A stretch of 64,000 bases of DNA from Gammaproteobacteria bacterium (GCA_020445255.1 JAGRGY010000001.1:1-64000), one strand, 5' to 3'. Numbered from the stretch's first letter, positions 1-64,000 are shown. Notes: generated by a model not told the origin, from the letters alone. Translations and numbers: made by a program.

Positions 1-144
<144 letters not shown>

Positions 145-169
145 GCGGTGGGCGGGGACTCCGAAAGGG

Positions 170-706
170 CTACTGGCCGGGCGCCTGGATCGAGATCTTC
201 ACCCGCTGCTTGCCCTGCGCGGCCGCACCGGCCTTGACCACCGAGCGCACCCGGTCGTACACGATGCGGTCGCTGCGCATCCGGTCCTGTCCCTGCACGA
301 CCTCGGCGTCGCCCGACAACACCAGATTCTCGCTGTCGACCTCGTATTCGACGTGTTTCGCGCGGCCCTGGACGAGCCCCTTGTCCGACTGCTGCTGAAA
401 CTGCACCGGGCTGCCGTCGGCGACGATCTTCGACGTCTTGCGGCCCTGCTGGTGCACGGTGACGATATCCGCCTGCAGGTGGATCGTGCCCTGGCGCAGG
501 TCGACGTCGCCCTTGTAGATGCTCACGCCCTTACCTTCGTCAATGTCGACGCTGTCTGCGGCGAGTTCGATCGGCTGGCGGCGATCCGATTCCAGGGCGA
601 ATGCGGCGCTCGTCGCGAGCAGCGCGATCAGCAGCGCCACGCACCGCGGGCTGCTTCGGTACTTCGGGTGGCGTGAGTCAGTTGTCGTTTGCCGGGCCGG
701 GGACAT
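170..706 (-). CDS. lptA: LPS transport periplasmic protein LptA
   Basis: A 178-residue protein with an N-terminal signal peptide (hydrophobic stretch about residues 23-37, [15 protein letters not shown]). It then shows the OstA/LptA beta-jellyroll pattern: [21 protein letters not shown], the repeated G-D-V/A segments and [16 protein letters not shown] near residues 130-145. LptA polymerises in the periplasm and bridges LptC to LptD so that LPS crosses to the outer membrane. Its start overlaps the lptC end by 29 bp, which suggests translational coupling, and lptB follows 25 bp later. Length and neighbours match the family. Confidence 0.95.
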
Positions 707-1259
707 AGTAGCCTTTCACCTGAGACAGAAACTTGAGCCGCGACGGTGGCCGCAGCCAGGCCTGCATGCCGGTCGCGTCGAGCCAGTCGCGATCGGTTTC
801 TACCCTAACCTTTTCGTCGGTTTCCGCATAGTCCTCGCGCGGCTGGACGCGCAGATCGCGGGTCGTGATCTGTACCGGTCGGCTGCGTTGGCCGCCGTCG
901 CGCGTGACCGAGACGTCGCCGCTGAGCAGCACCAGGTCGCCGTTGGCCGAGACCAGCGCGCCGTCGGCCGCGACCTGCCACGGCGGGTCATCGGCCTGGT
1001 AGACGGTCAGTCGAGGCCGCTGCAGCTGGGTGGTGTCGTCGTCGACATAGTGGTGTGCGCGCGTCGCACTCAGGCGATGGGCGGGATGCCCGGTTTTGTC
1101 CATCTGCACCACATCGAACCCGGTGAGGTAGTAGTCGATCTCGCGTGGTCCGTTCGTGGGCGCCGGTTCGTGCGATGGGGGCTCGGACTCGACCAGCCAC
1201 CAGCTTGCACCCGCGGCGGCCAGCAGCAGCAAGGCGAGGACGGGTCTATAGCGGCGCAT
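678..1259 (-). CDS. lptC: LPS export protein LptC
   Basis: A 193-residue bitopic inner-membrane protein. It has one N-terminal transmembrane helix (about residues 5-22, RPVLALLLLAAAGASWWLV) and a periplasmic beta-jellyroll domain. The segment YYLTGFDVVQMDKTGHPAHRL (residues about 43-63) is the usual LptC opening, and LVLLSGDVSVTRDGG lies further on. LptC accepts LPS from LptBFG and passes it to LptA. The gene lies 34 bp after kdsC and overlaps lptA by 29 bp. The length is normal for the family, and sequence conservation is low, as is usual for LptC. Confidence 0.93.
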   Translation of the reverse strand: MRRYRPVLALLLLAAAGASWWLVESEPPSHEPAPTNGPREIDYYLTGFDVVQMDKTGHPAHRLSATRAHHYVDDDTTQLQRPRLTVYQADDPPWQVAADGALVSANGDLVLLSGDVSVTRDGGQRSRPVQITTRDLRVQPREDYAETDEKVRVETDRDWLDATGMQAWLRPPSRLKFLSQVKGYYVPGPANDN

Positions 1260-1293
1260 GGGTCAGCTGCGGTGTGCGCGCGTGGCGGGACCG

Positions 1294-1818
1294 CTAGGCG
1301 GTATAGGCCTGCAGCATGCGCTGCAGGTTGTCCTGGGCGTCCATGATCATTTCACACACCTCGCGCGCGGCGCCGCGACCGCCGCCGCTCGGCGTGATCC
1401 AGTGCGCGTGCTGCTTGGCGAGCTCGTGTGCGTCCTGCACCGCGATCGCCAGTCCGACCCGGGTCATCACCGGCAGGTCGACGACGTCGTCGCCGACATA
1501 GGCGATCTGCGCGTCGTCGAGGCCGGTCACCTGCTTGAGTTCCGCGTAGGCGGGAAGTTTGTCGCGCTTGCCCTGGTAGACGTGCTGCACGCCGAGGCTG
1601 GCCATGCGGATGCGCACGACCTCGGAGGTGCGGCCGGTGATGATCGCGATCTGCACCCCGGTCTGCTGCAGCATGACCATGCCGTGGCCGTCCTTCGAAT
1701 TGAACGCCTTGTATTCCTGGCCGTCGTCGCCGAGGAACAGGCTGCCGTCGGTCAGTACGCCGTCGACGTCGAAGATGATCAGGCGAATGGCCGCGGCCTT
1801 GCGCTGGATGTCCTGCAT
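1294..1818 (-). CDS. kdsC: 3-deoxy-D-manno-octulosonate 8-phosphate phosphatase KdsC
   Basis: A 174-residue HAD-family phosphatase without a cap domain. The nucleophile motif is FDVDGVLTDGSLF at about residues 15-27. Motif II is IITGRTS. The basic residue and acidic motif follow at GKRDKLPAY and YVGDDVVDLPVM. KdsC dephosphorylates Kdo-8-phosphate to free Kdo for the LPS inner core and acts in the cytoplasm as a tetramer. It sits between kdsD and lptC, so Kdo synthesis and LPS export are in one operon. It is 34 bp from lptC and 28 bp from the kdsD stop. Confidence 0.95.
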   Translation of the reverse strand: MQDIQRKAAAIRLIIFDVDGVLTDGSLFLGDDGQEYKAFNSKDGHGMVMLQQTGVQIAIITGRTSEVVRIRMASLGVQHVYQGKRDKLPAYAELKQVTGLDDAQIAYVGDDVVDLPVMTRVGLAIAVQDAHELAKQHAHWITPSGGGRGAAREVCEMIMDAQDNLQRMLQAYTA

Positions 1819-1846
1819 GGTGTGGTTCCCCGGTACTGCGGTCGGT

Positions 1847-2824
1847 TCAGACGACCCCTGCGCGCAGCAGGTCGTGCATGTTGAGTGCGCCGCACAACTG
1901 ATCGTTGGCGTCGATCACGAGCAACGCATTGATTTTCTTCTCTTCCATCAGATTGAGCGCCTCGGCGGCGAGGCGGTCGGGTGCGATGCGTTTGCCGCCC
2001 GGCGTCATCACGTCGGCGACCGTCGCGTTGCGCACGTCGAGGCCGCGATCGAGGCAGCGGCGCAGGTCGCCGTCGGTGAACACCCCGAGCGCGCGACCGT
2101 CGGCGTCGACCACGGCTGTCATCCCCAGCCCCTTGGCCGTCATCTCCATCAATGCGTCGCGCACCGGTGCGTCGCGGCGCACGGCAGGGATCGCGTCGCC
2201 CTTGTGCATGATGTCGTGCACGTGCAGCAACAGCCGGCGGCCGAGGCTGCCGCCCGGATGCGACATCGCGAAGTCCTCGGCGGTGAACCCGCGCGCCTCG
2301 AGCAGCGCGATCGCCAGCGCGTCGCCCATGACCAGCGCCGCCGTGGTGCTCGCGGTCGGCGCGAGGTCCAGCGGGCAGGCCTCCTTGGCGACGCTGACAT
2401 CGAGGTTCACATTGGCCTCGCGCGCCAGTGTCGACGCCGGTTTACCGGTCATGCTGACCAGCGGCGCGCCCATGCGCTTGATCAGCGGCACGATGGTGAC
2501 GATCTCGCTGGTCTCGCCCGAGTTCGACAGCGCAAGCACGACGTCGTTTGGCGTGATCATACCGAGGTCGCCGTGGCTGGCCTCGCCGGGGTGGACGAAG
2601 AACGCCGGGCTTCCGGTGCTGGCCAGGGTCGCCGCGATCTTGTTGGCGATGTGCCCGGACTTGCCCATGCCGGTGACGACGATCCGTCCCTGGCAGGCGT
2701 GCATGTACTCGCATGCGCGCACGAAGGCGTCGTCGATACGCTGCTCCAGGGCGCGCACCGCGTCCGCCTCGATGCCGATCACGCTGACGCCGGACTTGCG
2801 CAGTTCAACGGCGTTCAGGTCCAT
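1847..2824 (-). CDS. kdsD: D-arabinose 5-phosphate isomerase KdsD
   Basis: A 325-residue protein with an N-terminal SIS sugar-isomerase domain (about residues 40-170: VVTGMGKSGHIANKIAATL, then LALSNSGETSEI) and two C-terminal CBS domains (about 205-325, starting at HDIMHKGDAIP). It interconverts ribulose-5-phosphate and arabinose-5-phosphate, the first committed step to Kdo. The frame stays open far upstream to about 4756 because of high GC. I place the start at the ATG at 2824 (MDLNAVELRKSG), where homology begins and length matches the family. The gene follows yrbG by 71 bp. Confidence 0.95.
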   Translation of the reverse strand: MDLNAVELRKSGVSVIGIEADAVRALEQRIDDAFVRACEYMHACQGRIVVTGMGKSGHIANKIAATLASTGSPAFFVHPGEASHGDLGMITPNDVVLALSNSGETSEIVTIVPLIKRMGAPLVSMTGKPASTLAREANVNLDVSVAKEACPLDLAPTASTTAALVMGDALAIALLEARGFTAEDFAMSHPGGSLGRRLLLHVHDIMHKGDAIPAVRRDAPVRDALMEMTAKGLGMTAVVDADGRALGVFTDGDLRRCLDRGLDVRNATVADVMTPGGKRIAPDRLAAEALNLMEEKKINALLVIDANDQLCGALNMHDLLRAGVV

Positions 2825-2895
2825 GTTCGATCCTCTTCGCTTAAGGGACGTCCGGGTGGCCGGGCCCGGTTTGTCGAGTGACCGACGACCCATGG

Positions 2896-3867
2896 TCAGG
2901 CTGAGTGTGCCTCGAATACCAGCCACCCCTGGTAAGCGACGAAGCAGATCAGCAGCAGGCCGCCTTCGGTTCGGTTGATGATGCCATGGGTGCGCGAACC
3001 GCGTCCCATGACGAACAGCGCCAGGGTCAGCGCGAGCATGACCAGCATGTCGCGGGTGACGGCCTCGGGGGGGATCGGGCCCGGCGCCAGCAGGCCCGGT
3101 ACCCCGAGAACGGCGAGCAGGTTCCACAGATTCGAACCCACCACGTTGCCGATCGCCAGATCGGGCTCGTTCTTCAGCGCGCTCACGATGCTGGCCGCGA
3201 GTTCGGGCAGGCTGGTGCCGATCGCGACGATGGTCAGACCGATGACCAGGTCGCTGACGCCGAGCATCGTCGCGATCTCGACGGCGCCCCAGACCAGCAT
3301 GCGTGAGCTCACGATCAAGGTCGCCAGACCGACCAGGAACCACAACGTCGCGGCGGCATTGCCGAGGTCGGTCGGGATCTCGGCCTCGATTTCCTCGGCC
3401 AGCGGGTCGTGGGCGCGTCGTCTCAGGCCGATTCGGACCAGTACCAGCAGGGTCACGATCAGTGCGACCATCAACACGATGCCGTCGCCGCGACCGAGTT
3501 CGTCGTCGTACAGCAACAGGAAGGTGCCGACACTGACCAGCAGCAGCAGCGGGTACTCGCGCCGCAGCATGTCGGATTGGACTGTAAGTGGCGCAATCAG
3601 CGCCGTTGCGCCCAATATCAATGCAATATTGGCGATGTTCGACCCGATTGCATTGCCGATCGCGAGCCCGACATTGCCCTGCACCGCGGCCATCGCCGAG
3701 ACCAGGATCTCGGGTGCGGAGGTGCCAAAACCAACGATCGTCAGACCGACCAGCAGTGGCGGCACCCCGAGGTTTCGGGCGAGTGCGGCGGCGCCGGTGA
3801 CGAAGCGGTCGGCACCCCAGACGAGGAGCCCGAGACCCAACAGGATGGAGACGGCGGCGATCAGCAT
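2896..3867 (-). CDS. yrbG: Calcium/sodium antiporter, YrbG family
   Basis: A 323-residue multi-pass membrane protein built as two inverted CaCA repeats. The first alpha-repeat motif is VGLTIVGFGTSAPEILVS (about residues 40-57) and the second is IGLTIVAIGTSLPELAASI (about 215-235). Each is followed by a GN-GSN pair (AIGNAIGSNIANI, AIGNVVGSNLWNL). These are the ion-binding segments of K+-dependent or independent Na+/Ca2+ exchangers. I chose the ATG at 3867 because the protein then begins directly with the first membrane helix (MLIAAVSILLGLGLLVWG). As in enterobacteria, yrbG heads the kdsD-kdsC-lptCAB operon. Confidence 0.92.
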   Translation of the reverse strand: MLIAAVSILLGLGLLVWGADRFVTGAAALARNLGVPPLLVGLTIVGFGTSAPEILVSAMAAVQGNVGLAIGNAIGSNIANIALILGATALIAPLTVQSDMLRREYPLLLLVSVGTFLLLYDDELGRGDGIVLMVALIVTLLVLVRIGLRRRAHDPLAEEIEAEIPTDLGNAAATLWFLVGLATLIVSSRMLVWGAVEIATMLGVSDLVIGLTIVAIGTSLPELAASIVSALKNEPDLAIGNVVGSNLWNLLAVLGVPGLLAPGPIPPEAVTRDMLVMLALTLALFVMGRGSRTHGIINRTEGGLLLICFVAYQGWLVFEAHSA

Positions 3868-3992
3868 CGCGCTCGTGGGGGTGGCCAAAGGAACGCGGAT
3901 TGTGGCGAAAGGTGTCGGGCTTGTCCAAGCGGCCGGACAGGGGCCGTCGATCATCCGGCTGCGATGCGCAGCGAGGGTCCTTCGCGCTGGGC

Positions 3993-4178
3993 TCAGTCGG
4001 CACTGACCCTGGTATTTCCGCAGCGTGCGCAGCGATAGCGGGTGACCAGCCGCCCGAGTTTGACGTCGAACACCGCGGCCTTGTCGACCTCCCATTTGTG
4101 ATGGCCGTGCCGGCACAGTGTCTTTCCGCGATGGCGCTCACTGGCCTTGCGCGGTTTGAACCGTAGAATCTCGCCCAT
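3993..4178 (-). CDS. Small zinc-ribbon-like protein of unknown function
   Basis: A 61-residue basic protein starting MGEILRFKPRKASERHRG. It has a possible four-ligand metal site: C-x2-H near residue 22 (LCRHGHHKW) and C-x2-C near residue 51 (YRCARCGNTR). It lies upstream of yrbG on the same strand (125 bp between its stop and the yrbG ATG) and is divergent from the next gene. I do not know a function. The spaced Cys/His pairs and the KxR-rich N-terminus argue that it is a real small protein, perhaps nucleic-acid binding, but this is inference. Confidence 0.6.
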   Translation of the reverse strand: MGEILRFKPRKASERHRGKTLCRHGHHKWEVDKAAVFDVKLGRLVTRYRCARCGNTRVSAD

Positions 4179-4317
4179 GCTTTACCGTTGCGCGTTGCCC
4201 GCCAGTCGGGGTTTCGAGTCCCGATGATAGCCCGCCTGCCACAGCGCGCGCGCGTTCGCGGCGCGGTTCCGGTCGGCTGCCGCGCCGCGCTGCGGGTGCG
4301 ATGCCACGGGGCGCCGC

Positions 4318-4869
4318 ATGCCGGCTGATGGACGGGTGCGGCTGCGCCTGGGCACCGTCGGCTGGGAGCGGGCCGACTGGCTGCGCGACTACTACCCCGC
4401 GGATATCCCGGACGACTGGCGTCTGGCGTATTACGCCAACGACTGCGACTGCGTACTGATCCCGCGCGCGCTGTGGGAGCGTGGCGACCCGTCGGCGCTC
4501 GGTGCCCAGATCGACGAGGCGCCCGGCACGCTACGGTGTTTTGTCGAGGTCGGCGACGTGCGTCCGCGAGCGTGCCCGCTGACAGACCGGCTGCGACCCG
4601 GGTGTGATGTGCTGTTGACTGCGTCGCCGGACCCCGGTTTCGAGCACCTGCCGCAATGGGTCGCCGATGGTGCGGACGCCTGGCACGATCCCGGGTCGAC
4701 GCAGCGGCTGCTGCGCTGGGCCGCGCTGGATGAGGACATGCGTGCCTGGCGCGCACGCGCCGCTGCGCTCGATCCGCGCACGACAGCGCTGGTCATCGAC
4801 GGCAAACGGGCCAGCCCGGCCCGGATTCGCGAGTTGCGCACCTTGCTGCAACTGCTGGGACGCGCCTGA
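4318..4869 (+). CDS. DUF72-like protein, shortened
   Basis: A 183-residue protein. Its first part (VRLRLGTVGWERADWLRDYYP, residues 7-27, then WRLAYYANDCDCVLIPRALW) resembles the start of DUF72/YecE TIM-barrel proteins, whose N-terminus reads IGTSGWSY..W...FYP. Typical DUF72 proteins are about 240-300 residues, so this would be a reduced relative. The C-terminal half (DGKRASPARIRELRTLLQLLG) does not resemble the family. It stands alone between the divergent LPS operon and mlaF, at the junction where yrbG and mlaF are normally adjacent. The function of DUF72 is unknown. The relationship is by eye only. Confidence 0.6.
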   Translation: MPADGRVRLRLGTVGWERADWLRDYYPADIPDDWRLAYYANDCDCVLIPRALWERGDPSALGAQIDEAPGTLRCFVEVGDVRPRACPLTDRLRPGCDVLLTASPDPGFEHLPQWVADGADAWHDPGSTQRLLRWAALDEDMRAWRARAAALDPRTTALVIDGKRASPARIRELRTLLQLLGRA

Positions 4870-4971
4870 ACCGGCCTTGACGCCCCGCGGCACGCCACAG
4901 ACAATCTAGCGTTTGCACAGCAACCGGCCGGCACGCAAACGGATTTTTCCCTCCCCCGGCAACAGCCAGAC

Positions 4972-5796
4972 ATGAGTCCCAGCCCTGCATCAAAAGACGT
5001 CCTGGTCCGGATCCGCGGTCTCTCGTTCAATCGCGGCCGCCGGGTGATCTTCGACAAGATCGATCTGGACATCCTGCGCGGCAGCGTGACCGCGATCATG
5101 GGGCCGTCCGGCACCGGCAAGACCACGCTGCTGAAGCTGATCGGTGGCCAGCTGCGTCCGGACGCCGGCACGATCGAGGTGGACGGGCTGGACGTGCACG
5201 CCCTGTCGACCCGGGAGCTGTACCGTCTGCGCATCCGCATGGGCATGCTGTTCCAGAGCGGCGCGCTGCTGACCGACCTCAGCGTATTCGACAACATCGC
5301 CTACCCACTGCGCGAACACACCCGCCTGAGTGCGTCGATGATCCGCAAGCTGGTGCTGCTGAAGCTCGAGGCGGTCGGGCTGCGCGGCGTACACGACATG
5401 ATGCCGGCCGCGTTGTCGGGCGGGATGGCGCGCCGCGTCGCAATGGCCAGAGCGATCGCGCTCGACCCGATGATGATCATGTACGACGAGCCGTTCACCG
5501 GTCAGGATCCGATCTCGATGGGCGTGCTGGTGCGTCTGATCCGGCGTCTGAACGACGCCGCGCGCGTCAGCAGCATCGTCGTGTCGCACGACGTCGCCGA
5601 GACCCTGTCGATCGCCGATCGGGCATACGTGATCTCCGAGGGCAAGGTGGTCGAGTCAGGCACGCCGGAACAGCTGCGCAACAGCCACAGCGCGTCAACG
5701 CGCCAGTTCATCGACGGTCTGTCGGATGGACCGGTGGCGTTTCACTACCCGACACAGACGTCGCTCGCCGACGAGCTGTTGGAGGGCAGGGCGTGA
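4972..5796 (+). CDS. mlaF: Phospholipid transport ABC ATPase MlaF
   Basis: A 274-residue ABC ATPase. Walker A is GPSGTGKTT (about residues 44-52), the signature is ALSGGMARRVAMARA (about 144-158), Walker B is MIMYDEPFTGQDP, and the switch histidine is in VSHDVAET. The EPFTGQDP form with an F after the catalytic Glu-Pro is typical of MlaF. It energises the MlaFEDB complex that moves phospholipids between the inner membrane and MlaC to keep outer-membrane lipid asymmetry. It starts the plus-strand mlaFEDCB operon, and its stop overlaps mlaE by 4 bp. Confidence 0.96.
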   Translation: MSPSPASKDVLVRIRGLSFNRGRRVIFDKIDLDILRGSVTAIMGPSGTGKTTLLKLIGGQLRPDAGTIEVDGLDVHALSTRELYRLRIRMGMLFQSGALLTDLSVFDNIAYPLREHTRLSASMIRKLVLLKLEAVGLRGVHDMMPAALSGGMARRVAMARAIALDPMMIMYDEPFTGQDPISMGVLVRLIRRLNDAARVSSIVVSHDVAETLSIADRAYVISEGKVVESGTPEQLRNSHSASTRQFIDGLSDGPVAFHYPTQTSLADELLEGRA

Positions 5797-6569
5797 TCGA
5801 CTGGCTGGCGTCGCTGGGACGGGTCGGCCTGACCAGCGCGGCCCGGCTGGGTCGCGCGAACCTGCTGATGTTCGCGATGTGGGGTGGAATCCCGGCGATG
5901 TTGCGGCGGCCGCGCCTGCTGCTCGAGCAGCTTTACTCGGTCGGCGTGTTGACCATATTGATCATCGCCGTGTCGGGCACCTTCGTGGGCATGGTGCTGG
6001 GGCTGCAGGGGTACTACATCCTGTCGCGCTTCGGTGCCGAGGCGACGCTCGGGGTCATGGTCGCGGCATCGCTGGTGCGAGAACTGGGCCCGGTGGTGAC
6101 GGCGCTGTTGTTTGCCGGGCGCGCCGGGTCGGCGCTGGCCGCGGAGATCGGCCTGATGAAATCCACCGAGCAGCTGTCCGGACTCGAGATGATGGCGGTC
6201 AATCCGCAGCACCGCGTGCTGACACCGCGGCTGGTCGCCGGCATCCTGTCGATGCCGCTGCTGGCGGCGATGTTCAGCATGCTCGGTGTGTACGGCGGCT
6301 GGTTCGTCGGTGTCGGCCTGCTCGGCGTCGACGACGGCACCTATTGGGTGCAGATGCAGTCGCAGATCGACTGGCACGAGGACATCATCAACGGGGTGAT
6401 CAAATCGCTGGTGTTCGGAGTCGTGTGCACCTGGATCGCGATTTTTCAGGGCTACGACTGCGTGCCGACGTCGGAGGGTGTCAGCCGCGCGACCACGCGC
6501 ACCGTGGTGCACTCCTCGCTGGCGGTGCTGGGCCTGGATTTCGTTTTGACGGCGCTGATGTTCAACTGA
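5793..6569 (+). CDS. mlaE: Phospholipid transport permease MlaE
   Basis: A 258-residue integral membrane permease of the MlaE family with about five hydrophobic segments. It shows conserved stretches such as LIIAVSGTFVGMVLGLQGYYIL (residues about 53-74), RELGPVVTALLFAGRAGSALAAEIG (about 94-118) and the late GYDCVPTSEGVSRATTRTVV segment, which is highly conserved. It forms the membrane channel of MlaFEDB. The GTG start overlaps the mlaF stop, and mlaD follows 15 bp after the stop. Confidence 0.95.
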   Translation: MIDWLASLGRVGLTSAARLGRANLLMFAMWGGIPAMLRRPRLLLEQLYSVGVLTILIIAVSGTFVGMVLGLQGYYILSRFGAEATLGVMVAASLVRELGPVVTALLFAGRAGSALAAEIGLMKSTEQLSGLEMMAVNPQHRVLTPRLVAGILSMPLLAAMFSMLGVYGGWFVGVGLLGVDDGTYWVQMQSQIDWHEDIINGVIKSLVFGVVCTWIAIFQGYDCVPTSEGVSRATTRTVVHSSLAVLGLDFVLTALMFN

Positions 6570-6584
6570 ACGCGGGAACTGAAT

Positions 6585-7055
6585 ATGTCGAAGACCACAC
6601 AACTCGAGGTACTGGTCGGGGCCTTCATCGCTGCCGGCTTCGTCGCGCTGTTCTTCCTGGCGATGCAGGTCAGCAATCTGGGCACCCTCAACTCCGGGGA
6701 CTCGTACCAGGTCAAGGCGCGCTTCGACAACATCGGCGGCCTGAAGGTCAAGGCACCGGTCACGCTGGCGGGTGTCGAGGTCGGGCGCGTGCTCGACATC
6801 TACTATGACGCGAAGGATTTTCGCGCGGTTGCGGTTTTGGGAATCTATTCCCAATACAATCAGATCCCGGATGATACCTTTGCCAAGATCCTGACCGCCG
6901 GGCTGCTCGGCGAACAGTACGTCGGCCTGGACCCGGGCGGCAGCGAAAGCATGCTTAAAGAGGGCAGCGAGATTGCCGTTACGCAGTCTGCGCTCGTGCT
7001 CGAGGATGTCGTCGGGCAGTTCATCTACGGCAAGGCACAGGAAGGAGCGAAATGA
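6585..7055 (+). CDS. mlaD: Phospholipid-binding MCE protein MlaD
   Basis: A 156-residue protein with one N-terminal transmembrane helix (about residues 9-28, VGAFIAAGFVALFFLAMQVS) and a single MCE domain (about 38-120, with FDNIGGLKVKAPVTLAGVEVGRV). It contains the conserved AGLLGEQYVGLDPGG segment. MlaD forms the hexameric ring on the periplasmic face of MlaFEDB that passes phospholipid to MlaC. The mlaC ATG overlaps its stop (ATGA). The length is normal for the family. Confidence 0.95.
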   Translation: MSKTTQLEVLVGAFIAAGFVALFFLAMQVSNLGTLNSGDSYQVKARFDNIGGLKVKAPVTLAGVEVGRVLDIYYDAKDFRAVAVLGIYSQYNQIPDDTFAKILTAGLLGEQYVGLDPGGSESMLKEGSEIAVTQSALVLEDVVGQFIYGKAQEGAK

Positions 7056-7669
7056 TGCGTAATCCCAGTGGTATGCGCGCCCTGATAGCGGTACTGGTGC
7101 TGCTGTCGACGTGCGTTGTGGCGGCCGTCGATGACCCGCAGGCGCTGGTACGTCAGACCGCCGACAAGGTGCTGGCCGAGGTCAGTTCGCGCAAGGCCGA
7201 ACTGGAGGCCGATCCGAGGCTCATCTATCCGCTGGTCGAGAGCACGGTGCTGCCGCATTTCGATTTCCGTGCGATGTCGCAATCGGCGCTTGGTCGGTTC
7301 TGGCGCGATGCGAGCGATGCGCAGAAAGAGAAGGTGACCGAGGAGTTTCGTGAGCTGCTGGTGCGGACCTACGCCACGGCACTGCTCGGCTATTCGGGGC
7401 AGCAGATCGAGTACCTGCCGGTGCAAATTCCACCCGATGCCGAGCAGGTGCTGATCCCGACCCGTATCGCGTCGTCCGGCGCGCCGCCGGTGCCGATCAA
7501 CTACAGGCTCAAGCGCGACGACGCGCGTTGGCTGGTCTTCGATGTCGTCATTGACGGCGTCAGCCTGATCACCAACTACCGCAGCCAGTTCACCGGGCTG
7601 GTGCGACGTGGCGGCATCGACGGGCTGATTACAGCCCTGGCCGAGAAGAATCGCGGTACGACGCCTTGA
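7052..7669 (+). CDS. mlaC: Periplasmic phospholipid-binding protein MlaC
   Basis: A 205-residue secreted protein with a signal peptide at about residues 1-25 (ALIAVLVLLSTCVVAA). The MlaC fold follows, with PLVESTVLPHFDFRAMSQSALGRFWRDA (about 55-85) and the C-terminal DVVIDGVSLITNYRSQF segment typical of the family. It ferries phospholipids through the periplasm between the outer-membrane MlaA complex and MlaFEDB. It overlaps mlaD at the start and mlaB at the stop, so translation of the operon is probably coupled. Confidence 0.95.
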   Translation: MMRNPSGMRALIAVLVLLSTCVVAAVDDPQALVRQTADKVLAEVSSRKAELEADPRLIYPLVESTVLPHFDFRAMSQSALGRFWRDASDAQKEKVTEEFRELLVRTYATALLGYSGQQIEYLPVQIPPDAEQVLIPTRIASSGAPPVPINYRLKRDDARWLVFDVVIDGVSLITNYRSQFTGLVRRGGIDGLITALAEKNRGTTP

Positions 7670-7977
7670 GCCAGGCCGCGCTGCGTGAGGCGGACGGCGG
7701 GCGCTGGCGGCTTTCGGGGGTACTCGACTTCGCCTCGGTACCTGTCGTCTGGCCGGACCTGCAGCGCGCACTATCCGGCCAGCGGTCGCTGACGTTGACG
7801 CTGGACGGTGTCGAGCGCTCGAACAGTGCCGGCCTGGTGTTGCTGGTCGAGGCCATCGATGCGGCGCGCACCGCAGGCTGTGCGCTCGAGCTGGCCGACA
7901 TACCCGACGAGCTGCTGGACCTGGCGCGCATGTCGAATTGTGTCGATCTGCTGGGCGCTGGGGACGCCGTGTCCTGA
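7666..7977 (+). CDS. mlaB: STAS-domain subunit MlaB
   Basis: A 103-residue STAS-domain protein (LTLDGVERSNSAGLVLLVEAIDAAR at about 44-68, equivalent to the antisigma-antagonist loop). It binds MlaF and stabilises the transporter. The start is a TTG at 7666 that overlaps the mlaC stop, so it depends on coupling. Downstream, an inverted repeat (GGCCCG at 7994-7999 and CGGGCC at 8010-8015) lies in the 115-bp gap before murA; it has no immediate T-run. The bolA-like ibaG gene that normally lies between mlaB and murA is absent. Confidence 0.9.
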   Translation: MSQAALREADGGRWRLSGVLDFASVPVVWPDLQRALSGQRSLTLTLDGVERSNSAGLVLLVEAIDAARTAGCALELADIPDELLDLARMSNCVDLLGAGDAVS

Positions 7978-7987
7978 CGTCGTCTGA

Positions 7988-9352
<1,365 letters not shown>

Positions 9353-9356
9353 TCAC

Positions 9357-10001
9357 ATGGGCGTAGCGATCGAAACCTCACTGACCATCGCGCTGTCGAA
9401 GGGCCGCATCTTCAAAGACACGCTGCCGCTGCTTAAGCACGCCGGCATCGAGCCGATGGACGACCCGGAGACCAGCCGCAAACTGATCCTCGACACCAGT
9501 CATCCCTTGGTGAAGTTCGTGCTGATCCGCGCCACCGACGTACCGACCTACGTGCAGTGGGGCGCGGCCGATCTCGGCGTGGCCGGGAAGGACGTGCTGA
9601 TGGAGCACGGCGGCGACGGCCTGTACGAACCGCTGGATCTCAGGATCGCACGCTGCCGGATGATGGTCGCGGGTCGTCCCGGCGCCGACACCGGTGCGCG
9701 CCGGCTGCGTATCGCGACCAAGTACGTGAACAGCGCGCGCGCGTTTTTCGCCGCGCGTGGCCAGCAGGTCGAGGTGATCAAGCTGTACGGCTCGATGGAG
9801 CTGGCGCCGTTGGTCGGGCTGTCGGAGCTGATCGTCGATCTGGTCGAGTCCGGGAACACGCTGAAGGCCAACGGCCTCGTTCCCCTCGAACACATGTATG
9901 ACATCAGCTCTCGCCTCGTCGTCAACAAGGCGTCGTGGAAGATGAAGCACGCGAGCGTGCGCGCGCTGGTCGATGCGCTGGCCACCGCGGTGGGTAGCTG
10001 A
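9357..10001 (+). CDS. hisG: ATP phosphoribosyltransferase, short form (HisG)
   Basis: A 214-residue enzyme that joins ATP and PRPP in the first step of histidine synthesis. Visible motifs are [18 protein letters not shown] (about 9-26), [18 protein letters not shown] and the PRPP loop region [14 protein letters not shown]. The length shows the short form, which lacks the C-terminal regulatory domain and in known cases needs the HisZ subunit for activity. No hisZ is present in the window. The ATG at 9357 lies 4 bp after murA, so it is probably co-transcribed. Confidence 0.95.
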
Positions 10002-10131
10002 GACCCTGCCGCGACGGCGCCAACGGCGGCAACAACAGGGAAAATCCTGGGCTTGGATCACGACACAATCGCGGTATCGTCGATGGCGCGCGCGTAATCC
10101 GCGTCTGCGGTCCGCTCTCCGGAATCTGACA

Positions 10132-11439
10132 ATGGCTGACATACGCAAACTGAATACCACCGATGCCGAATTCCGCGCCCAGCTCGATGCACTGCTGGCG
10201 TGGGAGTCGGTTTCCGATACCGCGGTCAACGGTGTCGTGAACGATGTCATTGCGCAGATCCGTGCGCGAGGCGATGCCGCACTGATCGACTACACCAACC
10301 GCTTCGACGGCTGGGAGGCGCGCTCATCCGCGGATCTCGAGATACCGTTGGCGCGCCTGGAACAGGCCTGGACGACCATTTCGGACGCGCAGCGGGATGC
10401 GCTGCAGCATGCCGCGAACCGCGTGCGTGCCTACGCCGAGCGACAGAAGATGGAAGGCTGGACCTACACCGAAGCCGACGGCACCGTGCTCGGCCAGCAG
10501 GTCACGCCGCTCGACCGGGTCGGCCTGTACGTGCCGGGTGGCAAGGCCGCGTACCCCTCGTCGGTGTTGATGAACGCACTGCCGGCCAAGGTTGCCGGCG
10601 TCGGCGAGCTGATCATGGTCGTGCCGACGCCGCGCGGCGCGCTCAACGAGCTGGTGCTGGCCGCGGCGCACGTGTGCGGCGTCGACCGCGTGTTCGCGGT
10701 GGGCGGCGCCCAGGCGGTCGCGGCGCTGGCGTATGGCACCGAATCGGTGCCGGCCGTCGACAAGATCGTCGGGCCGGGCAACATCTACGTCGCCACGGCC
10801 AAACGCACCGTGTTCGGCCAGGTCGGCATCGACATGGTCGCCGGGCCGTCGGAGATCCTGGTGATCTGTGATGGCGACACCGACCCGGACTGGGTCGCGA
10901 TGGACCTGTTCTCGCAGGCCGAACACGACGAGGACGCGCAATCGATCCTGCTGTGTCCCGACGCCGGTTTCATCGCCCGCGTCGAACAGAGCATCGATCG
11001 CCTGCTGCCGACGATGACCCGGCGCGAGATCATCGCCACGGCGCTGCGTGCGCGCGGGGCGCTGGTCGTGTGCCGCGACCTCGATGACGCGGCCGACGTC
11101 GCCAACTACATCGCCCCGGAACACCTCGAACTGTCGGTCGCGAATGCGGCCGAGTTCGCGCACAAGATCCGGCATGCCGGCGCGATCTTCATGGGGCGCT
11201 ACACGTCGGAGCCGCTCGGCGACTACTGCGCCGGGCCTAACCACGTGCTGCCGACGTCACGTACCGCGCGCTTCAGCTCGCCGTTGGGTGTGTATGACTT
11301 CCAGAAGCGGTCCAGCCTGATCCTGGTTTCGCAGCAGGGCGCCGACACGCTCGGCCGCACGGCATCGACGCTGGCGCGTGGTGAGGGGCTCGAGGCGCAT
11401 GCGCGCTCTGCCGAGTATCGACTGATCGACGGCGGCTGA
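10132..11439 (+). CDS. hisD: Histidinol dehydrogenase HisD
   Basis: A 435-residue zinc enzyme that oxidises L-histidinol to histidine in two NAD-dependent steps. It shows [23 protein letters not shown] (about 126-148), the signature [15 protein letters not shown] and the zinc-ligand region [12 protein letters not shown] (about 258-270). Near the C-terminus [13 protein letters not shown] is the conserved active-site segment. I place the start at the ATG at 10132 (MADIRKLNT), since the open frame upstream has no homology. It lies 130 bp after hisG. Confidence 0.97.
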
Positions 11440-11704
11440 GCTGTATGTTGCCCCGGTATCCGGGATGATCACGCCGAACCGCGGCGCTCGTTCGCGTCCC
11501 CTGAAAGAAGCGTGCCTGCACGCCTGGACAAGCGCGGGACCGGATAGACCAGGGGTGGAGACAAGCCGCTCGTTCGGAATTCCCCGGCCGGTGCGACGCC
11601 GATCGTCACCGTGCCGATGCAAGGCACCCCTCGATCGACGGGTGCAACAGTCAGGTTGACCCGAGACGATTCAATTCGGGCCGCTTCAGCCGCTACCTTC
11701 GTCG

Positions 11705-12472
11705 ATGCTTATCCTGCTCGAAAAGCTGTTCAAGTGGCTGTTCCTGGCCAGCACGCTCGGCCTCGCGTTGAGTGGGTGGTACAGGGACGACTATCCCGGA
11801 CCGGACTTCTACGATCAGCGAATCCTGATCGATCCGCTTCAGCGCAAATCCGACGAGCGCGTGTTCAATGTCAGCGCCGGCGATCAGACCTACCAGGTAA
11901 AGCCGCTCTACCGCTACGAGCTCGACGGCATGATCGTCAGCATGCATCACGCCAACGCGTGGACCGACATCTATCACTACGATGACTGGAAGGATTATCT
12001 GAACCTGAAGGACATCTGCGTGATCTGGGGCAACAATGTCACCAGCGGCGTCTACGACGCGATGGACTTCGACAACTCGACCTGGACCTGCTGGTACTCC
12101 TGGCCGAATCGCGAGGTCGGTCTACAGTTCAGCGAGAACCGGCTGTCGAACAACCACCTGCTTGCCGACCGCGAGGATGTCCAGGCGGCGATAATGGCGG
12201 CACGCCCCGGCGACCAGATCCGTTTGCGTGGCTATCTCGCGGCGTACCGCAATCCGGCCAACAGGTTTGTACGTGGAACCAGTATCAGCCGCACCGACCG
12301 CGGAAACGGCGCGTGCGAAACCATCTATGTCGAGCGCTTCGAGATCGTCAACGAGGCGAATCGGGGTTGGCGCCGACTGTTCGCGCTGACCCTTTGGCTC
12401 GCGCCGTTGTCGCTGGCCGCCTTCGTGGGCCTGCTCACCGTCACACCGGTCCGCCGGCGGGCGGTTCGCTGA
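11705..12472 (+). CDS. Unknown membrane-anchored protein between hisD and hisC
   Basis: A 255-residue protein that I do not recognise. It has an N-terminal hydrophobic helix (about residues 9-23, LFLASTLGLALSG) and a C-terminal one (about 225-245, LFALTLWLAPLSLAAFVGLL). About 200 residues lie between them, rich in Tyr, Trp and Asp (YHYDDWKDYLNLKDICVIWG, then TWTCWYSWPNREVG) with three Cys in the loop. The topology suggests a soluble domain held at the membrane, probably on the periplasmic side. It interrupts the his genes, with 265 bp before it and 41 bp after it. No role in histidine synthesis is implied by the sequence. Confidence 0.8.
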   Translation: MLILLEKLFKWLFLASTLGLALSGWYRDDYPGPDFYDQRILIDPLQRKSDERVFNVSAGDQTYQVKPLYRYELDGMIVSMHHANAWTDIYHYDDWKDYLNLKDICVIWGNNVTSGVYDAMDFDNSTWTCWYSWPNREVGLQFSENRLSNNHLLADREDVQAAIMAARPGDQIRLRGYLAAYRNPANRFVRGTSISRTDRGNGACETIYVERFEIVNEANRGWRRLFALTLWLAPLSLAAFVGLLTVTPVRRRAVR

Positions 12473-12513
12473 TAACATGGCACTCCCGCGGTTGATCGCC
12501 AGGCCACCAGCGC

Positions 12514-13611
12514 ATGACAGACGAACTCAACAGACTGGTCGACAATTGGGTTCGTCCCGAGATCCGCGCACTTTCCCCGTATCACGTGCAGCCCGCACAG
12601 GGCATGATCAAGCTGGACGCGATGGAGAACCCCTACAGCTGGCCCGACGCGTTGCGCCAGGCATGGGTCGAACTGCTGCGCAGTGTCGACGTCAACCGCT
12701 ACCCTGATCCGACCGCACGTGTACTGAGCGAGCGCCTCAGCGAGGTCATGGGTGTGCCCGACGGCATGCGCGTGATGCTCGGCAACGGCTCGGATGAATT
12801 GATCCAGATGATCGCGTTGAGCCTGGCCGGGCCGTCGCGCGCGGTGCTGTCGGTCGATCCCGGTTTCGTCATGTACCGGATGATCGCGACCTTCTGCGGT
12901 ATGCGCTACGTAGGCGTACCGCTGGATGCGGACAGTTTCGGTCTCGACCTGCAGGCCGTGCTGCAGGCGATGGACGAACAGCAGCCGGCGGTCGTGTTCC
13001 TCGCCTATCCGAACAACCCGACCGGCAACCTGTTCGATGCCGGTGCCGTCGAGGCCGTGATCCGCGCCGCGCCCGGCCTGGTCGTCGTCGACGAGGCTTA
13101 CGCACCGTTCACCGACGCCAGCTTCATGCAGCGCCTTGGCGAATTCGACAACCTGGTCGTCATGCGCACGGTGTCCAAGATGGGGCTGGCCGGTCTGCGC
13201 CTCGGGCTGCTCGCCGGTCGCGCCGCCTGGATCGACCAGTTCGACAAGGTCAGGCTGCCCTACAACATCAACGTGTTGACCCAGGCGAGTGCCGAATTCG
13301 CGCTTCGGCACAAGGCCGTGTTGGACGACCAGACGCGGCTCATACGCCAGGAGCGTGTGCGGGTGACGCAGGCCCTGTCCGCCATCGGCGGCGTGCGCGT
13401 GTACCCGTCGGAGGCCAACTTCATTCTGGTGCGGACGCCACCGGGTGTCGCCCCAGCCTGGTTCGAGGCCTTGCGCGAGCGGCGGGTGCTGATCAAGTGT
13501 CTCGACGGCGCGCATCCATTGTTGCGCGACTGCCTGCGGCCCACCGTGGGCACGCCTGCCGAAAATGATGCGCTGACAGAGGCCTTGCGCGAGATCGCTG
13601 TCCGCGCTTGA
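12514..13611 (+). CDS. hisC: Histidinol-phosphate aminotransferase HisC
   Basis: A 365-residue class-II, fold-type-I PLP enzyme that makes histidinol phosphate from imidazole acetol phosphate and glutamate. Visible are DAMENPYSWP near the N-terminus, the substrate-pocket stretch FLAYPNNPTGNLFDAG (about 164-179), VVVDEAYAPF and the PLP-lysine motif RTVSKMGLAGLRLG (about 212-225). It shares the strand with hisG and hisD but is separated from hisD by an unknown membrane gene. The next gene is convergent, 26 bp away. Confidence 0.95.
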   Translation: MTDELNRLVDNWVRPEIRALSPYHVQPAQGMIKLDAMENPYSWPDALRQAWVELLRSVDVNRYPDPTARVLSERLSEVMGVPDGMRVMLGNGSDELIQMIALSLAGPSRAVLSVDPGFVMYRMIATFCGMRYVGVPLDADSFGLDLQAVLQAMDEQQPAVVFLAYPNNPTGNLFDAGAVEAVIRAAPGLVVVDEAYAPFTDASFMQRLGEFDNLVVMRTVSKMGLAGLRLGLLAGRAAWIDQFDKVRLPYNINVLTQASAEFALRHKAVLDDQTRLIRQERVRVTQALSAIGGVRVYPSEANFILVRTPPGVAPAWFEALRERRVLIKCLDGAHPLLRDCLRPTVGTPAENDALTEALREIAVRA

Positions 13612-13637
13612 TGTGACCGGCCCGCGCCGACCATCGT

Positions 13638-13883
13638 TCACTTCTCGACGTTGATCAGGGTCGCCTTGTTGAATTCCGCGATGCAGTCGCGGATGAACTG
13701 CTCCAGGTCGCTGCCCTGCAGTCCGACCGCCTCCCCTTCAGAGCGGCAGTCGGCGCGCAGTTGTTCCTCGGCACTCTTTGCATCGGCGTGGGTCGCAGCA
13801 CCGCCGGCGACACCGACGACCGCGGACAGGAACAGTAAGCCGTTGTGTAACCTTGTGCGGAGGCGCGGATGGAGGATCTTCAT
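13638..13883 (-). CDS. Small secreted protein of unknown function
   Basis: An 81-residue protein with a likely signal peptide (hydrophobic segment LHNGLLFLSAVVGVAGGAATHADA, about residues 12-35, AxA-type cut near 34). A mature domain of about 46 acidic residues follows, with two Cys (ADCRSEGEAVGLQGSDLEQF, then IRDCIAEF) that could form a disulfide. It is convergent with hisC and follows two minus-strand genes. Function unknown; it is probably periplasmic. The signal peptide and codon use support a real gene. Confidence 0.6.
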   Translation of the reverse strand: MKILHPRLRTRLHNGLLFLSAVVGVAGGAATHADAKSAEEQLRADCRSEGEAVGLQGSDLEQFIRDCIAEFNKATLINVEK

Positions 13884-13899
13884 TTTTGCAACTGCATGT

Positions 13900-14190
13900 T
13901 CAACCGGTCGAATGGCACAGGCAATGGTAGTCGAATCGGCCGCGTACTGTGCGTAGACGCCGGATCAGGTCGTCGCGGTCGCCGTTGAACATCATCACGC
14001 TCGGGTCACCGCGGTCAAAGCGCTGGTGGACATCGAGTTCCGCGGCTGGCAGGCGGTCATCGCGCTGCTTGTCGGAGATGCCGCGGCAGACCGGGCACTC
14101 GTCCAGTACGCCGCTGGCGACGTCGATCGCGATCGCGACGCGGTCGCGGGCATCGTCGCCGCGCCGGAAGTGGTCGAACAAACCCATCAA
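13900..14190 (-). CDS. Small conserved-looking CxxC protein downstream of the DegS-like gene
   Basis: A 96-residue hydrophilic protein starting MMGLFDHFRRGDDARDRV. It contains ECPVCRGISDKQRDDRLPAA (about 35-54), a CxxC pair, and a terminal HCLCH cluster, so a metal site is possible. Its ATG overlaps the stop of the DegS-like protease by 4 bp, which supports a co-translated unit. I do not recognise the family. It could be a small metal-binding partner or an unrelated passenger. Confidence 0.55.
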   Translation of the reverse strand: MMGLFDHFRRGDDARDRVAIAIDVASGVLDECPVCRGISDKQRDDRLPAAELDVHQRFDRGDPSVMMFNGDRDDLIRRLRTVRGRFDYHCLCHSTG

Positions 14191-15335
14191 TGACCTTCCA
14201 GCGTCGGCCGTTCGCCGACGATCGCAACCTGGTCCATCTCCCGGCCGTCGCGCACCAACGTGATGCTGACCGGGCTGCCGGGCGCCTTGTCGGCGATTGC
14301 CCTGAGCATCTGTTGAGAACCGGTGACCGGGTTGCGGTCCAGTCGAACGATCACGTCGCCTGGCTGGATGCCGGCCAGGGCGCCGGGGCCGCCGTCGAGC
14401 ACGCCGGAGACCAGGATGCCGTCGCGCATCGGGATCGCCAGGGAATCGGCCAGCGCGGCGGTCAGATTTTGCCCGGTGATGCCGAGCCAGCCCCGGATCA
14501 CGCGTCCGTGTTCGATCAGCTGCTGCATCACCTGGCGCGCCAGCCCGATCGGCACCGCGAATCCGATGCCGTGCGAACCACCGCTCTGCGAGAAGATCGC
14601 GGTGTTGATGCCGATGACCTGACCCAGCGCATCGATCAGCGCGCCTCCGGAGTTGCCGGGATTGATCGCCGCGTCGGTCTGGATGAAGTTTTCGAAATCG
14701 GTGATGCCGAGCTCGTTACGTCCGGTCGCACTGACGATGCCGAGCGTGACCGTCTGGCCAACGCCGAACGGGTTGCCGATAGCCATGACCACGTCGCCGA
14801 CCTGGAGCTTGTCCGAGTCACCGAGGTGCGCCAGCGCCAGCTTGTCGCCGGCGGCCTGCAGTACCGCGATGTCGGTCTCCGGGTCGCTGCCGACGACGCG
14901 TGCGGGCAACGCGCGTCCGTCGCCGAGCACCACCTGAATCTCGCTCGCGCCGCTGATCACATGGCTGTTGGTCAGGATATAGCCGTTGCGTTCCACGATC
15001 ACGCCGGAACCGAGGCTGTTCTCGCGACGATAGCGCGGCCGCGCCGGCTGGTTGCCGAAGAAGCGCTTGAGCACCGGGTCGTCGAACAGCGGGCTCGGCT
15101 GTTCGCGGGTGATCTTGGACGCGAAGACGTTGACGACCGACGGCGCGGCGCGCTGCACCGCGTCGGCATAGGACACCGCGCCGCCGCTGCGTTCGACGAC
15201 GATCGCTTGCGCCTGCGGGGCGGATTCACGCCCGGCCAGGTCCGGGCGCAACAGCAACACGAGGAACGCGGCGGCGAGTCCGGTCGCGACCGAGGTGAAC
15301 AGGAAGGTGAATGCGCGGTACCACTTCATCCGCAT
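14187..15335 (-). CDS. DegS/AlgW-type periplasmic serine protease
   Basis: A 382-residue HtrA-family protease. An N-terminal membrane anchor (about residues 8-29, FTFLFTSVATGLAAAFLVLLL) is followed by a trypsin-like domain. Its triad is His in TNSHVISGA, Asp in SDPETDIAVL and Ser in NPGNSGGALI. A single PDZ domain (about 275-370, GWLGITGQ to SITLVRDGRE) completes it. One PDZ plus the anchor fits DegS/AlgW, which cleave the anti-sigma factor RseA/MucA to release the envelope-stress sigma factor, rather than two-PDZ DegP. A MucD- or DegQ-like role is the alternative. The ATG at 15335 or 15329 is possible. Confidence 0.92.
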   Translation of the reverse strand: MRMKWYRAFTFLFTSVATGLAAAFLVLLLRPDLAGRESAPQAQAIVVERSGGAVSYADAVQRAAPSVVNVFASKITREQPSPLFDDPVLKRFFGNQPARPRYRRENSLGSGVIVERNGYILTNSHVISGASEIQVVLGDGRALPARVVGSDPETDIAVLQAAGDKLALAHLGDSDKLQVGDVVMAIGNPFGVGQTVTLGIVSATGRNELGITDFENFIQTDAAINPGNSGGALIDALGQVIGINTAIFSQSGGSHGIGFAVPIGLARQVMQQLIEHGRVIRGWLGITGQNLTAALADSLAIPMRDGILVSGVLDGGPGALAGIQPGDVIVRLDRNPVTGSQQMLRAIADKAPGSPVSITLVRDGREMDQVAIVGERPTLEGH

Positions 15336-15372
15336 ACACTAGCACGGTGCCCACCGACCCCAGTACGGAGCC

Positions 15373-16113
15373 ATGAGCGAACTGCAGGCCATTGCTGACT
15401 ATTGTGCCGAACGTCTCGACATTGCGTCGTTCGATGACTATTGCCCGAATGGCGTGCAGGTGGAGGGACGCGCGCAGGTGCGGCGCATCGTGTCGGGCGT
15501 GACCGCGAGTCAGGCCCTGGTCGATGCCGCGGTGCGAGACGGCGCGGACCTGCTGTTGGTCCACCACGGCTACTTCTGGCGCGGTGAGTCCCCCCAGCTG
15601 GTCGGTATCAAGGCGCGTCGCATTGGTGCATTGATGCGCGCGGACATGAGCCTGTTGGCCTATCACCTGCCGCTGGACGCGCATGCCGAACTCGGCAACA
15701 ACCGCCAACTCGGTCTGCGTCTGGGCCTCGACGATGCCAGGCCATTGGAGGGACTGTTGTGGGCTGCGACGCTCGCTCACGCGTCGTCGGGGGAGGAATT
15801 CGGGCGACGGGTGACCGACGCGCTCGGACGTGCACCGCTGGTGGTCGACTCGGGTCGCAGGCTGCACCGGGTCGGCTGGTGCACCGGTGCGGCGCAGGGC
15901 ATGGTCGAGCAGGCGGCAGCGCTGGGACTCGACGCCTTCATCAGTGGCGAGATCTCGGAGCAGACCGTGCACCAGGCACGCGAGCTCGACATCACTTATG
16001 TCGCCGCCGGTCACCATGCCACCGAGCGCTATGGCGTCCAGGCCCTCGGCAACGAGCTGGCGGGACAGTTCGGCCTCGAGCACCGTTTCATCGACATCGA
16101 CAACCCGGCCTGA
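15373..16113 (+). CDS. Nif3-like dinuclear metal-centre protein (YbgI family)
   Basis: A 246-residue protein of the NIF3/GTP cyclohydrolase I type 2 family. Motifs include DYCPNGVQVEGR (about 18-29), the metal-ligand stretch DLLLVHHGYFWRGE (about 60-73), LLAYHLPLDAHAELGNN (about 96-112) and the late ISGEISEQTVHQARE and AAGHHATERYG (about 195-222). Members form hexameric toroids with two metals per subunit. The biochemical role is still unsettled. It is divergent from the DegS-like gene, and petA follows about 205 bp downstream. Confidence 0.92.
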   Translation: MSELQAIADYCAERLDIASFDDYCPNGVQVEGRAQVRRIVSGVTASQALVDAAVRDGADLLLVHHGYFWRGESPQLVGIKARRIGALMRADMSLLAYHLPLDAHAELGNNRQLGLRLGLDDARPLEGLLWAATLAHASSGEEFGRRVTDALGRAPLVVDSGRRLHRVGWCTGAAQGMVEQAAALGLDAFISGEISEQTVHQARELDITYVAAGHHATERYGVQALGNELAGQFGLEHRFIDIDNPA

Positions 16114-16193
16114 ACCCGGATCGTGGGCCCGGGTCCACCGGTTCCAGCGCCGATCCCCTGAAGAATTCGATTGTGGTCATAGATGCCCCTTTC

Positions 16194-16222
16194 TTGACCG
16201 GGGTACCCCCTTGTTGGAGAAT
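16194..16222 (+). promoter_or_regulatory. Candidate sigma-70 promoter for petABC
   Basis: TTGACC at 16194-16199 and GAGAAT at 16217-16222 are separated by 17 bp. The -35 matches the consensus at five of six positions and the -10 at four of six. The element lies about 97 bp upstream of the petA ATG in the 205-bp gap after the Nif3-like gene. A 15-bp palindrome (GATTCG ATC CGAATC, 16257-16271) sits just downstream, where a regulator could bind. Evidence is by eye only. Confidence 0.45.
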
Positions 16223-16318
16223 CCGCGGTCGTTTGAGGAAATTCAGCATATTCTTAGATTCGATCCGAATCAGTCGCTGCCGTTTCCTTCCACGTTTCGG
16301 GTCTTTGGGAGTCAATCC

Positions 16319-16915
16319 ATGAGTGCAGAAGGCGTAGACCTCAAGAAACGCCGCTTCCTGACCGCCACCACGGCCGTCGTCGGGGCGGTCGGTGCCGGTT
16401 TCGCGGCCGTGCCGTTCATCGCGTCCTGGAATCCATCCGAGCGGGCCAAGGCCCTCGGCGCACCGGAAGAGGCGGACATCAGCAAGCTCGAGCCGGGCGG
16501 TCTGGTGCGCGTGAAATGGCGTGGCAAGGTGTGCTGGGTGGTGCGTCGCACCGAACAGAATCTGGCCGACCTGAAGACGTTGGACGGCCAGCTCGCCGAC
16601 CCGAACTCGGACGTCGAGTCGCAGCAGCCGCCCTACTGCAAGAACGCCACGCGTTCGATCAAGCCGGAATATGGCGTTCTCGTCGGTATCTGCACCCACC
16701 TCGGCTGCTCGCCGACCTATCGCCCGGAAGTCGCGCCCGCCGATCTGGGCCCGGACTGGCTTGGCGGCTTCTTCTGCCCGTGCCACGGCTCCCGTTTCGA
16801 CCTGGCCGGTCGCGTGTACAAGGGCGTCCCGGCGCCGACCAACCTGGTCGTGCCGCCGCACCAGTACCTGTCCGAAGACGTGATCCTGATCGGTGTTGAC
16901 GGAGGTGCCGTATGA
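16319..16915 (+). CDS. petA: Ubiquinol-cytochrome c reductase Rieske iron-sulfur subunit
   Basis: A 198-residue Rieske protein of the bc1 complex. The N-terminus carries a twin-arginine-like KKRRFLTATT followed by a membrane helix (about residues 17-38). The [2Fe-2S] ligands are in CTHLGC and CPCHGS (about 130-135 and 154-159). It moves electrons from ubiquinol at the Qo site to cytochrome c1. The ATG at 16319 gives normal family length. Its stop overlaps the petB start by 4 bp. The long frame open upstream is not part of the gene. Confidence 0.97.
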   Translation: MSAEGVDLKKRRFLTATTAVVGAVGAGFAAVPFIASWNPSERAKALGAPEEADISKLEPGGLVRVKWRGKVCWVVRRTEQNLADLKTLDGQLADPNSDVESQQPPYCKNATRSIKPEYGVLVGICTHLGCSPTYRPEVAPADLGPDWLGGFFCPCHGSRFDLAGRVYKGVPAPTNLVVPPHQYLSEDVILIGVDGGAV

Positions 16916-18132
16916 GCTTCATGAACTGGATCGACGAGCGCTTCCCGGCCACCAAGGTCTGGAATGAACACCTGGCGCAGTACTACGCGCCGAAGAACTT
17001 CAACTTCTGGTATTTCTTCGGCTCGCTGGCGATGCTGGTGCTGGTCAACCAGATCGTGACCGGCGTGTGGCTGGCGATGATGTACAAGCCGTCCGCGGCC
17101 GACGCGTTTGCATCCGTCGAATACATCATGCGCGATGTCGACTACGGCTGGCTGCTGCGCTACATGCACTCGACGGGCGCATCGGCGTTCTTCATCGTCG
17201 TCTATCTGCACATGTTCCGCGGACTGATCTACGGTTCGTACCGCAAGCCGCGCGAGCTGTTGTGGATCATCGGCGTGATCATCTACCTGGCGATGATGGC
17301 GACCGCGTTCTTCGGCTACCTGCTGCCGTGGGGCCAGATGTCGTACTGGGGTGCACAGGTCATCGTCAACCTGTTCTCGGCCTTCCCGTTCGGCATCGGT
17401 GAACCGTTGTCGGTGTGGATCCGCGGTGACTATGTCATCTCCGACGCCACGCTGAACCGCTTCTTCGCGCTGCACTTCCTGCTGCCGTTCGTGCTCGCGG
17501 CGCTGGTGTTCATCCACATCGTCGCGCTGCACAAAGTGGGTTCGAACAACCCCGACGGGATCGAGATCAAAAAGAACAAGGACGAGAACGGCATCCCGAA
17601 AGACGGCATCCCGTTCCACCCCTACTACTCGGTCAAGGATATCGTCGGTGTCGGCGTGTTCCTGATCTTCTTCTGCGCGATCATTTTCTTCCTGCCGGAT
17701 CTTGGCGGCCTGTTCCTCGAGCCGCCCAACTTCGAGCCGGCAAACCCGCTGAAGACGCCCGAGCACATCGCGCCGGTCTGGTACTTCACGCCGTTCTACG
17801 CGATGCTGCGTGCGGTGCCGCCGATGTTCAACTCGCAGTTCCCCGGTGTGCTCGTGATGTTCGCGGCAATCCTGATCCTGTTCTTCCTGCCCTGGCTCGA
17901 CCGCAGCCCGGTCAAGTCGATCCGTTACAAAGGCATCTTGTTCAAGGCCGCTATCGCGATGTTCGTCGTGACCTTCGTCATGCTGGCGTGGCTGGGCATG
18001 CAGCCGGCGACGGCGACCAAAACCCTGTTGGCGCAGATATTCACCTTCCTGTACTTCGTGTTCTTCGTGCTGATGCCTTTCTACAGCAAGTGGGACAAGA
18101 CCAAGCCCGTGCCGGAGAGGGTTACGAAATGA
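16912..18132 (+). CDS. petB: Ubiquinol-cytochrome c reductase cytochrome b
   Basis: A 406-residue, roughly eight-helix cytochrome b. Features are HSTGASAFFIVVYLHMFRGL (helix B with haem-ligand His residues, about 84-103), the Qo region FFGYLLPWGQMSYWGAQV (about 127-144), further haem ligands in FALHFLLPFVLAALVFIHIVALH, and the PEHIAPVWYF variant of the PEWYF loop (about 283-292). It contains the two b haems and both quinone sites. It sits between petA and petC, with 4-bp overlaps at both ends. Confidence 0.97.
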   Translation: MSFMNWIDERFPATKVWNEHLAQYYAPKNFNFWYFFGSLAMLVLVNQIVTGVWLAMMYKPSAADAFASVEYIMRDVDYGWLLRYMHSTGASAFFIVVYLHMFRGLIYGSYRKPRELLWIIGVIIYLAMMATAFFGYLLPWGQMSYWGAQVIVNLFSAFPFGIGEPLSVWIRGDYVISDATLNRFFALHFLLPFVLAALVFIHIVALHKVGSNNPDGIEIKKNKDENGIPKDGIPFHPYYSVKDIVGVGVFLIFFCAIIFFLPDLGGLFLEPPNFEPANPLKTPEHIAPVWYFTPFYAMLRAVPPMFNSQFPGVLVMFAAILILFFLPWLDRSPVKSIRYKGILFKAAIAMFVVTFVMLAWLGMQPATATKTLLAQIFTFLYFVFFVLMPFYSKWDKTKPVPERVTK

Positions 18133-18941
18133 AAAAGCTGATCGCGGTAATCACCCTGGCTCTGATGCCATTGGCGGGCATGGCGTCCAGTGGCGGCACT
18201 CACCTGGAAAAGGCCAACATCGATCTCAACAACGAGGCCGCCATCCAGCGTGGCGCGAAGATGTTCGTCAACTACTGCATGGGCTGTCACTCGAACAAGT
18301 ACGTGCGCTACAAGTTGTTCACGAACGTCGGTCTGAGTGAGGATGACATCAAGGACAACCTGATGTTGGGCGATGGCAAGATCGGTGATCTGATGAAGAT
18401 CGCGATGCCGGAAGACGACGCGGCCAAGTGGTTCGGTGCGCCGGCACCGGACCTCACGCTGATCGCACGCATCCGTCATGGCGGTGCGGACTGGATCTAC
18501 AGCTACCTGAAGGGCTTCTACGCGGATCCGACGCGCCCGATGGGTGTCAACAACACCGTGTTCCCCAACGTCGGTATGCCGCACGTGTTGTGGCAGCTGC
18601 AGGGTGTTCAGCAGCCGGTGTACAAATACGAGGTGCAGCATGACGGTCACGCGGTCGAGAGCTTCGATGCCGAACCGGAAGCCGCTGCCTACGCCAAGGA
18701 GCACGGTGAGACCTATCGCGTAGAGCGCGTGGTCGAGGCCCTGGAGATGACCGAAGCGGGCACGCTGACTCCGGCCGAGTACGACCAGGTCGCACGCGAT
18801 CTGGCGACCTACCTGGCATACGTGTCCGAACCGGTCAAGCTGGAGCGCCAGCGCATGGGCGTCTGGGTAATCCTGTTCCTGGTAGTCTTCAGCGTAATTG
18901 CTTACATGATGAAGAAGGAGTGGTGGAAAGACATCCACTGA
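18129..18941 (+). CDS. petC: Ubiquinol-cytochrome c reductase cytochrome c1
   Basis: A 270-residue protein with a cleavable signal peptide (about 1-20, LIAVITLALMPLAGMA). The haem-binding CMGCH sits near residue 52, and a C-terminal membrane anchor at about 243-262 (MGVWVILFLVVFSVIAYMM). The region PDLTLIARIRHGGADWIYSYL is typical of c1. It receives electrons from the Rieske centre and passes them to soluble or membrane cytochrome c. The operon ends here, since strong hairpins follow the stop. Confidence 0.96.
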   Translation: MKKLIAVITLALMPLAGMASSGGTHLEKANIDLNNEAAIQRGAKMFVNYCMGCHSNKYVRYKLFTNVGLSEDDIKDNLMLGDGKIGDLMKIAMPEDDAAKWFGAPAPDLTLIARIRHGGADWIYSYLKGFYADPTRPMGVNNTVFPNVGMPHVLWQLQGVQQPVYKYEVQHDGHAVESFDAEPEAAAYAKEHGETYRVERVVEALEMTEAGTLTPAEYDQVARDLATYLAYVSEPVKLERQRMGVWVILFLVVFSVIAYMMKKEWWKDIH

Positions 18942-19010
18942 TCCGCTGACCGGCAATACTCGGCTGTGGTCGCAGCCGAGTCGCACCCCGGCGGGGTGGT
19001 GCGAAACCGA

Positions 19011-19046
19011 AGACGCACAGGTTTGATATACTGTGCGTCTTTTTTA
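19011..19046 (+). terminator. Intrinsic terminator after petABC
   Basis: A perfect 10-bp stem AGACGCACAG/CTGTGCGTCT (19011-19020 and 19031-19040) encloses a 10-nt AT-rich loop and runs straight into a T tract. This is a textbook Rho-independent terminator between petC and sspA. A second hairpin without a T-run, ACTCGGCTG/CAGCCGAGT (18958-18966 and 18973-18981), lies just upstream. The terminator loop contains TGATATACT, an extended -10-like sequence that might also start sspA transcription. Confidence 0.88.
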
Positions 19047-19097
19047 TGTGCCGGCCCGAGATCGACGCGACCGGCATCGCGCAGGAGAGACCACCCA

Positions 19098-19724
19098 ATG
19101 ACCGCCGTCGCCGCCCGCCGATCCGTGATGACCCTGTTTTCCGACCCGCAGAGTCTGCACAGTCACCGGGTGCGCATGGTACTGGCGGAGAAGAACGTCA
19201 CCTGCGACATCGTCGATGTCGACCCGCTCAACCTGCCCGAAGACGTCATAGACCTGAACCCCTACGGCAACGTGCCGACACTGGTCGACCGTGATCTCGC
19301 GTTGTACGACTCGCGCATCATCTGCGAATATCTCGACGAACGTTTTCCACATCCGCCGCTGTTGCCAGTCGATCCCGTGTCGCGCGCGAGCGCCCGCCTT
19401 TACATGTTCCGGGTCGAACACGACTGGTACAGCCTGGTCGATCAGATCCTGGCCGGCGGCAAGGCGGCCACCAAGGCGCGCAAGGAGCTGCGCGAGGGGC
19501 TGACTGCTGCCGCTCCGATACTTGCCCACAAACCGTTTTTCATGAGCGACGAGTTCTCGCTCGTCGATGCCAGTATTGCACCGCTCCTGTGGCGCCTGCC
19601 AATGCTCGGGGTGGAGTTGAGCGGGCAGGCCGCCAAGCAGGTCAATGTATACGCGGGCAGTCTGTTCATCCGCAACGGATTCATCGCCAGCCTGACCGAA
19701 CTCGAGCGTGAGATGCGCGGCTGA
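19098..19724 (+). CDS. sspA: Stringent starvation protein A
   Basis: A 208-residue glutathione-S-transferase-fold protein. The N-terminal thioredoxin-like domain opens MTLFSDPQSLHSHRVRMVLAE (about residues 11-31), and the helical C-terminal domain has FFMSDEFSLVDASIAPLLWRL. SspA binds RNA polymerase and changes promoter choice under stress or in stationary phase. It follows the petC terminator and precedes sspB by 10 bp, which is the standard gammaproteobacterial arrangement. A second Met at residue 11 is an alternative start. Confidence 0.94.
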   Translation: MTAVAARRSVMTLFSDPQSLHSHRVRMVLAEKNVTCDIVDVDPLNLPEDVIDLNPYGNVPTLVDRDLALYDSRIICEYLDERFPHPPLLPVDPVSRASARLYMFRVEHDWYSLVDQILAGGKAATKARKELREGLTAAAPILAHKPFFMSDEFSLVDASIAPLLWRLPMLGVELSGQAAKQVNVYAGSLFIRNGFIASLTELEREMRG

Positions 19725-19734
19725 GCAGTAAGGC

Positions 19735-20124
19735 ATGACCTCGAACCGACCGTATCTGATTCGCGCCCTGTATGAGTGGCTGGTCGACAATCAGCTGACC
19801 CCTTACCTGCTCGTTGACGCCAACCGTGATTCGGTGCACGTACCGAGCCGCTACGTCGAGGAAGGGCGCATCGTGCTGAATGTCAGCCCGAGCGCCGTGC
19901 GGGATCTGAATCTCGGCAACGAGCTGATCTCGTTCGAGGCGCGCTTCGGCGGCGCCGCGTTCGCGATCTCGCTGCCGCCGGACGCCGTGCTCGGCGTTTA
20001 TGCGCGGGAGAATGGCAAGGGCATGTTGTTTCCGGACGAAAGTGTCGATACACCTGAACCGCCTGATCCGGAGAGGCCTGCGCCGCCGACCGGCGGAAAG
20101 CCGTCGTTGAAGGTCGTCAAGTAA
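19735..20124 (+). CDS. sspB: ClpXP protease specificity-enhancing factor SspB
   Basis: A 129-residue adaptor. The N-terminal core (RPYLIRALYEWLVDNQLTPYL, residues 4-24, to about 108) binds the ssrA tag of stalled-ribosome products. A flexible acidic and proline-rich linker (DTPEPPDPERPAPP) leads to a hydrophobic basic tail (KPSLKVVK) that docks on ClpX. This is the canonical SspB layout. It is 10 bp downstream of sspA and convergent with the next gene. Confidence 0.95.
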   Translation: MTSNRPYLIRALYEWLVDNQLTPYLLVDANRDSVHVPSRYVEEGRIVLNVSPSAVRDLNLGNELISFEARFGGAAFAISLPPDAVLGVYARENGKGMLFPDESVDTPEPPDPERPAPPTGGKPSLKVVK

Positions 20125-20140
20125 TCAGGCAATACGTCTT

Positions 20141-20554
20141 TCAGCCGTCTCGGCGGCGGAAAGGAACGACTTTGCGATCCACCTCTCCCGGTGGCGGTGC
20201 CTGCTGCCCGATGTCGTCTTCCGCATCCTGTTCGCGAATCAGCCCGTCGTCGATGAATTCCAGGTGCATGCCGAGCAGCAGGATGTAGGCGGTCTGCCGG
20301 CCGACGCCTTCGAGACTGAATTCGAAGCGGAACATGCGCCTGACGCGCAGTCCCTGACGTGTCCAGCGCAGGCCCATGCGTGCGAGCGAGACGGTCTCGT
20401 CGAGGAACTGCAATCCCCGACGTTCGCAATGGACACGAGCCAGCGAGGTGGCGAGTTCGCGCGCACGTGCGCCCGCCAGCCAGATCCAGGCAAGTGCAGC
20501 CAGAAACAGCAGTGGAGCGAGATCACGGATCAAGGCGTAAGCGGCCCGGGTCAC
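20141..20554 (-). CDS. DUF3301-type small membrane protein
   Basis: About 137 residues from a GTG at 20554. An N-terminal membrane helix (LAPLLFLAALAWIWLAGARA, about 10-29) is followed by a segment (CERRGLQFLDETVSLARMG, then RMFRFEFSLEGVGRQTAYILL) that resembles DUF3301, a gammaproteobacterial family of unknown function. A proline- and charge-rich tail follows. Other possible starts are the GTG at 20575 and the TTG at 20533. The frame is open much further upstream without homology. It is convergent with sspB, 16 bp away. Confidence 0.65.
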   Translation of the reverse strand: MTRAAYALIRDLAPLLFLAALAWIWLAGARARELATSLARVHCERRGLQFLDETVSLARMGLRWTRQGLRVRRMFRFEFSLEGVGRQTAYILLLGMHLEFIDDGLIREQDAEDDIGQQAPPPGEVDRKVVPFRRRDG

Positions 20555-20860
20555 AGGGTGTGTATGAGGGTACACGTTGCGGTCATGCCTGGTAAATGGG
20601 GTTGATCCGTGTTGAACAATCTCCGATGGCGCTGTCAAACCTGCAGCACCTGGAGGCGCGATCGTGCCGCCACCGGGACCGCGGGCGCGGCCGAATGCCA
20701 GGGTTGAACGTGGCACGTTGCCCCCTGGCGTCCAGCCCCGTTGTGTCGGAACAGCGGCTATGATCCGACAGATGACAACGGCTGATACCTGCTGCCCCCT
20801 CCTGCGCAGATCGTGCAGGGCCCTGGCGCAAGATCCGCCGAACATACCCGTGCAGCCTGC
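20555..20860. other. 306-bp divergent intergenic region
   Basis: The region lies between the DUF3301-like gene and the CDP-glycerol-transferase-like gene, which are transcribed away from each other. Promoters for both should lie here. I see no clear -35/-10 pair, RNA gene or repeat. Confidence 0.4.
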
Positions 20861-22231
<1,371 letters not shown>

Positions 22232-22369
22232 CCCGCCGGTGTCCGGCCGGTGTCAGGAGCGGCCACGCTCGCAGGGCGCGGTTGCCGCGGCACGCCGGGC
22301 GCCGTGACGGCGGCAGATGCACCTTGTCGCGCCAGGAGGCGCTTACCGGTGCGTGTCGCGGCCCGTTTC

Positions 22370-23866
22370 TCATTGCGTCCCCGGCCTGCGCCGCTCGCCG
22401 AGCAGTCCGAGCAGGTACTGTTCCGGGCCGGGTGGCCGGCCTGACGACAGCCACAGCAGCAGGTGGGCGGCCGCGTAGACCGCGGCCCCGGTCAGGACCT
22501 GTGGCGCCAGTGCTTGGAACAGCAATGCCATCGCGGTTTCGTGGGGCGGCACCGCGGGCAGCAGGTTCAGCGCGCCAACCATGGCAACGCACGCCACCAC
22601 AGACCGCCATGCCCCCCGCAGTGGCTCCAACAGCGGGCGACCGCTCTGCCGCCGCACCATATCGAGATTGATCGCCAGTACGAACACGGCGATTGCCGCG
22701 ACGGCATACAGCAGTCCACGCAAGCCGTCCGCCCAGATGCCGACTGCGAACAACGGGACGGCAACCACCGCCTTCGTCAGCTCGCGGCGGAAGACCAGGC
22801 GCGTGTTCCCGCTCGCGATCGAAAGCACGTCACACATGCCCGCCACCGCACGGACCGCGGCGGCTGGCGCAAGGAAGGTAATGATCGCGGAGGTTTCCAG
22901 CCAACGGTCCCCCAGCACCAGGCGCACGAACGGCTCGGCGACGAGCGAGAGGCCGATTCCGACCGGCAACACGATCGCCGTGTTCACCTCGATCGCACGT
23001 CTAAAGCTTGCGTATTGGTGCGACGAACCGGCATCGAGCGACGAGAGTGCCGGCAGCAGAGCGCGCTTCAGCGGCAGGGTGAGTTCGTTGGACGCCAGGT
23101 TGGCGATCTCGGCGCCGACGTGGTACCGGCCGACCACGGGCGTTGGCAGAAATGCACCGATCAGGAAGATCTCCATACGTTGGAGTACCGCGGCGACCAG
23201 GTTGGACGCCATCAACCAACCGGAAAAGCCGACCAGGCGTCGCCAGGCCGACAACGCCAGGTGTGGCCGGTAGGGGTGCAGCAGGTAACTGCCCGCCACC
23301 CTGACCACCGAGCCGACGAGCATGCCGGCAACCAGCGCCCAGTAGTTCCGCCATATCAAAGCGAGCGATACGGTGACCGCAAACGTGGTCACTTTGTGCG
23401 AAAGCTGCAGCACGAACTCGCGCTGGAAGGACAGCGATTTTTCGTATGTCACGAATGCCGGATTCTTCAGGCCGTTAATGAGTGGCGCCACGGCCAGGAC
23501 CAGCAGCAGGCCGGCAAGCCGCGTATCGCTCATCAACGCCGCGTAAGGGAAGGCAAGCAGTGCGATGAGCAACGCGACCCCGACGCTGCGCAGCACATTG
23601 AGCGTGAAGGCGGTATCAAAATCCGCATTGCTGGTATCGCGTTGCGCGATAATCGCCTGCTCGAAACGCAGATCGCTCAGTGTTTCGAGAACGAACATCA
23701 ACGCGCTGGCGAGCGCGACCAGGCCGAAATCCTCCGGCAGCAGCAGTCGCGCCAGGATGATCGTGCTGAGCAGGCCGATGGAGCGTACGAGCATGCGCAC
23801 TCCGGCCAGCCATGCCGCCCCGGCGGCAACCCTGCGTGACAGTGGTGGCGGCGATTCAGTGGACAT
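22370..23866 (-). CDS. Polysaccharide flippase of the WzxC/MOP type (first copy)
   Basis: A 498-residue membrane protein with about 12-14 hydrophobic segments. The N-terminal segment GLLSTIILARLLLPEDFGLVALAS (about 30-53) is the usual start of the lipopolysaccharide biosynthesis flippase family, and the mid-part has SLALIWRNYWALVAGMLVGS. It would move undecaprenyl-linked oligosaccharide across the inner membrane. I chose the ATG at 23866 (MSTESPPPLS). It resembles the second flippase at 33342-34823 along much of its length. It is divergent from the following GT2 gene. Confidence 0.9.
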   Translation of the reverse strand: MSTESPPPLSRRVAAGAAWLAGVRMLVRSIGLLSTIILARLLLPEDFGLVALASALMFVLETLSDLRFEQAIIAQRDTSNADFDTAFTLNVLRSVGVALLIALLAFPYAALMSDTRLAGLLLVLAVAPLINGLKNPAFVTYEKSLSFQREFVLQLSHKVTTFAVTVSLALIWRNYWALVAGMLVGSVVRVAGSYLLHPYRPHLALSAWRRLVGFSGWLMASNLVAAVLQRMEIFLIGAFLPTPVVGRYHVGAEIANLASNELTLPLKRALLPALSSLDAGSSHQYASFRRAIEVNTAIVLPVGIGLSLVAEPFVRLVLGDRWLETSAIITFLAPAAAVRAVAGMCDVLSIASGNTRLVFRRELTKAVVAVPLFAVGIWADGLRGLLYAVAAIAVFVLAINLDMVRRQSGRPLLEPLRGAWRSVVACVAMVGALNLLPAVPPHETAMALLFQALAPQVLTGAAVYAAAHLLLWLSSGRPPGPEQYLLGLLGERRRPGTQ

Positions 23867-23943
23867 CCGGTCGGCTCGGGTCAGTACGGACTCAGGTGCA
23901 GGGTGCACTAGAATATCGCAAACCCAGCCGGCGCCGTCCGCCA

Positions 23944-24888
23944 ATGCCCCCTGATTCACAGCGACCCTCTTCACAGCGACCATCGCTCAGCATCGTGACA
24001 CCGGTGTTCGATACGCCGGCGGCCTATATCGTGGCGCTGGCAGATGCGCTGGAAGGCATCGCAGACGGCGGGGATGTCGAGTGGATCGTCGTCGACGACG
24101 GCAGCACCGATCCATCGACCTGCACCGCGCTTGCCGCGTTGCAGGACAGACAAGGGGTACGCGTCGTCGCGAACGCCGCGTCCAGGGGCGCCGCCGGGGC
24201 CCGCAACTTCGGTGTGCGCGAGACCCGCGCCGATTGGCTCTACTTCATCGATGCCGATGATCTACCCGTTCCCGGCGCGCTCGACACGATGCGGGCATTG
24301 CTGGCGGCAAACCCGCAGGTGCGTTGGCTGAGCGGCGATTTCGTGGATTTCGATGGCGAGGTTCCGTCATCGGACACGGCAACGTCATTTGGAGCCCAAG
24401 CGACCATCCGCCACTGGCCGGACGCGGCCAACCGCCTGGTTGCGGAGACCTGGGTCAACCAAGGTTCGTATCTCATTGCGCGCGAACTGTTCAGCGGTGT
24501 GGGCGGTTTCGATACCGCTTTCGTGATTGGCGAAGACTGGTTGATGTGGATGCGGCTTGCGGTGCGCGAGGAACTTTACTTCGTGGATATGCCGGTGCTC
24601 TGGCGGCGCCGTGGTCACGCCTCGACCATGTCCGGCCCGCTCAGTCTGTCGGATGCGATTGTCCGGCCCTATCTCACGGCGCGGCGCGATCCACAATTCA
24701 GGGCGCAGCGGCGATTCCTGCGCTGGCGCATCGTGCGTCTCTACCAACTGCTGGCAAGGCGCAACCAGGAGATCGGAAGGACAGGTCAGGCGACGCGCTT
24801 CGCGCTGCTGGCGGCGTGCTGGTCCCTACGCAGTCCCAGGGATTGGCTGGACGTGCTCAAGGCTGCGGTCGGTCGCCGCCTGGATTAA
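23944..24888 (+). CDS. Family 2 glycosyltransferase
   Basis: A 314-residue GT-A enzyme. LSIVTPVFDTPAAYI (about 15-29), VEWIVVDDGSTDPST (about 45-59), GAAGARNFGVRE and the DXD-type motif LYFIDADDLPVPG (about 98-110) identify family 2. The later VIGEDWLMWMRLA corresponds to the acceptor-side ED motif. It has no membrane helix, so it is probably cytoplasmic and adds sugars to a lipid-linked precursor. It is convergent with the next glycosyltransferase, with 15 bp between stops. Confidence 0.9.
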   Translation: MPPDSQRPSSQRPSLSIVTPVFDTPAAYIVALADALEGIADGGDVEWIVVDDGSTDPSTCTALAALQDRQGVRVVANAASRGAAGARNFGVRETRADWLYFIDADDLPVPGALDTMRALLAANPQVRWLSGDFVDFDGEVPSSDTATSFGAQATIRHWPDAANRLVAETWVNQGSYLIARELFSGVGGFDTAFVIGEDWLMWMRLAVREELYFVDMPVLWRRRGHASTMSGPLSLSDAIVRPYLTARRDPQFRAQRRFLRWRIVRLYQLLARRNQEIGRTGQATRFALLAACWSLRSPRDWLDVLKAAVGRRLD

Positions 24889-24903
24889 ATCCGCAACGCC
24901 GCC

Positions 24904-26082
24904 TCACCGCCCTCCCAGCCAGAGGGGCTCGTATTTTTCGTATGCCTGCTGCCAGCTGAACGTTGCGCCGACCCGCCGTCGGAGCAGGCGAACCTGGCGC
25001 TCGGTCTCGGTCGGATTGAACAATGCATCATCGATCACCTGGGCCAGCGCGTTGGCGTCATCGATCTTGGAAAGGTACGGGAAGTAGCGTCCGATCACCT
25101 CCGGTACGCCGCCGGTGAGCGTGGCGACGATCGGTGTGCGCATGTAAGCGGCCTCCAGCAGCACGATCCCGAAGGGTTCCATGCGTGATGACAGCACGAA
25201 CAAGCGGGCCTTGCGGATGGCCGCCAGCGTGCGCTCGTGGTCGAGATCGGGCAGAAAGAAGACATGATTCTGCAGGCCGAGCTGCCGCACCTTTGCGCGC
25301 AATGCCGCGAGATAGGGCGTGCTGCGCCCGATCAGCACGAGTGCCGAGGACAGCCCTTCGCGCAGCAGCTTCGCGTAGGCATCGATCAGCACGTCCTGGC
25401 CTTTCTTGTGTTCGTAAGTGCCAACGCTCAAGAGGTAACTGTCGAATTCGCCCGTCTCCGGCCGAAACGCGCTGCGCTTTGCCTGATCCAGTTCGTTGAA
25501 GTCGATCCCGTTGTGGACCGTGTCCGTCGGTACCGATGCCAGCGCAAGCGATTCCTTCACCCGCTGGTTCAGGTCGTCCGAGCAGCACACGATGTGGTCG
25601 GCCTGTTTGAGCATCCAGCGATCCATGGCCCTTACCGTGGGCGTGGCCTCGTTGATGGCCGTCAAGTCGGCGCCGTGCATCGAATACAACAGGCGAAACG
25701 TCGGCCGACCCAGCGCGCGCAGCAGCGAAAACAGCACAAACTTGGGTTCGGGATAGTGCGCGTTGACGACCTGCACGCGATTTTCCAGCATGAACCTGCG
25801 CCAGCTCGCGACGTCCTTGCGCATGGTCAGCATGAAGCCCGCCAGGTTGCGTACCATTCGTTTTGGCACGATTGGCGCCTGCAGGCGCGCGCTGACCTTC
25901 GTGATGCCTTCGAACGAGCCGATCTGGAACTGGTCCTTGTCCCAGTCGTTGCAGACGAGGATCGGCCGCAGCCGGCCCTGGCGCGCTGTTTCGCGCGCGA
26001 GATTGATCACGACCTGGTTGACGCCTCCAGTGGCCGACAGATCCCATGGCAGTACGAGCAGGATGCCAGGCTTGTCGTTCAT
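24904..26082 (-). CDS. Family 4-type (GT-B) glycosyltransferase
   Basis: A 392-residue GT-B enzyme. The N-terminal donor-side loop is in ILLVLPWDLSATGGVNQVVINLA (residues about 6-28). The C-terminal domain has LLSVGTYEHKKGQDVLIDAYAKL (about 217-240), and SSRMEPFGIVLLEAAYMRTPIVAT (about 297-320) carries the EX7E nucleotide-sugar motif. I chose the ATG at 26082 because it is preceded by a strong Shine-Dalgarno (AGAGGTGG). The upstream frame overlaps fetB. It belongs with the small surface-glycan cluster. Confidence 0.9.
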   Translation of the reverse strand: MNDKPGILLVLPWDLSATGGVNQVVINLARETARQGRLRPILVCNDWDKDQFQIGSFEGITKVSARLQAPIVPKRMVRNLAGFMLTMRKDVASWRRFMLENRVQVVNAHYPEPKFVLFSLLRALGRPTFRLLYSMHGADLTAINEATPTVRAMDRWMLKQADHIVCCSDDLNQRVKESLALASVPTDTVHNGIDFNELDQAKRSAFRPETGEFDSYLLSVGTYEHKKGQDVLIDAYAKLLREGLSSALVLIGRSTPYLAALRAKVRQLGLQNHVFFLPDLDHERTLAAIRKARLFVLSSRMEPFGIVLLEAAYMRTPIVATLTGGVPEVIGRYFPYLSKIDDANALAQVIDDALFNPTETERQVRLLRRRVGATFSWQQAYEKYEPLWLGGR

Positions 26083-26105
26083 GCCACCTCTCGCCGTAGT
26101 CTGCA

Positions 26106-26933
26106 TCACCCGTGACCGGGGGCGTGCAGGTGTGGACTCAAACGTTCACGCCGCAGGCGTGAGCGGACGTCGAACAGCCGCTGCGAGGCGATCATCACGG
26201 CAGCCACGCTACCCAGGCCGGTGCCGGCAGCGATCAGAAAAAGGATCAGCAGCTGGTACTTGGCCGCCTCCATCGGAGGACTGCCGGCGAGGATCTGCCC
26301 CGTCATCATGCCGGGCAGGCTCACGATACCAGCGGTGGTCATGGAATTCACGATCGGAATCAGGCCTGCACGCAGTGCATCGCGACGGATATGTTCGATC
26401 GCTTCGGTTGCCGTGTAACCCAGTGCGAGGCGTGCTTCGATCTGGTGGCGCTTTTCGAGCGTCTGGCGGGTCAGGCTGTCGAGAGCGACCGCGATCCCGT
26501 TCATCGTGTTGCCGAGCAGCATGCCGAGCAGGGGGATCGCGTATTGCGGCGCGTACCACGGCACCGGCTGCAGCACGGTGAGCAACGCCAACAGGGTGAT
26601 CGAAAACGATGACAGAAACATCGACAGCGTGCCTGCGCCGTAACCCCAGGCACCGCGCAGGCGGTACCTCTGTCTCGCCATGACCTCGTACCCGGCGACG
26701 CCGAGCATGACGGTCGCGAGCGCCGCGACCAGCCACGGGCTGGCGCTGTTGAACAGCCCCTTCAGCACCAGGCCGAGCAACAGCAGCTGCAGCGTGCTGC
26801 GCAGCGCCGCGACCAGCATACGGCGCCCGATTCCCAGCCTCAGCTGCCACGACAGGGCGGCCAGCGCCAGCACCAGACTGGCGGCGAGCCCGAGATCGAG
26901 GGGGGAGAGTGCGATAAGCGTGTCAGTCTGCAT
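26106..26933 (-). CDS. fetB: FetB-type ABC permease (YbbM family)
   Basis: A 275-residue permease with about seven hydrophobic segments. The family marks are ALRSTLQLLLLGLVLKGLF (about 43-61), the stretch AIPLLGMLLGNTMNGIAVALDSL (about 129-151) and SLPGMMTGQILAGSPPMEAAKYQ (about 206-228). In E. coli FetAB (YbbLM) is reported to export iron and help survive oxidative stress. The start ATG at 26933 lies inside the end of fetA (11-bp overlap), so the two are coupled. The stop lies 23 bp from the GT4 start. Confidence 0.9.
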   Translation of the reverse strand: MQTDTLIALSPLDLGLAASLVLALAALSWQLRLGIGRRMLVAALRSTLQLLLLGLVLKGLFNSASPWLVAALATVMLGVAGYEVMARQRYRLRGAWGYGAGTLSMFLSSFSITLLALLTVLQPVPWYAPQYAIPLLGMLLGNTMNGIAVALDSLTRQTLEKRHQIEARLALGYTATEAIEHIRRDALRAGLIPIVNSMTTAGIVSLPGMMTGQILAGSPPMEAAKYQLLILFLIAAGTGLGSVAAVMIASQRLFDVRSRLRRERLSPHLHAPGHG

Positions 26934-27525
26934 CGTCTGGGGACAGGCTGCCGTTGAACAGATGATATTGTCGGCCGGCAACCCGGATACGTTGAGCCGG
27001 ATCGTGACTGACCCACAGCACGCAGCCGCCGCCCGCTTCGCGCCAGTCGGCGATGACGCGTTCGACACGTCCGGTGTTGGCCGCGTCGAGATTGGCGGTC
27101 GGCTCGTCGAGCAGAAGCGCGCTGGGCTCATGCGCGAGCGCGCGCGCCAGCGCCAGGCGCTGACGCTCGCCGCTGGAGAGTCGTTCGATGTCCCAACCGA
27201 GGACGTCCCGATCGAATCCCAGCGCATCCAGGTCATCGGTGCGCCAGTTGACCGCGTGTGGACCGACCGTCTGTTCCCACCAGTGGCTTTCAGCGGCGAG
27301 GTACATGACCTGGCGTCGCCACCCCGGCCCGCTGAACGTGCTGCGCGGCGCCTCATCGAGCCAGACTTCGCCGTCTGCCTCGTCGAGGTCGGCGATCGCG
27401 CGTAGCAGCAGTGTCTTGCCGCTGCCCGAGGGGCCGTGGATCGCGCTGCAGGCGCCCTGTTCGACTTCCAGGCAGGCGCCCAGGACGCCGTGAGCGGTGA
27501 GCCTGTCGACCCGCAGGCGACTCAT
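26923..27525 (-). CDS. fetA: FetA-type ABC ATPase (YbbL family)
   Basis: A 200-residue ABC ATPase. Walker A is GPSGSGKTLLLRAIADLD (about 31-48), the signature is LSSGERQRLALARALA (about 115-130), and Walker B is ALLLDEPTANLDAANT. The short length is normal for YbbL. It works with the overlapping fetB permease. Its ATG overlaps the trmB stop by 4 bp, so fetA, fetB, trmB and probably thiGS form one minus-strand transcript. Confidence 0.9.
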   Translation of the reverse strand: MSRLRVDRLTAHGVLGACLEVEQGACSAIHGPSGSGKTLLLRAIADLDEADGEVWLDEAPRSTFSGPGWRRQVMYLAAESHWWEQTVGPHAVNWRTDDLDALGFDRDVLGWDIERLSSGERQRLALARALAHEPSALLLDEPTANLDAANTGRVERVIADWREAGGGCVLWVSHDPAQRIRVAGRQYHLFNGSLSPDDAD

Positions 27526-28223
27526 CCGCGGCGATTGAAAATCAGGTCCCAGACGCCATGTCCGAGACGTTGGCCCCGACGCTCGAACTTGGTCATGGGC
27601 CGCGTGTCGGGACGCGGCGCAAAGCGTCCTTCACCGGCACGGTTGGTGAATGCCGGTGATGCGCTTAGCACGGCGAGCATGTGTTCGGCGTAGTCCTGCC
27701 AGTCGGTCGCGGCATGGAAGAACCCGCCGGGCTTCACGATGCGGGCGAGGTCGGTGACGAATCCGGGCGCAAGGATGCGGCGCTTGTGGTGGCGCTTCTT
27801 GTGCCACGGGTCGGGAAAGAAAAGGTAGATGCCATCGGCGCATGCGTCGGGCAGCATCCGCCGCACCACGTCGACGGCGTCGTGTCGAATCACGCGCACG
27901 TTTTCGCAGCCTGACTCCTCGAGCTTGATCAGCAGGTGGCCGACGCCCGGTCGGTGCACCTCGATACCGAGGTAGTTGCACCCCGGGTGTTCGCGCGCCA
28001 TCTCGGCAAGGCTTTCGCCGTTGCCGAATCCGATCTCGACGTACACGGGATGGGTGTTGCCGAAAGCCACGGCCGGGTCGATCGTGTGCTCGGTGAAATC
28101 GACGCCCCAGCGCGGCCAGAGGGTGTCGAACGCGCGCTGCTGACCGGGCGTCAGCCTGCCTTCGCGCAATACATAGCTGCGGACCTGCCGATGGGGACGC
28201 GCGGACTTCCCGGACAAGATCAA
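27522..28223 (-). CDS. trmB: tRNA (guanine-N7)-methyltransferase TrmB
   Basis: About 233 residues from a TTG at 28223. It methylates G46 in tRNA using S-adenosylmethionine. The SAM-binding motif is VYVEIGFGNGESL (about 60-72). The hallmark substrate motif is YLFFPDPWHKKRHHKRRI (about 132-149). The C-terminal TKFERRGQRLGHGVWDL is typical. The frame also has a GTG at 28280, but that lies inside thiG and adds residues without homology. I prefer the TTG, which follows the thiG stop by 19 bp. Confidence 0.93.
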   Translation of the reverse strand: MILSGKSARPHRQVRSYVLREGRLTPGQQRAFDTLWPRWGVDFTEHTIDPAVAFGNTHPVYVEIGFGNGESLAEMAREHPGCNYLGIEVHRPGVGHLLIKLEESGCENVRVIRHDAVDVVRRMLPDACADGIYLFFPDPWHKKRHHKRRILAPGFVTDLARIVKPGGFFHAATDWQDYAEHMLAVLSASPAFTNRAGEGRFAPRPDTRPMTKFERRGQRLGHGVWDLIFNRRG

Positions 28224-28242
28224 CCGCCGGCCTTTGCCCGAC

Positions 28243-29037
28243 TCAGTCGAAGAACAGGCCGTCGAGCGGCGATGACGCACTGGCGAAACGCTTCGTCGGC
28301 ATACGCCCGGCGAGGTAGGCCTCGCGGCCCGCCTCGATCGCCTTGCGCATCGCGCTGGCCATCAAAATGGGATTGTCGGCGGCGGCGATCGCCGTGTTCA
28401 TCAGCACGCCGTCGCACCCCAGTTCCATCGCGATTGCGGCATCCGATGCGGTACCCACGCCGGCGTCGACCAGCACCGGAACCCCCGCGTTCTCGACGAT
28501 GGTGCGTATGTTGAGTTTGTTGCGGATGCCGAGGCCGGAGCCGATCGGTGCCGCCAATGGCATCACGGCGACGCACCCCAGCGCCTCGAGTTCACGTGCG
28601 ATGATCGGGTCGTCGTTGGTGTAGACCATGACCTTGAAGCCGTCGGCGATCAGTTCCTCCGCCGCCTTGAGCGTGGCGATGACATCGGGAAACAGCGTCT
28701 TCTCGTCGCCGAGTACCTCGAGCTTGACCAGATCGTGGCCACCCAGCAACTCGCGCGCCAGTTTGCAGGTACGCACCGCGGTCCTGGCGTCGTAGCAGCC
28801 GGCCGTGTTCGGCAGGTAGGTGTAGCGGTCGGGCGGCAGCACGTCGAGGATGTTCGGTTCGTCGGCGTTCTGACCGATGTTGGTGCGACGCACGGCTATC
28901 GTGACGATCTCGGCCCCGCTCGCCTCGATCGCGGCACGCGTCTCCTGCATGTCGCGGTACTTGCCTGTCCCGACCAGCAGGCGGGAGGCGTATGTCCGGC
29001 CCGCGATGGCCAGCACGTCATTGGGCGTGTTCTGCAT
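28243..29037 (-). CDS. thiG: Thiazole synthase ThiG
   Basis: A 264-residue TIM-barrel enzyme. It condenses deoxyxylulose-5-phosphate, dehydroglycine and ThiS-thiocarboxylate into the thiazole of thiamine. Motifs include [19 protein letters not shown], the catalytic lysine in [16 protein letters not shown] (about 101-116), and the phosphate site in [20 protein letters not shown] (about 184-203). The start ATG at 29037 gives normal length. thiS lies 49 bp upstream. Confidence 0.95.
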
Positions 29038-29086
29038 TGTTGATCCAGCTGTTCGGCTATTCGGTGACGCCGGGTGGGTGCGTGCG

Positions 29087-29287
29087 TCAACCGCCGCCGA
29101 TCGCCTGCACGACTTCGATCCTGTCACCGCGCTGCAGCACGTGTGCGACGTGTTCGCTGCGCGGGATCAGCTCTTCGTTGATCTCGACGGCATAGCGCCG
29201 GCCCTGCAGTTCGAGCGTACCGAGCAGGCCTGCCAGCGTGGTGCCGTCGACCACGTTGCGGGCCTCGCCATTGAGCACAATCTCCAT
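29087..29287 (-). CDS. thiS: Sulfur carrier protein ThiS
   Basis: A 66-residue ubiquitin-like protein. It starts [15 protein letters not shown] and ends in AIGGG, giving the C-terminal Gly-Gly that is adenylated and converted to a thiocarboxylate. It delivers sulfur to ThiG for thiazole formation. It is the first gene of the thiS-thiG-trmB-fetA-fetB run. The 120-bp gap to the divergent acyl-CoA ligase must hold promoters both ways. I see no THI-box (TPP) riboswitch there. Confidence 0.94.
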
Positions 29288-29407
29288 GGTATCCCGTTGA
29301 CCCGGTGGTGAAACGATCGCCAATTTTACACTAAACTCGGCCCACTCATCGCCCGCCCGCGACACAACAACCGGCAGCGAAGCCGGGAATGGCCAGGAGA
29401 CGAGCCT

Positions 29408-31240
29408 TTGGGCGCATATCACGAGAACCTGATATCCGTCGACGAAGCGGGTACGCTGGATGGCCTGTTTGCGTGCCGCGTCAGGCGCACGCCGGACCGC
29501 GAGGCCTACCGGTTCTACGACAAGGATGCCAAGGCATGGCGCAGTCTGAGCTGGGCCGGGATCGCGGCCGACGTGGCTCGCTGGCAGACCGCGCTGCGTG
29601 CCCAGAATGTGCCGCGCGGCGGTCGGGTCGCGATTCAGCTGCGCAACTGTCCCGAGTGGGTCATGTTCGATCAGGCCGCCCTGAGCCTCGGGCTGGTCAC
29701 CGTGCCGCTGTACACCGACGATCGGCCCGACAACATTGCCTACATCCTCAAAGAGGCCGACGTTAACGTCCTCGTGGTCCAGGATGCCGGCCGCTGGCGT
29801 CGCCTGGCCGAGGTCGTCGGCGACGATGGGCCGCTCAGGTGCGTGCTGTTGCTCGATGACAGCGACTCGGCACGTGCGCTGGCGGTCCAGGACGAACGCA
29901 TCCGCATCGTTGCGGACTGGCTGCCTGGCCAACGCTGCGAACTCGAACGGCGGATGGGTGCAGATCCGAAGGCGTTGGCATCGATCGTCTACACCTCTGG
30001 GACGACGGGTCGTCCGAAGGGGGTGATGTTGAGTCATCACAACATGATGTCAGTCGCCCATGGCGGCGTGACCATGCTCGACTGCTACCAGGAAGACGTG
30101 TTCCTGTCGTTTCTGCCACTGTCGCACACCTTGGAACGAACGGTCGGTTACTACCTGCCGATCATGACCGGGTCGTGCGTGGCGTACGCCCGCTCGGTCG
30201 CGCAGTTGGGCGCCGATCTGCTCGAGGTGCGCCCCAGCGTGCTGGTGGCGGTGCCGCGCATTTTTGAACGTGTCTATGGTCGCATCGCCGACCAGATGGA
30301 CGCCAAGGGCGGGCTGGCAAAAACGCTGTTCGACCTGTCGGTCAGCGTAGGCTGGCGACGATTCCTCTACCGGCAGGGGCGTGCAGCGTGGTCGCCGGGC
30401 GTGATGTTGTGGCCGTTGCTCGACCGCCTGGTCGCGAGCAAGGTCACGGCCAAACTCGGCGGCAACATCCGCGCGGCGATCAGTGGCGGTGCGGCGCTCA
30501 GCCCGGAGATCGCGCGCGTGTTCATTGGCCTCGGCGTGCCGATCGTGCAGGGCTATGGCTTGACCGAAACGGCGCCGATCGTCAGCGCCAACCCGCTTGA
30601 AGACAATGTACCGAGCAGCGTGGGTCTGCCGATCCGCGGCGTGCAGGTGCGTATCGGCGACAACGACGAACTCCTGGTCAAGGGGCCGGGCGTAATGCTT
30701 GGTTACTGGAACAACCATGCCGCGACCGCCCAGGTGATTGATCACGACGGTTGGCTGCACACCGGGGATCAGGCGCGCATCGGCGAAGGCGGGCACATCT
30801 ACATCACCGGCCGCATCAAGGATATCCTCGTCCTTTCCAACGGTGAGAAGATCCCGCCCGGCGACATGGAATCGGCGATTGCGCTGGATCCGCTGGTGGA
30901 ACAGGTGATGGTGGTGGGCGAGGGGCGCCCCTACCTCACCGCATTGCTGGTGCTAGACGGCGAGCACTGGGCCGCGTTCGCACAGCAGCAGGGTCTGGAT
31001 CCGCTCGATGCCGCCAATCTCGCCGATCCCAAAGTGCATGCAGCGGTTCAGCGGCGCGTGAAGGCGGCGCTCAAAGACTTCCCCGGTTACGCCAAGATCC
31101 GCCAGCTGCACCTGTCGCTCGAACCCTGGACGGTCGACGAGGGTCTGCTCACGCCGACGCTGAAGGTCAAGCGCAGCCGGGTGCTGGAGCGCTACGCGCC
31201 TGCGGTCGAGGCCCTGTACGCTGGCGGACCGGCCGGCTGA
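29408..31240 (+). CDS. AMP-forming acyl-CoA synthetase (long-chain fatty acid-CoA ligase type)
   Basis: A 610-residue adenylate-forming enzyme. The P-loop is YTSGTTGRPKGVMLSH (about 196-211), the A5 motif QGYGLTETAPIVSANP (about 381-396), A7 HTGDQARIGEGGHIYITGR (about 451-469) and the C-terminal lysine in LTPTLKVKRSRV (about 583-594). It activates a carboxylate, probably a fatty acid, to acyl-AMP and then acyl-CoA. The size and the HTLERTVGYYLPI segment fit the long-chain, bacterial FAA1-like branch. The start is TTG at 29408 with CAGGAGA about 8 bp upstream. Confidence 0.92.
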   Translation: MGAYHENLISVDEAGTLDGLFACRVRRTPDREAYRFYDKDAKAWRSLSWAGIAADVARWQTALRAQNVPRGGRVAIQLRNCPEWVMFDQAALSLGLVTVPLYTDDRPDNIAYILKEADVNVLVVQDAGRWRRLAEVVGDDGPLRCVLLLDDSDSARALAVQDERIRIVADWLPGQRCELERRMGADPKALASIVYTSGTTGRPKGVMLSHHNMMSVAHGGVTMLDCYQEDVFLSFLPLSHTLERTVGYYLPIMTGSCVAYARSVAQLGADLLEVRPSVLVAVPRIFERVYGRIADQMDAKGGLAKTLFDLSVSVGWRRFLYRQGRAAWSPGVMLWPLLDRLVASKVTAKLGGNIRAAISGGAALSPEIARVFIGLGVPIVQGYGLTETAPIVSANPLEDNVPSSVGLPIRGVQVRIGDNDELLVKGPGVMLGYWNNHAATAQVIDHDGWLHTGDQARIGEGGHIYITGRIKDILVLSNGEKIPPGDMESAIALDPLVEQVMVVGEGRPYLTALLVLDGEHWAAFAQQQGLDPLDAANLADPKVHAAVQRRVKAALKDFPGYAKIRQLHLSLEPWTVDEGLLTPTLKVKRSRVLERYAPAVEALYAGGPAG

Positions 31241-31486
31241 GCCGCTTGTGTCGCGGCCGGCGCGTTCTTAGAATCGCAGGCGCTGACAGGTAACGGTGCG
31301 GTCGCGTTTCAACGGTGAAGCGAGAGCTTCCCGGGTCTCGCATTGAGGCCCGGCACCGTCGTGGAAACCGAGGGCATCACAGCGTGACCGGGTCAGCAGG
31401 CAATGCCATCCACCGCTGGGAAGAGCCGCGCCACTGACCGTAGTCAAGCAAGCAAGCAAGCTGGCTTGGCGTAAATGATTGATTGT

Positions 31487-31560
31487 GCGGGTGTAGTTCA
31501 ATGGTAGAACGGGAGCTTCCCAAGCTCTTAGTGAGGGTTCGATTCCCTTCACCCGCTCCA
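31487..31560 (+). tRNA. tRNA-Gly (anticodon CCC)
   Basis: A 74-nt cloverleaf with CCA encoded. The acceptor stem is GCGGGTG/CACCCGC, the D-arm GTTCAATGGTAGAAC and the anticodon stem-loop GGAGC TTCCCAA GCTCT, which reads CCC. The T-arm is GAGGG TTCGATT CCCTT. It closely matches E. coli glyU, which decodes GGG. A run of four CAAG units (31445-31460) lies about 26 bp upstream. Mobile-element remnants follow the 3' end, so it may be an island boundary. Confidence 0.97.
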
Positions 31561-31784
31561 TATCTGCCTCCGGGCTGGGCCCTGATCGGTGCCCCACCAA
31601 TTTCCGCGTAGGCAGACCGCTCCACCCGTTGCGCCCGCACCGGCCTCACGGGTTGTCGTTCTCGTCGAGCAGGTTTTCCGTGTTCCGGGTTTGCCGTTCC
31701 GTCTCGCTCGCGGTCGCACGCCTCGTACCGGGTGGGCGTTCCCGTGGCACGCGGATGTCATCGGGCCGGGGTCGCAAATCGTTC
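31561..31784. other. Gene-less region downstream of tRNA-Gly
   Basis: There are several short frames but no signal of a protein family and no clear terminator. It leads directly into the decayed IS3-type transposase, so it may contain more of the same element, too worn to recognise. Confidence 0.4.
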
Positions 31785-32070
31785 TCTTTGCCGATGGCCC
31801 GCGTTCACCAGCGAGGCGATGCGTTGCCGGGCGACGGAACGGCGCACGAAGCATGATTCTTGCGGCCCGGTGAAGCGACCCGCTAGACCTTCGTGAAGCG
31901 TTTCGACGGCAAGTTCCGAAACGAATTCCCGAACCCGCATTGGTTTCCATCCTCGGATGAGGCGCGCCGATAGGTCGACCATTGGCGAGCACATCACAAC
32001 CAGGCGCGGCCGCGCATCCCCATCGGCAACCCGCCGCCAGATGAGTTCGCCTGGCAGTCGGAATATGTGA
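31785..32070 (+). pseudogene. Decayed IS3-family transposase, C-terminal part
   Basis: Translated piecewise, the DNA gives AFTSEAMRCRATERRTKHD (from 31801), then after a frame change at about 31857 FLRPGEATR-stop-TFVKRFDGKFRNEF, PNPHWFPSSDEARR-stop, and VDHWRAHHNQARPR ending PPPDEFA near 32050. This is the familiar IS3/IS407-type DDE end (FTS-A-D-W, FIRPGKP-NAFVESFNGKFRDECLN-HWF, DEAR-I-WR-YN-RPHSSLG-PP-EFA). At least one frameshift and two stops are present, so it is dead. Neither the N-terminal half nor terminal inverted repeats are visible. It marks past mobile-element activity right after tRNA-Gly. Confidence 0.85.
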
Positions 32071-32584
32071 GCATCGTCTCATCCGGCCCAGGGTGCCCAT
32101 GCTGGAGACCGTCGACGATCTACCGGCATCAATTCACCGTCAGGAATTCGAGGCGGTTCCGCGCTGGAGCTTCAGAACCTGAGGGAGTGGTCCGACCGTC
32201 GCCCCCTGCGTTTTGGATGTGCGATCGTCCGGGTGGCTACCGGTCGCATACTCAACGGGTTGGCAGTGGCGGTGGGTTCATTCGAATGGCCTATTAGGCG
32301 TGTTGATGAGGTCATACGGTGGGGCCGGCTGTCAGTTGCCATTGACATCAGGCTTGCCGCATTACACGGCACGTCGAATAATTCCAAGCAAGATTCCTCA
32401 AATTCACGTTCGGTCAGCCGCTTTCCGGGTGTAGGCGGTCACGCGGTGTGCCGTACCACAAATTCTGGGTCGGTGGCACTTGGCGCGCCGGATGCAGTCA
32501 GACCGGGAGGGCGGCGTTTTGAATTGTTTGGTATTGAGTCGAGAGAGGCGGGGGGCCGACCATCGCGTGTCGTGTTGCAGCGGG
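32071..32584. other. 514-bp region without a recognisable gene
   Basis: The region lies between the IS3 remnant and the TPR-protein gene. Short overlapping frames occur on both strands, but none shows a family motif or a good ribosome site. AT content rises around 32330-32410, so a promoter for the TPR gene may be here. No clear -35/-10 pair was found. Confidence 0.4.
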
Positions 32585-33301
32585 TTGCCGAAGCGTGCGA
32601 CCGGCGAGCGTCTTTTTGTCTTCGTCCTCGGTCTGGCCTTGTGTGGTTCGACAGCGGCACAGACCTTCAATCGGAACGTCTCCTGGCCGGGCAACACGCT
32701 GGCCGGTGTGCAATGCTACGGGGATGCGCCCGGCTATGGGCCATACGACTACGTGACTGAACGGGGGAAGATCGAAATCGTTGAAAAATACCATTTCAAC
32801 CCGACCGTCCAGCGGCTTGCCTTCGGCGGATCAGGTGTCGCCACGGGCGTCGAGAACAACCTCGACTACACACTGCGTGCCGTCCCGAACCATCACCTGG
32901 CCCTGTGGGCAGTGACTCGATACTATCTCGACAAACGCAAGGCCCGCGGCGAGCAGACCGTGGAACACCACGAGCGGTCACGCACAGGGAATCCCCCGCC
33001 TGAGTGCTACTTTCAGCGGGCGCAGGTCTTTGCACCGAGCGACGGTATGGTGTCGGCGATTTACGGAATCTATCTGCACAAGCGCGGCGCACTGGCCGAA
33101 GCCCTGATCGAATACCAGCGTGCGGAAAAACTCATTCCAAACAACGCTGAACTGGCCTACAACACCGGCCTGTTGTATTTCGAAATGGCCAACATGGAAA
33201 AGGCGTCCGAATACGCCGAACGGGCGAAGGCCCTTGGCTATCCGCTCAATGGTTTGCGGGACAAGATCGATCGCCGAGTGGCCGAAACCCGTTCCGAATG
33301 A
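32585..33301 (+). CDS. Secreted tetratricopeptide-like protein of unknown function
   Basis: About 238 residues from a TTG at 32585. The start is chosen because a signal peptide follows at once (LFVFVLGLALCGSTAAQTF, about 9-27). A GTG at 32567 and an ATG at 32480 are alternatives. The C-terminal third has TPR-like helices: GMVSAIYGIYLHKRGALAEALIEYQRAEKL, then NNAELAYNTGLLYFEMANMEKASEYAERAKALG. The middle part (NLDYTLRAVPNHHLALWAV) is also helical. It is convergent with the second flippase. A scaffold role in the exopolysaccharide locus is plausible but is inference. Confidence 0.8.
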   Translation: MPKRATGERLFVFVLGLALCGSTAAQTFNRNVSWPGNTLAGVQCYGDAPGYGPYDYVTERGKIEIVEKYHFNPTVQRLAFGGSGVATGVENNLDYTLRAVPNHHLALWAVTRYYLDKRKARGEQTVEHHERSRTGNPPPECYFQRAQVFAPSDGMVSAIYGIYLHKRGALAEALIEYQRAEKLIPNNAELAYNTGLLYFEMANMEKASEYAERAKALGYPLNGLRDKIDRRVAETRSE

Positions 33302-33341
33302 CGTCTCCATCGGCACCCGGACCCGGGCAGTCTGGTGGAGG

Positions 33342-34823
33342 CTACCCCTGGCGCCGCGCCCGGGCACGGCTGCCGATCAGGTAAGTGATCTGTTTCAAGA
33401 TGTACGCCTCGGCGCTCTCCGGCCTGCCGACGATCAGCCAGAGAGACAACACCGAAGCGACGTATACGGCGCCTCCCAGCAGCACCTTTGCGAACAAAGA
33501 CCACAGCGTCTCGGTGGGCAGATAGCTGCCAGACAACTGCAGCACTGCTGCCATTGACGCGGCCCCAAGCAAAGGTCTTGCCACGCTCGCCGCTACCTCC
33601 CGTGCACGCAGTTCGGGCACCGCCCGCATGAGCATCGCGATCGTGCCGAGCAAGGTCACCAGTGCGGTTGCCAAACGGATTTCGGCCAGTTGGAGCGCCT
33701 GGGCAGCTGGAAATATCAGCACCGCGAGGGCAAAAAAGAGCACGAACTGCGTCCATGCGATGGCCGCATTGAGACGTACCCGGCCCAGCGTGATCAGCAC
33801 ATAGCCCGGCGTGGTGGCGATTGCCGGCACCAGATAGGTAAGGGCCAGTATCTCCACGAACGGGACTGCCGACAGCCATTTCTCCCCCAACAGGACGACG
33901 ACCGCTTCATTCGCCACGAGCGCCAGGCCGACACTGGCGGGGATCGCCAACAGGGCCTGTACTCCTTGAGCCAACAGGAATACGCGCTTGAACTCGTCCG
34001 GCTGATCCTTGACCTTGACGAAGGCCGGAAACAACACGCGGTTCAACGGCGACAGGACCTCCGTTGAAGGCATCGCGGAAATTTCGCTGGCGAGGGAGTA
34101 GGCCCCCATGACAGACGTGCTGCTTCTACCGCCAACGAGGATTCGATGATATTGGTTGTTGAGGTAGTTACCGATGTTGCGTATGAGCATCCACTGTGAA
34201 AACCCGAACACAGACTGAAACTCGGCAAGAGAAAGCCTTGGCCGCATCGAATGCATTGAATAGCTGATTACCACCCCCACCAGTCGCCCGCTGATGGCAC
34301 CGACAACGAGCGCCCAGTAGCTGCGCCACAGAAAAGCCAGCGTGACGGTCACCAAAAATCCCGCCAGTCGCTTCAGGAACATGAAGCGAAAATCCAGGCC
34401 AAAGCGCATTTCCTTCTGGAACGTAATGACACCGATGTTTTCCAGGCCGGCCAGCACCAGACTGATGCACATGAGCTGGATTACAGGCACGACGCGCTCG
34501 TCATGGAAGTAGTCGCCGGCCAGTGGAGCGATCAGCACGGCGGCCAAAGCCGCGAGCAGGAATTGTCCGAGGCGAATCGTCCAGGCGGTGTCGAAATGGT
34601 GCTGTGTTGCCCGGGCGTTCTGGATCAGCGAGGCCGCGACACCCAGATCCGTCAGTACGTCAAGCAACCCGATGACCAGGGAGGCCTGGGCAACAACCCC
34701 GAAATCGTCTGGAACAAGGAGTCTGGCAAGTATCAGCGTACTGAGCAGGCCGATCAGTTTGTCGGTCCAGCGCATGGCTACCATCAGCGTGACGCCGCGC
34801 GGGACCGTCGTGGGTTCGCTCAT
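33342..34823 (-). CDS. Polysaccharide flippase of the WzxC/MOP type (second copy)
   Basis: A 493-residue multi-pass membrane protein. GLLSTLILARLLVPDDFGVVAQAS (about 23-46) and TLAFLWRSYWALVVGAISGR (about 157-176) align readily with the flippase at 22370-23866, so the two are paralogues. It would translocate the lipid-linked repeat unit made by the large exopolysaccharide locus. It is the last gene of the minus-strand run, 643 bp downstream of the sulfotransferase, and is convergent with the TPR-like gene. Confidence 0.9.
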   Translation of the reverse strand: MSEPTTVPRGVTLMVAMRWTDKLIGLLSTLILARLLVPDDFGVVAQASLVIGLLDVLTDLGVAASLIQNARATQHHFDTAWTIRLGQFLLAALAAVLIAPLAGDYFHDERVVPVIQLMCISLVLAGLENIGVITFQKEMRFGLDFRFMFLKRLAGFLVTVTLAFLWRSYWALVVGAISGRLVGVVISYSMHSMRPRLSLAEFQSVFGFSQWMLIRNIGNYLNNQYHRILVGGRSSTSVMGAYSLASEISAMPSTEVLSPLNRVLFPAFVKVKDQPDEFKRVFLLAQGVQALLAIPASVGLALVANEAVVVLLGEKWLSAVPFVEILALTYLVPAIATTPGYVLITLGRVRLNAAIAWTQFVLFFALAVLIFPAAQALQLAEIRLATALVTLLGTIAMLMRAVPELRAREVAASVARPLLGAASMAAVLQLSGSYLPTETLWSLFAKVLLGGAVYVASVLSLWLIVGRPESAEAYILKQITYLIGSRARARRQG

Positions 34824-35466
34824 GCTCTCGATTTCCCGACCGAACCCCGCACCAACCCGCTACCGCGTTGCCGGGTCGCATTCAGGTCAGCGGCGGCCCG
34901 ACACCAACACATGCCCAGCCCAACACGGCGGATCGATACGTTCATGACGGGCAGCCGACCCCAAACCACCGCGTATCCCGATCGCCGCTCCAGCTGACGA
35001 ATTTCGCCGCCCGCTCAGGGTTCCGGCCACTTGCCGTAGACTGCCGGTGTCGCGATGCAGCGATGATCTCTGTAGTCACGATCGCCCCCTCCCGGGGGAT
35101 CCACACCAGGGAACCAGAACAAGCTATCGGCACACCCGAAGAACTCCTCAAGGCGGACTTTCCAACGTCTTCTCGGCGGGAGTTCGGGAATCTGTCACAG
35201 AATTTGACCATCCCACTCGCTCGTTGCCGTCGAGCGTCTTCATCGTGCTGCCACCGCGACCGATACCGAAAACATGAAACAGGTGGTCTCCGCTGGCGCT
35301 TGCGGTTTCGCCAATGCCGTCCCGCTGCGCGTTATCGAGGCAGGCTCGGGGGGCCGTGCCCTGGCCCTGTCTTGTCGCGCCACCTGGTGCGGAAGGCCGT
35401 GGTGCAACCTGCGCAAATACGGTCGTTTACGATGAAAATTCACGGGCAGTCGCGAATGCCCTCCCG
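34824..35466. other. 643-bp gap between sulfotransferase and flippase
   Basis: No frame here shows a convincing start, ribosome site or protein family on either strand. It is one of several unusually long gaps in this locus. It may hold the flippase promoter or a degraded gene. Confidence 0.4.
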
Positions 35467-36297
35467 TCAGGGCAGGGCCTTGAATCGATTCCACAGACCG
35501 TCGCACAGCGACTTCACTTCCGGGCTCAATGCCGGTGCGGGCCGCTTTCGCACCGATCCGGCATGTACATGGCGCGTCATGAATTCCGTGGACTCAATGC
35601 CCAGAAACCCCCCGATCCGCGTAAACGTTGCGCCTGGATCACTGACCAGGTCCTCGTAGAAAACCAGCTGCACTGCCGGATTCGCGTCCATGCCGAGGTC
35701 GAGGTAGAGCTTGTTTCGCATATACCATTGCAGCGCTGCAGCTGTAGCGTCCGTCAGCTCATCCCCAATCAGGCGTCGAATCTCCGAATAGGTCTCGTTG
35801 GACATCTTTGCGGAGCGCCATCCACCGGCCGCAGGATTTTCGGCAATCTGCAGCATCACCTGGCGATGGCTGGTGAACGAAACATTCATCGAGTTGCAGA
35901 CATCGGCATAGTGGCGAATCACCCACACGGCCTTCGCCGGCTTGAACTCCTCGATGAGTTCCGGGATGTCTTGCGACTCGCACAGCGCCTTGACGATCAC
36001 ACAGGGTGCGCGCGACCGATCAACCAGTGCGTGGATCACGGACCGATCACGCATCAGGTAGTCATCGAAGGCGCGGGGATCTGTCTCGTGATAGACGTCG
36101 GTCTCCAGGCTTCGTTCCAGAACGTCCATGAGCATGTTGGTTCCGGAACGCTGAGCGCCCCCAACGAAAACCACGTGTTGCGAGTCTGCGTTTCCTGGGC
36201 CGCGCAAGGATTGGTAGGCTCCCTTGACGGCCAGCAGTATCGCGCGCTCAATGCGACGGCGAACCTCGGCAACACCCAACGATGGTTTCTTTGACAT
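35467..36297 (-). CDS. PAPS-dependent sulfotransferase
   Basis: About 276 residues from the ATG at 36297 (MSKKPSLGVAEV); an ATG at 36336 adds 13 residues. The 5'-phosphosulfate loop is VVFVGGAQRSGTNMLMDVLE (about 42-61), and the 3'-phosphate-binding stretch is AVWVIRHYADVCNSM. The region LVFYEDLVSDPGATFTRIGGFLGI is typical of bacterial sulfotransferase-family (PF00685/PF13469) proteins. It would transfer sulfate from PAPS to a hydroxyl, most likely of the polysaccharide made by its neighbours. No PAPS-synthesis genes are in the window. Confidence 0.88.
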   Translation of the reverse strand: MSKKPSLGVAEVRRRIERAILLAVKGAYQSLRGPGNADSQHVVFVGGAQRSGTNMLMDVLERSLETDVYHETDPRAFDDYLMRDRSVIHALVDRSRAPCVIVKALCESQDIPELIEEFKPAKAVWVIRHYADVCNSMNVSFTSHRQVMLQIAENPAAGGWRSAKMSNETYSEIRRLIGDELTDATAAALQWYMRNKLYLDLGMDANPAVQLVFYEDLVSDPGATFTRIGGFLGIESTEFMTRHVHAGSVRKRPAPALSPEVKSLCDGLWNRFKALP

Positions 36298-36369
36298 CCC
36301 GTATCGTTCCGCTAATGAGGCGCTGAACAAGTCCATCCCGGGCCGCGCAACACAGCCGGTGGATAACAT

Positions 36370-37605
36370 TCAGCTCCCGCGCCTGTATCGGTAGGCCCAT
36401 ACCAGGGTATCACTGATGACAACGAGCACGTTCCTGGACCTGTCGAGGTATGCCAGCATACGATCGCCATTTGGAAACTCAGCCCCCCTTGGTACGAGAC
36501 GATTCCATTTGATTGCATCAGGGTCGTAAGCCCAAAGCGCGCGCCCATGCAGGTCGACCAGCAACCCATGCCCACTCACCGGGTCATGGTAAAAGACCGT
36601 CCGCGCATCGTTGCCGTTGGGCAGCGCCTGTTCGGTGGACGCGCCGGAAAGTACCTTGACCCACCGCTTTGCGGTCACATCGAAATGGAACGTATTGGTC
36701 CCCTGTTGTGCAACGAGCCATTTTCTAACCGGGTCATAATAGCCAACAAGCTCCTTCGATGGCGCCTGACTGGCGAAATCATTGGTCCCGGCGTTCGCCG
36801 GAAGCTGCGTCCATCGCCGGTCTGTTGGCTCGAACAACCAGGTGGCGCGCATCTGCCAGTTGTTCATGTGCCATACGGCGCCGCCGAGCGCGGACACGTA
36901 TTCGAGCATCGCACCGAAAGGCGCGGCAGGACCGGGCGGCTCCGTCTTGATCGGCGCCCACTTTCGCGCGGCCGGGTCGAAGGACCACAGTGGTGGCCCT
37001 CTATAGCGGAGTTTTGGATCCCCGCCCATGTCGCGAATGGCCTCGTCTTCGCGGGTCAGCCAGGTGTCCATGAACAATAGCCTGTGATTGACCGGATCGT
37101 AGGTTGTCCCCGACCAGGTATGGGCGATCACGGCGGGACCGCCCCGCTTGGTGATCAGCAGGCCATCGCGAAATTCCACGTCGCTGGGATCGTCCCCAAG
37201 GCCGCGGTAGCTCCGGGGATTGTCGGGTGCGTACAGCATGACCCAGGCCATTCGGCCCAGATCAAACTCCCACACGTCGTTGAGCCGATGCGGTTGCCCA
37301 TGGTTTGCCCCGAGGTACAGCGCCGTTTTGCGGTCTTCTGCCCAAACCATTTTCAGGCAGTAGTCCCGACGCCTCGGCCCGGTCCTGTCCAGCCCGAAGC
37401 GCCGCGCAACGGCATTGAAATCCCCCTCGACCCGCGCTCTGCCGAGGACAACGGCCTCGTTGTCCGAGAGTTTGTCCAGTGCCTCGGAAACCTGCACCAA
37501 CTGGGCAGGTTCGGCGACGGCGTCGCCTGCACCCGGCAACGGCAGCCAACCGATGCACGCCAGGGCGAGCCCCACAGTCAGGCGGCCGGCGAATGGGCGG
37601 GACAT
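36370..37605 (-). CDS. Secreted Kelch-like beta-propeller protein
   Basis: A 411-residue exported protein with a signal peptide at about residues 4-31 (LTVGLALACIGWLPLPGAG, cut near AVA). The rest is a series of repeats of the type NDVWEFDLGRMAWVMLY, PLWSFDPAARKWAPI, ATWLFEPTDRRWTQL, NTFHFDVTAKRWVKV and ALWAYDPDAIKWNRL. This is the Kelch-type pattern (W-x-F/Y-D...W) of a beta-propeller. It follows the PL14-like lyase by 15 bp and is probably co-translated with it. A role in binding or processing the secreted polysaccharide is likely but unproven. The start is the ATG at 37605. Confidence 0.8.
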   Translation of the reverse strand: MSRPFAGRLTVGLALACIGWLPLPGAGDAVAEPAQLVQVSEALDKLSDNEAVVLGRARVEGDFNAVARRFGLDRTGPRRRDYCLKMVWAEDRKTALYLGANHGQPHRLNDVWEFDLGRMAWVMLYAPDNPRSYRGLGDDPSDVEFRDGLLITKRGGPAVIAHTWSGTTYDPVNHRLLFMDTWLTREDEAIRDMGGDPKLRYRGPPLWSFDPAARKWAPIKTEPPGPAAPFGAMLEYVSALGGAVWHMNNWQMRATWLFEPTDRRWTQLPANAGTNDFASQAPSKELVGYYDPVRKWLVAQQGTNTFHFDVTAKRWVKVLSGASTEQALPNGNDARTVFYHDPVSGHGLLVDLHGRALWAYDPDAIKWNRLVPRGAEFPNGDRMLAYLDRSRNVLVVISDTLVWAYRYRRGS

Positions 37606-37620
37606 CGCAAATACCACCGG

Positions 37621-39108
37621 TTACCGTGCACGCCGCATCGGACCGATATAGTCCTGGGCGACGACGAGATTGTCGATGTACAGGGTCATGTCGGCGGGAG
37701 CGCGCGACGTGCCCCCATGGTAGACGTTCATCCAGATCGACTCGATCTTCAGATCGGAGACGTCTCGGAACCGAATATTTTCGCGCTCGAATACCAGGTG
37801 ACCGTCAATCCACGCACGCAGCACGCCATCCTCGTTTCCCGGCGTATTGAGCCGCACATACTGCTCAACGCTGTACCACCGGTTTTTTTCAAGCAGACCC
37901 GTGGGGGCGCGGTTCCAACCCCACGCGTCGCCATAGCTGCTGCCCATTCCCGCGTAGTACACGTATGAACCAATCCCGCGCAGGCTGCCCATTGGAGAGG
38001 CTGCGTCCGACTGCTTGAAGAATGCGCCACGCGCGGACCAGCCATTCGTGCCGTCGGCCCGCCGTCCGCCCCAACCAGCGCGCCCGTACGTGCCTGACAG
38101 CCCCGGAAGCTTCCCACCGTCACGCACGGGATTCCAACTTTCACCCAGCCGCAAATAGTATCGGAAGTAGGCACTTTCCGGCTCCTGAAAGCCGTGATCC
38201 GCGAACCGATAATGTACATTCAGGCCGAGCGTTCCACCCTTCTTGATCCGTACGCGCAGTGAACCGCCGCTTATCGGTTCGTATCCATCACCGGAGACCG
38301 AGTCGACGACCTCCGCCGTCATTTTTGGATCACCGCCTGCCCATTTGGCATAGGTATCTGCAGAATCGAACCGTTCCGCAAAGATCACGTCCGGATCAGT
38401 GTCAATGCCCCTGTCATCGGAAAATCTTTCAGCAATGCCGTGCCGAATCTCGCTTGAGTCCGACGACGGCGGAAAAGCCTGGAACACGGCTATCTCGGCA
38501 ACCCTGCTGTACTGCTTGTTGCTGGTCAGGACCAAGGTGGCACGGCGAAGGGTCGCGCCCGTCGGATCAAACGGAAACACCAGAACTGCCGCGTGACCGC
38601 CACCCACCTGTAAGACGGACTTGCCGCCAAGGCCACGGAAGTTCGGGCATGCAAAGTGGGCATCGGCTGTCGGCTCGACGCGAAGCGTGCGCCCGTCACT
38701 CCACTCCAGCACGAGTGCGGGGTGAGCGCCTTTATCCCGATGCTCCCTGCTGAAAAAATTCACGATCCCTTTTGCGTCCGGGTCCGTTGCCCTGAGGTAG
38801 ACCGCACCCGCAGGGACGCCGCCCCTTGCCCACGAGCGCGCGAGATCTGTTACGTCCCATTCGATGGTCTGACGACCTTTCTGGCGACTGACCAACTGAC
38901 TCGCATAGGGTACCGGCCCGAAGACGGCGCCGGTGGCGTCGCGCCAGTCACCGCCGTCTTTCCGCCACTCGAGACGAGCAGCCGCCAGATAGAACTGGCA
39001 CGTCATGCCCGAACCATCGTCGTGGAGTAATACTCCCGCGTTCAGGCGCGCACCCGGAATGGCGGCCAGCAGCGCCGCGCCGAACGAGATCGCGGCAATC
39101 CTCAGCAT
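37621..39108 (-). CDS. Secreted PL14-like polysaccharide lyase with a DNRLRE-type N-terminal domain
   Basis: A 495-residue exported protein. The signal peptide is at about 1-24 (LRIAAISFGAALLAAIPGA). A first domain (about 25-215) has the look of the disaggregatase-related DNRLRE module (WDVTDLARSWARGG, NFFSREHRDKGAHPALVLEW). The second domain (about 235-490) resembles polysaccharide lyase family 14/alginate-lyase-like folds: YFRYYLRLGESWNPVRDGGKL (about 313-333), WSARGAFF, RWYSVEQYVRLNTPGNEDGVL, ESIWMNVYHGGTS and MTLYIDNLVVA. It would cut a uronic-acid-containing or related glycan. The start ATG at 39108 has a perfect AGGAGG. Confidence 0.82.
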   Translation of the reverse strand: MLRIAAISFGAALLAAIPGARLNAGVLLHDDGSGMTCQFYLAAARLEWRKDGGDWRDATGAVFGPVPYASQLVSRQKGRQTIEWDVTDLARSWARGGVPAGAVYLRATDPDAKGIVNFFSREHRDKGAHPALVLEWSDGRTLRVEPTADAHFACPNFRGLGGKSVLQVGGGHAAVLVFPFDPTGATLRRATLVLTSNKQYSRVAEIAVFQAFPPSSDSSEIRHGIAERFSDDRGIDTDPDVIFAERFDSADTYAKWAGGDPKMTAEVVDSVSGDGYEPISGGSLRVRIKKGGTLGLNVHYRFADHGFQEPESAYFRYYLRLGESWNPVRDGGKLPGLSGTYGRAGWGGRRADGTNGWSARGAFFKQSDAASPMGSLRGIGSYVYYAGMGSSYGDAWGWNRAPTGLLEKNRWYSVEQYVRLNTPGNEDGVLRAWIDGHLVFERENIRFRDVSDLKIESIWMNVYHGGTSRAPADMTLYIDNLVVAQDYIGPMRRAR

Positions 39109-39913
39109 TTGAAACCTCCTTACACGATTGCATGGTTCACACATGCACGCCCTGTTTGTTGCCAAGGATGGCAGACTGCGCGGAAAGCCTCAAAACACCA
39201 GCATCCGCAGCGCTTGCTATCCAGTCCGACGGATTGCGAGGCAGCGTGCCCGGTTCACCTTGCCCGTGGAGGCTTGCTCATTCCCCATGTTTCATATCGG
39301 GGCATCTGTCCTGCGTAGCCCACGGAATCCGGCGCTGCAGGATCGGTGTGCCTGTCGATCGTGTTGGCCTTGCTTGTGCCTCGTGACAATGGGTTCATCA
39401 AACAGGCCGGCATTCACGACCGTTCAGGGCCTCAACGGCACACCACGCTTACCGACGAAGCTGTGCTCATCGTCGGATACGGCCGCGCCACGCCGGCGCA
39501 AGCCCAACGGGTTCTGGATCGTCTTCAGATACGGCGTTGGCCGATCGGCCACCCTCGGATGGCGAGTTGGCACGTCGCCGCGTTCTCGTGAAGCGCATCT
39601 TCCAATGCCCGGTCGCCCGGTCCCTGCAAATGCAGCATCAGTGACGGTGCGCAGGCGGGGCGATCACCGACCTTTCGGAAGTGAGATTCAAGCCAGCCTC
39701 CACGCGAAATCTGGGAATGAACTCATCCAATGTTCGGTCATGAGCCTTGCCTGCCGCGCTTGTTCGCGCCTGATGCGGCATGACAGCACCGAGCTGCCCG
39801 GCTCGTTCACGGGGTGCGCGACCATTTAACGAATACGCTGACGACGTCGAATCGTCTGAGTTCTTACAACGTCTCCAACTGGGGACATCCGAAACAAAAA
39901 CGTTCTTGTCCGG
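39109..39913. other. 805-bp gap upstream of the lyase gene
   Basis: The largest gene-less stretch in the exopolysaccharide locus. A long plus-strand frame (39128-39829) lacks any motif and has the composition of a shadow frame. The lyase promoter should lie near 39120-39300. I see no sigma-54 (TGGCAC-N5-TTGC) site facing the lyase gene. Confidence 0.4.
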
Positions 39914-40822
39914 TCATCTATCGGCATCGACGCCCAATCTGCTCGGCAGGAAGAATTGGCGCGAGTAGCCGAGATACCTCAAGCCTTCCAGCGACGCCAC
40001 ACTACGTAAATGGTATCGCCACGCTCGACGGAGATCACCTTGGTCCAGATGTCGGACTGACAGATTATGCAGTGCAGCAACACGCTTTTGTCGAAGCGTT
40101 TTCGCAATCCCGTGAGGAATATCAAACTCGAGCATTCGTGTCAGTACATCAACGACTCCCTCCAAATAACTTTCACTGGAAGAAACCGAATTCTCGGTCA
40201 CGTTGATGCGATAGCCGAAACTGCTCAGAAAGCGTGCCTCGAAAACCAGTGAAAGCCTGAATGCCAGGTAAGTCCATTCCATGTAGGGCGCCGGATTCTG
40301 AAAAAATTGCTCTCCTACGGACACGGTACGAAACAAGCCGCTACAACTCGCCATCCAATTGGTTTCCAACAAACTCTCCAGTGGCGGGCGATCATTCAGC
40401 TGTTCCATGTCGTCGATTACGGCCTCATCCTGACCGCGTTGATGCCGGTATCCGTTCTCGACCGCGAACGCCGCTTCAGGGTACTTCTCCAGGGCTTCGA
40501 TCCGTCGTAGTAAGGCACCTGGAAGCAGTTCGTCGTCATCATCCAAAAACGCGAAATAAGGCGTGGACACGGCCCGACGGCCAACCAACTGCGCTTCGGG
40601 CGCCGAAGGCTCATTGCAGTAGAGATACCTTATGCGTGCATCACCTCTGAGCTCTTCGTTCAATTGCTCGTCGAACCTGTTCCCGTTTACGACTACGACG
40701 GGTATCGCATGAACGCCTTCTTGGCTGGCGATGCAATTCACTGCCTTCAGCAATGACTGGCGTCGCTCCAACAATGCCATTGTGGGGATGACTACACTGA
40801 CTGAGCGATCGCCACTAGCCAT
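39914..40822 (-). CDS. Family 2 glycosyltransferase
   Basis: A 302-residue GT-A enzyme. SVSVVIPTMALLERRQSLLKAV (about 7-28), VVVVNGNRFDEQLNE, PEAQLVGRRAVSTPYFAFLDDDDELLPG (about 75-102, with the DXD motif) and MEWTYLAFRLSL identify it. The start is the ATG at 40822, inside the 3' end of the pyruvyl-transferase gene (8-bp overlap). It has no membrane segments, so it is probably cytoplasmic. Base composition is lower in GC than the flanking core genes. Confidence 0.88.
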   Translation of the reverse strand: MASGDRSVSVVIPTMALLERRQSLLKAVNCIASQEGVHAIPVVVVNGNRFDEQLNEELRGDARIRYLYCNEPSAPEAQLVGRRAVSTPYFAFLDDDDELLPGALLRRIEALEKYPEAAFAVENGYRHQRGQDEAVIDDMEQLNDRPPLESLLETNWMASCSGLFRTVSVGEQFFQNPAPYMEWTYLAFRLSLVFEARFLSSFGYRINVTENSVSSSESYLEGVVDVLTRMLEFDIPHGIAKTLRQKRVAALHNLSVRHLDQGDLRRAWRYHLRSVASLEGLRYLGYSRQFFLPSRLGVDADR

Positions 40823-41702
40823 ACCGACCGGTCTCAACGTCCGTCTTGAAACGTTCCAGCCTGAGCTGCAATTCACCAACAGCGTCGCGGAAGCGCTGCT
40901 CGTTGCTGAGCGTTGGTCGTGCCCTTCTACTTACCTGTTGAAGTTGTCGCCTTGCCAGCCGGTGCTTGATGTACGATTTTGATCGACTGAGAAAGCCACC
41001 TTCACCCCCATCTGTCCACAGTGTCGGCAGCCTGACCCACTCGTGTTCCATTCCAAGGCTTCGGCACCAGTCCTGCCATTTGAATTCCAGAATCCCCGGC
41101 GACGTCGAAACGGACACCCATGGCACCCTGAATGTGTCAGCCAAAATCGCCCCGTGCATGGCTTCCGTAATCAATGTCCCCGTGCTACGAATTGCGCGAA
41201 AGACCCGTTCAACCGGCCATCGGGGGTCGATGTAGTTGATTGCGAGATCTTCACATACCTGCTGCCACGCACCGCTTTTCGCCGTCGAGCAATGCGGCAT
41301 AAATGAAAACGCGTGCTCGACAGAACATGGGCCAAGGTCCAAGACGGCGCACAAGGCTGCGGCGTCGGTTACCGCGGTTTCCGGAGCCAATCCCAGCCGG
41401 GCCGCTGTCAGTGGTCCTCGGACGCAATAAACGATCCAGCTATCGTCAAGGTGCGGTGTAGGCCCATACCCTGCACCGGTACCGAAAACCGCCTTCTTAG
41501 GCAGCGCCGGAACATGCTGGTTCAAAAGCGTACCAATCCCGACGAACAGTGCCTCGTCCGTTATGTCTGCTTCGCGCAGTCGGGGGTCGTGGACGACGGT
41601 TCCGGAAAAGTACTGCGGCAGCAACAAGCGCCATAACCATGGATTGAGGTCGTCGCCAACGTTGCCCTGTGGATCCAGGTGATAGTACAGCTTCAAAATC
41701 AA
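40815..41702 (-). CDS. Polysaccharide pyruvyl transferase family protein
   Basis: A 295-residue protein of the ExoV/CsaB/WcaK (PF04230) group. LYYHLDPQGNVGDDLNPWLWRLL (about 5-27) has the family's early GN-GDD motif. VFGTGAGYGPTPHLDDSWIVYCVRGPLTAARLG (about 72-104) and the late TLITEAMHGAILADTFRVPWVSV (about 176-198, with the conserved H) are also present. It would add ketal pyruvate from PEP to a sugar, giving the polymer a negative charge. The start is TTG with AGAAAGG upstream. Confidence 0.9.
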   Translation of the reverse strand: MILKLYYHLDPQGNVGDDLNPWLWRLLLPQYFSGTVVHDPRLREADITDEALFVGIGTLLNQHVPALPKKAVFGTGAGYGPTPHLDDSWIVYCVRGPLTAARLGLAPETAVTDAAALCAVLDLGPCSVEHAFSFMPHCSTAKSGAWQQVCEDLAINYIDPRWPVERVFRAIRSTGTLITEAMHGAILADTFRVPWVSVSTSPGILEFKWQDWCRSLGMEHEWVRLPTLWTDGGEGGFLSRSKSYIKHRLARRQLQQVSRRARPTLSNEQRFRDAVGELQLRLERFKTDVETGRYG

Positions 41703-41788
41703 GATACCTTTCTGACTCAGGGGAATGTCGGACTCACAACATGGCAGAAATGAGATGGATCACCGATCCATCGCCTGGGCTGGCAACG

Positions 41789-43099
41789 TCAGGCAGCCCG
41801 CTGCACGTCCGATGTCCTCTCGGCCGAGTTCCCCGGCAAGCTGTCCCGCTGCCAGGCATCCAGCCACCTTTCGGTCACAACGACCACGACGAGCAGATTG
41901 TATGGCAGATCAAAATAGGCCAGGCTCAGAAATGCCCCGCCCACTGCGTATCCGACCAAGGCAACCTGACACATGCCCGCGAGATGAACGACCCATTGAA
42001 GCTCAGCATTTCCGGTTGCTCGCTTCCTAAGTCGGGCCGCCGTCCTCCAAACCAACCAGCCGAGTAGCAGGAACAGAAGCAGCCCGAACCATCCGTGTTC
42101 ACCCAGCACCTGGAAATAGATGCTGTGCGCGGCGCGGATGATCGACGGATCGGAGGCCCGCTTTTCGGTGGTTTTTGGCGAATAAATGGCCCAGGTCACC
42201 GGGTTGTACATATCAAAACCGGCCCCGAGTGGGCGACTGTTCGCAACGTTTAGCGCGGTTTCCCACGCGTTCAGTCTTCCTACCGCTGATGCGTCCTGCT
42301 CGTATTCGGTTATCGAGCTGATTTTCTCCTGGAGGGTCCACGGCATGATCATCAACGCCAACACGGCGCAAAGGACCAAACCCATACCGAGCAGCAGCTT
42401 CTTCGGCGCCCGCCACCACAATACGAAAGACATCATTGCGATGGCGAGGAATGCACCTCGCGACTGGGTTCCCAATACGGCGATCGCAGAAAAGACCATC
42501 ATGATCAGCAGTCCATAGCGGATCAATTTCTGGCTGACATTCAGGTAGAGAAAATACATCAGGGGAATGGCGACGAGAATCGCCAGGCCAATCTCGTTGT
42601 TTCCGGCGATAAACCCTCCGGGACCCCATACGCGCTGCTCGCCCCCGGTGACGACAGTGAAAATCCCACCCTTGAGACCGAGCAGGCCCAGCGAAAGGGC
42701 GTTGATCCAGACAAACAGAATGATCGTTTTCTTCTCGTGCAGTACCGCAAGCGCGACCAGCGTCATCAACTGAATCTTCATGACCTTTGACAGCTGCAAA
42801 ACGGATTCGTGAAGTGACATTGCAAACACAGTCGTGACACACATCCAGAGTATGAATGCGACAAGCGTTTTCACGACTGCTGTTCGAGGCAGCCGAACCG
42901 GATCCTTCGTAGTGAACAACGCCAGGAGCGTCGCGCCCGCTGCAATAGCGGCGAAAGGGGCGTCGTACGCAAAACCCCAGGTAAGCCGGTGCGGATTCAT
43001 GATGCTAATCCATGTCCAGAGCAGCACGCCGGCCCATGCGTGACGAATAACCCAGGGCAGCGCACCGAGGACGATAGCCGTTACGATGATGTCACGCAT
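41789..43099 (-). CDS. O-antigen-ligase-like protein, exosortase A-associated O-glycosylation ligase type
   Basis: A 436-residue protein with about 11-12 membrane helices. The start MRDIIVTAIVLGALPWVIRHAWAGVLLWTWISIMNPHRLTWGFAY region (about 1-45) is characteristic of the putative O-glycosylation ligases described with exosortase A systems. The Wzy/ligase periplasmic loop has AWETALNVANSRPLGAGF and RAAHSIYFQVLGEHGWFGLLLF (about 325-346, with the conserved His). The start ATG at 43099 has GGGAGGGG upstream. It could polymerise the repeat unit or ligate glycan to protein. No exosortase gene or PEP-CTERM protein is visible in the window. Confidence 0.85.
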   Translation of the reverse strand: MRDIIVTAIVLGALPWVIRHAWAGVLLWTWISIMNPHRLTWGFAYDAPFAAIAAGATLLALFTTKDPVRLPRTAVVKTLVAFILWMCVTTVFAMSLHESVLQLSKVMKIQLMTLVALAVLHEKKTIILFVWINALSLGLLGLKGGIFTVVTGGEQRVWGPGGFIAGNNEIGLAILVAIPLMYFLYLNVSQKLIRYGLLIMMVFSAIAVLGTQSRGAFLAIAMMSFVLWWRAPKKLLLGMGLVLCAVLALMIMPWTLQEKISSITEYEQDASAVGRLNAWETALNVANSRPLGAGFDMYNPVTWAIYSPKTTEKRASDPSIIRAAHSIYFQVLGEHGWFGLLLFLLLGWLVWRTAARLRKRATGNAELQWVVHLAGMCQVALVGYAVGGAFLSLAYFDLPYNLLVVVVVTERWLDAWQRDSLPGNSAERTSDVQRAA

Positions 43100-43228
43100 G
43101 CCTCGAGCACCCCTCCCGTTCTGATGTGGCGAAAGTGCCTGCAAGGCGCTGGATGCCGTCGCTCTCTGCATTGCGCACGATGACGTCCTCCCGGCCGAGC
43201 ACGGCCCCAACACCGTCGGAAATCTTCG

Positions 43229-43918
43229 TCATTCAGGCACCTGGAGTCGTACTACCGGTCTGGACTGCGCCGACCAACCGATATGGATGTAAGGAGCGGC
43301 GCCGATAAGCGCGAACTGCAACGGTCCGAGACAGAGAAAGGTTGCGGTGAACAGGGCGTTCATCCCCATTCGGCGGTGCGCGGCCATCGAACCCGGATTG
43401 AAAACGGAGATTCTCGAAAAACTCCAGTGGACACCCCGCGTCGCCATTTCACGATTTGCCATGTTCCACAGACGAACGAAGGTGCGCCCCATGCGGAATT
43501 CGGGCACGACGTAGACATCGAAATCCCATGCGCTGACATCCGGCGACGCAAACTCATAACGACACCGGACCTCGTCTTCGTCGTAGCCGTCAAACGACAA
43601 CCACAGATATCCGGCAAACCGGTCACGCACTTCGGCCGCGAAACATCTCGCTCCGGTGTCGAAGCGTTGCGCAATCACTTCCGGCGGCCGTGGAAAGTCT
43701 GCAATCATCGGATCGTCGCGGGTAATCTCCTGCACCGGGCTGGCGGCCGACGTGCGCAGACCGTTGTTCTGCGCGCTCACCGGTTGGGCTACCAGAAGGT
43801 ACCGGTACAACCGCGCACGGTCCCGGCTGACCACGCAAAATATCCTGTCGAGAAGGTACAGCATGCCGTTCAACGGACCGAGCTGTTCGAAATTCTCGCG
43901 CAGGACCCGCCCAATCAT
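43229..43918 (-). CDS. GNAT-like acetyltransferase in the polysaccharide locus
   Basis: A 229-residue soluble protein that looks like a GNAT-fold acyltransferase. The middle stretch FAGYLWLSFDGYDEDEVRCRY, VYVVPEFRMGRTFVRLWNMANREMATRG (about 136-163, like the acetyl-CoA loop region) and SVFNPGSMAAHRRMGMNAL (about 171-189) follow the GNAT strand-helix order. Its ATG overlaps the preceding GT4 stop by 4 bp. It may acetylate a sugar or an amino sugar of the polymer. The family assignment is by pattern only. Confidence 0.7.
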   Translation of the reverse strand: MIGRVLRENFEQLGPLNGMLYLLDRIFCVVSRDRARLYRYLLVAQPVSAQNNGLRTSAASPVQEITRDDPMIADFPRPPEVIAQRFDTGARCFAAEVRDRFAGYLWLSFDGYDEDEVRCRYEFASPDVSAWDFDVYVVPEFRMGRTFVRLWNMANREMATRGVHWSFSRISVFNPGSMAAHRRMGMNALFTATFLCLGPLQFALIGAAPYIHIGWSAQSRPVVRLQVPE

Positions 43919-45153
43919 GCCGCCTGATCTCGCGCGACGGCACGGTTCAACAGCTCGGCAAGCTGCCGGGTACGCTCGCGCCGCGAAGCACTGGCCACCG
44001 CGTCCGGCGATGGCAGGGCGCGGTTGTCGGGACTCTGGATAAATCGGGAGAGCAGGTCCGCGATCCCGTTTGCATCATCCAGGGCCGCGATCTCGGTGAT
44101 CCCGGCATCGCGCGCCACCTTGGCGGTGTCGCCAGCTGGATCGGTCAACACAAGCAAAGGTCTACCCGCCCGCAGGTACTCGTACAGTTTCGCCGGCACT
44201 TGCGCGTTGCAGTTGGCTGCCTGCAGGATCAACAGGCCGTCGGCGCAAAGCATTTCCCGCAATGCATCGCGATACCCGGTCGGCGGCAGCACCTCGATCG
44301 CATCGGCCACGCCATATTGCTGAGCCAGGTTGTTCAGGAGTTCATCGTGCACGGGCGCCCTGAAACGCACGACGAGCTTCTCGTACAAACCCTGCTGTTC
44401 TTCTCTCAGGCGTCGGATTGCTTCTAACAGTTTGGTGGGATCACGTTCGCTGGGATAGACGATCCCGCTGTGCAGCAGCGTGATCCTGCCCGGGTTCGGG
44501 GCCCCGCCAGCCTCGATGCCGGCGAAGGTTTCTTCGTCATAGCCATTTTCCAGCAGACTGATGCGTTGCGCATGCTGCGGGTATCGCTCTTTGTATTCAC
44601 GAACCGCGCTCGGAGTGGTAAAGGTGCTGAAACATGCATTGACGATGGCCTTGCGTTCGATTTTTTCGAAGCTTCGCCTTATCGTCGGGTCGGTTGGATA
44701 GTCGTCCTGGGCCATCGGATCGCGGAAATCGGCAACCCAAGGGAGTCGGGTCCGCCGGGCGAGGCTGCTGCCGATCAGGTGAGCCGTAGCGATCGGATAG
44801 GTGGACCAAAGGGCTTCAGGCTTGAGGCGACGAATCGCACCCATTCCCGACCACATAGCGCCCAGCCACCAGGATACCCAGCGATCGGGGCGAGCGAGGA
44901 TCCCCGGATACCGCCCGCGAAGTGCCAGATGGCGTGACGTATCCCAGGCTGGGGCGCGGATTACGCTGATGCCATCCGGGATATCAGCCATTTGGTCGTC
45001 ACTCACACGTTCATAGACTCTCGGGTGAGCCGTAAGCACAACGGGTTCCCAACCGAATTCTGGCAGGTAACGGGCAAAACGCAGCGTGCGCTGAATACCA
45101 CTACTTCCGGCCATCGGAGGAAAATGGTAGGCAATCATCAGCACCCGTTTCAT
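43915..45153 (-). CDS. Family 4-type (GT-B) glycosyltransferase
   Basis: A 412-residue enzyme. The N-terminus reads MKRVLMIAYHFPPMAGSSGIQRTLRFARYL, with the HFPP-GSSG-R loop seen in many bacterial GT4-like proteins. The C-terminal half holds TLLHSGIVYPSERDPTKLLEAI (about 225-246) and CADGLLILQAANCNAQVPAKLYEYLRAGRPLLVL (about 307-340), with an EX7E-like KLYEYLRAGRP. The start ATG at 45153 lies 85 bp downstream of the dehydrogenase-cytochrome gene stop. The stop overlaps the GNAT-like gene. Confidence 0.87.
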   Translation of the reverse strand: MKRVLMIAYHFPPMAGSSGIQRTLRFARYLPEFGWEPVVLTAHPRVYERVSDDQMADIPDGISVIRAPAWDTSRHLALRGRYPGILARPDRWVSWWLGAMWSGMGAIRRLKPEALWSTYPIATAHLIGSSLARRTRLPWVADFRDPMAQDDYPTDPTIRRSFEKIERKAIVNACFSTFTTPSAVREYKERYPQHAQRISLLENGYDEETFAGIEAGGAPNPGRITLLHSGIVYPSERDPTKLLEAIRRLREEQQGLYEKLVVRFRAPVHDELLNNLAQQYGVADAIEVLPPTGYRDALREMLCADGLLILQAANCNAQVPAKLYEYLRAGRPLLVLTDPAGDTAKVARDAGITEIAALDDANGIADLLSRFIQSPDNRALPSPDAVASASRRERTRQLAELLNRAVARDQAA

Positions 45154-45238
45154 CAATCTCACCGGCAAGTCAGTCAATCACCAAAAAAGCTCATCACCCG
45201 CCAGCTCTGCTGGGCGAACCGGTGGGCACATGGACAAC

Positions 45239-47338
45239 TTATCGTTCGCCATTGCCAACTGCTTGAGCCCGAATGTATTTCACAAGCGCGTTTATTTCCG
45301 CATCCGACAGCGCCATCCCCCAGGGTGGCATCATCGGACTCAGACCGCGCGCTCCGCCTCCGTTCTTGATGACCGCGATCAGGTCTTCATCCGTTCGCTG
45401 CGTCTGGAACTCTGCAGACGCGAAGTTCGGGACGGGTACTCCCAACTGCGACGAGTCCGGACCGTCTCCACGACCGCTCGGACCATGGCAACGGCTGCAA
45501 TTGGTTGAAAACAGGCCCTTCACGTCGGCGTCACTGACAGGCGCGGAGACGACGGGAGCCGAAGCCGCGGTGTCGCTGCTGGACTCACTCTTCGGTATCA
45601 GGCGGATGATTTCACCGCTTGATCCACTGGCGCTGCCCAGCGTGGTCAGTAGGATTTGGCCGTCCGGCGTTTCCACGAACGAGGTGATTCCACGCTGGGC
45701 ATACTGGTTCGCCTTGCCGAGCAGCTCGACTTTGGTGACGACCTCACCGGACGCCGGGAGTGCATAGATGTTTCCAGAGTAATTGTCTCCGAACAGATAC
45801 TTGCCCTGAAGCTTCGGATAGCGTTTTCCGCGATAGACGATGCCTCCGATCACGGCGCGCTCATAAGCCGTGTGTTGGTAGGTATAGATGGGCGCGACCT
45901 CATCACCCCAGAGCTTTTCCGGCCTGGGCTTTCCTGTTGCCTGGTTGCCCTCGATGTAGGGGAACTGGTAGTTGCCACCCTTACGCAGCAGATTGACCTC
46001 CTCCCAGACCGTGGAACCCACCTCGCCAGCCCACAGGTTGCCGTTCGCCGGGTCGAAGGCGATCCGGAACGGGTTGCGAAGTCCGACGGCATAAAATTCC
46101 TCGAGCACGCCTGGCACACCGGCGAACGGGTTGTCATTGGGGATGTAGTAGTCCTGCGTCTTGCCGTTGACCGGCTGCCGAATGATCGGGTGACTGATGG
46201 CACCGCCCCGCTGATCCACGTCGATACGGAGTACACCACCGCTGAGCCCCATGTCGATCCGCTGATGGGCGTCCGGATCGGTCATCTCACCGAAGGCGAC
46301 ATACAGAAATCCGTCGGGCCCGAACTCCACCGATCCACCGTTGTGGAATCCGTCTTCATCACGATCGATCTCCATCAACACCCGCTCGCTGGCACGGACA
46401 GCCTGCGGCTCACCCGAAGAAAGATCGAATCGTGAAAGATGGTTGATCTGCTGACCCTGCAATACACTGGTGTAATAGAGATAGATGAAGCCGCCGTTGC
46501 CCGATCCGGCGTTGCCAAACTCCGGGTGGAAATCGAAGCCGAGGGCGCCGTTCTCTGCATCGACCTCGCCCACGGTGTCCGAGAAATCCAAGACCAGGCT
46601 GGGCTGCCCGGGTTTGTTCCAGGGCATTCGATAAAGGCGGCCATGGCGTTCGAGAACGTACATTTCGTCGCTGCGGCCGGGTGGAAACTGGACCAGAATC
46701 GGCTGCAGGAAACTCCGACCTCCAATCGCGTTTTCAACAGTCCAGCCGCCTGTATCACTCGTGTTCAGATTTATTCGGATCTGCGTAATCAGATTGGCGA
46801 CATCGCGATCGGTCGTGAAAAGCTTCGCCAGGATGCCGGGAGACAGTGCAAGCAACAGGGCGATGACGCCGGGAACAGAGAAGACTCTGCGCAGCAAGGC
46901 ACGGAAAAACCCGCCGAGCGCAGCGACGAGTCCTGTTGCAGGTACGGCGGTCACGAAATAGAGGACCACGTAAATCAGCAGGCAGACGACAAAGATGCCC
47001 ACGATGAACTGGGGGTCGAAATTCACCGTGGTGGTGACGAACACCACCAACGACGAAATCGCGAATGCGACGGCCAACAGGAACACCTCGTTGACGGTTC
47101 GTTTCGCATCACCGGGACGCCAGGCACCCAGAAGCCACTGCGCCACCCCGAGAACGAGTGCGTGTATGACAAGGAAGTATTTGAAAACTATCCAGAAATC
47201 GGCGGAATCGTAGTTGACCTCAGGCAGCCTCAACAGCCACTTGGGGATGATGTCGACAACCCCCTGCAGCCAGTCGGCGATGAACACCGCACCGGCAACG
47301 ATGCCCAACTCCACGAATAGCGTCACCAGCCGTCGCAT
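45239..47338 (-). CDS. Membrane-anchored PQQ-type sugar dehydrogenase fused to cytochrome c
   Basis: A 699-residue three-part protein. Residues about 1-180 form roughly five membrane helices. Residues about 190-585 are a soluble-glucose-dehydrogenase-type six-bladed propeller (EMYVLERHGRLYRMP, GALGFDFHPEFG, HNGGSVEFGPDGFLYVAFGE, GLRNPFRIAFDPANGNLWAGEVG, GKYLFGDNYSGNIYAL). After a Ser/Ala linker, about 595-695 is a class-I cytochrome c with haem site CSRCH (614-618) and a distal Met in PMMPPWGM. It should oxidise a sugar in the periplasm and pass electrons to the respiratory chain. The ATG at 47338 follows GAGGTGG; a TTG at 47353 is the alternative. Confidence 0.87.
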   Translation of the reverse strand: MRRLVTLFVELGIVAGAVFIADWLQGVVDIIPKWLLRLPEVNYDSADFWIVFKYFLVIHALVLGVAQWLLGAWRPGDAKRTVNEVFLLAVAFAISSLVVFVTTTVNFDPQFIVGIFVVCLLIYVVLYFVTAVPATGLVAALGGFFRALLRRVFSVPGVIALLLALSPGILAKLFTTDRDVANLITQIRINLNTSDTGGWTVENAIGGRSFLQPILVQFPPGRSDEMYVLERHGRLYRMPWNKPGQPSLVLDFSDTVGEVDAENGALGFDFHPEFGNAGSGNGGFIYLYYTSVLQGQQINHLSRFDLSSGEPQAVRASERVLMEIDRDEDGFHNGGSVEFGPDGFLYVAFGEMTDPDAHQRIDMGLSGGVLRIDVDQRGGAISHPIIRQPVNGKTQDYYIPNDNPFAGVPGVLEEFYAVGLRNPFRIAFDPANGNLWAGEVGSTVWEEVNLLRKGGNYQFPYIEGNQATGKPRPEKLWGDEVAPIYTYQHTAYERAVIGGIVYRGKRYPKLQGKYLFGDNYSGNIYALPASGEVVTKVELLGKANQYAQRGITSFVETPDGQILLTTLGSASGSSGEIIRLIPKSESSSDTAASAPVVSAPVSDADVKGLFSTNCSRCHGPSGRGDGPDSSQLGVPVPNFASAEFQTQRTDEDLIAVIKNGGGARGLSPMMPPWGMALSDAEINALVKYIRAQAVGNGER

Positions 47339-48030
47339 CTTGTTCCACCTCAACTTTCAGCCTGCACACGCGCAGATGGGGTCGCACTATATCGACTTCT
47401 GGCGAACGAAACCTGCGGCACGCCGACATTTCACCACCCGCGGGGGGATCCGACGTTTCCCCCGCGACGAACGTGTCGGAATGGGCGAGTGTTCCGGATG
47501 ATGTGGACAATCGGATATCCCGGAATTGTGTAGCCCGACAGTAAAAAGAGGGTCCCCCGGGTGATCACGCGAAGCGAGGCGGGAGCCAGGGTGGATGAGC
47601 ATCGCCGGGGGGGCGGTATCTCGACGAGTACCTTCTGCAGCCGGCACAGCAGATGCACTGGGCTCGATGGGAACAAGGCCAGATGCCTGCGGGAACCCAG
47701 TCGTTCGGATGGTCACCGGGTACCGCGCATTCGCATCGATCGCAGCGAATGACCCGGTCTGTTCGACGCCCCGCTTCAGCCGCTCGTCGATCTCGTCGAA
47801 TTCGATCCAAAGCATCGACAGAAGATTCCGCCCGGCACACCGCGTATCGCAGGCCTCGTCATCGATGATGTGCGGCATCCAGTTGGCGGACGTCGGCGAC
47901 GGCCTGCTTCGCAATGCCGTGTGCCCGAGACAATCGGTCTTGCCTGGGGGATCGTCCGGGTTTGTCCGTCGAACGGCTGATCGCCGACTCAGTGCGGGAA
48001 CTGGCGTGCACTAGCCCGCGGATTGGAATG
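47339..48030. other. 692-bp gap between methyltransferase and dehydrogenase genes
   Basis: Frames on both strands (for example 47387-47914 minus and 47595-48014 plus) overlap each other and carry no family signal. The promoter of the dehydrogenase fusion gene probably lies near 47380-47400, where TATAGT is seen on the minus strand, but there is no good -35. Confidence 0.4.
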
Positions 48031-48810
48031 TCACTTGCCGGTCACCGATTCGTAGAAGCGCGTTAGCGCCTTGTTCTCGATCGAGGGATCCCGCTCGCAT
48101 TTGATGACGATGTTGCTGACCGGATAAAACGAGGTCGTCAGCGTGCCGACAATCTTTTTGACAAAGCGTTTGAACGGGTCGTTGACAACAGTCTTTTCCA
48201 CCACCCGAAAACCGAAGTACTCCAGATTCTCGATCAACGCCTTTTCGTTGAAGAAGGCACAGGAATTCGCGAAGCGCCCCTTCAACGGCGTGTCTTTGGG
48301 GCTTGGGGTATAGAGTGCGGCCCGACGGTTGTAATCATCGTAGATGCCGGTTTCGAGAATCATGGTGCCACCGCTCTTGACCAGGTCTCGCACCACTTTC
48401 AGCGCGCTGAACGGATATTTCAGGTGGTAGAGGACGCCGGCGAATATCACCAGATCGAACTGGCCGTGTTCCTCGGGATTGAGATCGAGCATGTTCACGT
48501 GCAAGGGTTCAATCTTCGAACCGAGGTGAGGCAAAATAACCTCACGCAGGCATTCGATATTGTGCTCGGTGTGGTCTGCACCCACGACGCGAGCGGCGCC
48601 CCGTTTCTCTGCCTCCAAGGCAAACAAACCGCTGGCACAGCCGATATCGATCGCGCTCTTGCCGGACAGATCCATGTCGCCGATGAGCTGCAAAACCTTT
48701 TTCTGCTTGACGTCTGTTGGCAGGCCCGGGGTCTTGATCCCATTGCCGAGGTCTATCGTCTGATAGAAGGTGTATTGGGAAAGCTTGTTGACAAGCTCTT
48801 CGTTTTCCAT
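48031..48810 (-). CDS. SAM-dependent methyltransferase (DUF1698/CmoB-like)
   Basis: A 259-residue class-I methyltransferase. Motif I is LSGKSAIDIGCASGLFALEAEKRGA (about 48-72), then VVGADHTEHNIECLRE. The later stretch FDLVIFAGVLYHLKYPFSALKVVRDLVKSGGTMILET (about 119-155) closely resembles CmoB/DUF1698 enzymes. Here it more likely methylates a sugar or lipid of the polysaccharide pathway than tRNA, because the flanking genes are surface-glycan genes. Its base composition is visibly lower in GC than the core genes, consistent with acquisition. Confidence 0.88.
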   Translation of the reverse strand: MENEELVNKLSQYTFYQTIDLGNGIKTPGLPTDVKQKKVLQLIGDMDLSGKSAIDIGCASGLFALEAEKRGAARVVGADHTEHNIECLREVILPHLGSKIEPLHVNMLDLNPEEHGQFDLVIFAGVLYHLKYPFSALKVVRDLVKSGGTMILETGIYDDYNRRAALYTPSPKDTPLKGRFANSCAFFNEKALIENLEYFGFRVVEKTVVNDPFKRFVKKIVGTLTTSFYPVSNIVIKCERDPSIENKALTRFYESVTGK

Positions 48811-49164
48811 CGAAGGCCTCTATCGGGTGAAGGCTGAAAGATGCGGTTTCAGTTGGATAAATCGGAGTGCAAAGGCTGACAAGTATCTGGCGCAGATCCG
48901 GAACTTACCCCAGCCACTCATCGCCGAGCGGAGACTAACACTTTGGCCGATGCATGAGAACATACGCCAGACCCCTACTGCCTTTCGCTTGCTGTGTGTA
49001 CGCCCTTCGCCTGTTTCCACACCTGACGTGATGCGCTTCCAGGGCCAGGATGAAATCAGACCAATGTCCACCGATCGGGACGAAACGAACGTCTCGACGG
49101 GATCCACCCGCGTGTCGCCGTATCGGGCGGTACCCGCTCATGATGGTGCTCGCGCGGCAATAGC
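48811..49164. other. 354-bp gap upstream of the methyltransferase
   Basis: No gene is evident. The promoter of the minus-strand methyltransferase should be in the part next to 48811, which is locally AT-richer. The remainder lies downstream of the STAS gene. No terminator hairpin was recognised. Confidence 0.4.
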
Positions 49165-49515
49165 TCATGCCGTCTTGATGTCGAATAGCTTGCCGAAGTT
49201 GGCGACTTCCAGCACGGTGTCGACCATCGATCCGCGACGAATCCGCAGACCCAGCCTGCAGGCACGGAACCTGTGCCGCAGCCGGACCAACATCCCCAGT
49301 GCGGCGCTGTCCAGGTAATCCACTTGGCACAGGTCGATGGTCAACGCGTTCGCCGAGGGTGGCAGTACCGCGACCACGTCGAGGAAGCCCCGGTGCCGCT
49401 CGAAGGTAAGGTTGCCCGCCACACGCACGCAGTAGTGGCCGGTCGGCTTCTCTTCCAGGTGAAAGTCCATCTGAGGATCGTTGTTCGTTTTGTTGACAGA
49501 TGCGATCACCGTCAT
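49165..49515 (-). CDS. STAS-domain protein (anti-sigma-factor-antagonist type)
   Basis: A 116-residue protein with a single STAS domain: YCVRVAGNLTFERHRGFLDVV (about 28-48) and ALTIDLCQVDYLDSAALGMLVRLRHRF (about 57-83, with the usual D-S phospho-acceptor loop), then LGLRIRRGSMVDTVLEVANFGKLF. Members act in partner-switching with kinase or anti-sigma proteins. No partner is adjacent; the nearest genes are a methyltransferase and a chemoreceptor. The start at 49515 (MTVIASVNKT) is uncertain, and Met at about residue 16 is possible. Confidence 0.82.
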   Translation of the reverse strand: MTVIASVNKTNNDPQMDFHLEEKPTGHYCVRVAGNLTFERHRGFLDVVAVLPPSANALTIDLCQVDYLDSAALGMLVRLRHRFRACRLGLRIRRGSMVDTVLEVANFGKLFDIKTA

Positions 49516-49893
49516 TAACGGTCCACATGGCGAATTCCTTGAACCGCTCAATACGACATTGTTTCTGGCGTGATTCGGATGTGCCGCAATGGCGTGCGGT
49601 CGTGACGCGTAGGTTCTGCCCCCTGAATCGGTTGCAATTTCCCCCCGCGGTGGTTGCACGTGGGGGCTTGCCGGGTCGCAGCCGGCCTTTTTGGGCGGGA
49701 CGTATCGAGTTTGGCACGGCATGGTGCTTCAACGCCGCGAACCGGGGTCGACAGCGGTCACCGACCGCCGTGGGCGCGGCCCCGGTCCTGGGTGGTGACA
49801 GACGGCGACGATATTCCGGGTGCCGGCTAAAGCGTTGGGGTCCGTGCGCCGCCACATCGGGGGTAATCGATTATCCCTTCAAGGATCCGCTGC
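49516..49893. other. 378-bp divergent region before the first chemoreceptor gene
   Basis: It separates the STAS gene (minus) from the MCP gene (plus). A weak sigma-28-like pair, TAAAGCGT at 49828-49835 and GCCGCCAC at 49848-49855, has 12-bp spacing and a poor -10. A short palindrome AATCGATT is at 49864-49871. Nothing else was recognised. Confidence 0.35.
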
Positions 49894-51552
49894 ATGAACC
49901 TGTTAACGCGCCTGAAGATCAGCACCCGCTTGTGGCTGTCATTTGCACTGTCACTGGTGCTCGTCGCCGCGGTCGCGGCGATCGGCCTGACCTGGCTCGC
50001 CTCTGAGGACGCGGCAATCGAGGAGCTGTACAGCACAACGCTGCATCACAGCCAGACGATTGCGGGCATCGAAAACCAGGTCCAGCGGGCCCGGGCGCAG
50101 CTGCTGCTCGCGCTGCAGCACGATCCGGCCGCCCCCGAGTCTGCAAGTCACCAGCATCCGGTGTCGGTGCACCTCGACAAGATCCGTGAGAGTCGCAAGA
50201 CAGTCGATACCTTGTGGGCCGATGTCAGGGGATCCGAACTCGACGACGAGGAGCAGGCGGCGGCGCAGGCCTACGAGGCAGAGAGCGGCGCGCTGCTCGA
50301 CGAAGGGCTGGGCGGTGCCATCTCGGCGGTCGAGCGCGGCGACTACCATGCCGCGTTCACCTTGGCGGTCGATGTCGTCAATCCCGCCTTCGAGCGCGCC
50401 GATGCGGCGTTGCAGACCCTGGTGCATCTGCAGGAGGCCGAGGGCAAGGTGCTGGTCGAGACGGCAAGGGCGCGCTTCCGTACCGGTGTGGCAGTGAATC
50501 TCGGGTTGCTGGCGTTGGCGGTGGTGACCCTTGGCATGACGGCTTTCATCACCGTGCGCAGCATCGGCCGGTCGGTGCAGCAGTTGGATGCGGCCGCGGT
50601 GCGGCTCGGCGACGGCGATCTCACGGTGCGCATTCCGATTACCGGTCGCGATGAACTCGCGCATGTTTCCGGCACCTTCAATCGCATCGCCGAGCAGTTC
50701 GCGTCGATCGTAAGCGAGCTGCAGTCCGCCGTCACGCAGATCGCCTCGGCCGCCGAGGAAACCTCGGTGGTGACGCAGCAGGCCAACGCCGGCATGGCAC
50801 GGCAGCATGAAGAGACCGAGCAGGTCGCGACCGCGATGACCGAGATGAACGCGACCGTGCATGACGTGGCGCGCAACGCGATCGAGGCGGCCGATGCCGC
50901 GCGTGCCGCCAACGCGTCGACCGACGAAGGCAAGCAGGTGGTAGGGCGCGCAGTCGAAGCCATCAGGCAGCTGGCGGCAGAAGTGGACCGGGCGTCGGGC
51001 GTCATCGGCGACCTACAGCACCAGACCGCGACCATCGGCAAGGTGCTGGACGTGATCCGCGGTGTGGCCGAGCAGACCAATCTGCTCGCGTTGAATGCTG
51101 CGATCGAGGCCGCGCGTGCCGGCGAACAGGGGCGTGGTTTCGCCGTGGTCGCGGACGAGGTGCGCACGCTGGCATCGCGCACGCAACAGTCGACCGACGA
51201 GATTCAGGACATGATCGCGCGCCTGCAGACCGGCGCGGCCGAGGCCGTGAAGGCGATGGAATCCGGACGCAGCCGTGCCCAGTCGGGGGTCGAGGAGGCC
51301 GAGCGCGCCACTGAGTCGCTCGCTTCGATCACCGAAGCGGTGAACCGCATTTCCGACATGAACGCACAGATCGCCAGCGCTGCCGAAGAACAGAGTGCCG
51401 TTGCAGAGGACATCAATCGCAACGTGACCAGCATCGCCAATGTCACCGAACAGACAGTCGGCGGCGCCACCCAGACCGCGGCCGCCAGTACCGAGATGGC
51501 GCAGCTCGCCTCGCGCCTGCAGGGGATGGTGGGACGGTTGCGCGTGAGCTGA
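49894..51552 (+). CDS. Methyl-accepting chemotaxis protein
   Basis: A 552-residue transmembrane chemoreceptor. TM1 is at about 13-35 ([23 protein letters not shown]), a periplasmic helical-bundle sensor at about 36-190, and TM2 at about 191-213. HAMP follows ([22 protein letters not shown]) and then a cytoplasmic signalling domain whose hairpin tip reads [35 protein letters not shown] (about 391-425). It has no C-terminal CheR-binding pentapeptide (ends GMVGRLRVS). The ligand cannot be told from sequence. It would control CheA and flagellar or pilus movement. Confidence 0.94.
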
Positions 51553-51796
51553 ACCGGTGGATGAGCGGGCCGGGTACGCACCGGTCCGCATCGACCCGGT
51601 CGGGTGAATCGCGCCATGTCCCGCCTGGTTGGAGGGAGCGCAGCGGTCGTCGCGTGGCATTGCGTGCCGGCGAGAGCTCCGGGTACCTCGATGCGGCGTA
51701 CAGGGGCGCCGTGCGACCTAATTGCGCCGTTCCGACTCAAGTCGCGGCCGCCGCAGCCGTCGACAATTCACCCACCGCCTTCATGGAGCTTCGCAG

Positions 51797-53215
51797 GTGA
51801 GATCGCATCCGGTATCCAATCGTTGGTTCGTCGTGTTCGGCGCGGTGCTGATTCAGCTCAGTCTTGGCGCCATCTATGCCTGGTCGGTGTTCACTCCCGC
51901 GTTGAAAGAGGCCGGTTGGTCGAAGCTCGACACCCAGGCCGTGTTCGCCGTCGGCCTGGCGACGTTCGCCGTCGTCATGGTCTTTGCCGGTCGCCTGCTG
52001 AACACGCTGGGGCCGCGCAGGCTGGCGATCACCGGTGGTGTTACGCTCGGTGCCGGATACGCGGTGGCCGGTCTGGCGGGGGCAACGGACTTCTGGGTGG
52101 TGTGCTTCGGCATCGGTCTGATCGGCGGCGCCGGCATCGGTCTCGGATACGTTGTACCGATCGCCGTAGGCATGCGCTGGTTTCCGGACAAGAAGGGCAT
52201 GATCACCGGTCTCGCGGTGGCCGGGTTTGGCTTCGGGGCGATGGGCTGGGTCAAGATGGCAGGCTCGTGGGGGCACCTGATCGAATCGCATGGACTGGCC
52301 TCGACCTTCGTCATCTATGGCGCCGCCTATGCGGCACTGATCCTGGTGGGCAGCACCTGGATGCGGCTGCCGCCGAAAGGCTGGCAGCCGAAAGGTTTTG
52401 AGCCGTCGGCGCCGTCGGCCGCCAAGGGCCGCGAGAATTTCAACGTCGTCGAGATGTTGCGCACGCCGCAGTTCTATCTGGTCTTCGTCACGTTTGCGGT
52501 CAGCGCCGGCGCGGGCCTGATGTCGATCGGTCTGATGAAGCTGTACCCGATGGAGGCGTTGCAGGCGTCCGGTTACGGCGCGGTCGAGGCGAGCGCGATC
52601 GCGGGCACCGCGATGGCGGTGTTTTTCAGCCTCGCCAACGGCATCGGACGCATTGCCTGGGGGACCTTGAGCGACTACCTGGGACGGCGCCGGTCGGTTG
52701 TCATCATGACGGCGTCGCAGGCTGTTTTCCTGTTCGCGTTTGCAGGGATGGCGGGTAACGAGTACCTGCTCTATCTCGGCGCTGCGCTGATCGGTTTCAA
52801 CTTCGGTGGCAACTTCGCGCTGTTCCCGACCCTGACCGCGGACATTTTCGGCAACGACCGCGTGGGCCAGAACTACCCGTTCATCTTCCTGTCCTACGGT
52901 GTCGGCGGCATCGTCGGCCCGATGTTGGGCGGTATGCTCGGCGACCTGGGCAACTTTCCGCTGGCGTTCTCGATCTGCGCAGGCGCCTGCGCGATCGGTG
53001 CGGTCTGCATGGTGCTGGTCCATCATCCGGATCACGACGAGGCGCACCGCCCTGCCAGCGTGCATGGCTTTATGCACCAGATGCGCTGGGACCTGCTGGA
53101 GGATGTCATCGACCACGCGATCCATCCGGAGCATTTCCAGCGCGTGAGCCCGGCCGCGGTGCGCGACGCACTGCCGGCCCGCGAGATGGTACAGCGGCGC
53201 GGGATGTCGCGCTGA
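51797..53215 (+). CDS. OFA-family MFS transporter (oxalate/formate antiporter-like)
   Basis: A 472-residue 12-helix MFS protein from a GTG at 51797 with GGAG upstream. RWFVVFGAVLIQLSLGAIYAWSVFTPALKEAG (about 9-40) is the OFA-family signature. GAGIGLGYVVPIAVGMRWFPDKKGMITGLAVAGFGFGAM (about 113-151) and GRIAWGTLSDYLGRRRSVV (MFS loop motif) also match. It probably carries a monocarboxylate or dicarboxylate such as lactate, pyruvate, formate or oxalate. An extra soluble tail (about 415-472, rich in His) is unusual. It lies between two chemoreceptor genes. Confidence 0.9.
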   Translation: MRSHPVSNRWFVVFGAVLIQLSLGAIYAWSVFTPALKEAGWSKLDTQAVFAVGLATFAVVMVFAGRLLNTLGPRRLAITGGVTLGAGYAVAGLAGATDFWVVCFGIGLIGGAGIGLGYVVPIAVGMRWFPDKKGMITGLAVAGFGFGAMGWVKMAGSWGHLIESHGLASTFVIYGAAYAALILVGSTWMRLPPKGWQPKGFEPSAPSAAKGRENFNVVEMLRTPQFYLVFVTFAVSAGAGLMSIGLMKLYPMEALQASGYGAVEASAIAGTAMAVFFSLANGIGRIAWGTLSDYLGRRRSVVIMTASQAVFLFAFAGMAGNEYLLYLGAALIGFNFGGNFALFPTLTADIFGNDRVGQNYPFIFLSYGVGGIVGPMLGGMLGDLGNFPLAFSICAGACAIGAVCMVLVHHPDHDEAHRPASVHGFMHQMRWDLLEDVIDHAIHPEHFQRVSPAAVRDALPAREMVQRRGMSR

Positions 53216-53305
53216 TCTTGGGGCATGTCGCCCGTCGCGATACAAAACGCGTCGTACAGTGGATTTCCCCTGCTAGCTGACGGGCCTTGGGCGGCATCGC
53301 AGTCT

Positions 53306-53332
53306 TCAATTTTCGCTTGCCTTCGCCGTTAA
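53306..53332 (+). promoter_or_regulatory. Sigma-28 (FliA) promoter for the large MCP gene
   Basis: TCAATTTT (53306-53313), then exactly 11 bp, then GCCGTTAA (53325-53332). Against the consensus TAAAGTTT-N11-GCCGATAA this matches six of eight and seven of eight positions. It is 61 bp upstream of the MCP ATG at 53394, on the right strand. It places the receptor in the flagellar late-gene regulon. Confidence 0.75.
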
Positions 53333-53393
53333 CCCGTCAACAGGCGGTGGGTCCTCGCGCCCGCGTCGGACGCAACACCAAAGGGACATATCG

Positions 53394-56300
53394 ATGAAGT
53401 GGCTGAACCGGCTGAACCTCTCCCACAAACTGCTCATCATGCTGCTGTTGCCACTGCTGGTGCTGCTCTACTTCGCAATCAGCCAGACCGGCACTGCAAT
53501 CGCATTGCGCAGCAGCACTGCCCAGCTGACCGAACTCGCCAGCCTCAGCGCGGAGGTCAGTGCGCTGGTCCACGAGCTGCAGAAGGAGCGTGGCGCGACT
53601 GCCGGATTCCTCGGCAGCAAGGGGGTCAAGTTTGGTCCCGAGCTCACAAAGCAACGCGCGGAGACGGATGCGAAGGCGGGCGCGCTGAAGGCATTCCTCG
53701 AATCCTTTGATCCCGCGGTGTACGGCGACCCGCTGGCCGCCGATCTGGCCGACGCCTTGCGACAGCTCGGTGATATCGGCAACAAGCGTGCGGCGGCCGA
53801 CCAGCTGACCCTCGCGATCGGTGATGCACTCGGTTACTACACCAGGATGAACGCGCGTTTCCTCGGCCTGGTTTCGGAGATGTCGAAGATCAGCCCGAAC
53901 AAGCACCTGTCGATCATGACGGCGGCCTATGCGAACTTCCTGCAATCCAAGGAGCGCGCCGGCATCGAGCGTGCAGTGCTGTCGAACACCTTTGCGCAGG
54001 ACCGGTTCGGTCCTGGCTTGTATCGTCGCTACCTCGACCTCGTGACGACCCAGAACGTGTACATGAACGTGTTCGAGTCGCTCGCCGACGCAGGCGACAT
54101 CCGATTCCTGGAGGACACGCTGAAAGGCGAGTTCGTCGACGAGACCGCGCGCATGCGCAAGGTCGCGGAAGAGCATGCCGTCGAGGGCGGATTCGCGACC
54201 GACGGTGTTTACTGGTTCAAGATGCAGACCGGCAAGATCAACCTGCTGAAGCAGGTCGAGGACCATCTGGCAAACAACCTCATGACCGCCGCGCTTCGGG
54301 TGCGCAGCGAAGCGGCCTCGGAACTCGCGCTGGTTGCCAGCATCTCGACGTTGGGTGTGCTGCTGGCGCTGGTCGTCGGCTGGGTGCTGGCGCGCAACAT
54401 CTACCGGCAGCTGGGTGGTGAGCCGTCCTACATCGCCGCGATCGCCGACCAAATCGCCCACGGAGACCTCGACACGGCACTGCGCCAGGGCAGGGGCAAG
54501 GCGACCGGTATCTACTCCAGCATCGTTGCGATGCGCGACAACCTCAAGAAGCGCATCCGTGAAGAACGCAAGATGGCCGCGGAGACGCTACGCATCAAAA
54601 CTGCGCTGGATCATGCCTCGTCGCCGCTTACCGTCTCCGACGACGGTAACAAGCTGATCTACATGAACGTCTCTGCGCGGAATCTTTTGAGCGACATCGA
54701 ACCCGCCGTGCGTAGGACAAACGTCGATTTTGCCGTTGACGATCTGCTCGGGCGCAGTATCGGCGCATATTTCTCCGAGGCTGATGTCCGCGCGGCTTAT
54801 TCCGACGAGTTGCATGACGGACGCACCGTGGCCACCGAGTTCGGCGGGCGTTCGCTGTCGCTGACAATCAGTCCCGTGCATCTTCCCGATGGCGCCTACC
54901 TTGGACGGATTACAGAGTGGCGCGATCGCACCGAAGAGCTCGCACGACGTGCCGAGGACGAGGAACGGATCGCTCAAGAGCGCGTGCAAGCGGCAGAGAA
55001 TGCGCGTATACGGACGGCGCTCGACAATGTGTCGAGCAACGTGATGATGGCCGACACCGACGGCAAGATCATCTACGTGAACAAGAATGCGACCAGGCTT
55101 TTCGTCAACGCTGAAAAGGATTTTCGCCGGCACATGCCGCGACTCGATGCCAAGCGCCTGATTGGTGCCGGCGTCGACGACCTGCATGTCTATCCCGCCA
55201 ACCAGCCGAACCTGCTGGCGAACCTGCGTGATACCTATGAATCCGAATTGGGAGTCGGTGGGCACACGCTGCGGATCGTCGCCAATCCGGTATTCGACGA
55301 TGGCGGTCAACGGCTCGGTACCGCGATCGAGTGGGCCGACCGCAGCAATGAGGTTGCGGTCGAGGCGGAGATCGACGGCATCGTCGAGGCGGCCAAGGAC
55401 GGTGATCTGGAGCGCAGGATCGGTCTCGACGGCAAACACGGATTCTTCCGCAAGCTCGGCCAGGGGATCAATTCGCTGATCGATGTGCTGGACAGTGCGT
55501 TCGGTGATATCGCCGGGGCGATGCATGCACTGTCCGAAGGCGATCTGACGCATACGATCCGCACCGAGTACCAGGGACGTTTCGGCGAGGTCAAACAGAG
55601 CATCAACCAGACCTCGTCGAATCTGCAGAAGACCATCGGCCAACTGCGCGCCGCAGCCGGGCAGATCGCCAGCGCATCGGAGGAGATCTCGGCGGGCAAC
55701 GACAATCTTTCACAGCGCACCGAGCAGCAGGCGTCGAGTCTGGAGGAGACAGCGGCCAGCATGGAGCAGCTGACGTCGACGGTGCGCAACAATGCCGACA
55801 ATTCGCAGCAGGCGAACACGATCGCGGGCAATGCGCGCCGCTTGGCCGAGCAGGGCGGTGAGGTGGTCAGCGAGGCGGTGGTCGCCATGGACGCGATCAA
55901 CGCCTCCAGCGCCAAGATCGCCGAGATCATCGGCGTGATCGACGAGATCGCGTTCCAAACCAACCTGCTCGCGCTCAATGCGTCGGTCGAGGCGGCGCGC
56001 GCCGGCGAGCAGGGCCGCGGCTTCGCCGTTGTCGCGACCGAGGTGCGCAATCTCGCCTCGCGCTCGGCCGGTGCGGCCAAGGAGATAAAGGACCTGATCC
56101 AGGACAGTGTCGGCAAGGTCAAGAACGGCTCGCAACTGGTACACCGCTCCGGCCAGACGCTGGCGGAGATCGTGGACGGCGTGAAAAAGGTCGGCGATAT
56201 CGTTGCCGAGATCGCGGCGGCGAGCGCCGAACAGTCGGCGGGCATCGACCAGGTCAACCGCGCTGTGACCTCTATGGACGAGGTGACGCAGCAGAATGCC

Positions 56301-56600
56301 GCGCTCGCCGAGCAGGCATCGGCCGCCTCCACGTCGATGCTCGATAAGGCGCGCGAGATTCAGGACAAGATGTCTTTCTTCAAGGTCGACGGCGGTTCCG
56401 GAATGCCGGCCAGCCGGCGGGCATCGGTTGGCAACGTCGCCGCGCCCTCCCCAACCGTCAAACCGGCAGCTGCGGTCACGAGGGCGCCTGCTCCCTCGAA
56501 GCGCGTCCCATCGGAGCCGGCTGCGAATCCAGCACCGGCGACCAAGGCCAGTGTTCCGGCGGCGGCCGCGGCCGACGACGGCGAGTGGGAAGAGTTCTGA
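53394..56600 (+). CDS. Large methyl-accepting chemotaxis protein with NIT-type sensor, two PAS domains and CheR-binding tail
   Basis: A 1068-residue receptor. TM1 is at about 12-29. A periplasmic NIT-like (nitrate/nitrite sensing) domain has LVHELQKERGATAGFLGS at 58-75, and TM2 is at about 312-334. A HAMP-like segment follows, then two PAS-like domains at about 400-510 (ALDHASSPLTVSDDGNKLIYMN) and 535-650 (ALDNVSSNVMMADTDGKIIYVN), and a second HAMP. The signalling hairpin has [31 protein letters not shown] Pro/Ala-rich linker ends in EWEEF, a CheR/CheB-docking pentapeptide. A strong sigma-28 promoter lies 61 bp upstream. Confidence 0.93.
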   Translation: MKWLNRLNLSHKLLIMLLLPLLVLLYFAISQTGTAIALRSSTAQLTELASLSAEVSALVHELQKERGATAGFLGSKGVKFGPELTKQRAETDAKAGALKAFLESFDPAVYGDPLAADLADALRQLGDIGNKRAAADQLTLAIGDALGYYTRMNARFLGLVSEMSKISPNKHLSIMTAAYANFLQSKERAGIERAVLSNTFAQDRFGPGLYRRYLDLVTTQNVYMNVFESLADAGDIRFLEDTLKGEFVDETARMRKVAEEHAVEGGFATDGVYWFKMQTGKINLLKQVEDHLANNLMTAALRVRSEAASELALVASISTLGVLLALVVGWVLARNIYRQLGGEPSYIAAIADQIAHGDLDTALRQGRGKATGIYSSIVAMRDNLKKRIREERKMAAETLRIKTALDHASSPLTVSDDGNKLIYMNVSARNLLSDIEPAVRRTNVDFAVDDLLGRSIGAYFSEADVRAAYSDELHDGRTVATEFGGRSLSLTISPVHLPDGAYLGRITEWRDRTEELARRAEDEERIAQERVQAAENARIRTALDNVSSNVMMADTDGKIIYVNKNATRLFVNAEKDFRRHMPRLDAKRLIGAGVDDLHVYPANQPNLLANLRDTYESELGVGGHTLRIVANPVFDDGGQRLGTAIEWADRSNEVAVEAEIDGIVEAAKDGDLERRIGLDGKHGFFRKLGQGINSLIDVLDSAFGDIAGAMHALSEGDLTHTIRTEYQGRFGEVKQSINQTSSNLQKTIGQLRAAAGQIASASEEISAGNDNLSQRTEQQASSLEETAASMEQLTSTVRNNADNSQQANTIAGNARRLAEQGGEVVSEAVVAMDAINASSAKIAEIIGVIDEIAFQTNLLALNASVEAARAGEQGRGFAVVATEVRNLASRSAGAAKEIKDLIQDSVGKVKNGSQLVHRSGQTLAEIVDGVKKVGDIVAEIAAASAEQSAGIDQVNRAVTSMDEVTQQNAALAEQASAASTSMLDKAREIQDKMSFFKVDGGSGMPASRRASVGNVAAPSPTVKPAAAVTRAPAPSKRVPSEPAANPAPATKASVPAAAAADDGEWEEF

Positions 56601-56756
56601 CGCAACGAGGATCGCACGGGCGCGTCACCGCTTGTCCGAGAAATCGACAGTGAGAAGCCGGTGCCAGCGCCGCCGGCTTTGTGTCAACACGCGCGTGCAT
56701 CGACCCCGCGCACGAATGCGTGCCCGGCGAGTGCCGTCATGTGCCCGGGGTATGGG

Positions 56757-57269
56757 TCACTCGGCGGCGTGTTCGAGTTGTCCGCGGATGGCGCCCACAG
56801 GATCGGCCGGGTTATGCACGTTCAAGCATAACTGTGCCGGATTGCTGAGGATGTATTGGACGATGCGGGACTCGCCGGTGGGGAACTCGCCGGGTTCGCC
56901 CTCGGTCAGGCAATCGGCGGCATTGCCTTCCTCGGGACCGGCGAGCAGCGCGACGACCGGACCATTCTCGCCACGTTCGCCTTCGTGCATGTGTCCCGCC
57001 ATGCCTCCTGCGACCGGGGCGCGCTGGATCCTGTCGACGCTGAGTCCATGGCACAGCGTGCTGGGGTCGCCGTCGACACCGAAGACGCAGGCCTCTCCGC
57101 AGTCGTTCGGGTCGCCGACGATCCGTCGGTCGATCGTGCCACCGGCGAGTTTCTCGCGGCCAGCCAGTACCGCCTCCAGCACCGTGTTGGCGTGTTTTGG
57201 CACGGCGCCGAAACGGCGCCCATGCGAACGTCGGGGTGCTTGGACCCTGTCCCTGGACAGGGCGCCCAA
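56757..57269 (-). CDS. CHRD-domain protein, possibly lacking its original N-terminus
   Basis: Up to 170 residues from a TTG at 57269; GTG codons at 57245 and 57203 are later options. From about residue 30 it follows the CHRD (chordin-like) domain: TVLEAVLAGREKLAGGT, GDPNDCGEACVFGVDGD, TLCHGLSVDRIQRAP, GHMHEGERGENGPVVALLAG (about 92-111), then LCLNVHNPADPVGAIRGQL. CHRD proteins are normally exported, yet no signal peptide is visible here. The gene begins 3 bp after the stop of the neighbouring MCP, so it may have lost its 5' end or may rely on coupling. The function of bacterial CHRD is unknown. Confidence 0.65.
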   Translation of the reverse strand: MGALSRDRVQAPRRSHGRRFGAVPKHANTVLEAVLAGREKLAGGTIDRRIVGDPNDCGEACVFGVDGDPSTLCHGLSVDRIQRAPVAGGMAGHMHEGERGENGPVVALLAGPEEGNAADCLTEGEPGEFPTGESRIVQYILSNPAQLCLNVHNPADPVGAIRGQLEHAAE

Positions 57270-57271
57270 GG

Positions 57272-59881
57272 TCAGCGGAAGAAGGCCATCCGCTCGAGCA
57301 TCCGGCCGGCACGCTCCTTGAGTCCGGCGGAGGCGGCCGAGGTCTCCTCGGCAAGCGCGGCGTTGCGTTGGGTGAGGTCGTCGATGCTGGACACCGCCTG
57401 GTTCACCTGGCCCAGGCCGCTGGCCTGCTCGGCTGATGCCGCGACGATCTCGCTGACCACGTCGCCGACCTTGCGGACCGCGGCCACGATCTCTTCGAGC
57501 ACCGTGCCGGACTCGTTGACCAGCGCCGTGCCACTGTTCACCTTCTCGACGCTGTCCGTGATCAGTTCCTTGATCTCGCGCGCCGCCGTGGCGCTGCGTC
57601 CGGCCAGGTTGCGCACCTCGCCGGCGACGACGGCGAAGCCGCGGCCCTGGTCGCCGGCGCGTGCCGCCTCGACCGATGCGTTGAGCGCGAGCAGGTTGGT
57701 CTGGAACGCGATCTCGTCGATCACGCCGATGATCTCGGCGATCTTGTCCGACGAGACGCTGATGCGCTGCATCGCTTCGACGGCGCGCGATACGACCTCG
57801 CCGCCCTTGGTCGCCGCAATGCGTGCGCTGGAGGCTTCGTCGTTCGCGACGCGCGCGTTGTCGGCATTGTTCTGCACGGTCGATGTGAGCTCTTCCATGC
57901 TCGCGGCCGTCTCCTGGATATTGCTGGCCTGCTGCTCGCTGCGTGCGGAAAGGCTGTCGTTGCCCGACAGGATTTCCTCGCTGGTGCCGTTGATCGCCTC
58001 GGCCAGCGAACGCAGTTCGCCGATGATGTCGCCGAGTTGGCTTGCCGTGCGGTTGACGTCGTCTTTGAGTTCGCCGAAGGCGCCGGCGTACTCGTTGGTG
58101 ATGCGGGACGACAGGTCTCCGTCGGCCAGCGACCGCAACGCACCGGCGACGTCACCGATCATGCCGGCCAGCTGGCTAACCAGCGCGTTGAAACCGGTCG
58201 CGAGCTGACGCTGGAAACCGCTCTTGCCCTGTTCGTCGATGCGGCCCGTCAGGTCGCCCCCGCCCACCGCACGCACCAGGCTGTCGATCTCGTCCTCGAT
58301 TGCGACCTCGGCGGTGCGATTGGACCACTCGACCACGGTGCCGAGGCGCCGGCCCGACTCGTCCATCACCGGGTTGGCGACGATGCGCAGGGTAATACCC
58401 GCTACGTTCACCTCGTTGCTCACTGTGGAACGCGCATCGTCGAGCATTTGCCGCTGGTGCGACGGGTTGCGGTGGAACCTGTCCATGTTGCTGCCCAGGA
58501 TCCCGTCGACGGCGAAGCCCGAAAGCTGCTGCCCGAGTTGGTCCTCGGCATCGCGGAACATGCTTTCGAGCGACCTGTTCATGTAGATGATGTCGTAGTG
58601 CTCGTCGGCCACCATCACCGAACTGCTGACGTTGTCGAGCGCGGTGCGAATGCGCAGGTTCTCCTGCGCAATGCGGCGTTCCTCGGCGATGCGCTGTTGT
58701 TCCTCTGCACGTTGATTCAGCTCCTCGGTCCGATCGTGCCATTCGGTGATTCGACCAAGGTAGGTGCCGTCAGCGGAATGCACCGGGCTGATCGTCAGCT
58801 CGATCGACCGCCCGCCGAACTCGGTCTGCAGCGTCACGCCACGGTGAAGCTCGCCCGCATAGGCCTTGCGTACGTCGGCTTCCTGGAAGAATTCGCCGAT
58901 GCCGCGACCGACGAGCTTGTCGACGAAGAAGTCCTTGTGGATCTGACGCACGGCTGACTCGACCTCGCCAAACAGGCTGTGTGCGGAGGCATTCAGGTAG
59001 ATGAGCTTGTTGTCGTCGTCGGAGACGGTGATCGGCGACGAGGCATTATCCAGCGCCGAACGCATGCGGCCGTTCTCGCGCGCGGCATCCTGGATTTCGT
59101 CCAGCTGGCTGGCGAGGTGGCGGCGCATGCGAAGCAGCGCGCTGTAGACGCCGGTGGCCTTCGATTCGTCGGCGCGTTCGTGGTCCGTCAGGTCGCCGTC
59201 GGCGATCCGCGCGGCGATGGCCTCGAGTTCGGCCGGATCGCGGCCGACCTGGCGCATGACCCCGCGCAGCACGAACGCGACGAATCCGAGTATCACCGTG
59301 AAAGCGATCAACCCGGCCCAGGTGGCCCGGCTGAGCAGACGCAGCGCATCGTCGGTCTGGTCGTGTCCCGCGGTTACGACCGCGAGGGCCTCCTGCATGA
59401 ACGGGTCGACGCGTTCGGCCAGCGACTCCGCGGCGGCATCGAACGACGCCATCATGGCGTTGCCACCGGCCGGGCCCTGGTCAATGTACGCCTGCGCCAT
59501 GCGCCGCCCCGTGGCGTAGTAGTCGGCGAATGCCGGCCGCATGGACTCGAGCCTGTCGTGCGCGGCGGGGTACAGTGTCTGCAACTCGGTCAACAGCGTT
59601 TCGAATCGCCCGGCGTTCGCCGCGGCCTCGTCGAAGCCGTCGTTGAGGCCGTCCAGTCCGCGTGTCGCGCTGATGTCGGTGAGCCACTGCTGGACCTGCA
59701 CGATCGCGAGCTTGAGCTGGTGTGAGTGCGACATGACTTCGGCATCGCGGGTCACCAGCGTCTCCATCCGCTCGGCGACCTGTGATTCGCTGCGCAGGAT
59801 GATGGCGAACAGGGCCAGACTCATCACGAGCATCGTCGTCCCGACCCCAATAAGCAGGACGTGCAGTTTCACTCTAGGCAT
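57272..59881 (-). CDS. Large methyl-accepting chemotaxis protein with two PAS domains
   Basis: An 869-residue receptor. TM1 is at about 6-28, a periplasmic helical sensor at about 30-185 and TM2 at about 188-206. HAMP is at about 207-262. PAS-like domains lie at about 275-385 ([22 protein letters not shown]) and 410-520 ([22 protein letters not shown]). A second HAMP and the signalling hairpin [34 protein letters not shown] complete it. It is a clear paralogue of the convergent 1068-residue receptor in the cytoplasmic part but has a different sensor and no CheR-binding pentapeptide (ends MAFFR). The start ATG at 59881 is 66 bp from a sigma-28 promoter. Confidence 0.93.
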
Positions 59882-59946
59882 CGCAATCGCTCCGGTGGCG
59901 CTGTCAGGTTCCACGGGCAACCCTGGCGGCCCGCGTACTCCGAGGT

Positions 59947-59973
59947 TTAGCGGCTGTGGCGTGGAGAACTTTC
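59947..59973 (-). promoter_or_regulatory. Sigma-28 (FliA) promoter for the PAS-containing MCP
   Basis: On the minus strand GAAAGTTC, then 11 bp, then GCCGCTAA. This matches TAAAGTTT-N11-GCCGATAA at six of eight and seven of eight positions. It sits 66 bp upstream of the MCP start at 59881. The rest of the 403-bp divergent region (59882-60284) holds the promoter of the next plus-strand operon. Confidence 0.75.
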
Positions 59974-60149
59974 GCGACCCGTTAACGTGGTCATCCGTCA
60001 GGCACGGCCCGCAGGTGTGCATCCCGGAGGGGCGACGACGAGGCCGCGGTTTGATCCATTGGGGAGACAACCATGCACGCGCCACCCCCTTTTCCCTTTG
60101 ATCTGTCACGGTATTTCGGCGTTTTCAGCCGCTGCGCACCGCAAGCCGA

Positions 60150-60155
60150 TATAAT
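60150..60155 (+). promoter_or_regulatory. Candidate -10 element for the TPP-enzyme operon
   Basis: A perfect TATAAT lies 129 bp upstream of the ATG at 60285. No good -35 is found at 16-18 bp spacing, so either an activator is needed or the match is chance. The predicted leader would be about 120 nt. Confidence 0.4.
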
Positions 60156-60284
60156 CCGCGCCGTTCCAACGATCGGTGTCGGGCCCGTTTGCGGTGGCCG
60201 CGGTCGCCGGCCGACGCGATCGACGATCCGTTCCCGCCGGGTCGCGACGCGCTACCGCGGCAACTGCCGCAGCGACAGACCAAC

Positions 60285-61931
60285 ATGCAAACTACCGTCA
60301 GCGACCTCATCGTGCGGTACATGGAGCGCCTCGGCATCGACGTGATCTTCGGCATGCCCGGCGCACACGTCCTGCCGATCTACGACAGCCTGTATCACTC
60401 GCAGGTACGCACCGTGCTGGTCAAACACGAGCAGGGCGCGGCGTTCATGGCGGGCGGTTATGCGCGCGTTGCGCATCGCCCCTCGGCCTGCATCGCGACC
60501 GCCGGGCCAGGCGCGACCAACCTGATCACCGGGGTCGCGAACGCCTATGCCGAGCAGCAGCCGATGCTGGTGCTCACCGGCGAGACCTCGACCTACATCT
60601 TTGGTCGCGGCGGCCTGCAGGAAAGCTCGGGCGAGGGTGGCGCGATCGATCAGTCCGAGCTTTTTCGCGGCATCACACGCTATCGCAAGTTGATCGAACG
60701 CACCGACTACATCGGCCAGGTGCTCGGACAGACGACCCAGGCGCTGCACGCGCCGCAGCCGGGGCCGGTGCTGCTGAGCATCCCCTACAACGTGCAGAAG
60801 GAAACGGTCGACGGCGAAGTACTCGACCAGATCCACTTTCCCGATGCCGCCACGCGTGATCCGGGCCAGCCGGCGGCGGTCGCGCGTCTGGCGCAGTTGA
60901 TCCGGGATGCCGAACGGCCCGTGATCATCGCCGGTTACGGTTGCATCAAGGCCGACGCGCGCGGTGAGGTGGCGACGCTCAGCGAGGGGTTGGAGATCCC
61001 GGTTGCGACCAGCCTCAAGGGCAAGGGTGTGATTGCCGAGGGATCGGCGCTGTCGCTCGGCTGCCTCGGCGTGACGTCGAACGGCGACGCGCGGCGTTAC
61101 ATCGTGGACCACGCCGATCTCGTGATCTTCCTTGGCGCCGCTTTCAACGAGCGTACGAGTTACCTGTGGGACGCGCGCCTGCTGGAGGGCAAGAAGGTCG
61201 CCCAGGTCGACCGTGATTCCAGCCAGATCGGTCGCGTGTTCAGCCCCGACGTCGCGATCCAGGGTGACATCCGCCACGTGCTGGAAGACCTGCTGGAGCA
61301 GCTGCAGATCGATGACGCCGGGACCGGGTCCCCCGTTGCGTCGCCGGTCAGCGCGTGCCCGGTGGTCGACGACGACCCGCGCTTCCGGCTGATTCGCGGC
61401 TTTTACGCCGCATTGGCGCAGAATTTTCCGCACGACGCGATCGTGTTCGACGACAACATCGTGTTCGCCCAGAGCTATTTCGACGTCTCGGATCGCAATC
61501 ACTACTTTCCCAACTCCGGCATCTCGTCGCTCGGTCATGCGATACCGGCGGCGATCGGTGCGCGCCTTTTCCGTGGTGACGGTCCGATTTTTGCGGTGCT
61601 TGGCGATGGCGGTTTCCAGATGTGCTGCATGGAGATCATGACGGCGGTCAACTACCGCCTGCCGCTGAACGTCGTCGTCATCAACAACGGCACGATGGGG
61701 CTGATCCGCAAGAACCAGTTCCAACTGTACGGCGAGCGCTACATCGACTGCGATTTCGGCAATCCGGATTTCGCCTGGCTGGCCAAGGCGTTCGATATCG
61801 CGCATTTCCGCATCGAGGTCGAGGCCGACATCGAACAACTGTTTGCCACCGCCGATCTGAGATCCTCGATCAACCTGGTCGAGATCCTGATGGACAAGCA
61901 TGCGTTCCCGACCTACCTGTCGTCGCGCTGA
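60285..61931 (+). CDS. Thiamine-diphosphate enzyme, acetolactate-synthase large-subunit type
   Basis: A 548-residue enzyme of the acetolactate synthase/benzoylformate decarboxylase superfamily. The N-terminal domain has the catalytic Glu in VKHEQGAAFMAGGYARV (about 48-64) and TAGPGATNLITGVANAYAE. The C-terminal domain has the TPP/Mg motif LGDGGFQMCCMEIMTAVNYRLPLNVVVINNGTMG (about 438-471, GDG...NN). It joins or cleaves alpha-keto acids or aldehydes in the cytoplasm. No small regulatory subunit follows. A glycosyltransferase-like gene starts 4 bp later, so a role in making an unusual precursor is possible. A simple ilvB paralogue cannot be excluded. Confidence 0.85.
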   Translation: MQTTVSDLIVRYMERLGIDVIFGMPGAHVLPIYDSLYHSQVRTVLVKHEQGAAFMAGGYARVAHRPSACIATAGPGATNLITGVANAYAEQQPMLVLTGETSTYIFGRGGLQESSGEGGAIDQSELFRGITRYRKLIERTDYIGQVLGQTTQALHAPQPGPVLLSIPYNVQKETVDGEVLDQIHFPDAATRDPGQPAAVARLAQLIRDAERPVIIAGYGCIKADARGEVATLSEGLEIPVATSLKGKGVIAEGSALSLGCLGVTSNGDARRYIVDHADLVIFLGAAFNERTSYLWDARLLEGKKVAQVDRDSSQIGRVFSPDVAIQGDIRHVLEDLLEQLQIDDAGTGSPVASPVSACPVVDDDPRFRLIRGFYAALAQNFPHDAIVFDDNIVFAQSYFDVSDRNHYFPNSGISSLGHAIPAAIGARLFRGDGPIFAVLGDGGFQMCCMEIMTAVNYRLPLNVVVINNGTMGLIRKNQFQLYGERYIDCDFGNPDFAWLAKAFDIAHFRIEVEADIEQLFATADLRSSINLVEILMDKHAFPTYLSSR

Positions 61932-61935
61932 GCCG

Positions 61936-63666
61936 GTGACGGTTTCCGATCTCGATGCCCGTATCGCCCGCATCGACGCGCTCGAAGCGGCGCTGTGGCG
62001 CGACCCGGCGAACACCTCGCGGCTCGCCGACTACCAAAAGGCATGGCGTGAACTGGAGGCGCAGATCTCTGCGAAAGGGGATGACGGACGGCACCACTTC
62101 GTTGTCGCGATACCGGTCGCCGACAGCCCCCGCCATCTGCAGGCCTGCCTCGACAGCCTGCTGAGCCAGTGCCGGGCATACGCCTACGGCGGTCACGTCG
62201 ACGGACGTTTCCGCAAGGTCAGCGTGCTGCTGGCAGACGATTCGGCCGATCCGGCACACATCGACCGCAATCGCGCGATCGTACGGGAGATCGTGGCGCA
62301 GGGACTCGACATCGAGTACTTCGGGCTGGACGAGCAGCGCGCGCTGATGCATGAGCTCGACGACGTCGATCTGCGTGGCGTCGTCGGTGTCCACGCCGAC
62401 GACGCGTTCGCGCACAAGGGCCAGGCCATGATGCGCAATATTGCCTATCTCAAGCTGGCACGCATGCAGGCACAGCGTCCCGCCGACCGCCTGCTGTTTT
62501 ACACGATCGATGCCGATCAGGCGTTTACCGTCAACGTCGCTACACCCGACGGCGGGCGTGACCTGCAGGCGATCAACTACTTCTACAAGCTCGATCGGCT
62601 GTTCGACCAGGGCGACATCCAGGTGCTGACCGGCAAGGTGGTCGGCGATCCACCGGTGTCGCCGGCCGTGATGGCCGCGAACTTCCTCGACGACGCGATC
62701 GCGTTCGTGCTGTCGATGCGCGACGCCCATCCCGATACCGCGTATCCGCAGCCGCCACTCGACACGCGGGGGTCCGGTGAGGCCGCGTACCACGACATGG
62801 CCGACATGTTCGGCTTCGGCCGTGTCGGCGATATCTACCGTTTTCGCTGCACGGCCAGCGATGCGCCGAGCAACGCGCAGGCATTCGACGAATTCGCGTC
62901 GCACCTGAATCGTTTCTTTCACGGCGAGCACCCGACGCGCATCACCTGGTATCGCCACCAACCGTTGGCCGACAGCGTGCAAGCGGCGCGCACCGTGTAC
63001 ACCGGAAACTATGTGTTCACGGCTGACGCACTGGTCCATTTCATCCCGTTCGCGCCACTGCGGCTGCGCATGTCGGGGCCGACGATGGGGCGTGTGCTGC
63101 GCGCCTGGGTCGGTGGCGCGTTCGTGTCGGCTAACGTGCCGATGCTGCATCGGCGCACGTTCGACGCAACCGGTGCAGCGGAATACCGTCCCGGCGTTAC
63201 CGATCTGGACGCGCAGGTCGATCTGGCCGACGAGTTCGAGCGCCAGTACCACGGTGACGTGATGCTGTTCGCGATTGAGCGTCTTGCCGCCAAGGGCTTC
63301 CCGCGCGATGCGCTCGCGGAGGTGCAAATCGCGGCAACACTCGATGAGGTTCGGGTGCAGATGTCCGAGCGTTACCAGGCACGGCATGCGCAGATCCTGG
63401 CGCGCGTCGAGCGGCTGCGTGCCTTGCTGGAGGATCCCCGGGCCTGGTGGCTGGCGCGTGCAGACGCCATGCATGCCTTCACGCGGTTTCTGGACAACAT
63501 CGAACGCAACTTCGGTGAACATGCGATCGCGGTGGGCCATATCGGGGATGCACGGCGAAGCGCTGAATGGCGACGGCGGCAACTCGACGCGATCGCGGCA
63601 CTGCGCGACGACCGTGCCGCCTGGCGCGCGGCCCTCATACGGATGCGCGGCACAGCACGGTCATGA
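61936..63666 (+). CDS. Large glycosyltransferase-like protein
   Basis: A 576-residue protein from a GTG at 61936, 4 bp after the previous stop. An N-terminal helical part (about 1-45) is followed by a GT-A-like core: HHFVVAIPVADSPRHLQACLDSLLSQC (about 52-78), KVSVLLADDSADPAHIDRNR and the DXD-like FYTIDADQAFTVNV (about 187-200). A further region (about 340-450) is probably acceptor-related, and a long coiled-coil-like C-terminus is rich in Arg and Ala. I do not know a characterised homologue. The ATG of the next gene overlaps its stop. Confidence 0.7.
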   Translation: MTVSDLDARIARIDALEAALWRDPANTSRLADYQKAWRELEAQISAKGDDGRHHFVVAIPVADSPRHLQACLDSLLSQCRAYAYGGHVDGRFRKVSVLLADDSADPAHIDRNRAIVREIVAQGLDIEYFGLDEQRALMHELDDVDLRGVVGVHADDAFAHKGQAMMRNIAYLKLARMQAQRPADRLLFYTIDADQAFTVNVATPDGGRDLQAINYFYKLDRLFDQGDIQVLTGKVVGDPPVSPAVMAANFLDDAIAFVLSMRDAHPDTAYPQPPLDTRGSGEAAYHDMADMFGFGRVGDIYRFRCTASDAPSNAQAFDEFASHLNRFFHGEHPTRITWYRHQPLADSVQAARTVYTGNYVFTADALVHFIPFAPLRLRMSGPTMGRVLRAWVGGAFVSANVPMLHRRTFDATGAAEYRPGVTDLDAQVDLADEFERQYHGDVMLFAIERLAAKGFPRDALAEVQIAATLDEVRVQMSERYQARHAQILARVERLRALLEDPRAWWLARADAMHAFTRFLDNIERNFGEHAIAVGHIGDARRSAEWRRRQLDAIAALRDDRAAWRAALIRMRGTARS

Positions 63667-64000
63667 TGCGCATGCTGCGCCTGTGGCGCGACCGGCTGCG
63701 TCATCCCGAACGCTACCGTGAGCTGCCAAGTCTGATGCAGGTACCCGCGCTGTCACGAGAGGCGCTTGACCGACTGCAGCGCGAACGCTTCGATGCGATC
63801 GTGCGCCATGCCGCGGAAAAAACCGACTTCTACGCGCGACACTTCGCTGGTCGGCTGCCGCGCGAAGGCGAGCCGATCCGGCCCGAGTCGCTTCCGGTTC
63901 TCGGCAAACAGGATGTGCGTGAATGCCGCGACGCGATGCTGGCGCGTGACGTGCCCCGCGACAGCGTGCGCCTCGGCCATACCGGTGGTTCCACCGGTGA
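63663..64000 (+). CDS. CapK/PaaK-type adenylate-forming enzyme (N-terminal part, runs off the window)
   Basis: The first 112 codons of a protein that looks like the phenylacetate-CoA ligase/CapK family. ERFDAIVRHAAEKTDFYARHFAG (about 41-63) and SLPVLGKQDVREC match the helical N-terminus of these proteins. GHTGGSTG at the window edge is the ATP-binding loop (usually TSGSTG). In surface-polysaccharide clusters such proteins are common but poorly understood. They may activate a carboxylate for attachment to a sugar. The ATG overlaps the previous stop (ATGA), so the three genes from 60285 form an operon. Confidence 0.8.
   Translation, partial: MMRMLRLWRDRLRHPERYRELPSLMQVPALSREALDRLQRERFDAIVRHAAEKTDFYARHFAGRLPREGEPIRPESLPVLGKQDVRECRDAMLARDVPRDSVRLGHTGGSTG

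Follow-up and report, generated by a model that had tools for sequence, protein, structure and literature searches.

The window, a stretch of 64,000 nucleotides from a draft gammaproteobacterial genome, carries at positions 33342-48810 a locus that is probably the variable module for repeat-unit assembly and decoration of an exosortase-A (XrtA/PEP-CTERM) exopolysaccharide (EPS) system, set apart from the rest of that system as a separate low-GC island beside a tRNA-Gly gene. On this reading, the locus names the concrete genes with which an environmental gammaproteobacterium would make an exosortase-type exopolysaccharide bearing sulfate and pyruvate; the genome as a whole holds two exosortase-type EPS loci, with a sulfotransferase gene accompanying each polymer system.

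All eleven consecutive minus-strand genes that a preliminary description of this DNA had placed at 33342-48810 were confirmed as open reading frames, and in profile searches the families that it had named proved mostly right, the GNAT and pyruvyl transferase calls being the weakest. The island and its left border contain the following features.

31487..31560, plus strand: tRNA-Gly-CCC, left border of the island
31885..32067, plus strand: IS3-type transposase (rve_3) relic with one internal stop, beside tRNA-Gly-CCC (PF13683, E 2.4e-11)
32480..33301, plus strand: secreted TPR protein, convergent with wzx (TPR Pfam matches; not in the preliminary description)
33342..34823, minus strand: Wzx-type flippase, MOP family (PF13440, E 4.6e-70; MOP flippase models below cut-off)
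35467..36369, minus strand: PAPS-dependent sulfotransferase, Sulfotransfer_3 (PF13469, E 3.8e-12; PF00685, E 1.3e-6)
36370..37617, minus strand: secreted Kelch-like beta-propeller (PF13415, E 4e-5; PF24681)
37621..39165, minus strand: secreted PL14-like polysaccharide lyase with an N-terminal DNRLRE/CBM96-like domain (PF21294, E 3e-16; NF033679)
39914..40879, minus strand: GT2 glycosyltransferase (PF00535, E 5.7e-9)
40815..41702, minus strand: ExoV-like pyruvyl transferase (PF04230 at cut-off, 25.3 bits)
41789..43213, minus strand: exosortase-A-associated O-ligase/Wzy-type polymerase, PEP_O_lig_1 (TIGR03097, 453 bits; Wzy_C, PF04932)
43229..43918, minus strand: GNAT-like acyltransferase of an EPS-associated family (8 of 14 homologues match Acetyltransf_1)
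43915..45177, minus strand: GT4 glycosyltransferase (PF13579, E 3.4e-9)
45239..47353, minus strand: fusion of five TM segments, GSDH (PQQ-type sugar dehydrogenase) and cytochrome c (PF07995, E 3.6e-37; PF13442/PF00034)
48031..48810, minus strand: SAM-dependent methyltransferase (PF13489, E 8e-16)

The row of eleven genes is not a tight operon, being broken by three non-coding gaps at 34824-35466 (~640 bp), 39166-39913 (~750 bp) and 47354-48030 (~680 bp). GC content is 0.56-0.61 over 32-50 kb and mostly 0.62-0.68 outside, a dip that is consistent with an island, and third-position GC also falls across it. Met20 of the lyase ORF is the likely start of that protein, as is an internal Met20 for the GT2 gene. 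The island holds no RNA element apart from the tRNA, and neither an initiating sugar transferase nor nucleotide-sugar genes; statements of absence that concern the genome as a whole are based on family searches. On the far side, a STAS-domain protein gene (49168-49722, minus strand) separates the island from the gene for a methyl-accepting chemotaxis protein.

The ligase provides the link to the exosortase-A system. Its score against TIGR03097 is far above the cut-off of 188, and a family search found no other match in the genome. Exosortase A itself is encoded on contig C9 (TIGR03109, 339.8 bits against a cut-off of 208; C9:25708-26478), together with an export core whose members are all over cut-off: Wza (TIGR03027), the chain-length protein (TIGR03007), the kinase (TIGR03018), TIGR03016, the ATPase (TIGR03015) and the deacetylase (TIGR03006). 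The amidotransferase TIGR03108 is split across the ends of C9 and C50, and because the gene is interrupted there each piece falls below cut-off; housekeeping genes follow the piece on C50. At least four PEP-CTERM proteins in the genome exceed their cut-off. Among the genes annotated around the C9/C50 core no Wzx or Wzy was recognised, and the island has both.

Related genomes contain similar sets in closer association. TPR homologues adjoin the TIGR03097 ligase in genomes G002, G011, G032, G150 and G303. G011, of the same family and nearly closed (2 contigs), carries its ligase, TPR, Wzx and GT4 genes in one run with ORFs like those of the XrtA core, which were recognised from sequence appearance rather than by family search. 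Ligase, TPR, Wzx and GNAT genes lie together in G150, and G303, from another family, groups the ligase with TPR, Kelch, GT2, GT4, asparagine synthase and deacetylase genes. We read the island as a detached XrtA-type module because its ligase belongs to TIGR03097, the genome encodes an XrtA core, and these linked sets occur in G011, G150 and G303. Against assigning it to that core, no physical link between the two is visible in this draft genome, where the ligase is on contig C54, which extends more than 40 kb to the left and far more to the right, and the core is on C9/C50; such linkage is the rule in these systems, although not an absolute requirement. The second exosortase-type EPS locus of the same genome (G000), on C5 (L018, L099, L100), encodes gmd/fcl (GDP-fucose), PrsT, Wzx, a Wzy_C-like protein and a sulfotransferase, and could be the partner of the island instead.

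The decoration genes point to an acidic product. On reading of its sequence, the sulfotransferase keeps the motifs GGAQRSGTNML and RHYADVCNSM, which we take to be the PAPS-site motifs of its family, and a bifunctional Sat/APS kinase for PAPS supply is encoded on C5 (PRK05537, 765.9 bits), ~2 kb downstream of the second EPS locus. Given these motifs and this kinase, sulfation of the polymer is plausible. Pyruvylation is plausible as well, since the pyruvyl transferase is 43% identical over 232 aa to that of the Sinorhizobium medicae succinoglycan (exo) locus. The acidic, sulfated and pyruvylated polymer first proposed is thus retained as an extracellular acidic heteropolysaccharide, with both decorations probable rather than established, as PAPS supply is encoded and the succinoglycan locus offers a homologue. 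Identification of the GT2 protein with ExoW was rejected, as the two share the family motif and no meaningful similarity beyond it. For the GNAT-like protein, the call on the island sequence itself is below threshold (E 0.07); the best PDB match of its family profile is an N-acetyltransferase (E 1.7e-4), and the family is present in 16 of 210 order genomes, in several of them within EPS loci. Single-sequence structure predictions for the GNAT-like and Kelch proteins (pLDDT 31 and 36, respectively) were too low for use, and no plasmid-borne relatives of the Kelch, GNAT or sulfotransferase genes were found.

The PL14-like lyase scores 60.2 bits against PF21294 (cut-off 27) and aligns to the alginate lyases 6kcw and 5gmt, with GGKLPGL conserved in the alignment to 5gmt; SxR and YxY are visible in its sequence and, from knowledge of the PL14 family, are presumably catalytic. 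A Halorussus plasmid carries a 43% identical homologue within a glycan locus. PL14 and Kelch are rare among the related genomes: PL14 occurs in 3 of 146 family genomes (this one, G007 and, as a weak match, G085), and Kelch in 3 of 369 class genomes, one homologue being in an EPS locus of G303. The PL14 gene of G007, a genome of the same genus, is accompanied by a different sulfotransferase, a heparinase II/III-like protein and, further along, a Wzx. That row (L087, G007:C13, 5395-10852, minus strand) runs heparinase II/III-like protein, sulfotransferase, 159-aa ORF and PL14-like lyase, with the Wzx ~4 kb off, and is a possible independent sulfated-glycan cassette. As a separate observation among the loci extracted from related genomes, L102 (G008:C81) contains at 1087-4335 (minus strand) a 1083-aa ORF that starts MQYRLALDLGTNSIGWAVF, resembling the Cas9 RuvC-I motif.

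The full island gene set, in this exact combination, was seen in no genome but this one. The preliminary description had held that homologues scattered independently in related genomes would speak against a single system, and this pattern was found in part: in G007, PL14 with sulfotransferase, dehydrogenase with ligase, and GNAT are on three different contigs. Such a distribution could mean that the island is a recent mosaic, in which an older EPS module (dehydrogenase, GT4, GNAT and ligase) was recombined with unrelated cargo (PL14, Kelch and sulfotransferase), in which case they could serve more than one polymer. The non-coding gaps that set the blocks apart, the transposase relic and tRNA border, and the separation of the blocks in G007 all favor this, as does the border itself: the AMP-ligase/tRNA-Gly junction is kept in all six same-genus loci scanned, and the DNA beyond it differs among them. 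However, the G007 PL14 gene also has a sulfotransferase and a Wzx with it, the G303 Kelch gene shares an EPS locus with a ligase of this type, and all eleven genes have one strand and a relation to glycans in common. We regard such a mosaic as unlikely.

As a module of an exosortase-A system, the locus would work as follows. GT4, GT2 and probably further transferases would build a lipid-linked repeat, which the cytoplasmic, PAPS-dependent sulfotransferase, the ExoV-like pyruvyl transferase, the GNAT-like enzyme and the methyltransferase may then decorate. Wzx would flip the decorated repeat, the TIGR03097 enzyme would polymerise or ligate it, and export of the chain would fall to the XrtA core on C9/C50, provided that the island serves this core. 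Once secreted, the PL14-like lyase probably shortens the uronate-containing chain or sets it free, the chain presumably being that of its own locus. Beyond these family functions, we infer the substrate chemistry and what the dehydrogenase-cytochrome protein does.

The ligase step could also be read differently. TIGR03097 bears the NCBIfam name 'putative O-glycosylation ligase, exosortase A system-associated', which leaves room for a protein-attached product: the enzyme would transfer glycan to proteins, in an O-glycosylation tied to PEP-CTERM sorting, rather than build a free exopolysaccharide. PEP-CTERM proteins are indeed present in the genome. Nevertheless, this reading is quite unlikely, as the genome has the complete Wza/PCP/kinase machinery for export, a long polymer would better account for the ExoV-like enzyme and the secreted PL14 lyase, and the acceptor activity of TIGR03097 is itself a putative annotation.

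The real oddity of the locus is the dehydrogenase-cytochrome c fusion, which is restricted to the genus and co-inherited with one ligase clade. Its five N-terminal TM segments are followed by a GSDH domain and a cytochrome c domain. The GSDH domain aligns to soluble quinoprotein glucose dehydrogenases (3a9g, 2g8s) with the catalytic His and the HNGG and RNP motifs conserved, and a CxxCH haem site is present. Beyond this genome, full-length relatives among the 210 order genomes were confined to G004 and G007, both of the same genus, and a scan of genome contigs with the fusion returned the same two only. The ligases of the three genomes form one clade (97/95). In G007 the fusion adjoins the ligase; in G004 it is at one contig end and GT4-GNAT-ligase, in the order of the island, at another, an arrangement that is consistent with the island gene order without proving it. 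Directly upstream of the fusion in both G004 and G007 is a BtuB-like TonB receptor (L073, 764-2647, and L028, 821-2761; 51% identical to each other), with no match in the island genome or in the other six genus genomes. A decayed receptor upstream of the island fusion was considered and rejected, as the non-coding gap there shows no trace of one. Identification of the G004 and G007 receptor as a PQQ receptor was likewise rejected, the closest solved relative being BtuB and no YncD/PqqU match being obtained at 1e-10.

PqqE was not found in the genome by family search (best match 94.7 bits, cut-off 381), and thus PQQ would have to be imported unless the fusion enzyme is idle or different. For the respiratory oxidation step that had been proposed for this locus we found no evidence, since PqqE was not detected and the dehydrogenase travels with the ligase and TonB receptor, not with sulfation or lyase genes; in G004 and G007 it has neither a sulfotransferase nor a lyase as a neighbor. 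One speculative idea, to which we give a low probability, is that the fusion is a dedicated redox partner of one exosortase-A ligase clade, a periplasmic, membrane-anchored enzyme that would oxidise nascent or lyase-released polymer sugars with scavenged PQQ and pass electrons to the respiratory chain; in the relatives, the adjacent TonB receptor perhaps brings in PQQ for it. If the dehydrogenase does act on the polymer, matrix production would be linked to respiration, an unusual idea. That the locus is instead a self-contained, undescribed system, one that sulfates and pyruvylates its polymer, trims it with a lyase of its own and oxidises it while feeding the electrons to the respiratory chain, is very unlikely, for although all the gene families are side by side and the dehydrogenase keeps its quinoprotein and haem motifs, the locus has no export core, the PqqE match is far below cut-off, the dehydrogenase keeps other company in G004 and G007, and PL14 and Kelch are rare and occur in differing combinations.

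Among known systems, the closest are the XrtA (EpsH)/PEP-CTERM exopolysaccharide systems (Haft 2006, PMC1569441), including the Aquincola floc locus (PMC9850573). The island shares with them the TIGR03097 ligase, Wzx, TPR protein and GT4, and its genome also shares XrtA, TIGR03007/03018/03027/03015/03016/03006/03108 and PEP-CTERM proteins. It differs in apparently being detached from the core and in adding the sulfotransferase, PL14, Kelch and GSDH-cytochrome c proteins. With the Sinorhizobium succinoglycan exo cluster the likeness is the 43% identical pyruvyl transferase, which there adjoins Wzx-, GT2- and polymerase-type genes and a glycanase; that glycanase is GH16, not PL14, the homology of the neighboring GT2 stops at the family motif, and neither exosortase nor sulfotransferase occurs in the stretch of the cluster that was read. 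In the synechan xss cluster of Synechocystis we know of no lyase or GSDH. This cluster shares a Wzx/Wzy pathway and sulfotransferases with the island, but is cyanobacterial, with eight glycosyltransferases and two sulfotransferases, and the searched part of its description yields no pyruvyl transferase (PMC8205485). In Vibrio cholerae VPS, the secreted lyase RbmB cleaves the exopolysaccharide of its own producer (PMC11637428); the polymer is different, and the likeness to the island lyase is one of role, that of a lyase in its own locus. According to the portions of the reports searched, Cobetia capsules are sulfated and pyruvated, with both sulfo- and pyruvyltransferase in the locus and the pyruvate acetal measured, and the capsule of Vibrio sp. 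KMM 8419 is sulfated (PMC11766843, PMC11641403). The island thus shares a sulfotransferase and PAPS synthesis with both, and with Cobetia also the pyruvyltransferase, whereas these capsules use ABC-transporter (Kps) export, and the same portions mention neither exosortase nor lyase. As the gammaproteobacterial capsules of Cobetia already pair sulfate with pyruvate, and as the island is an assembly module of the XrtA/PEP-CTERM EPS kind, the earlier designation of an undescribed system is withdrawn. What is new is the combination of published parts in one exosortase-type module, together with a genus-restricted dehydrogenase.
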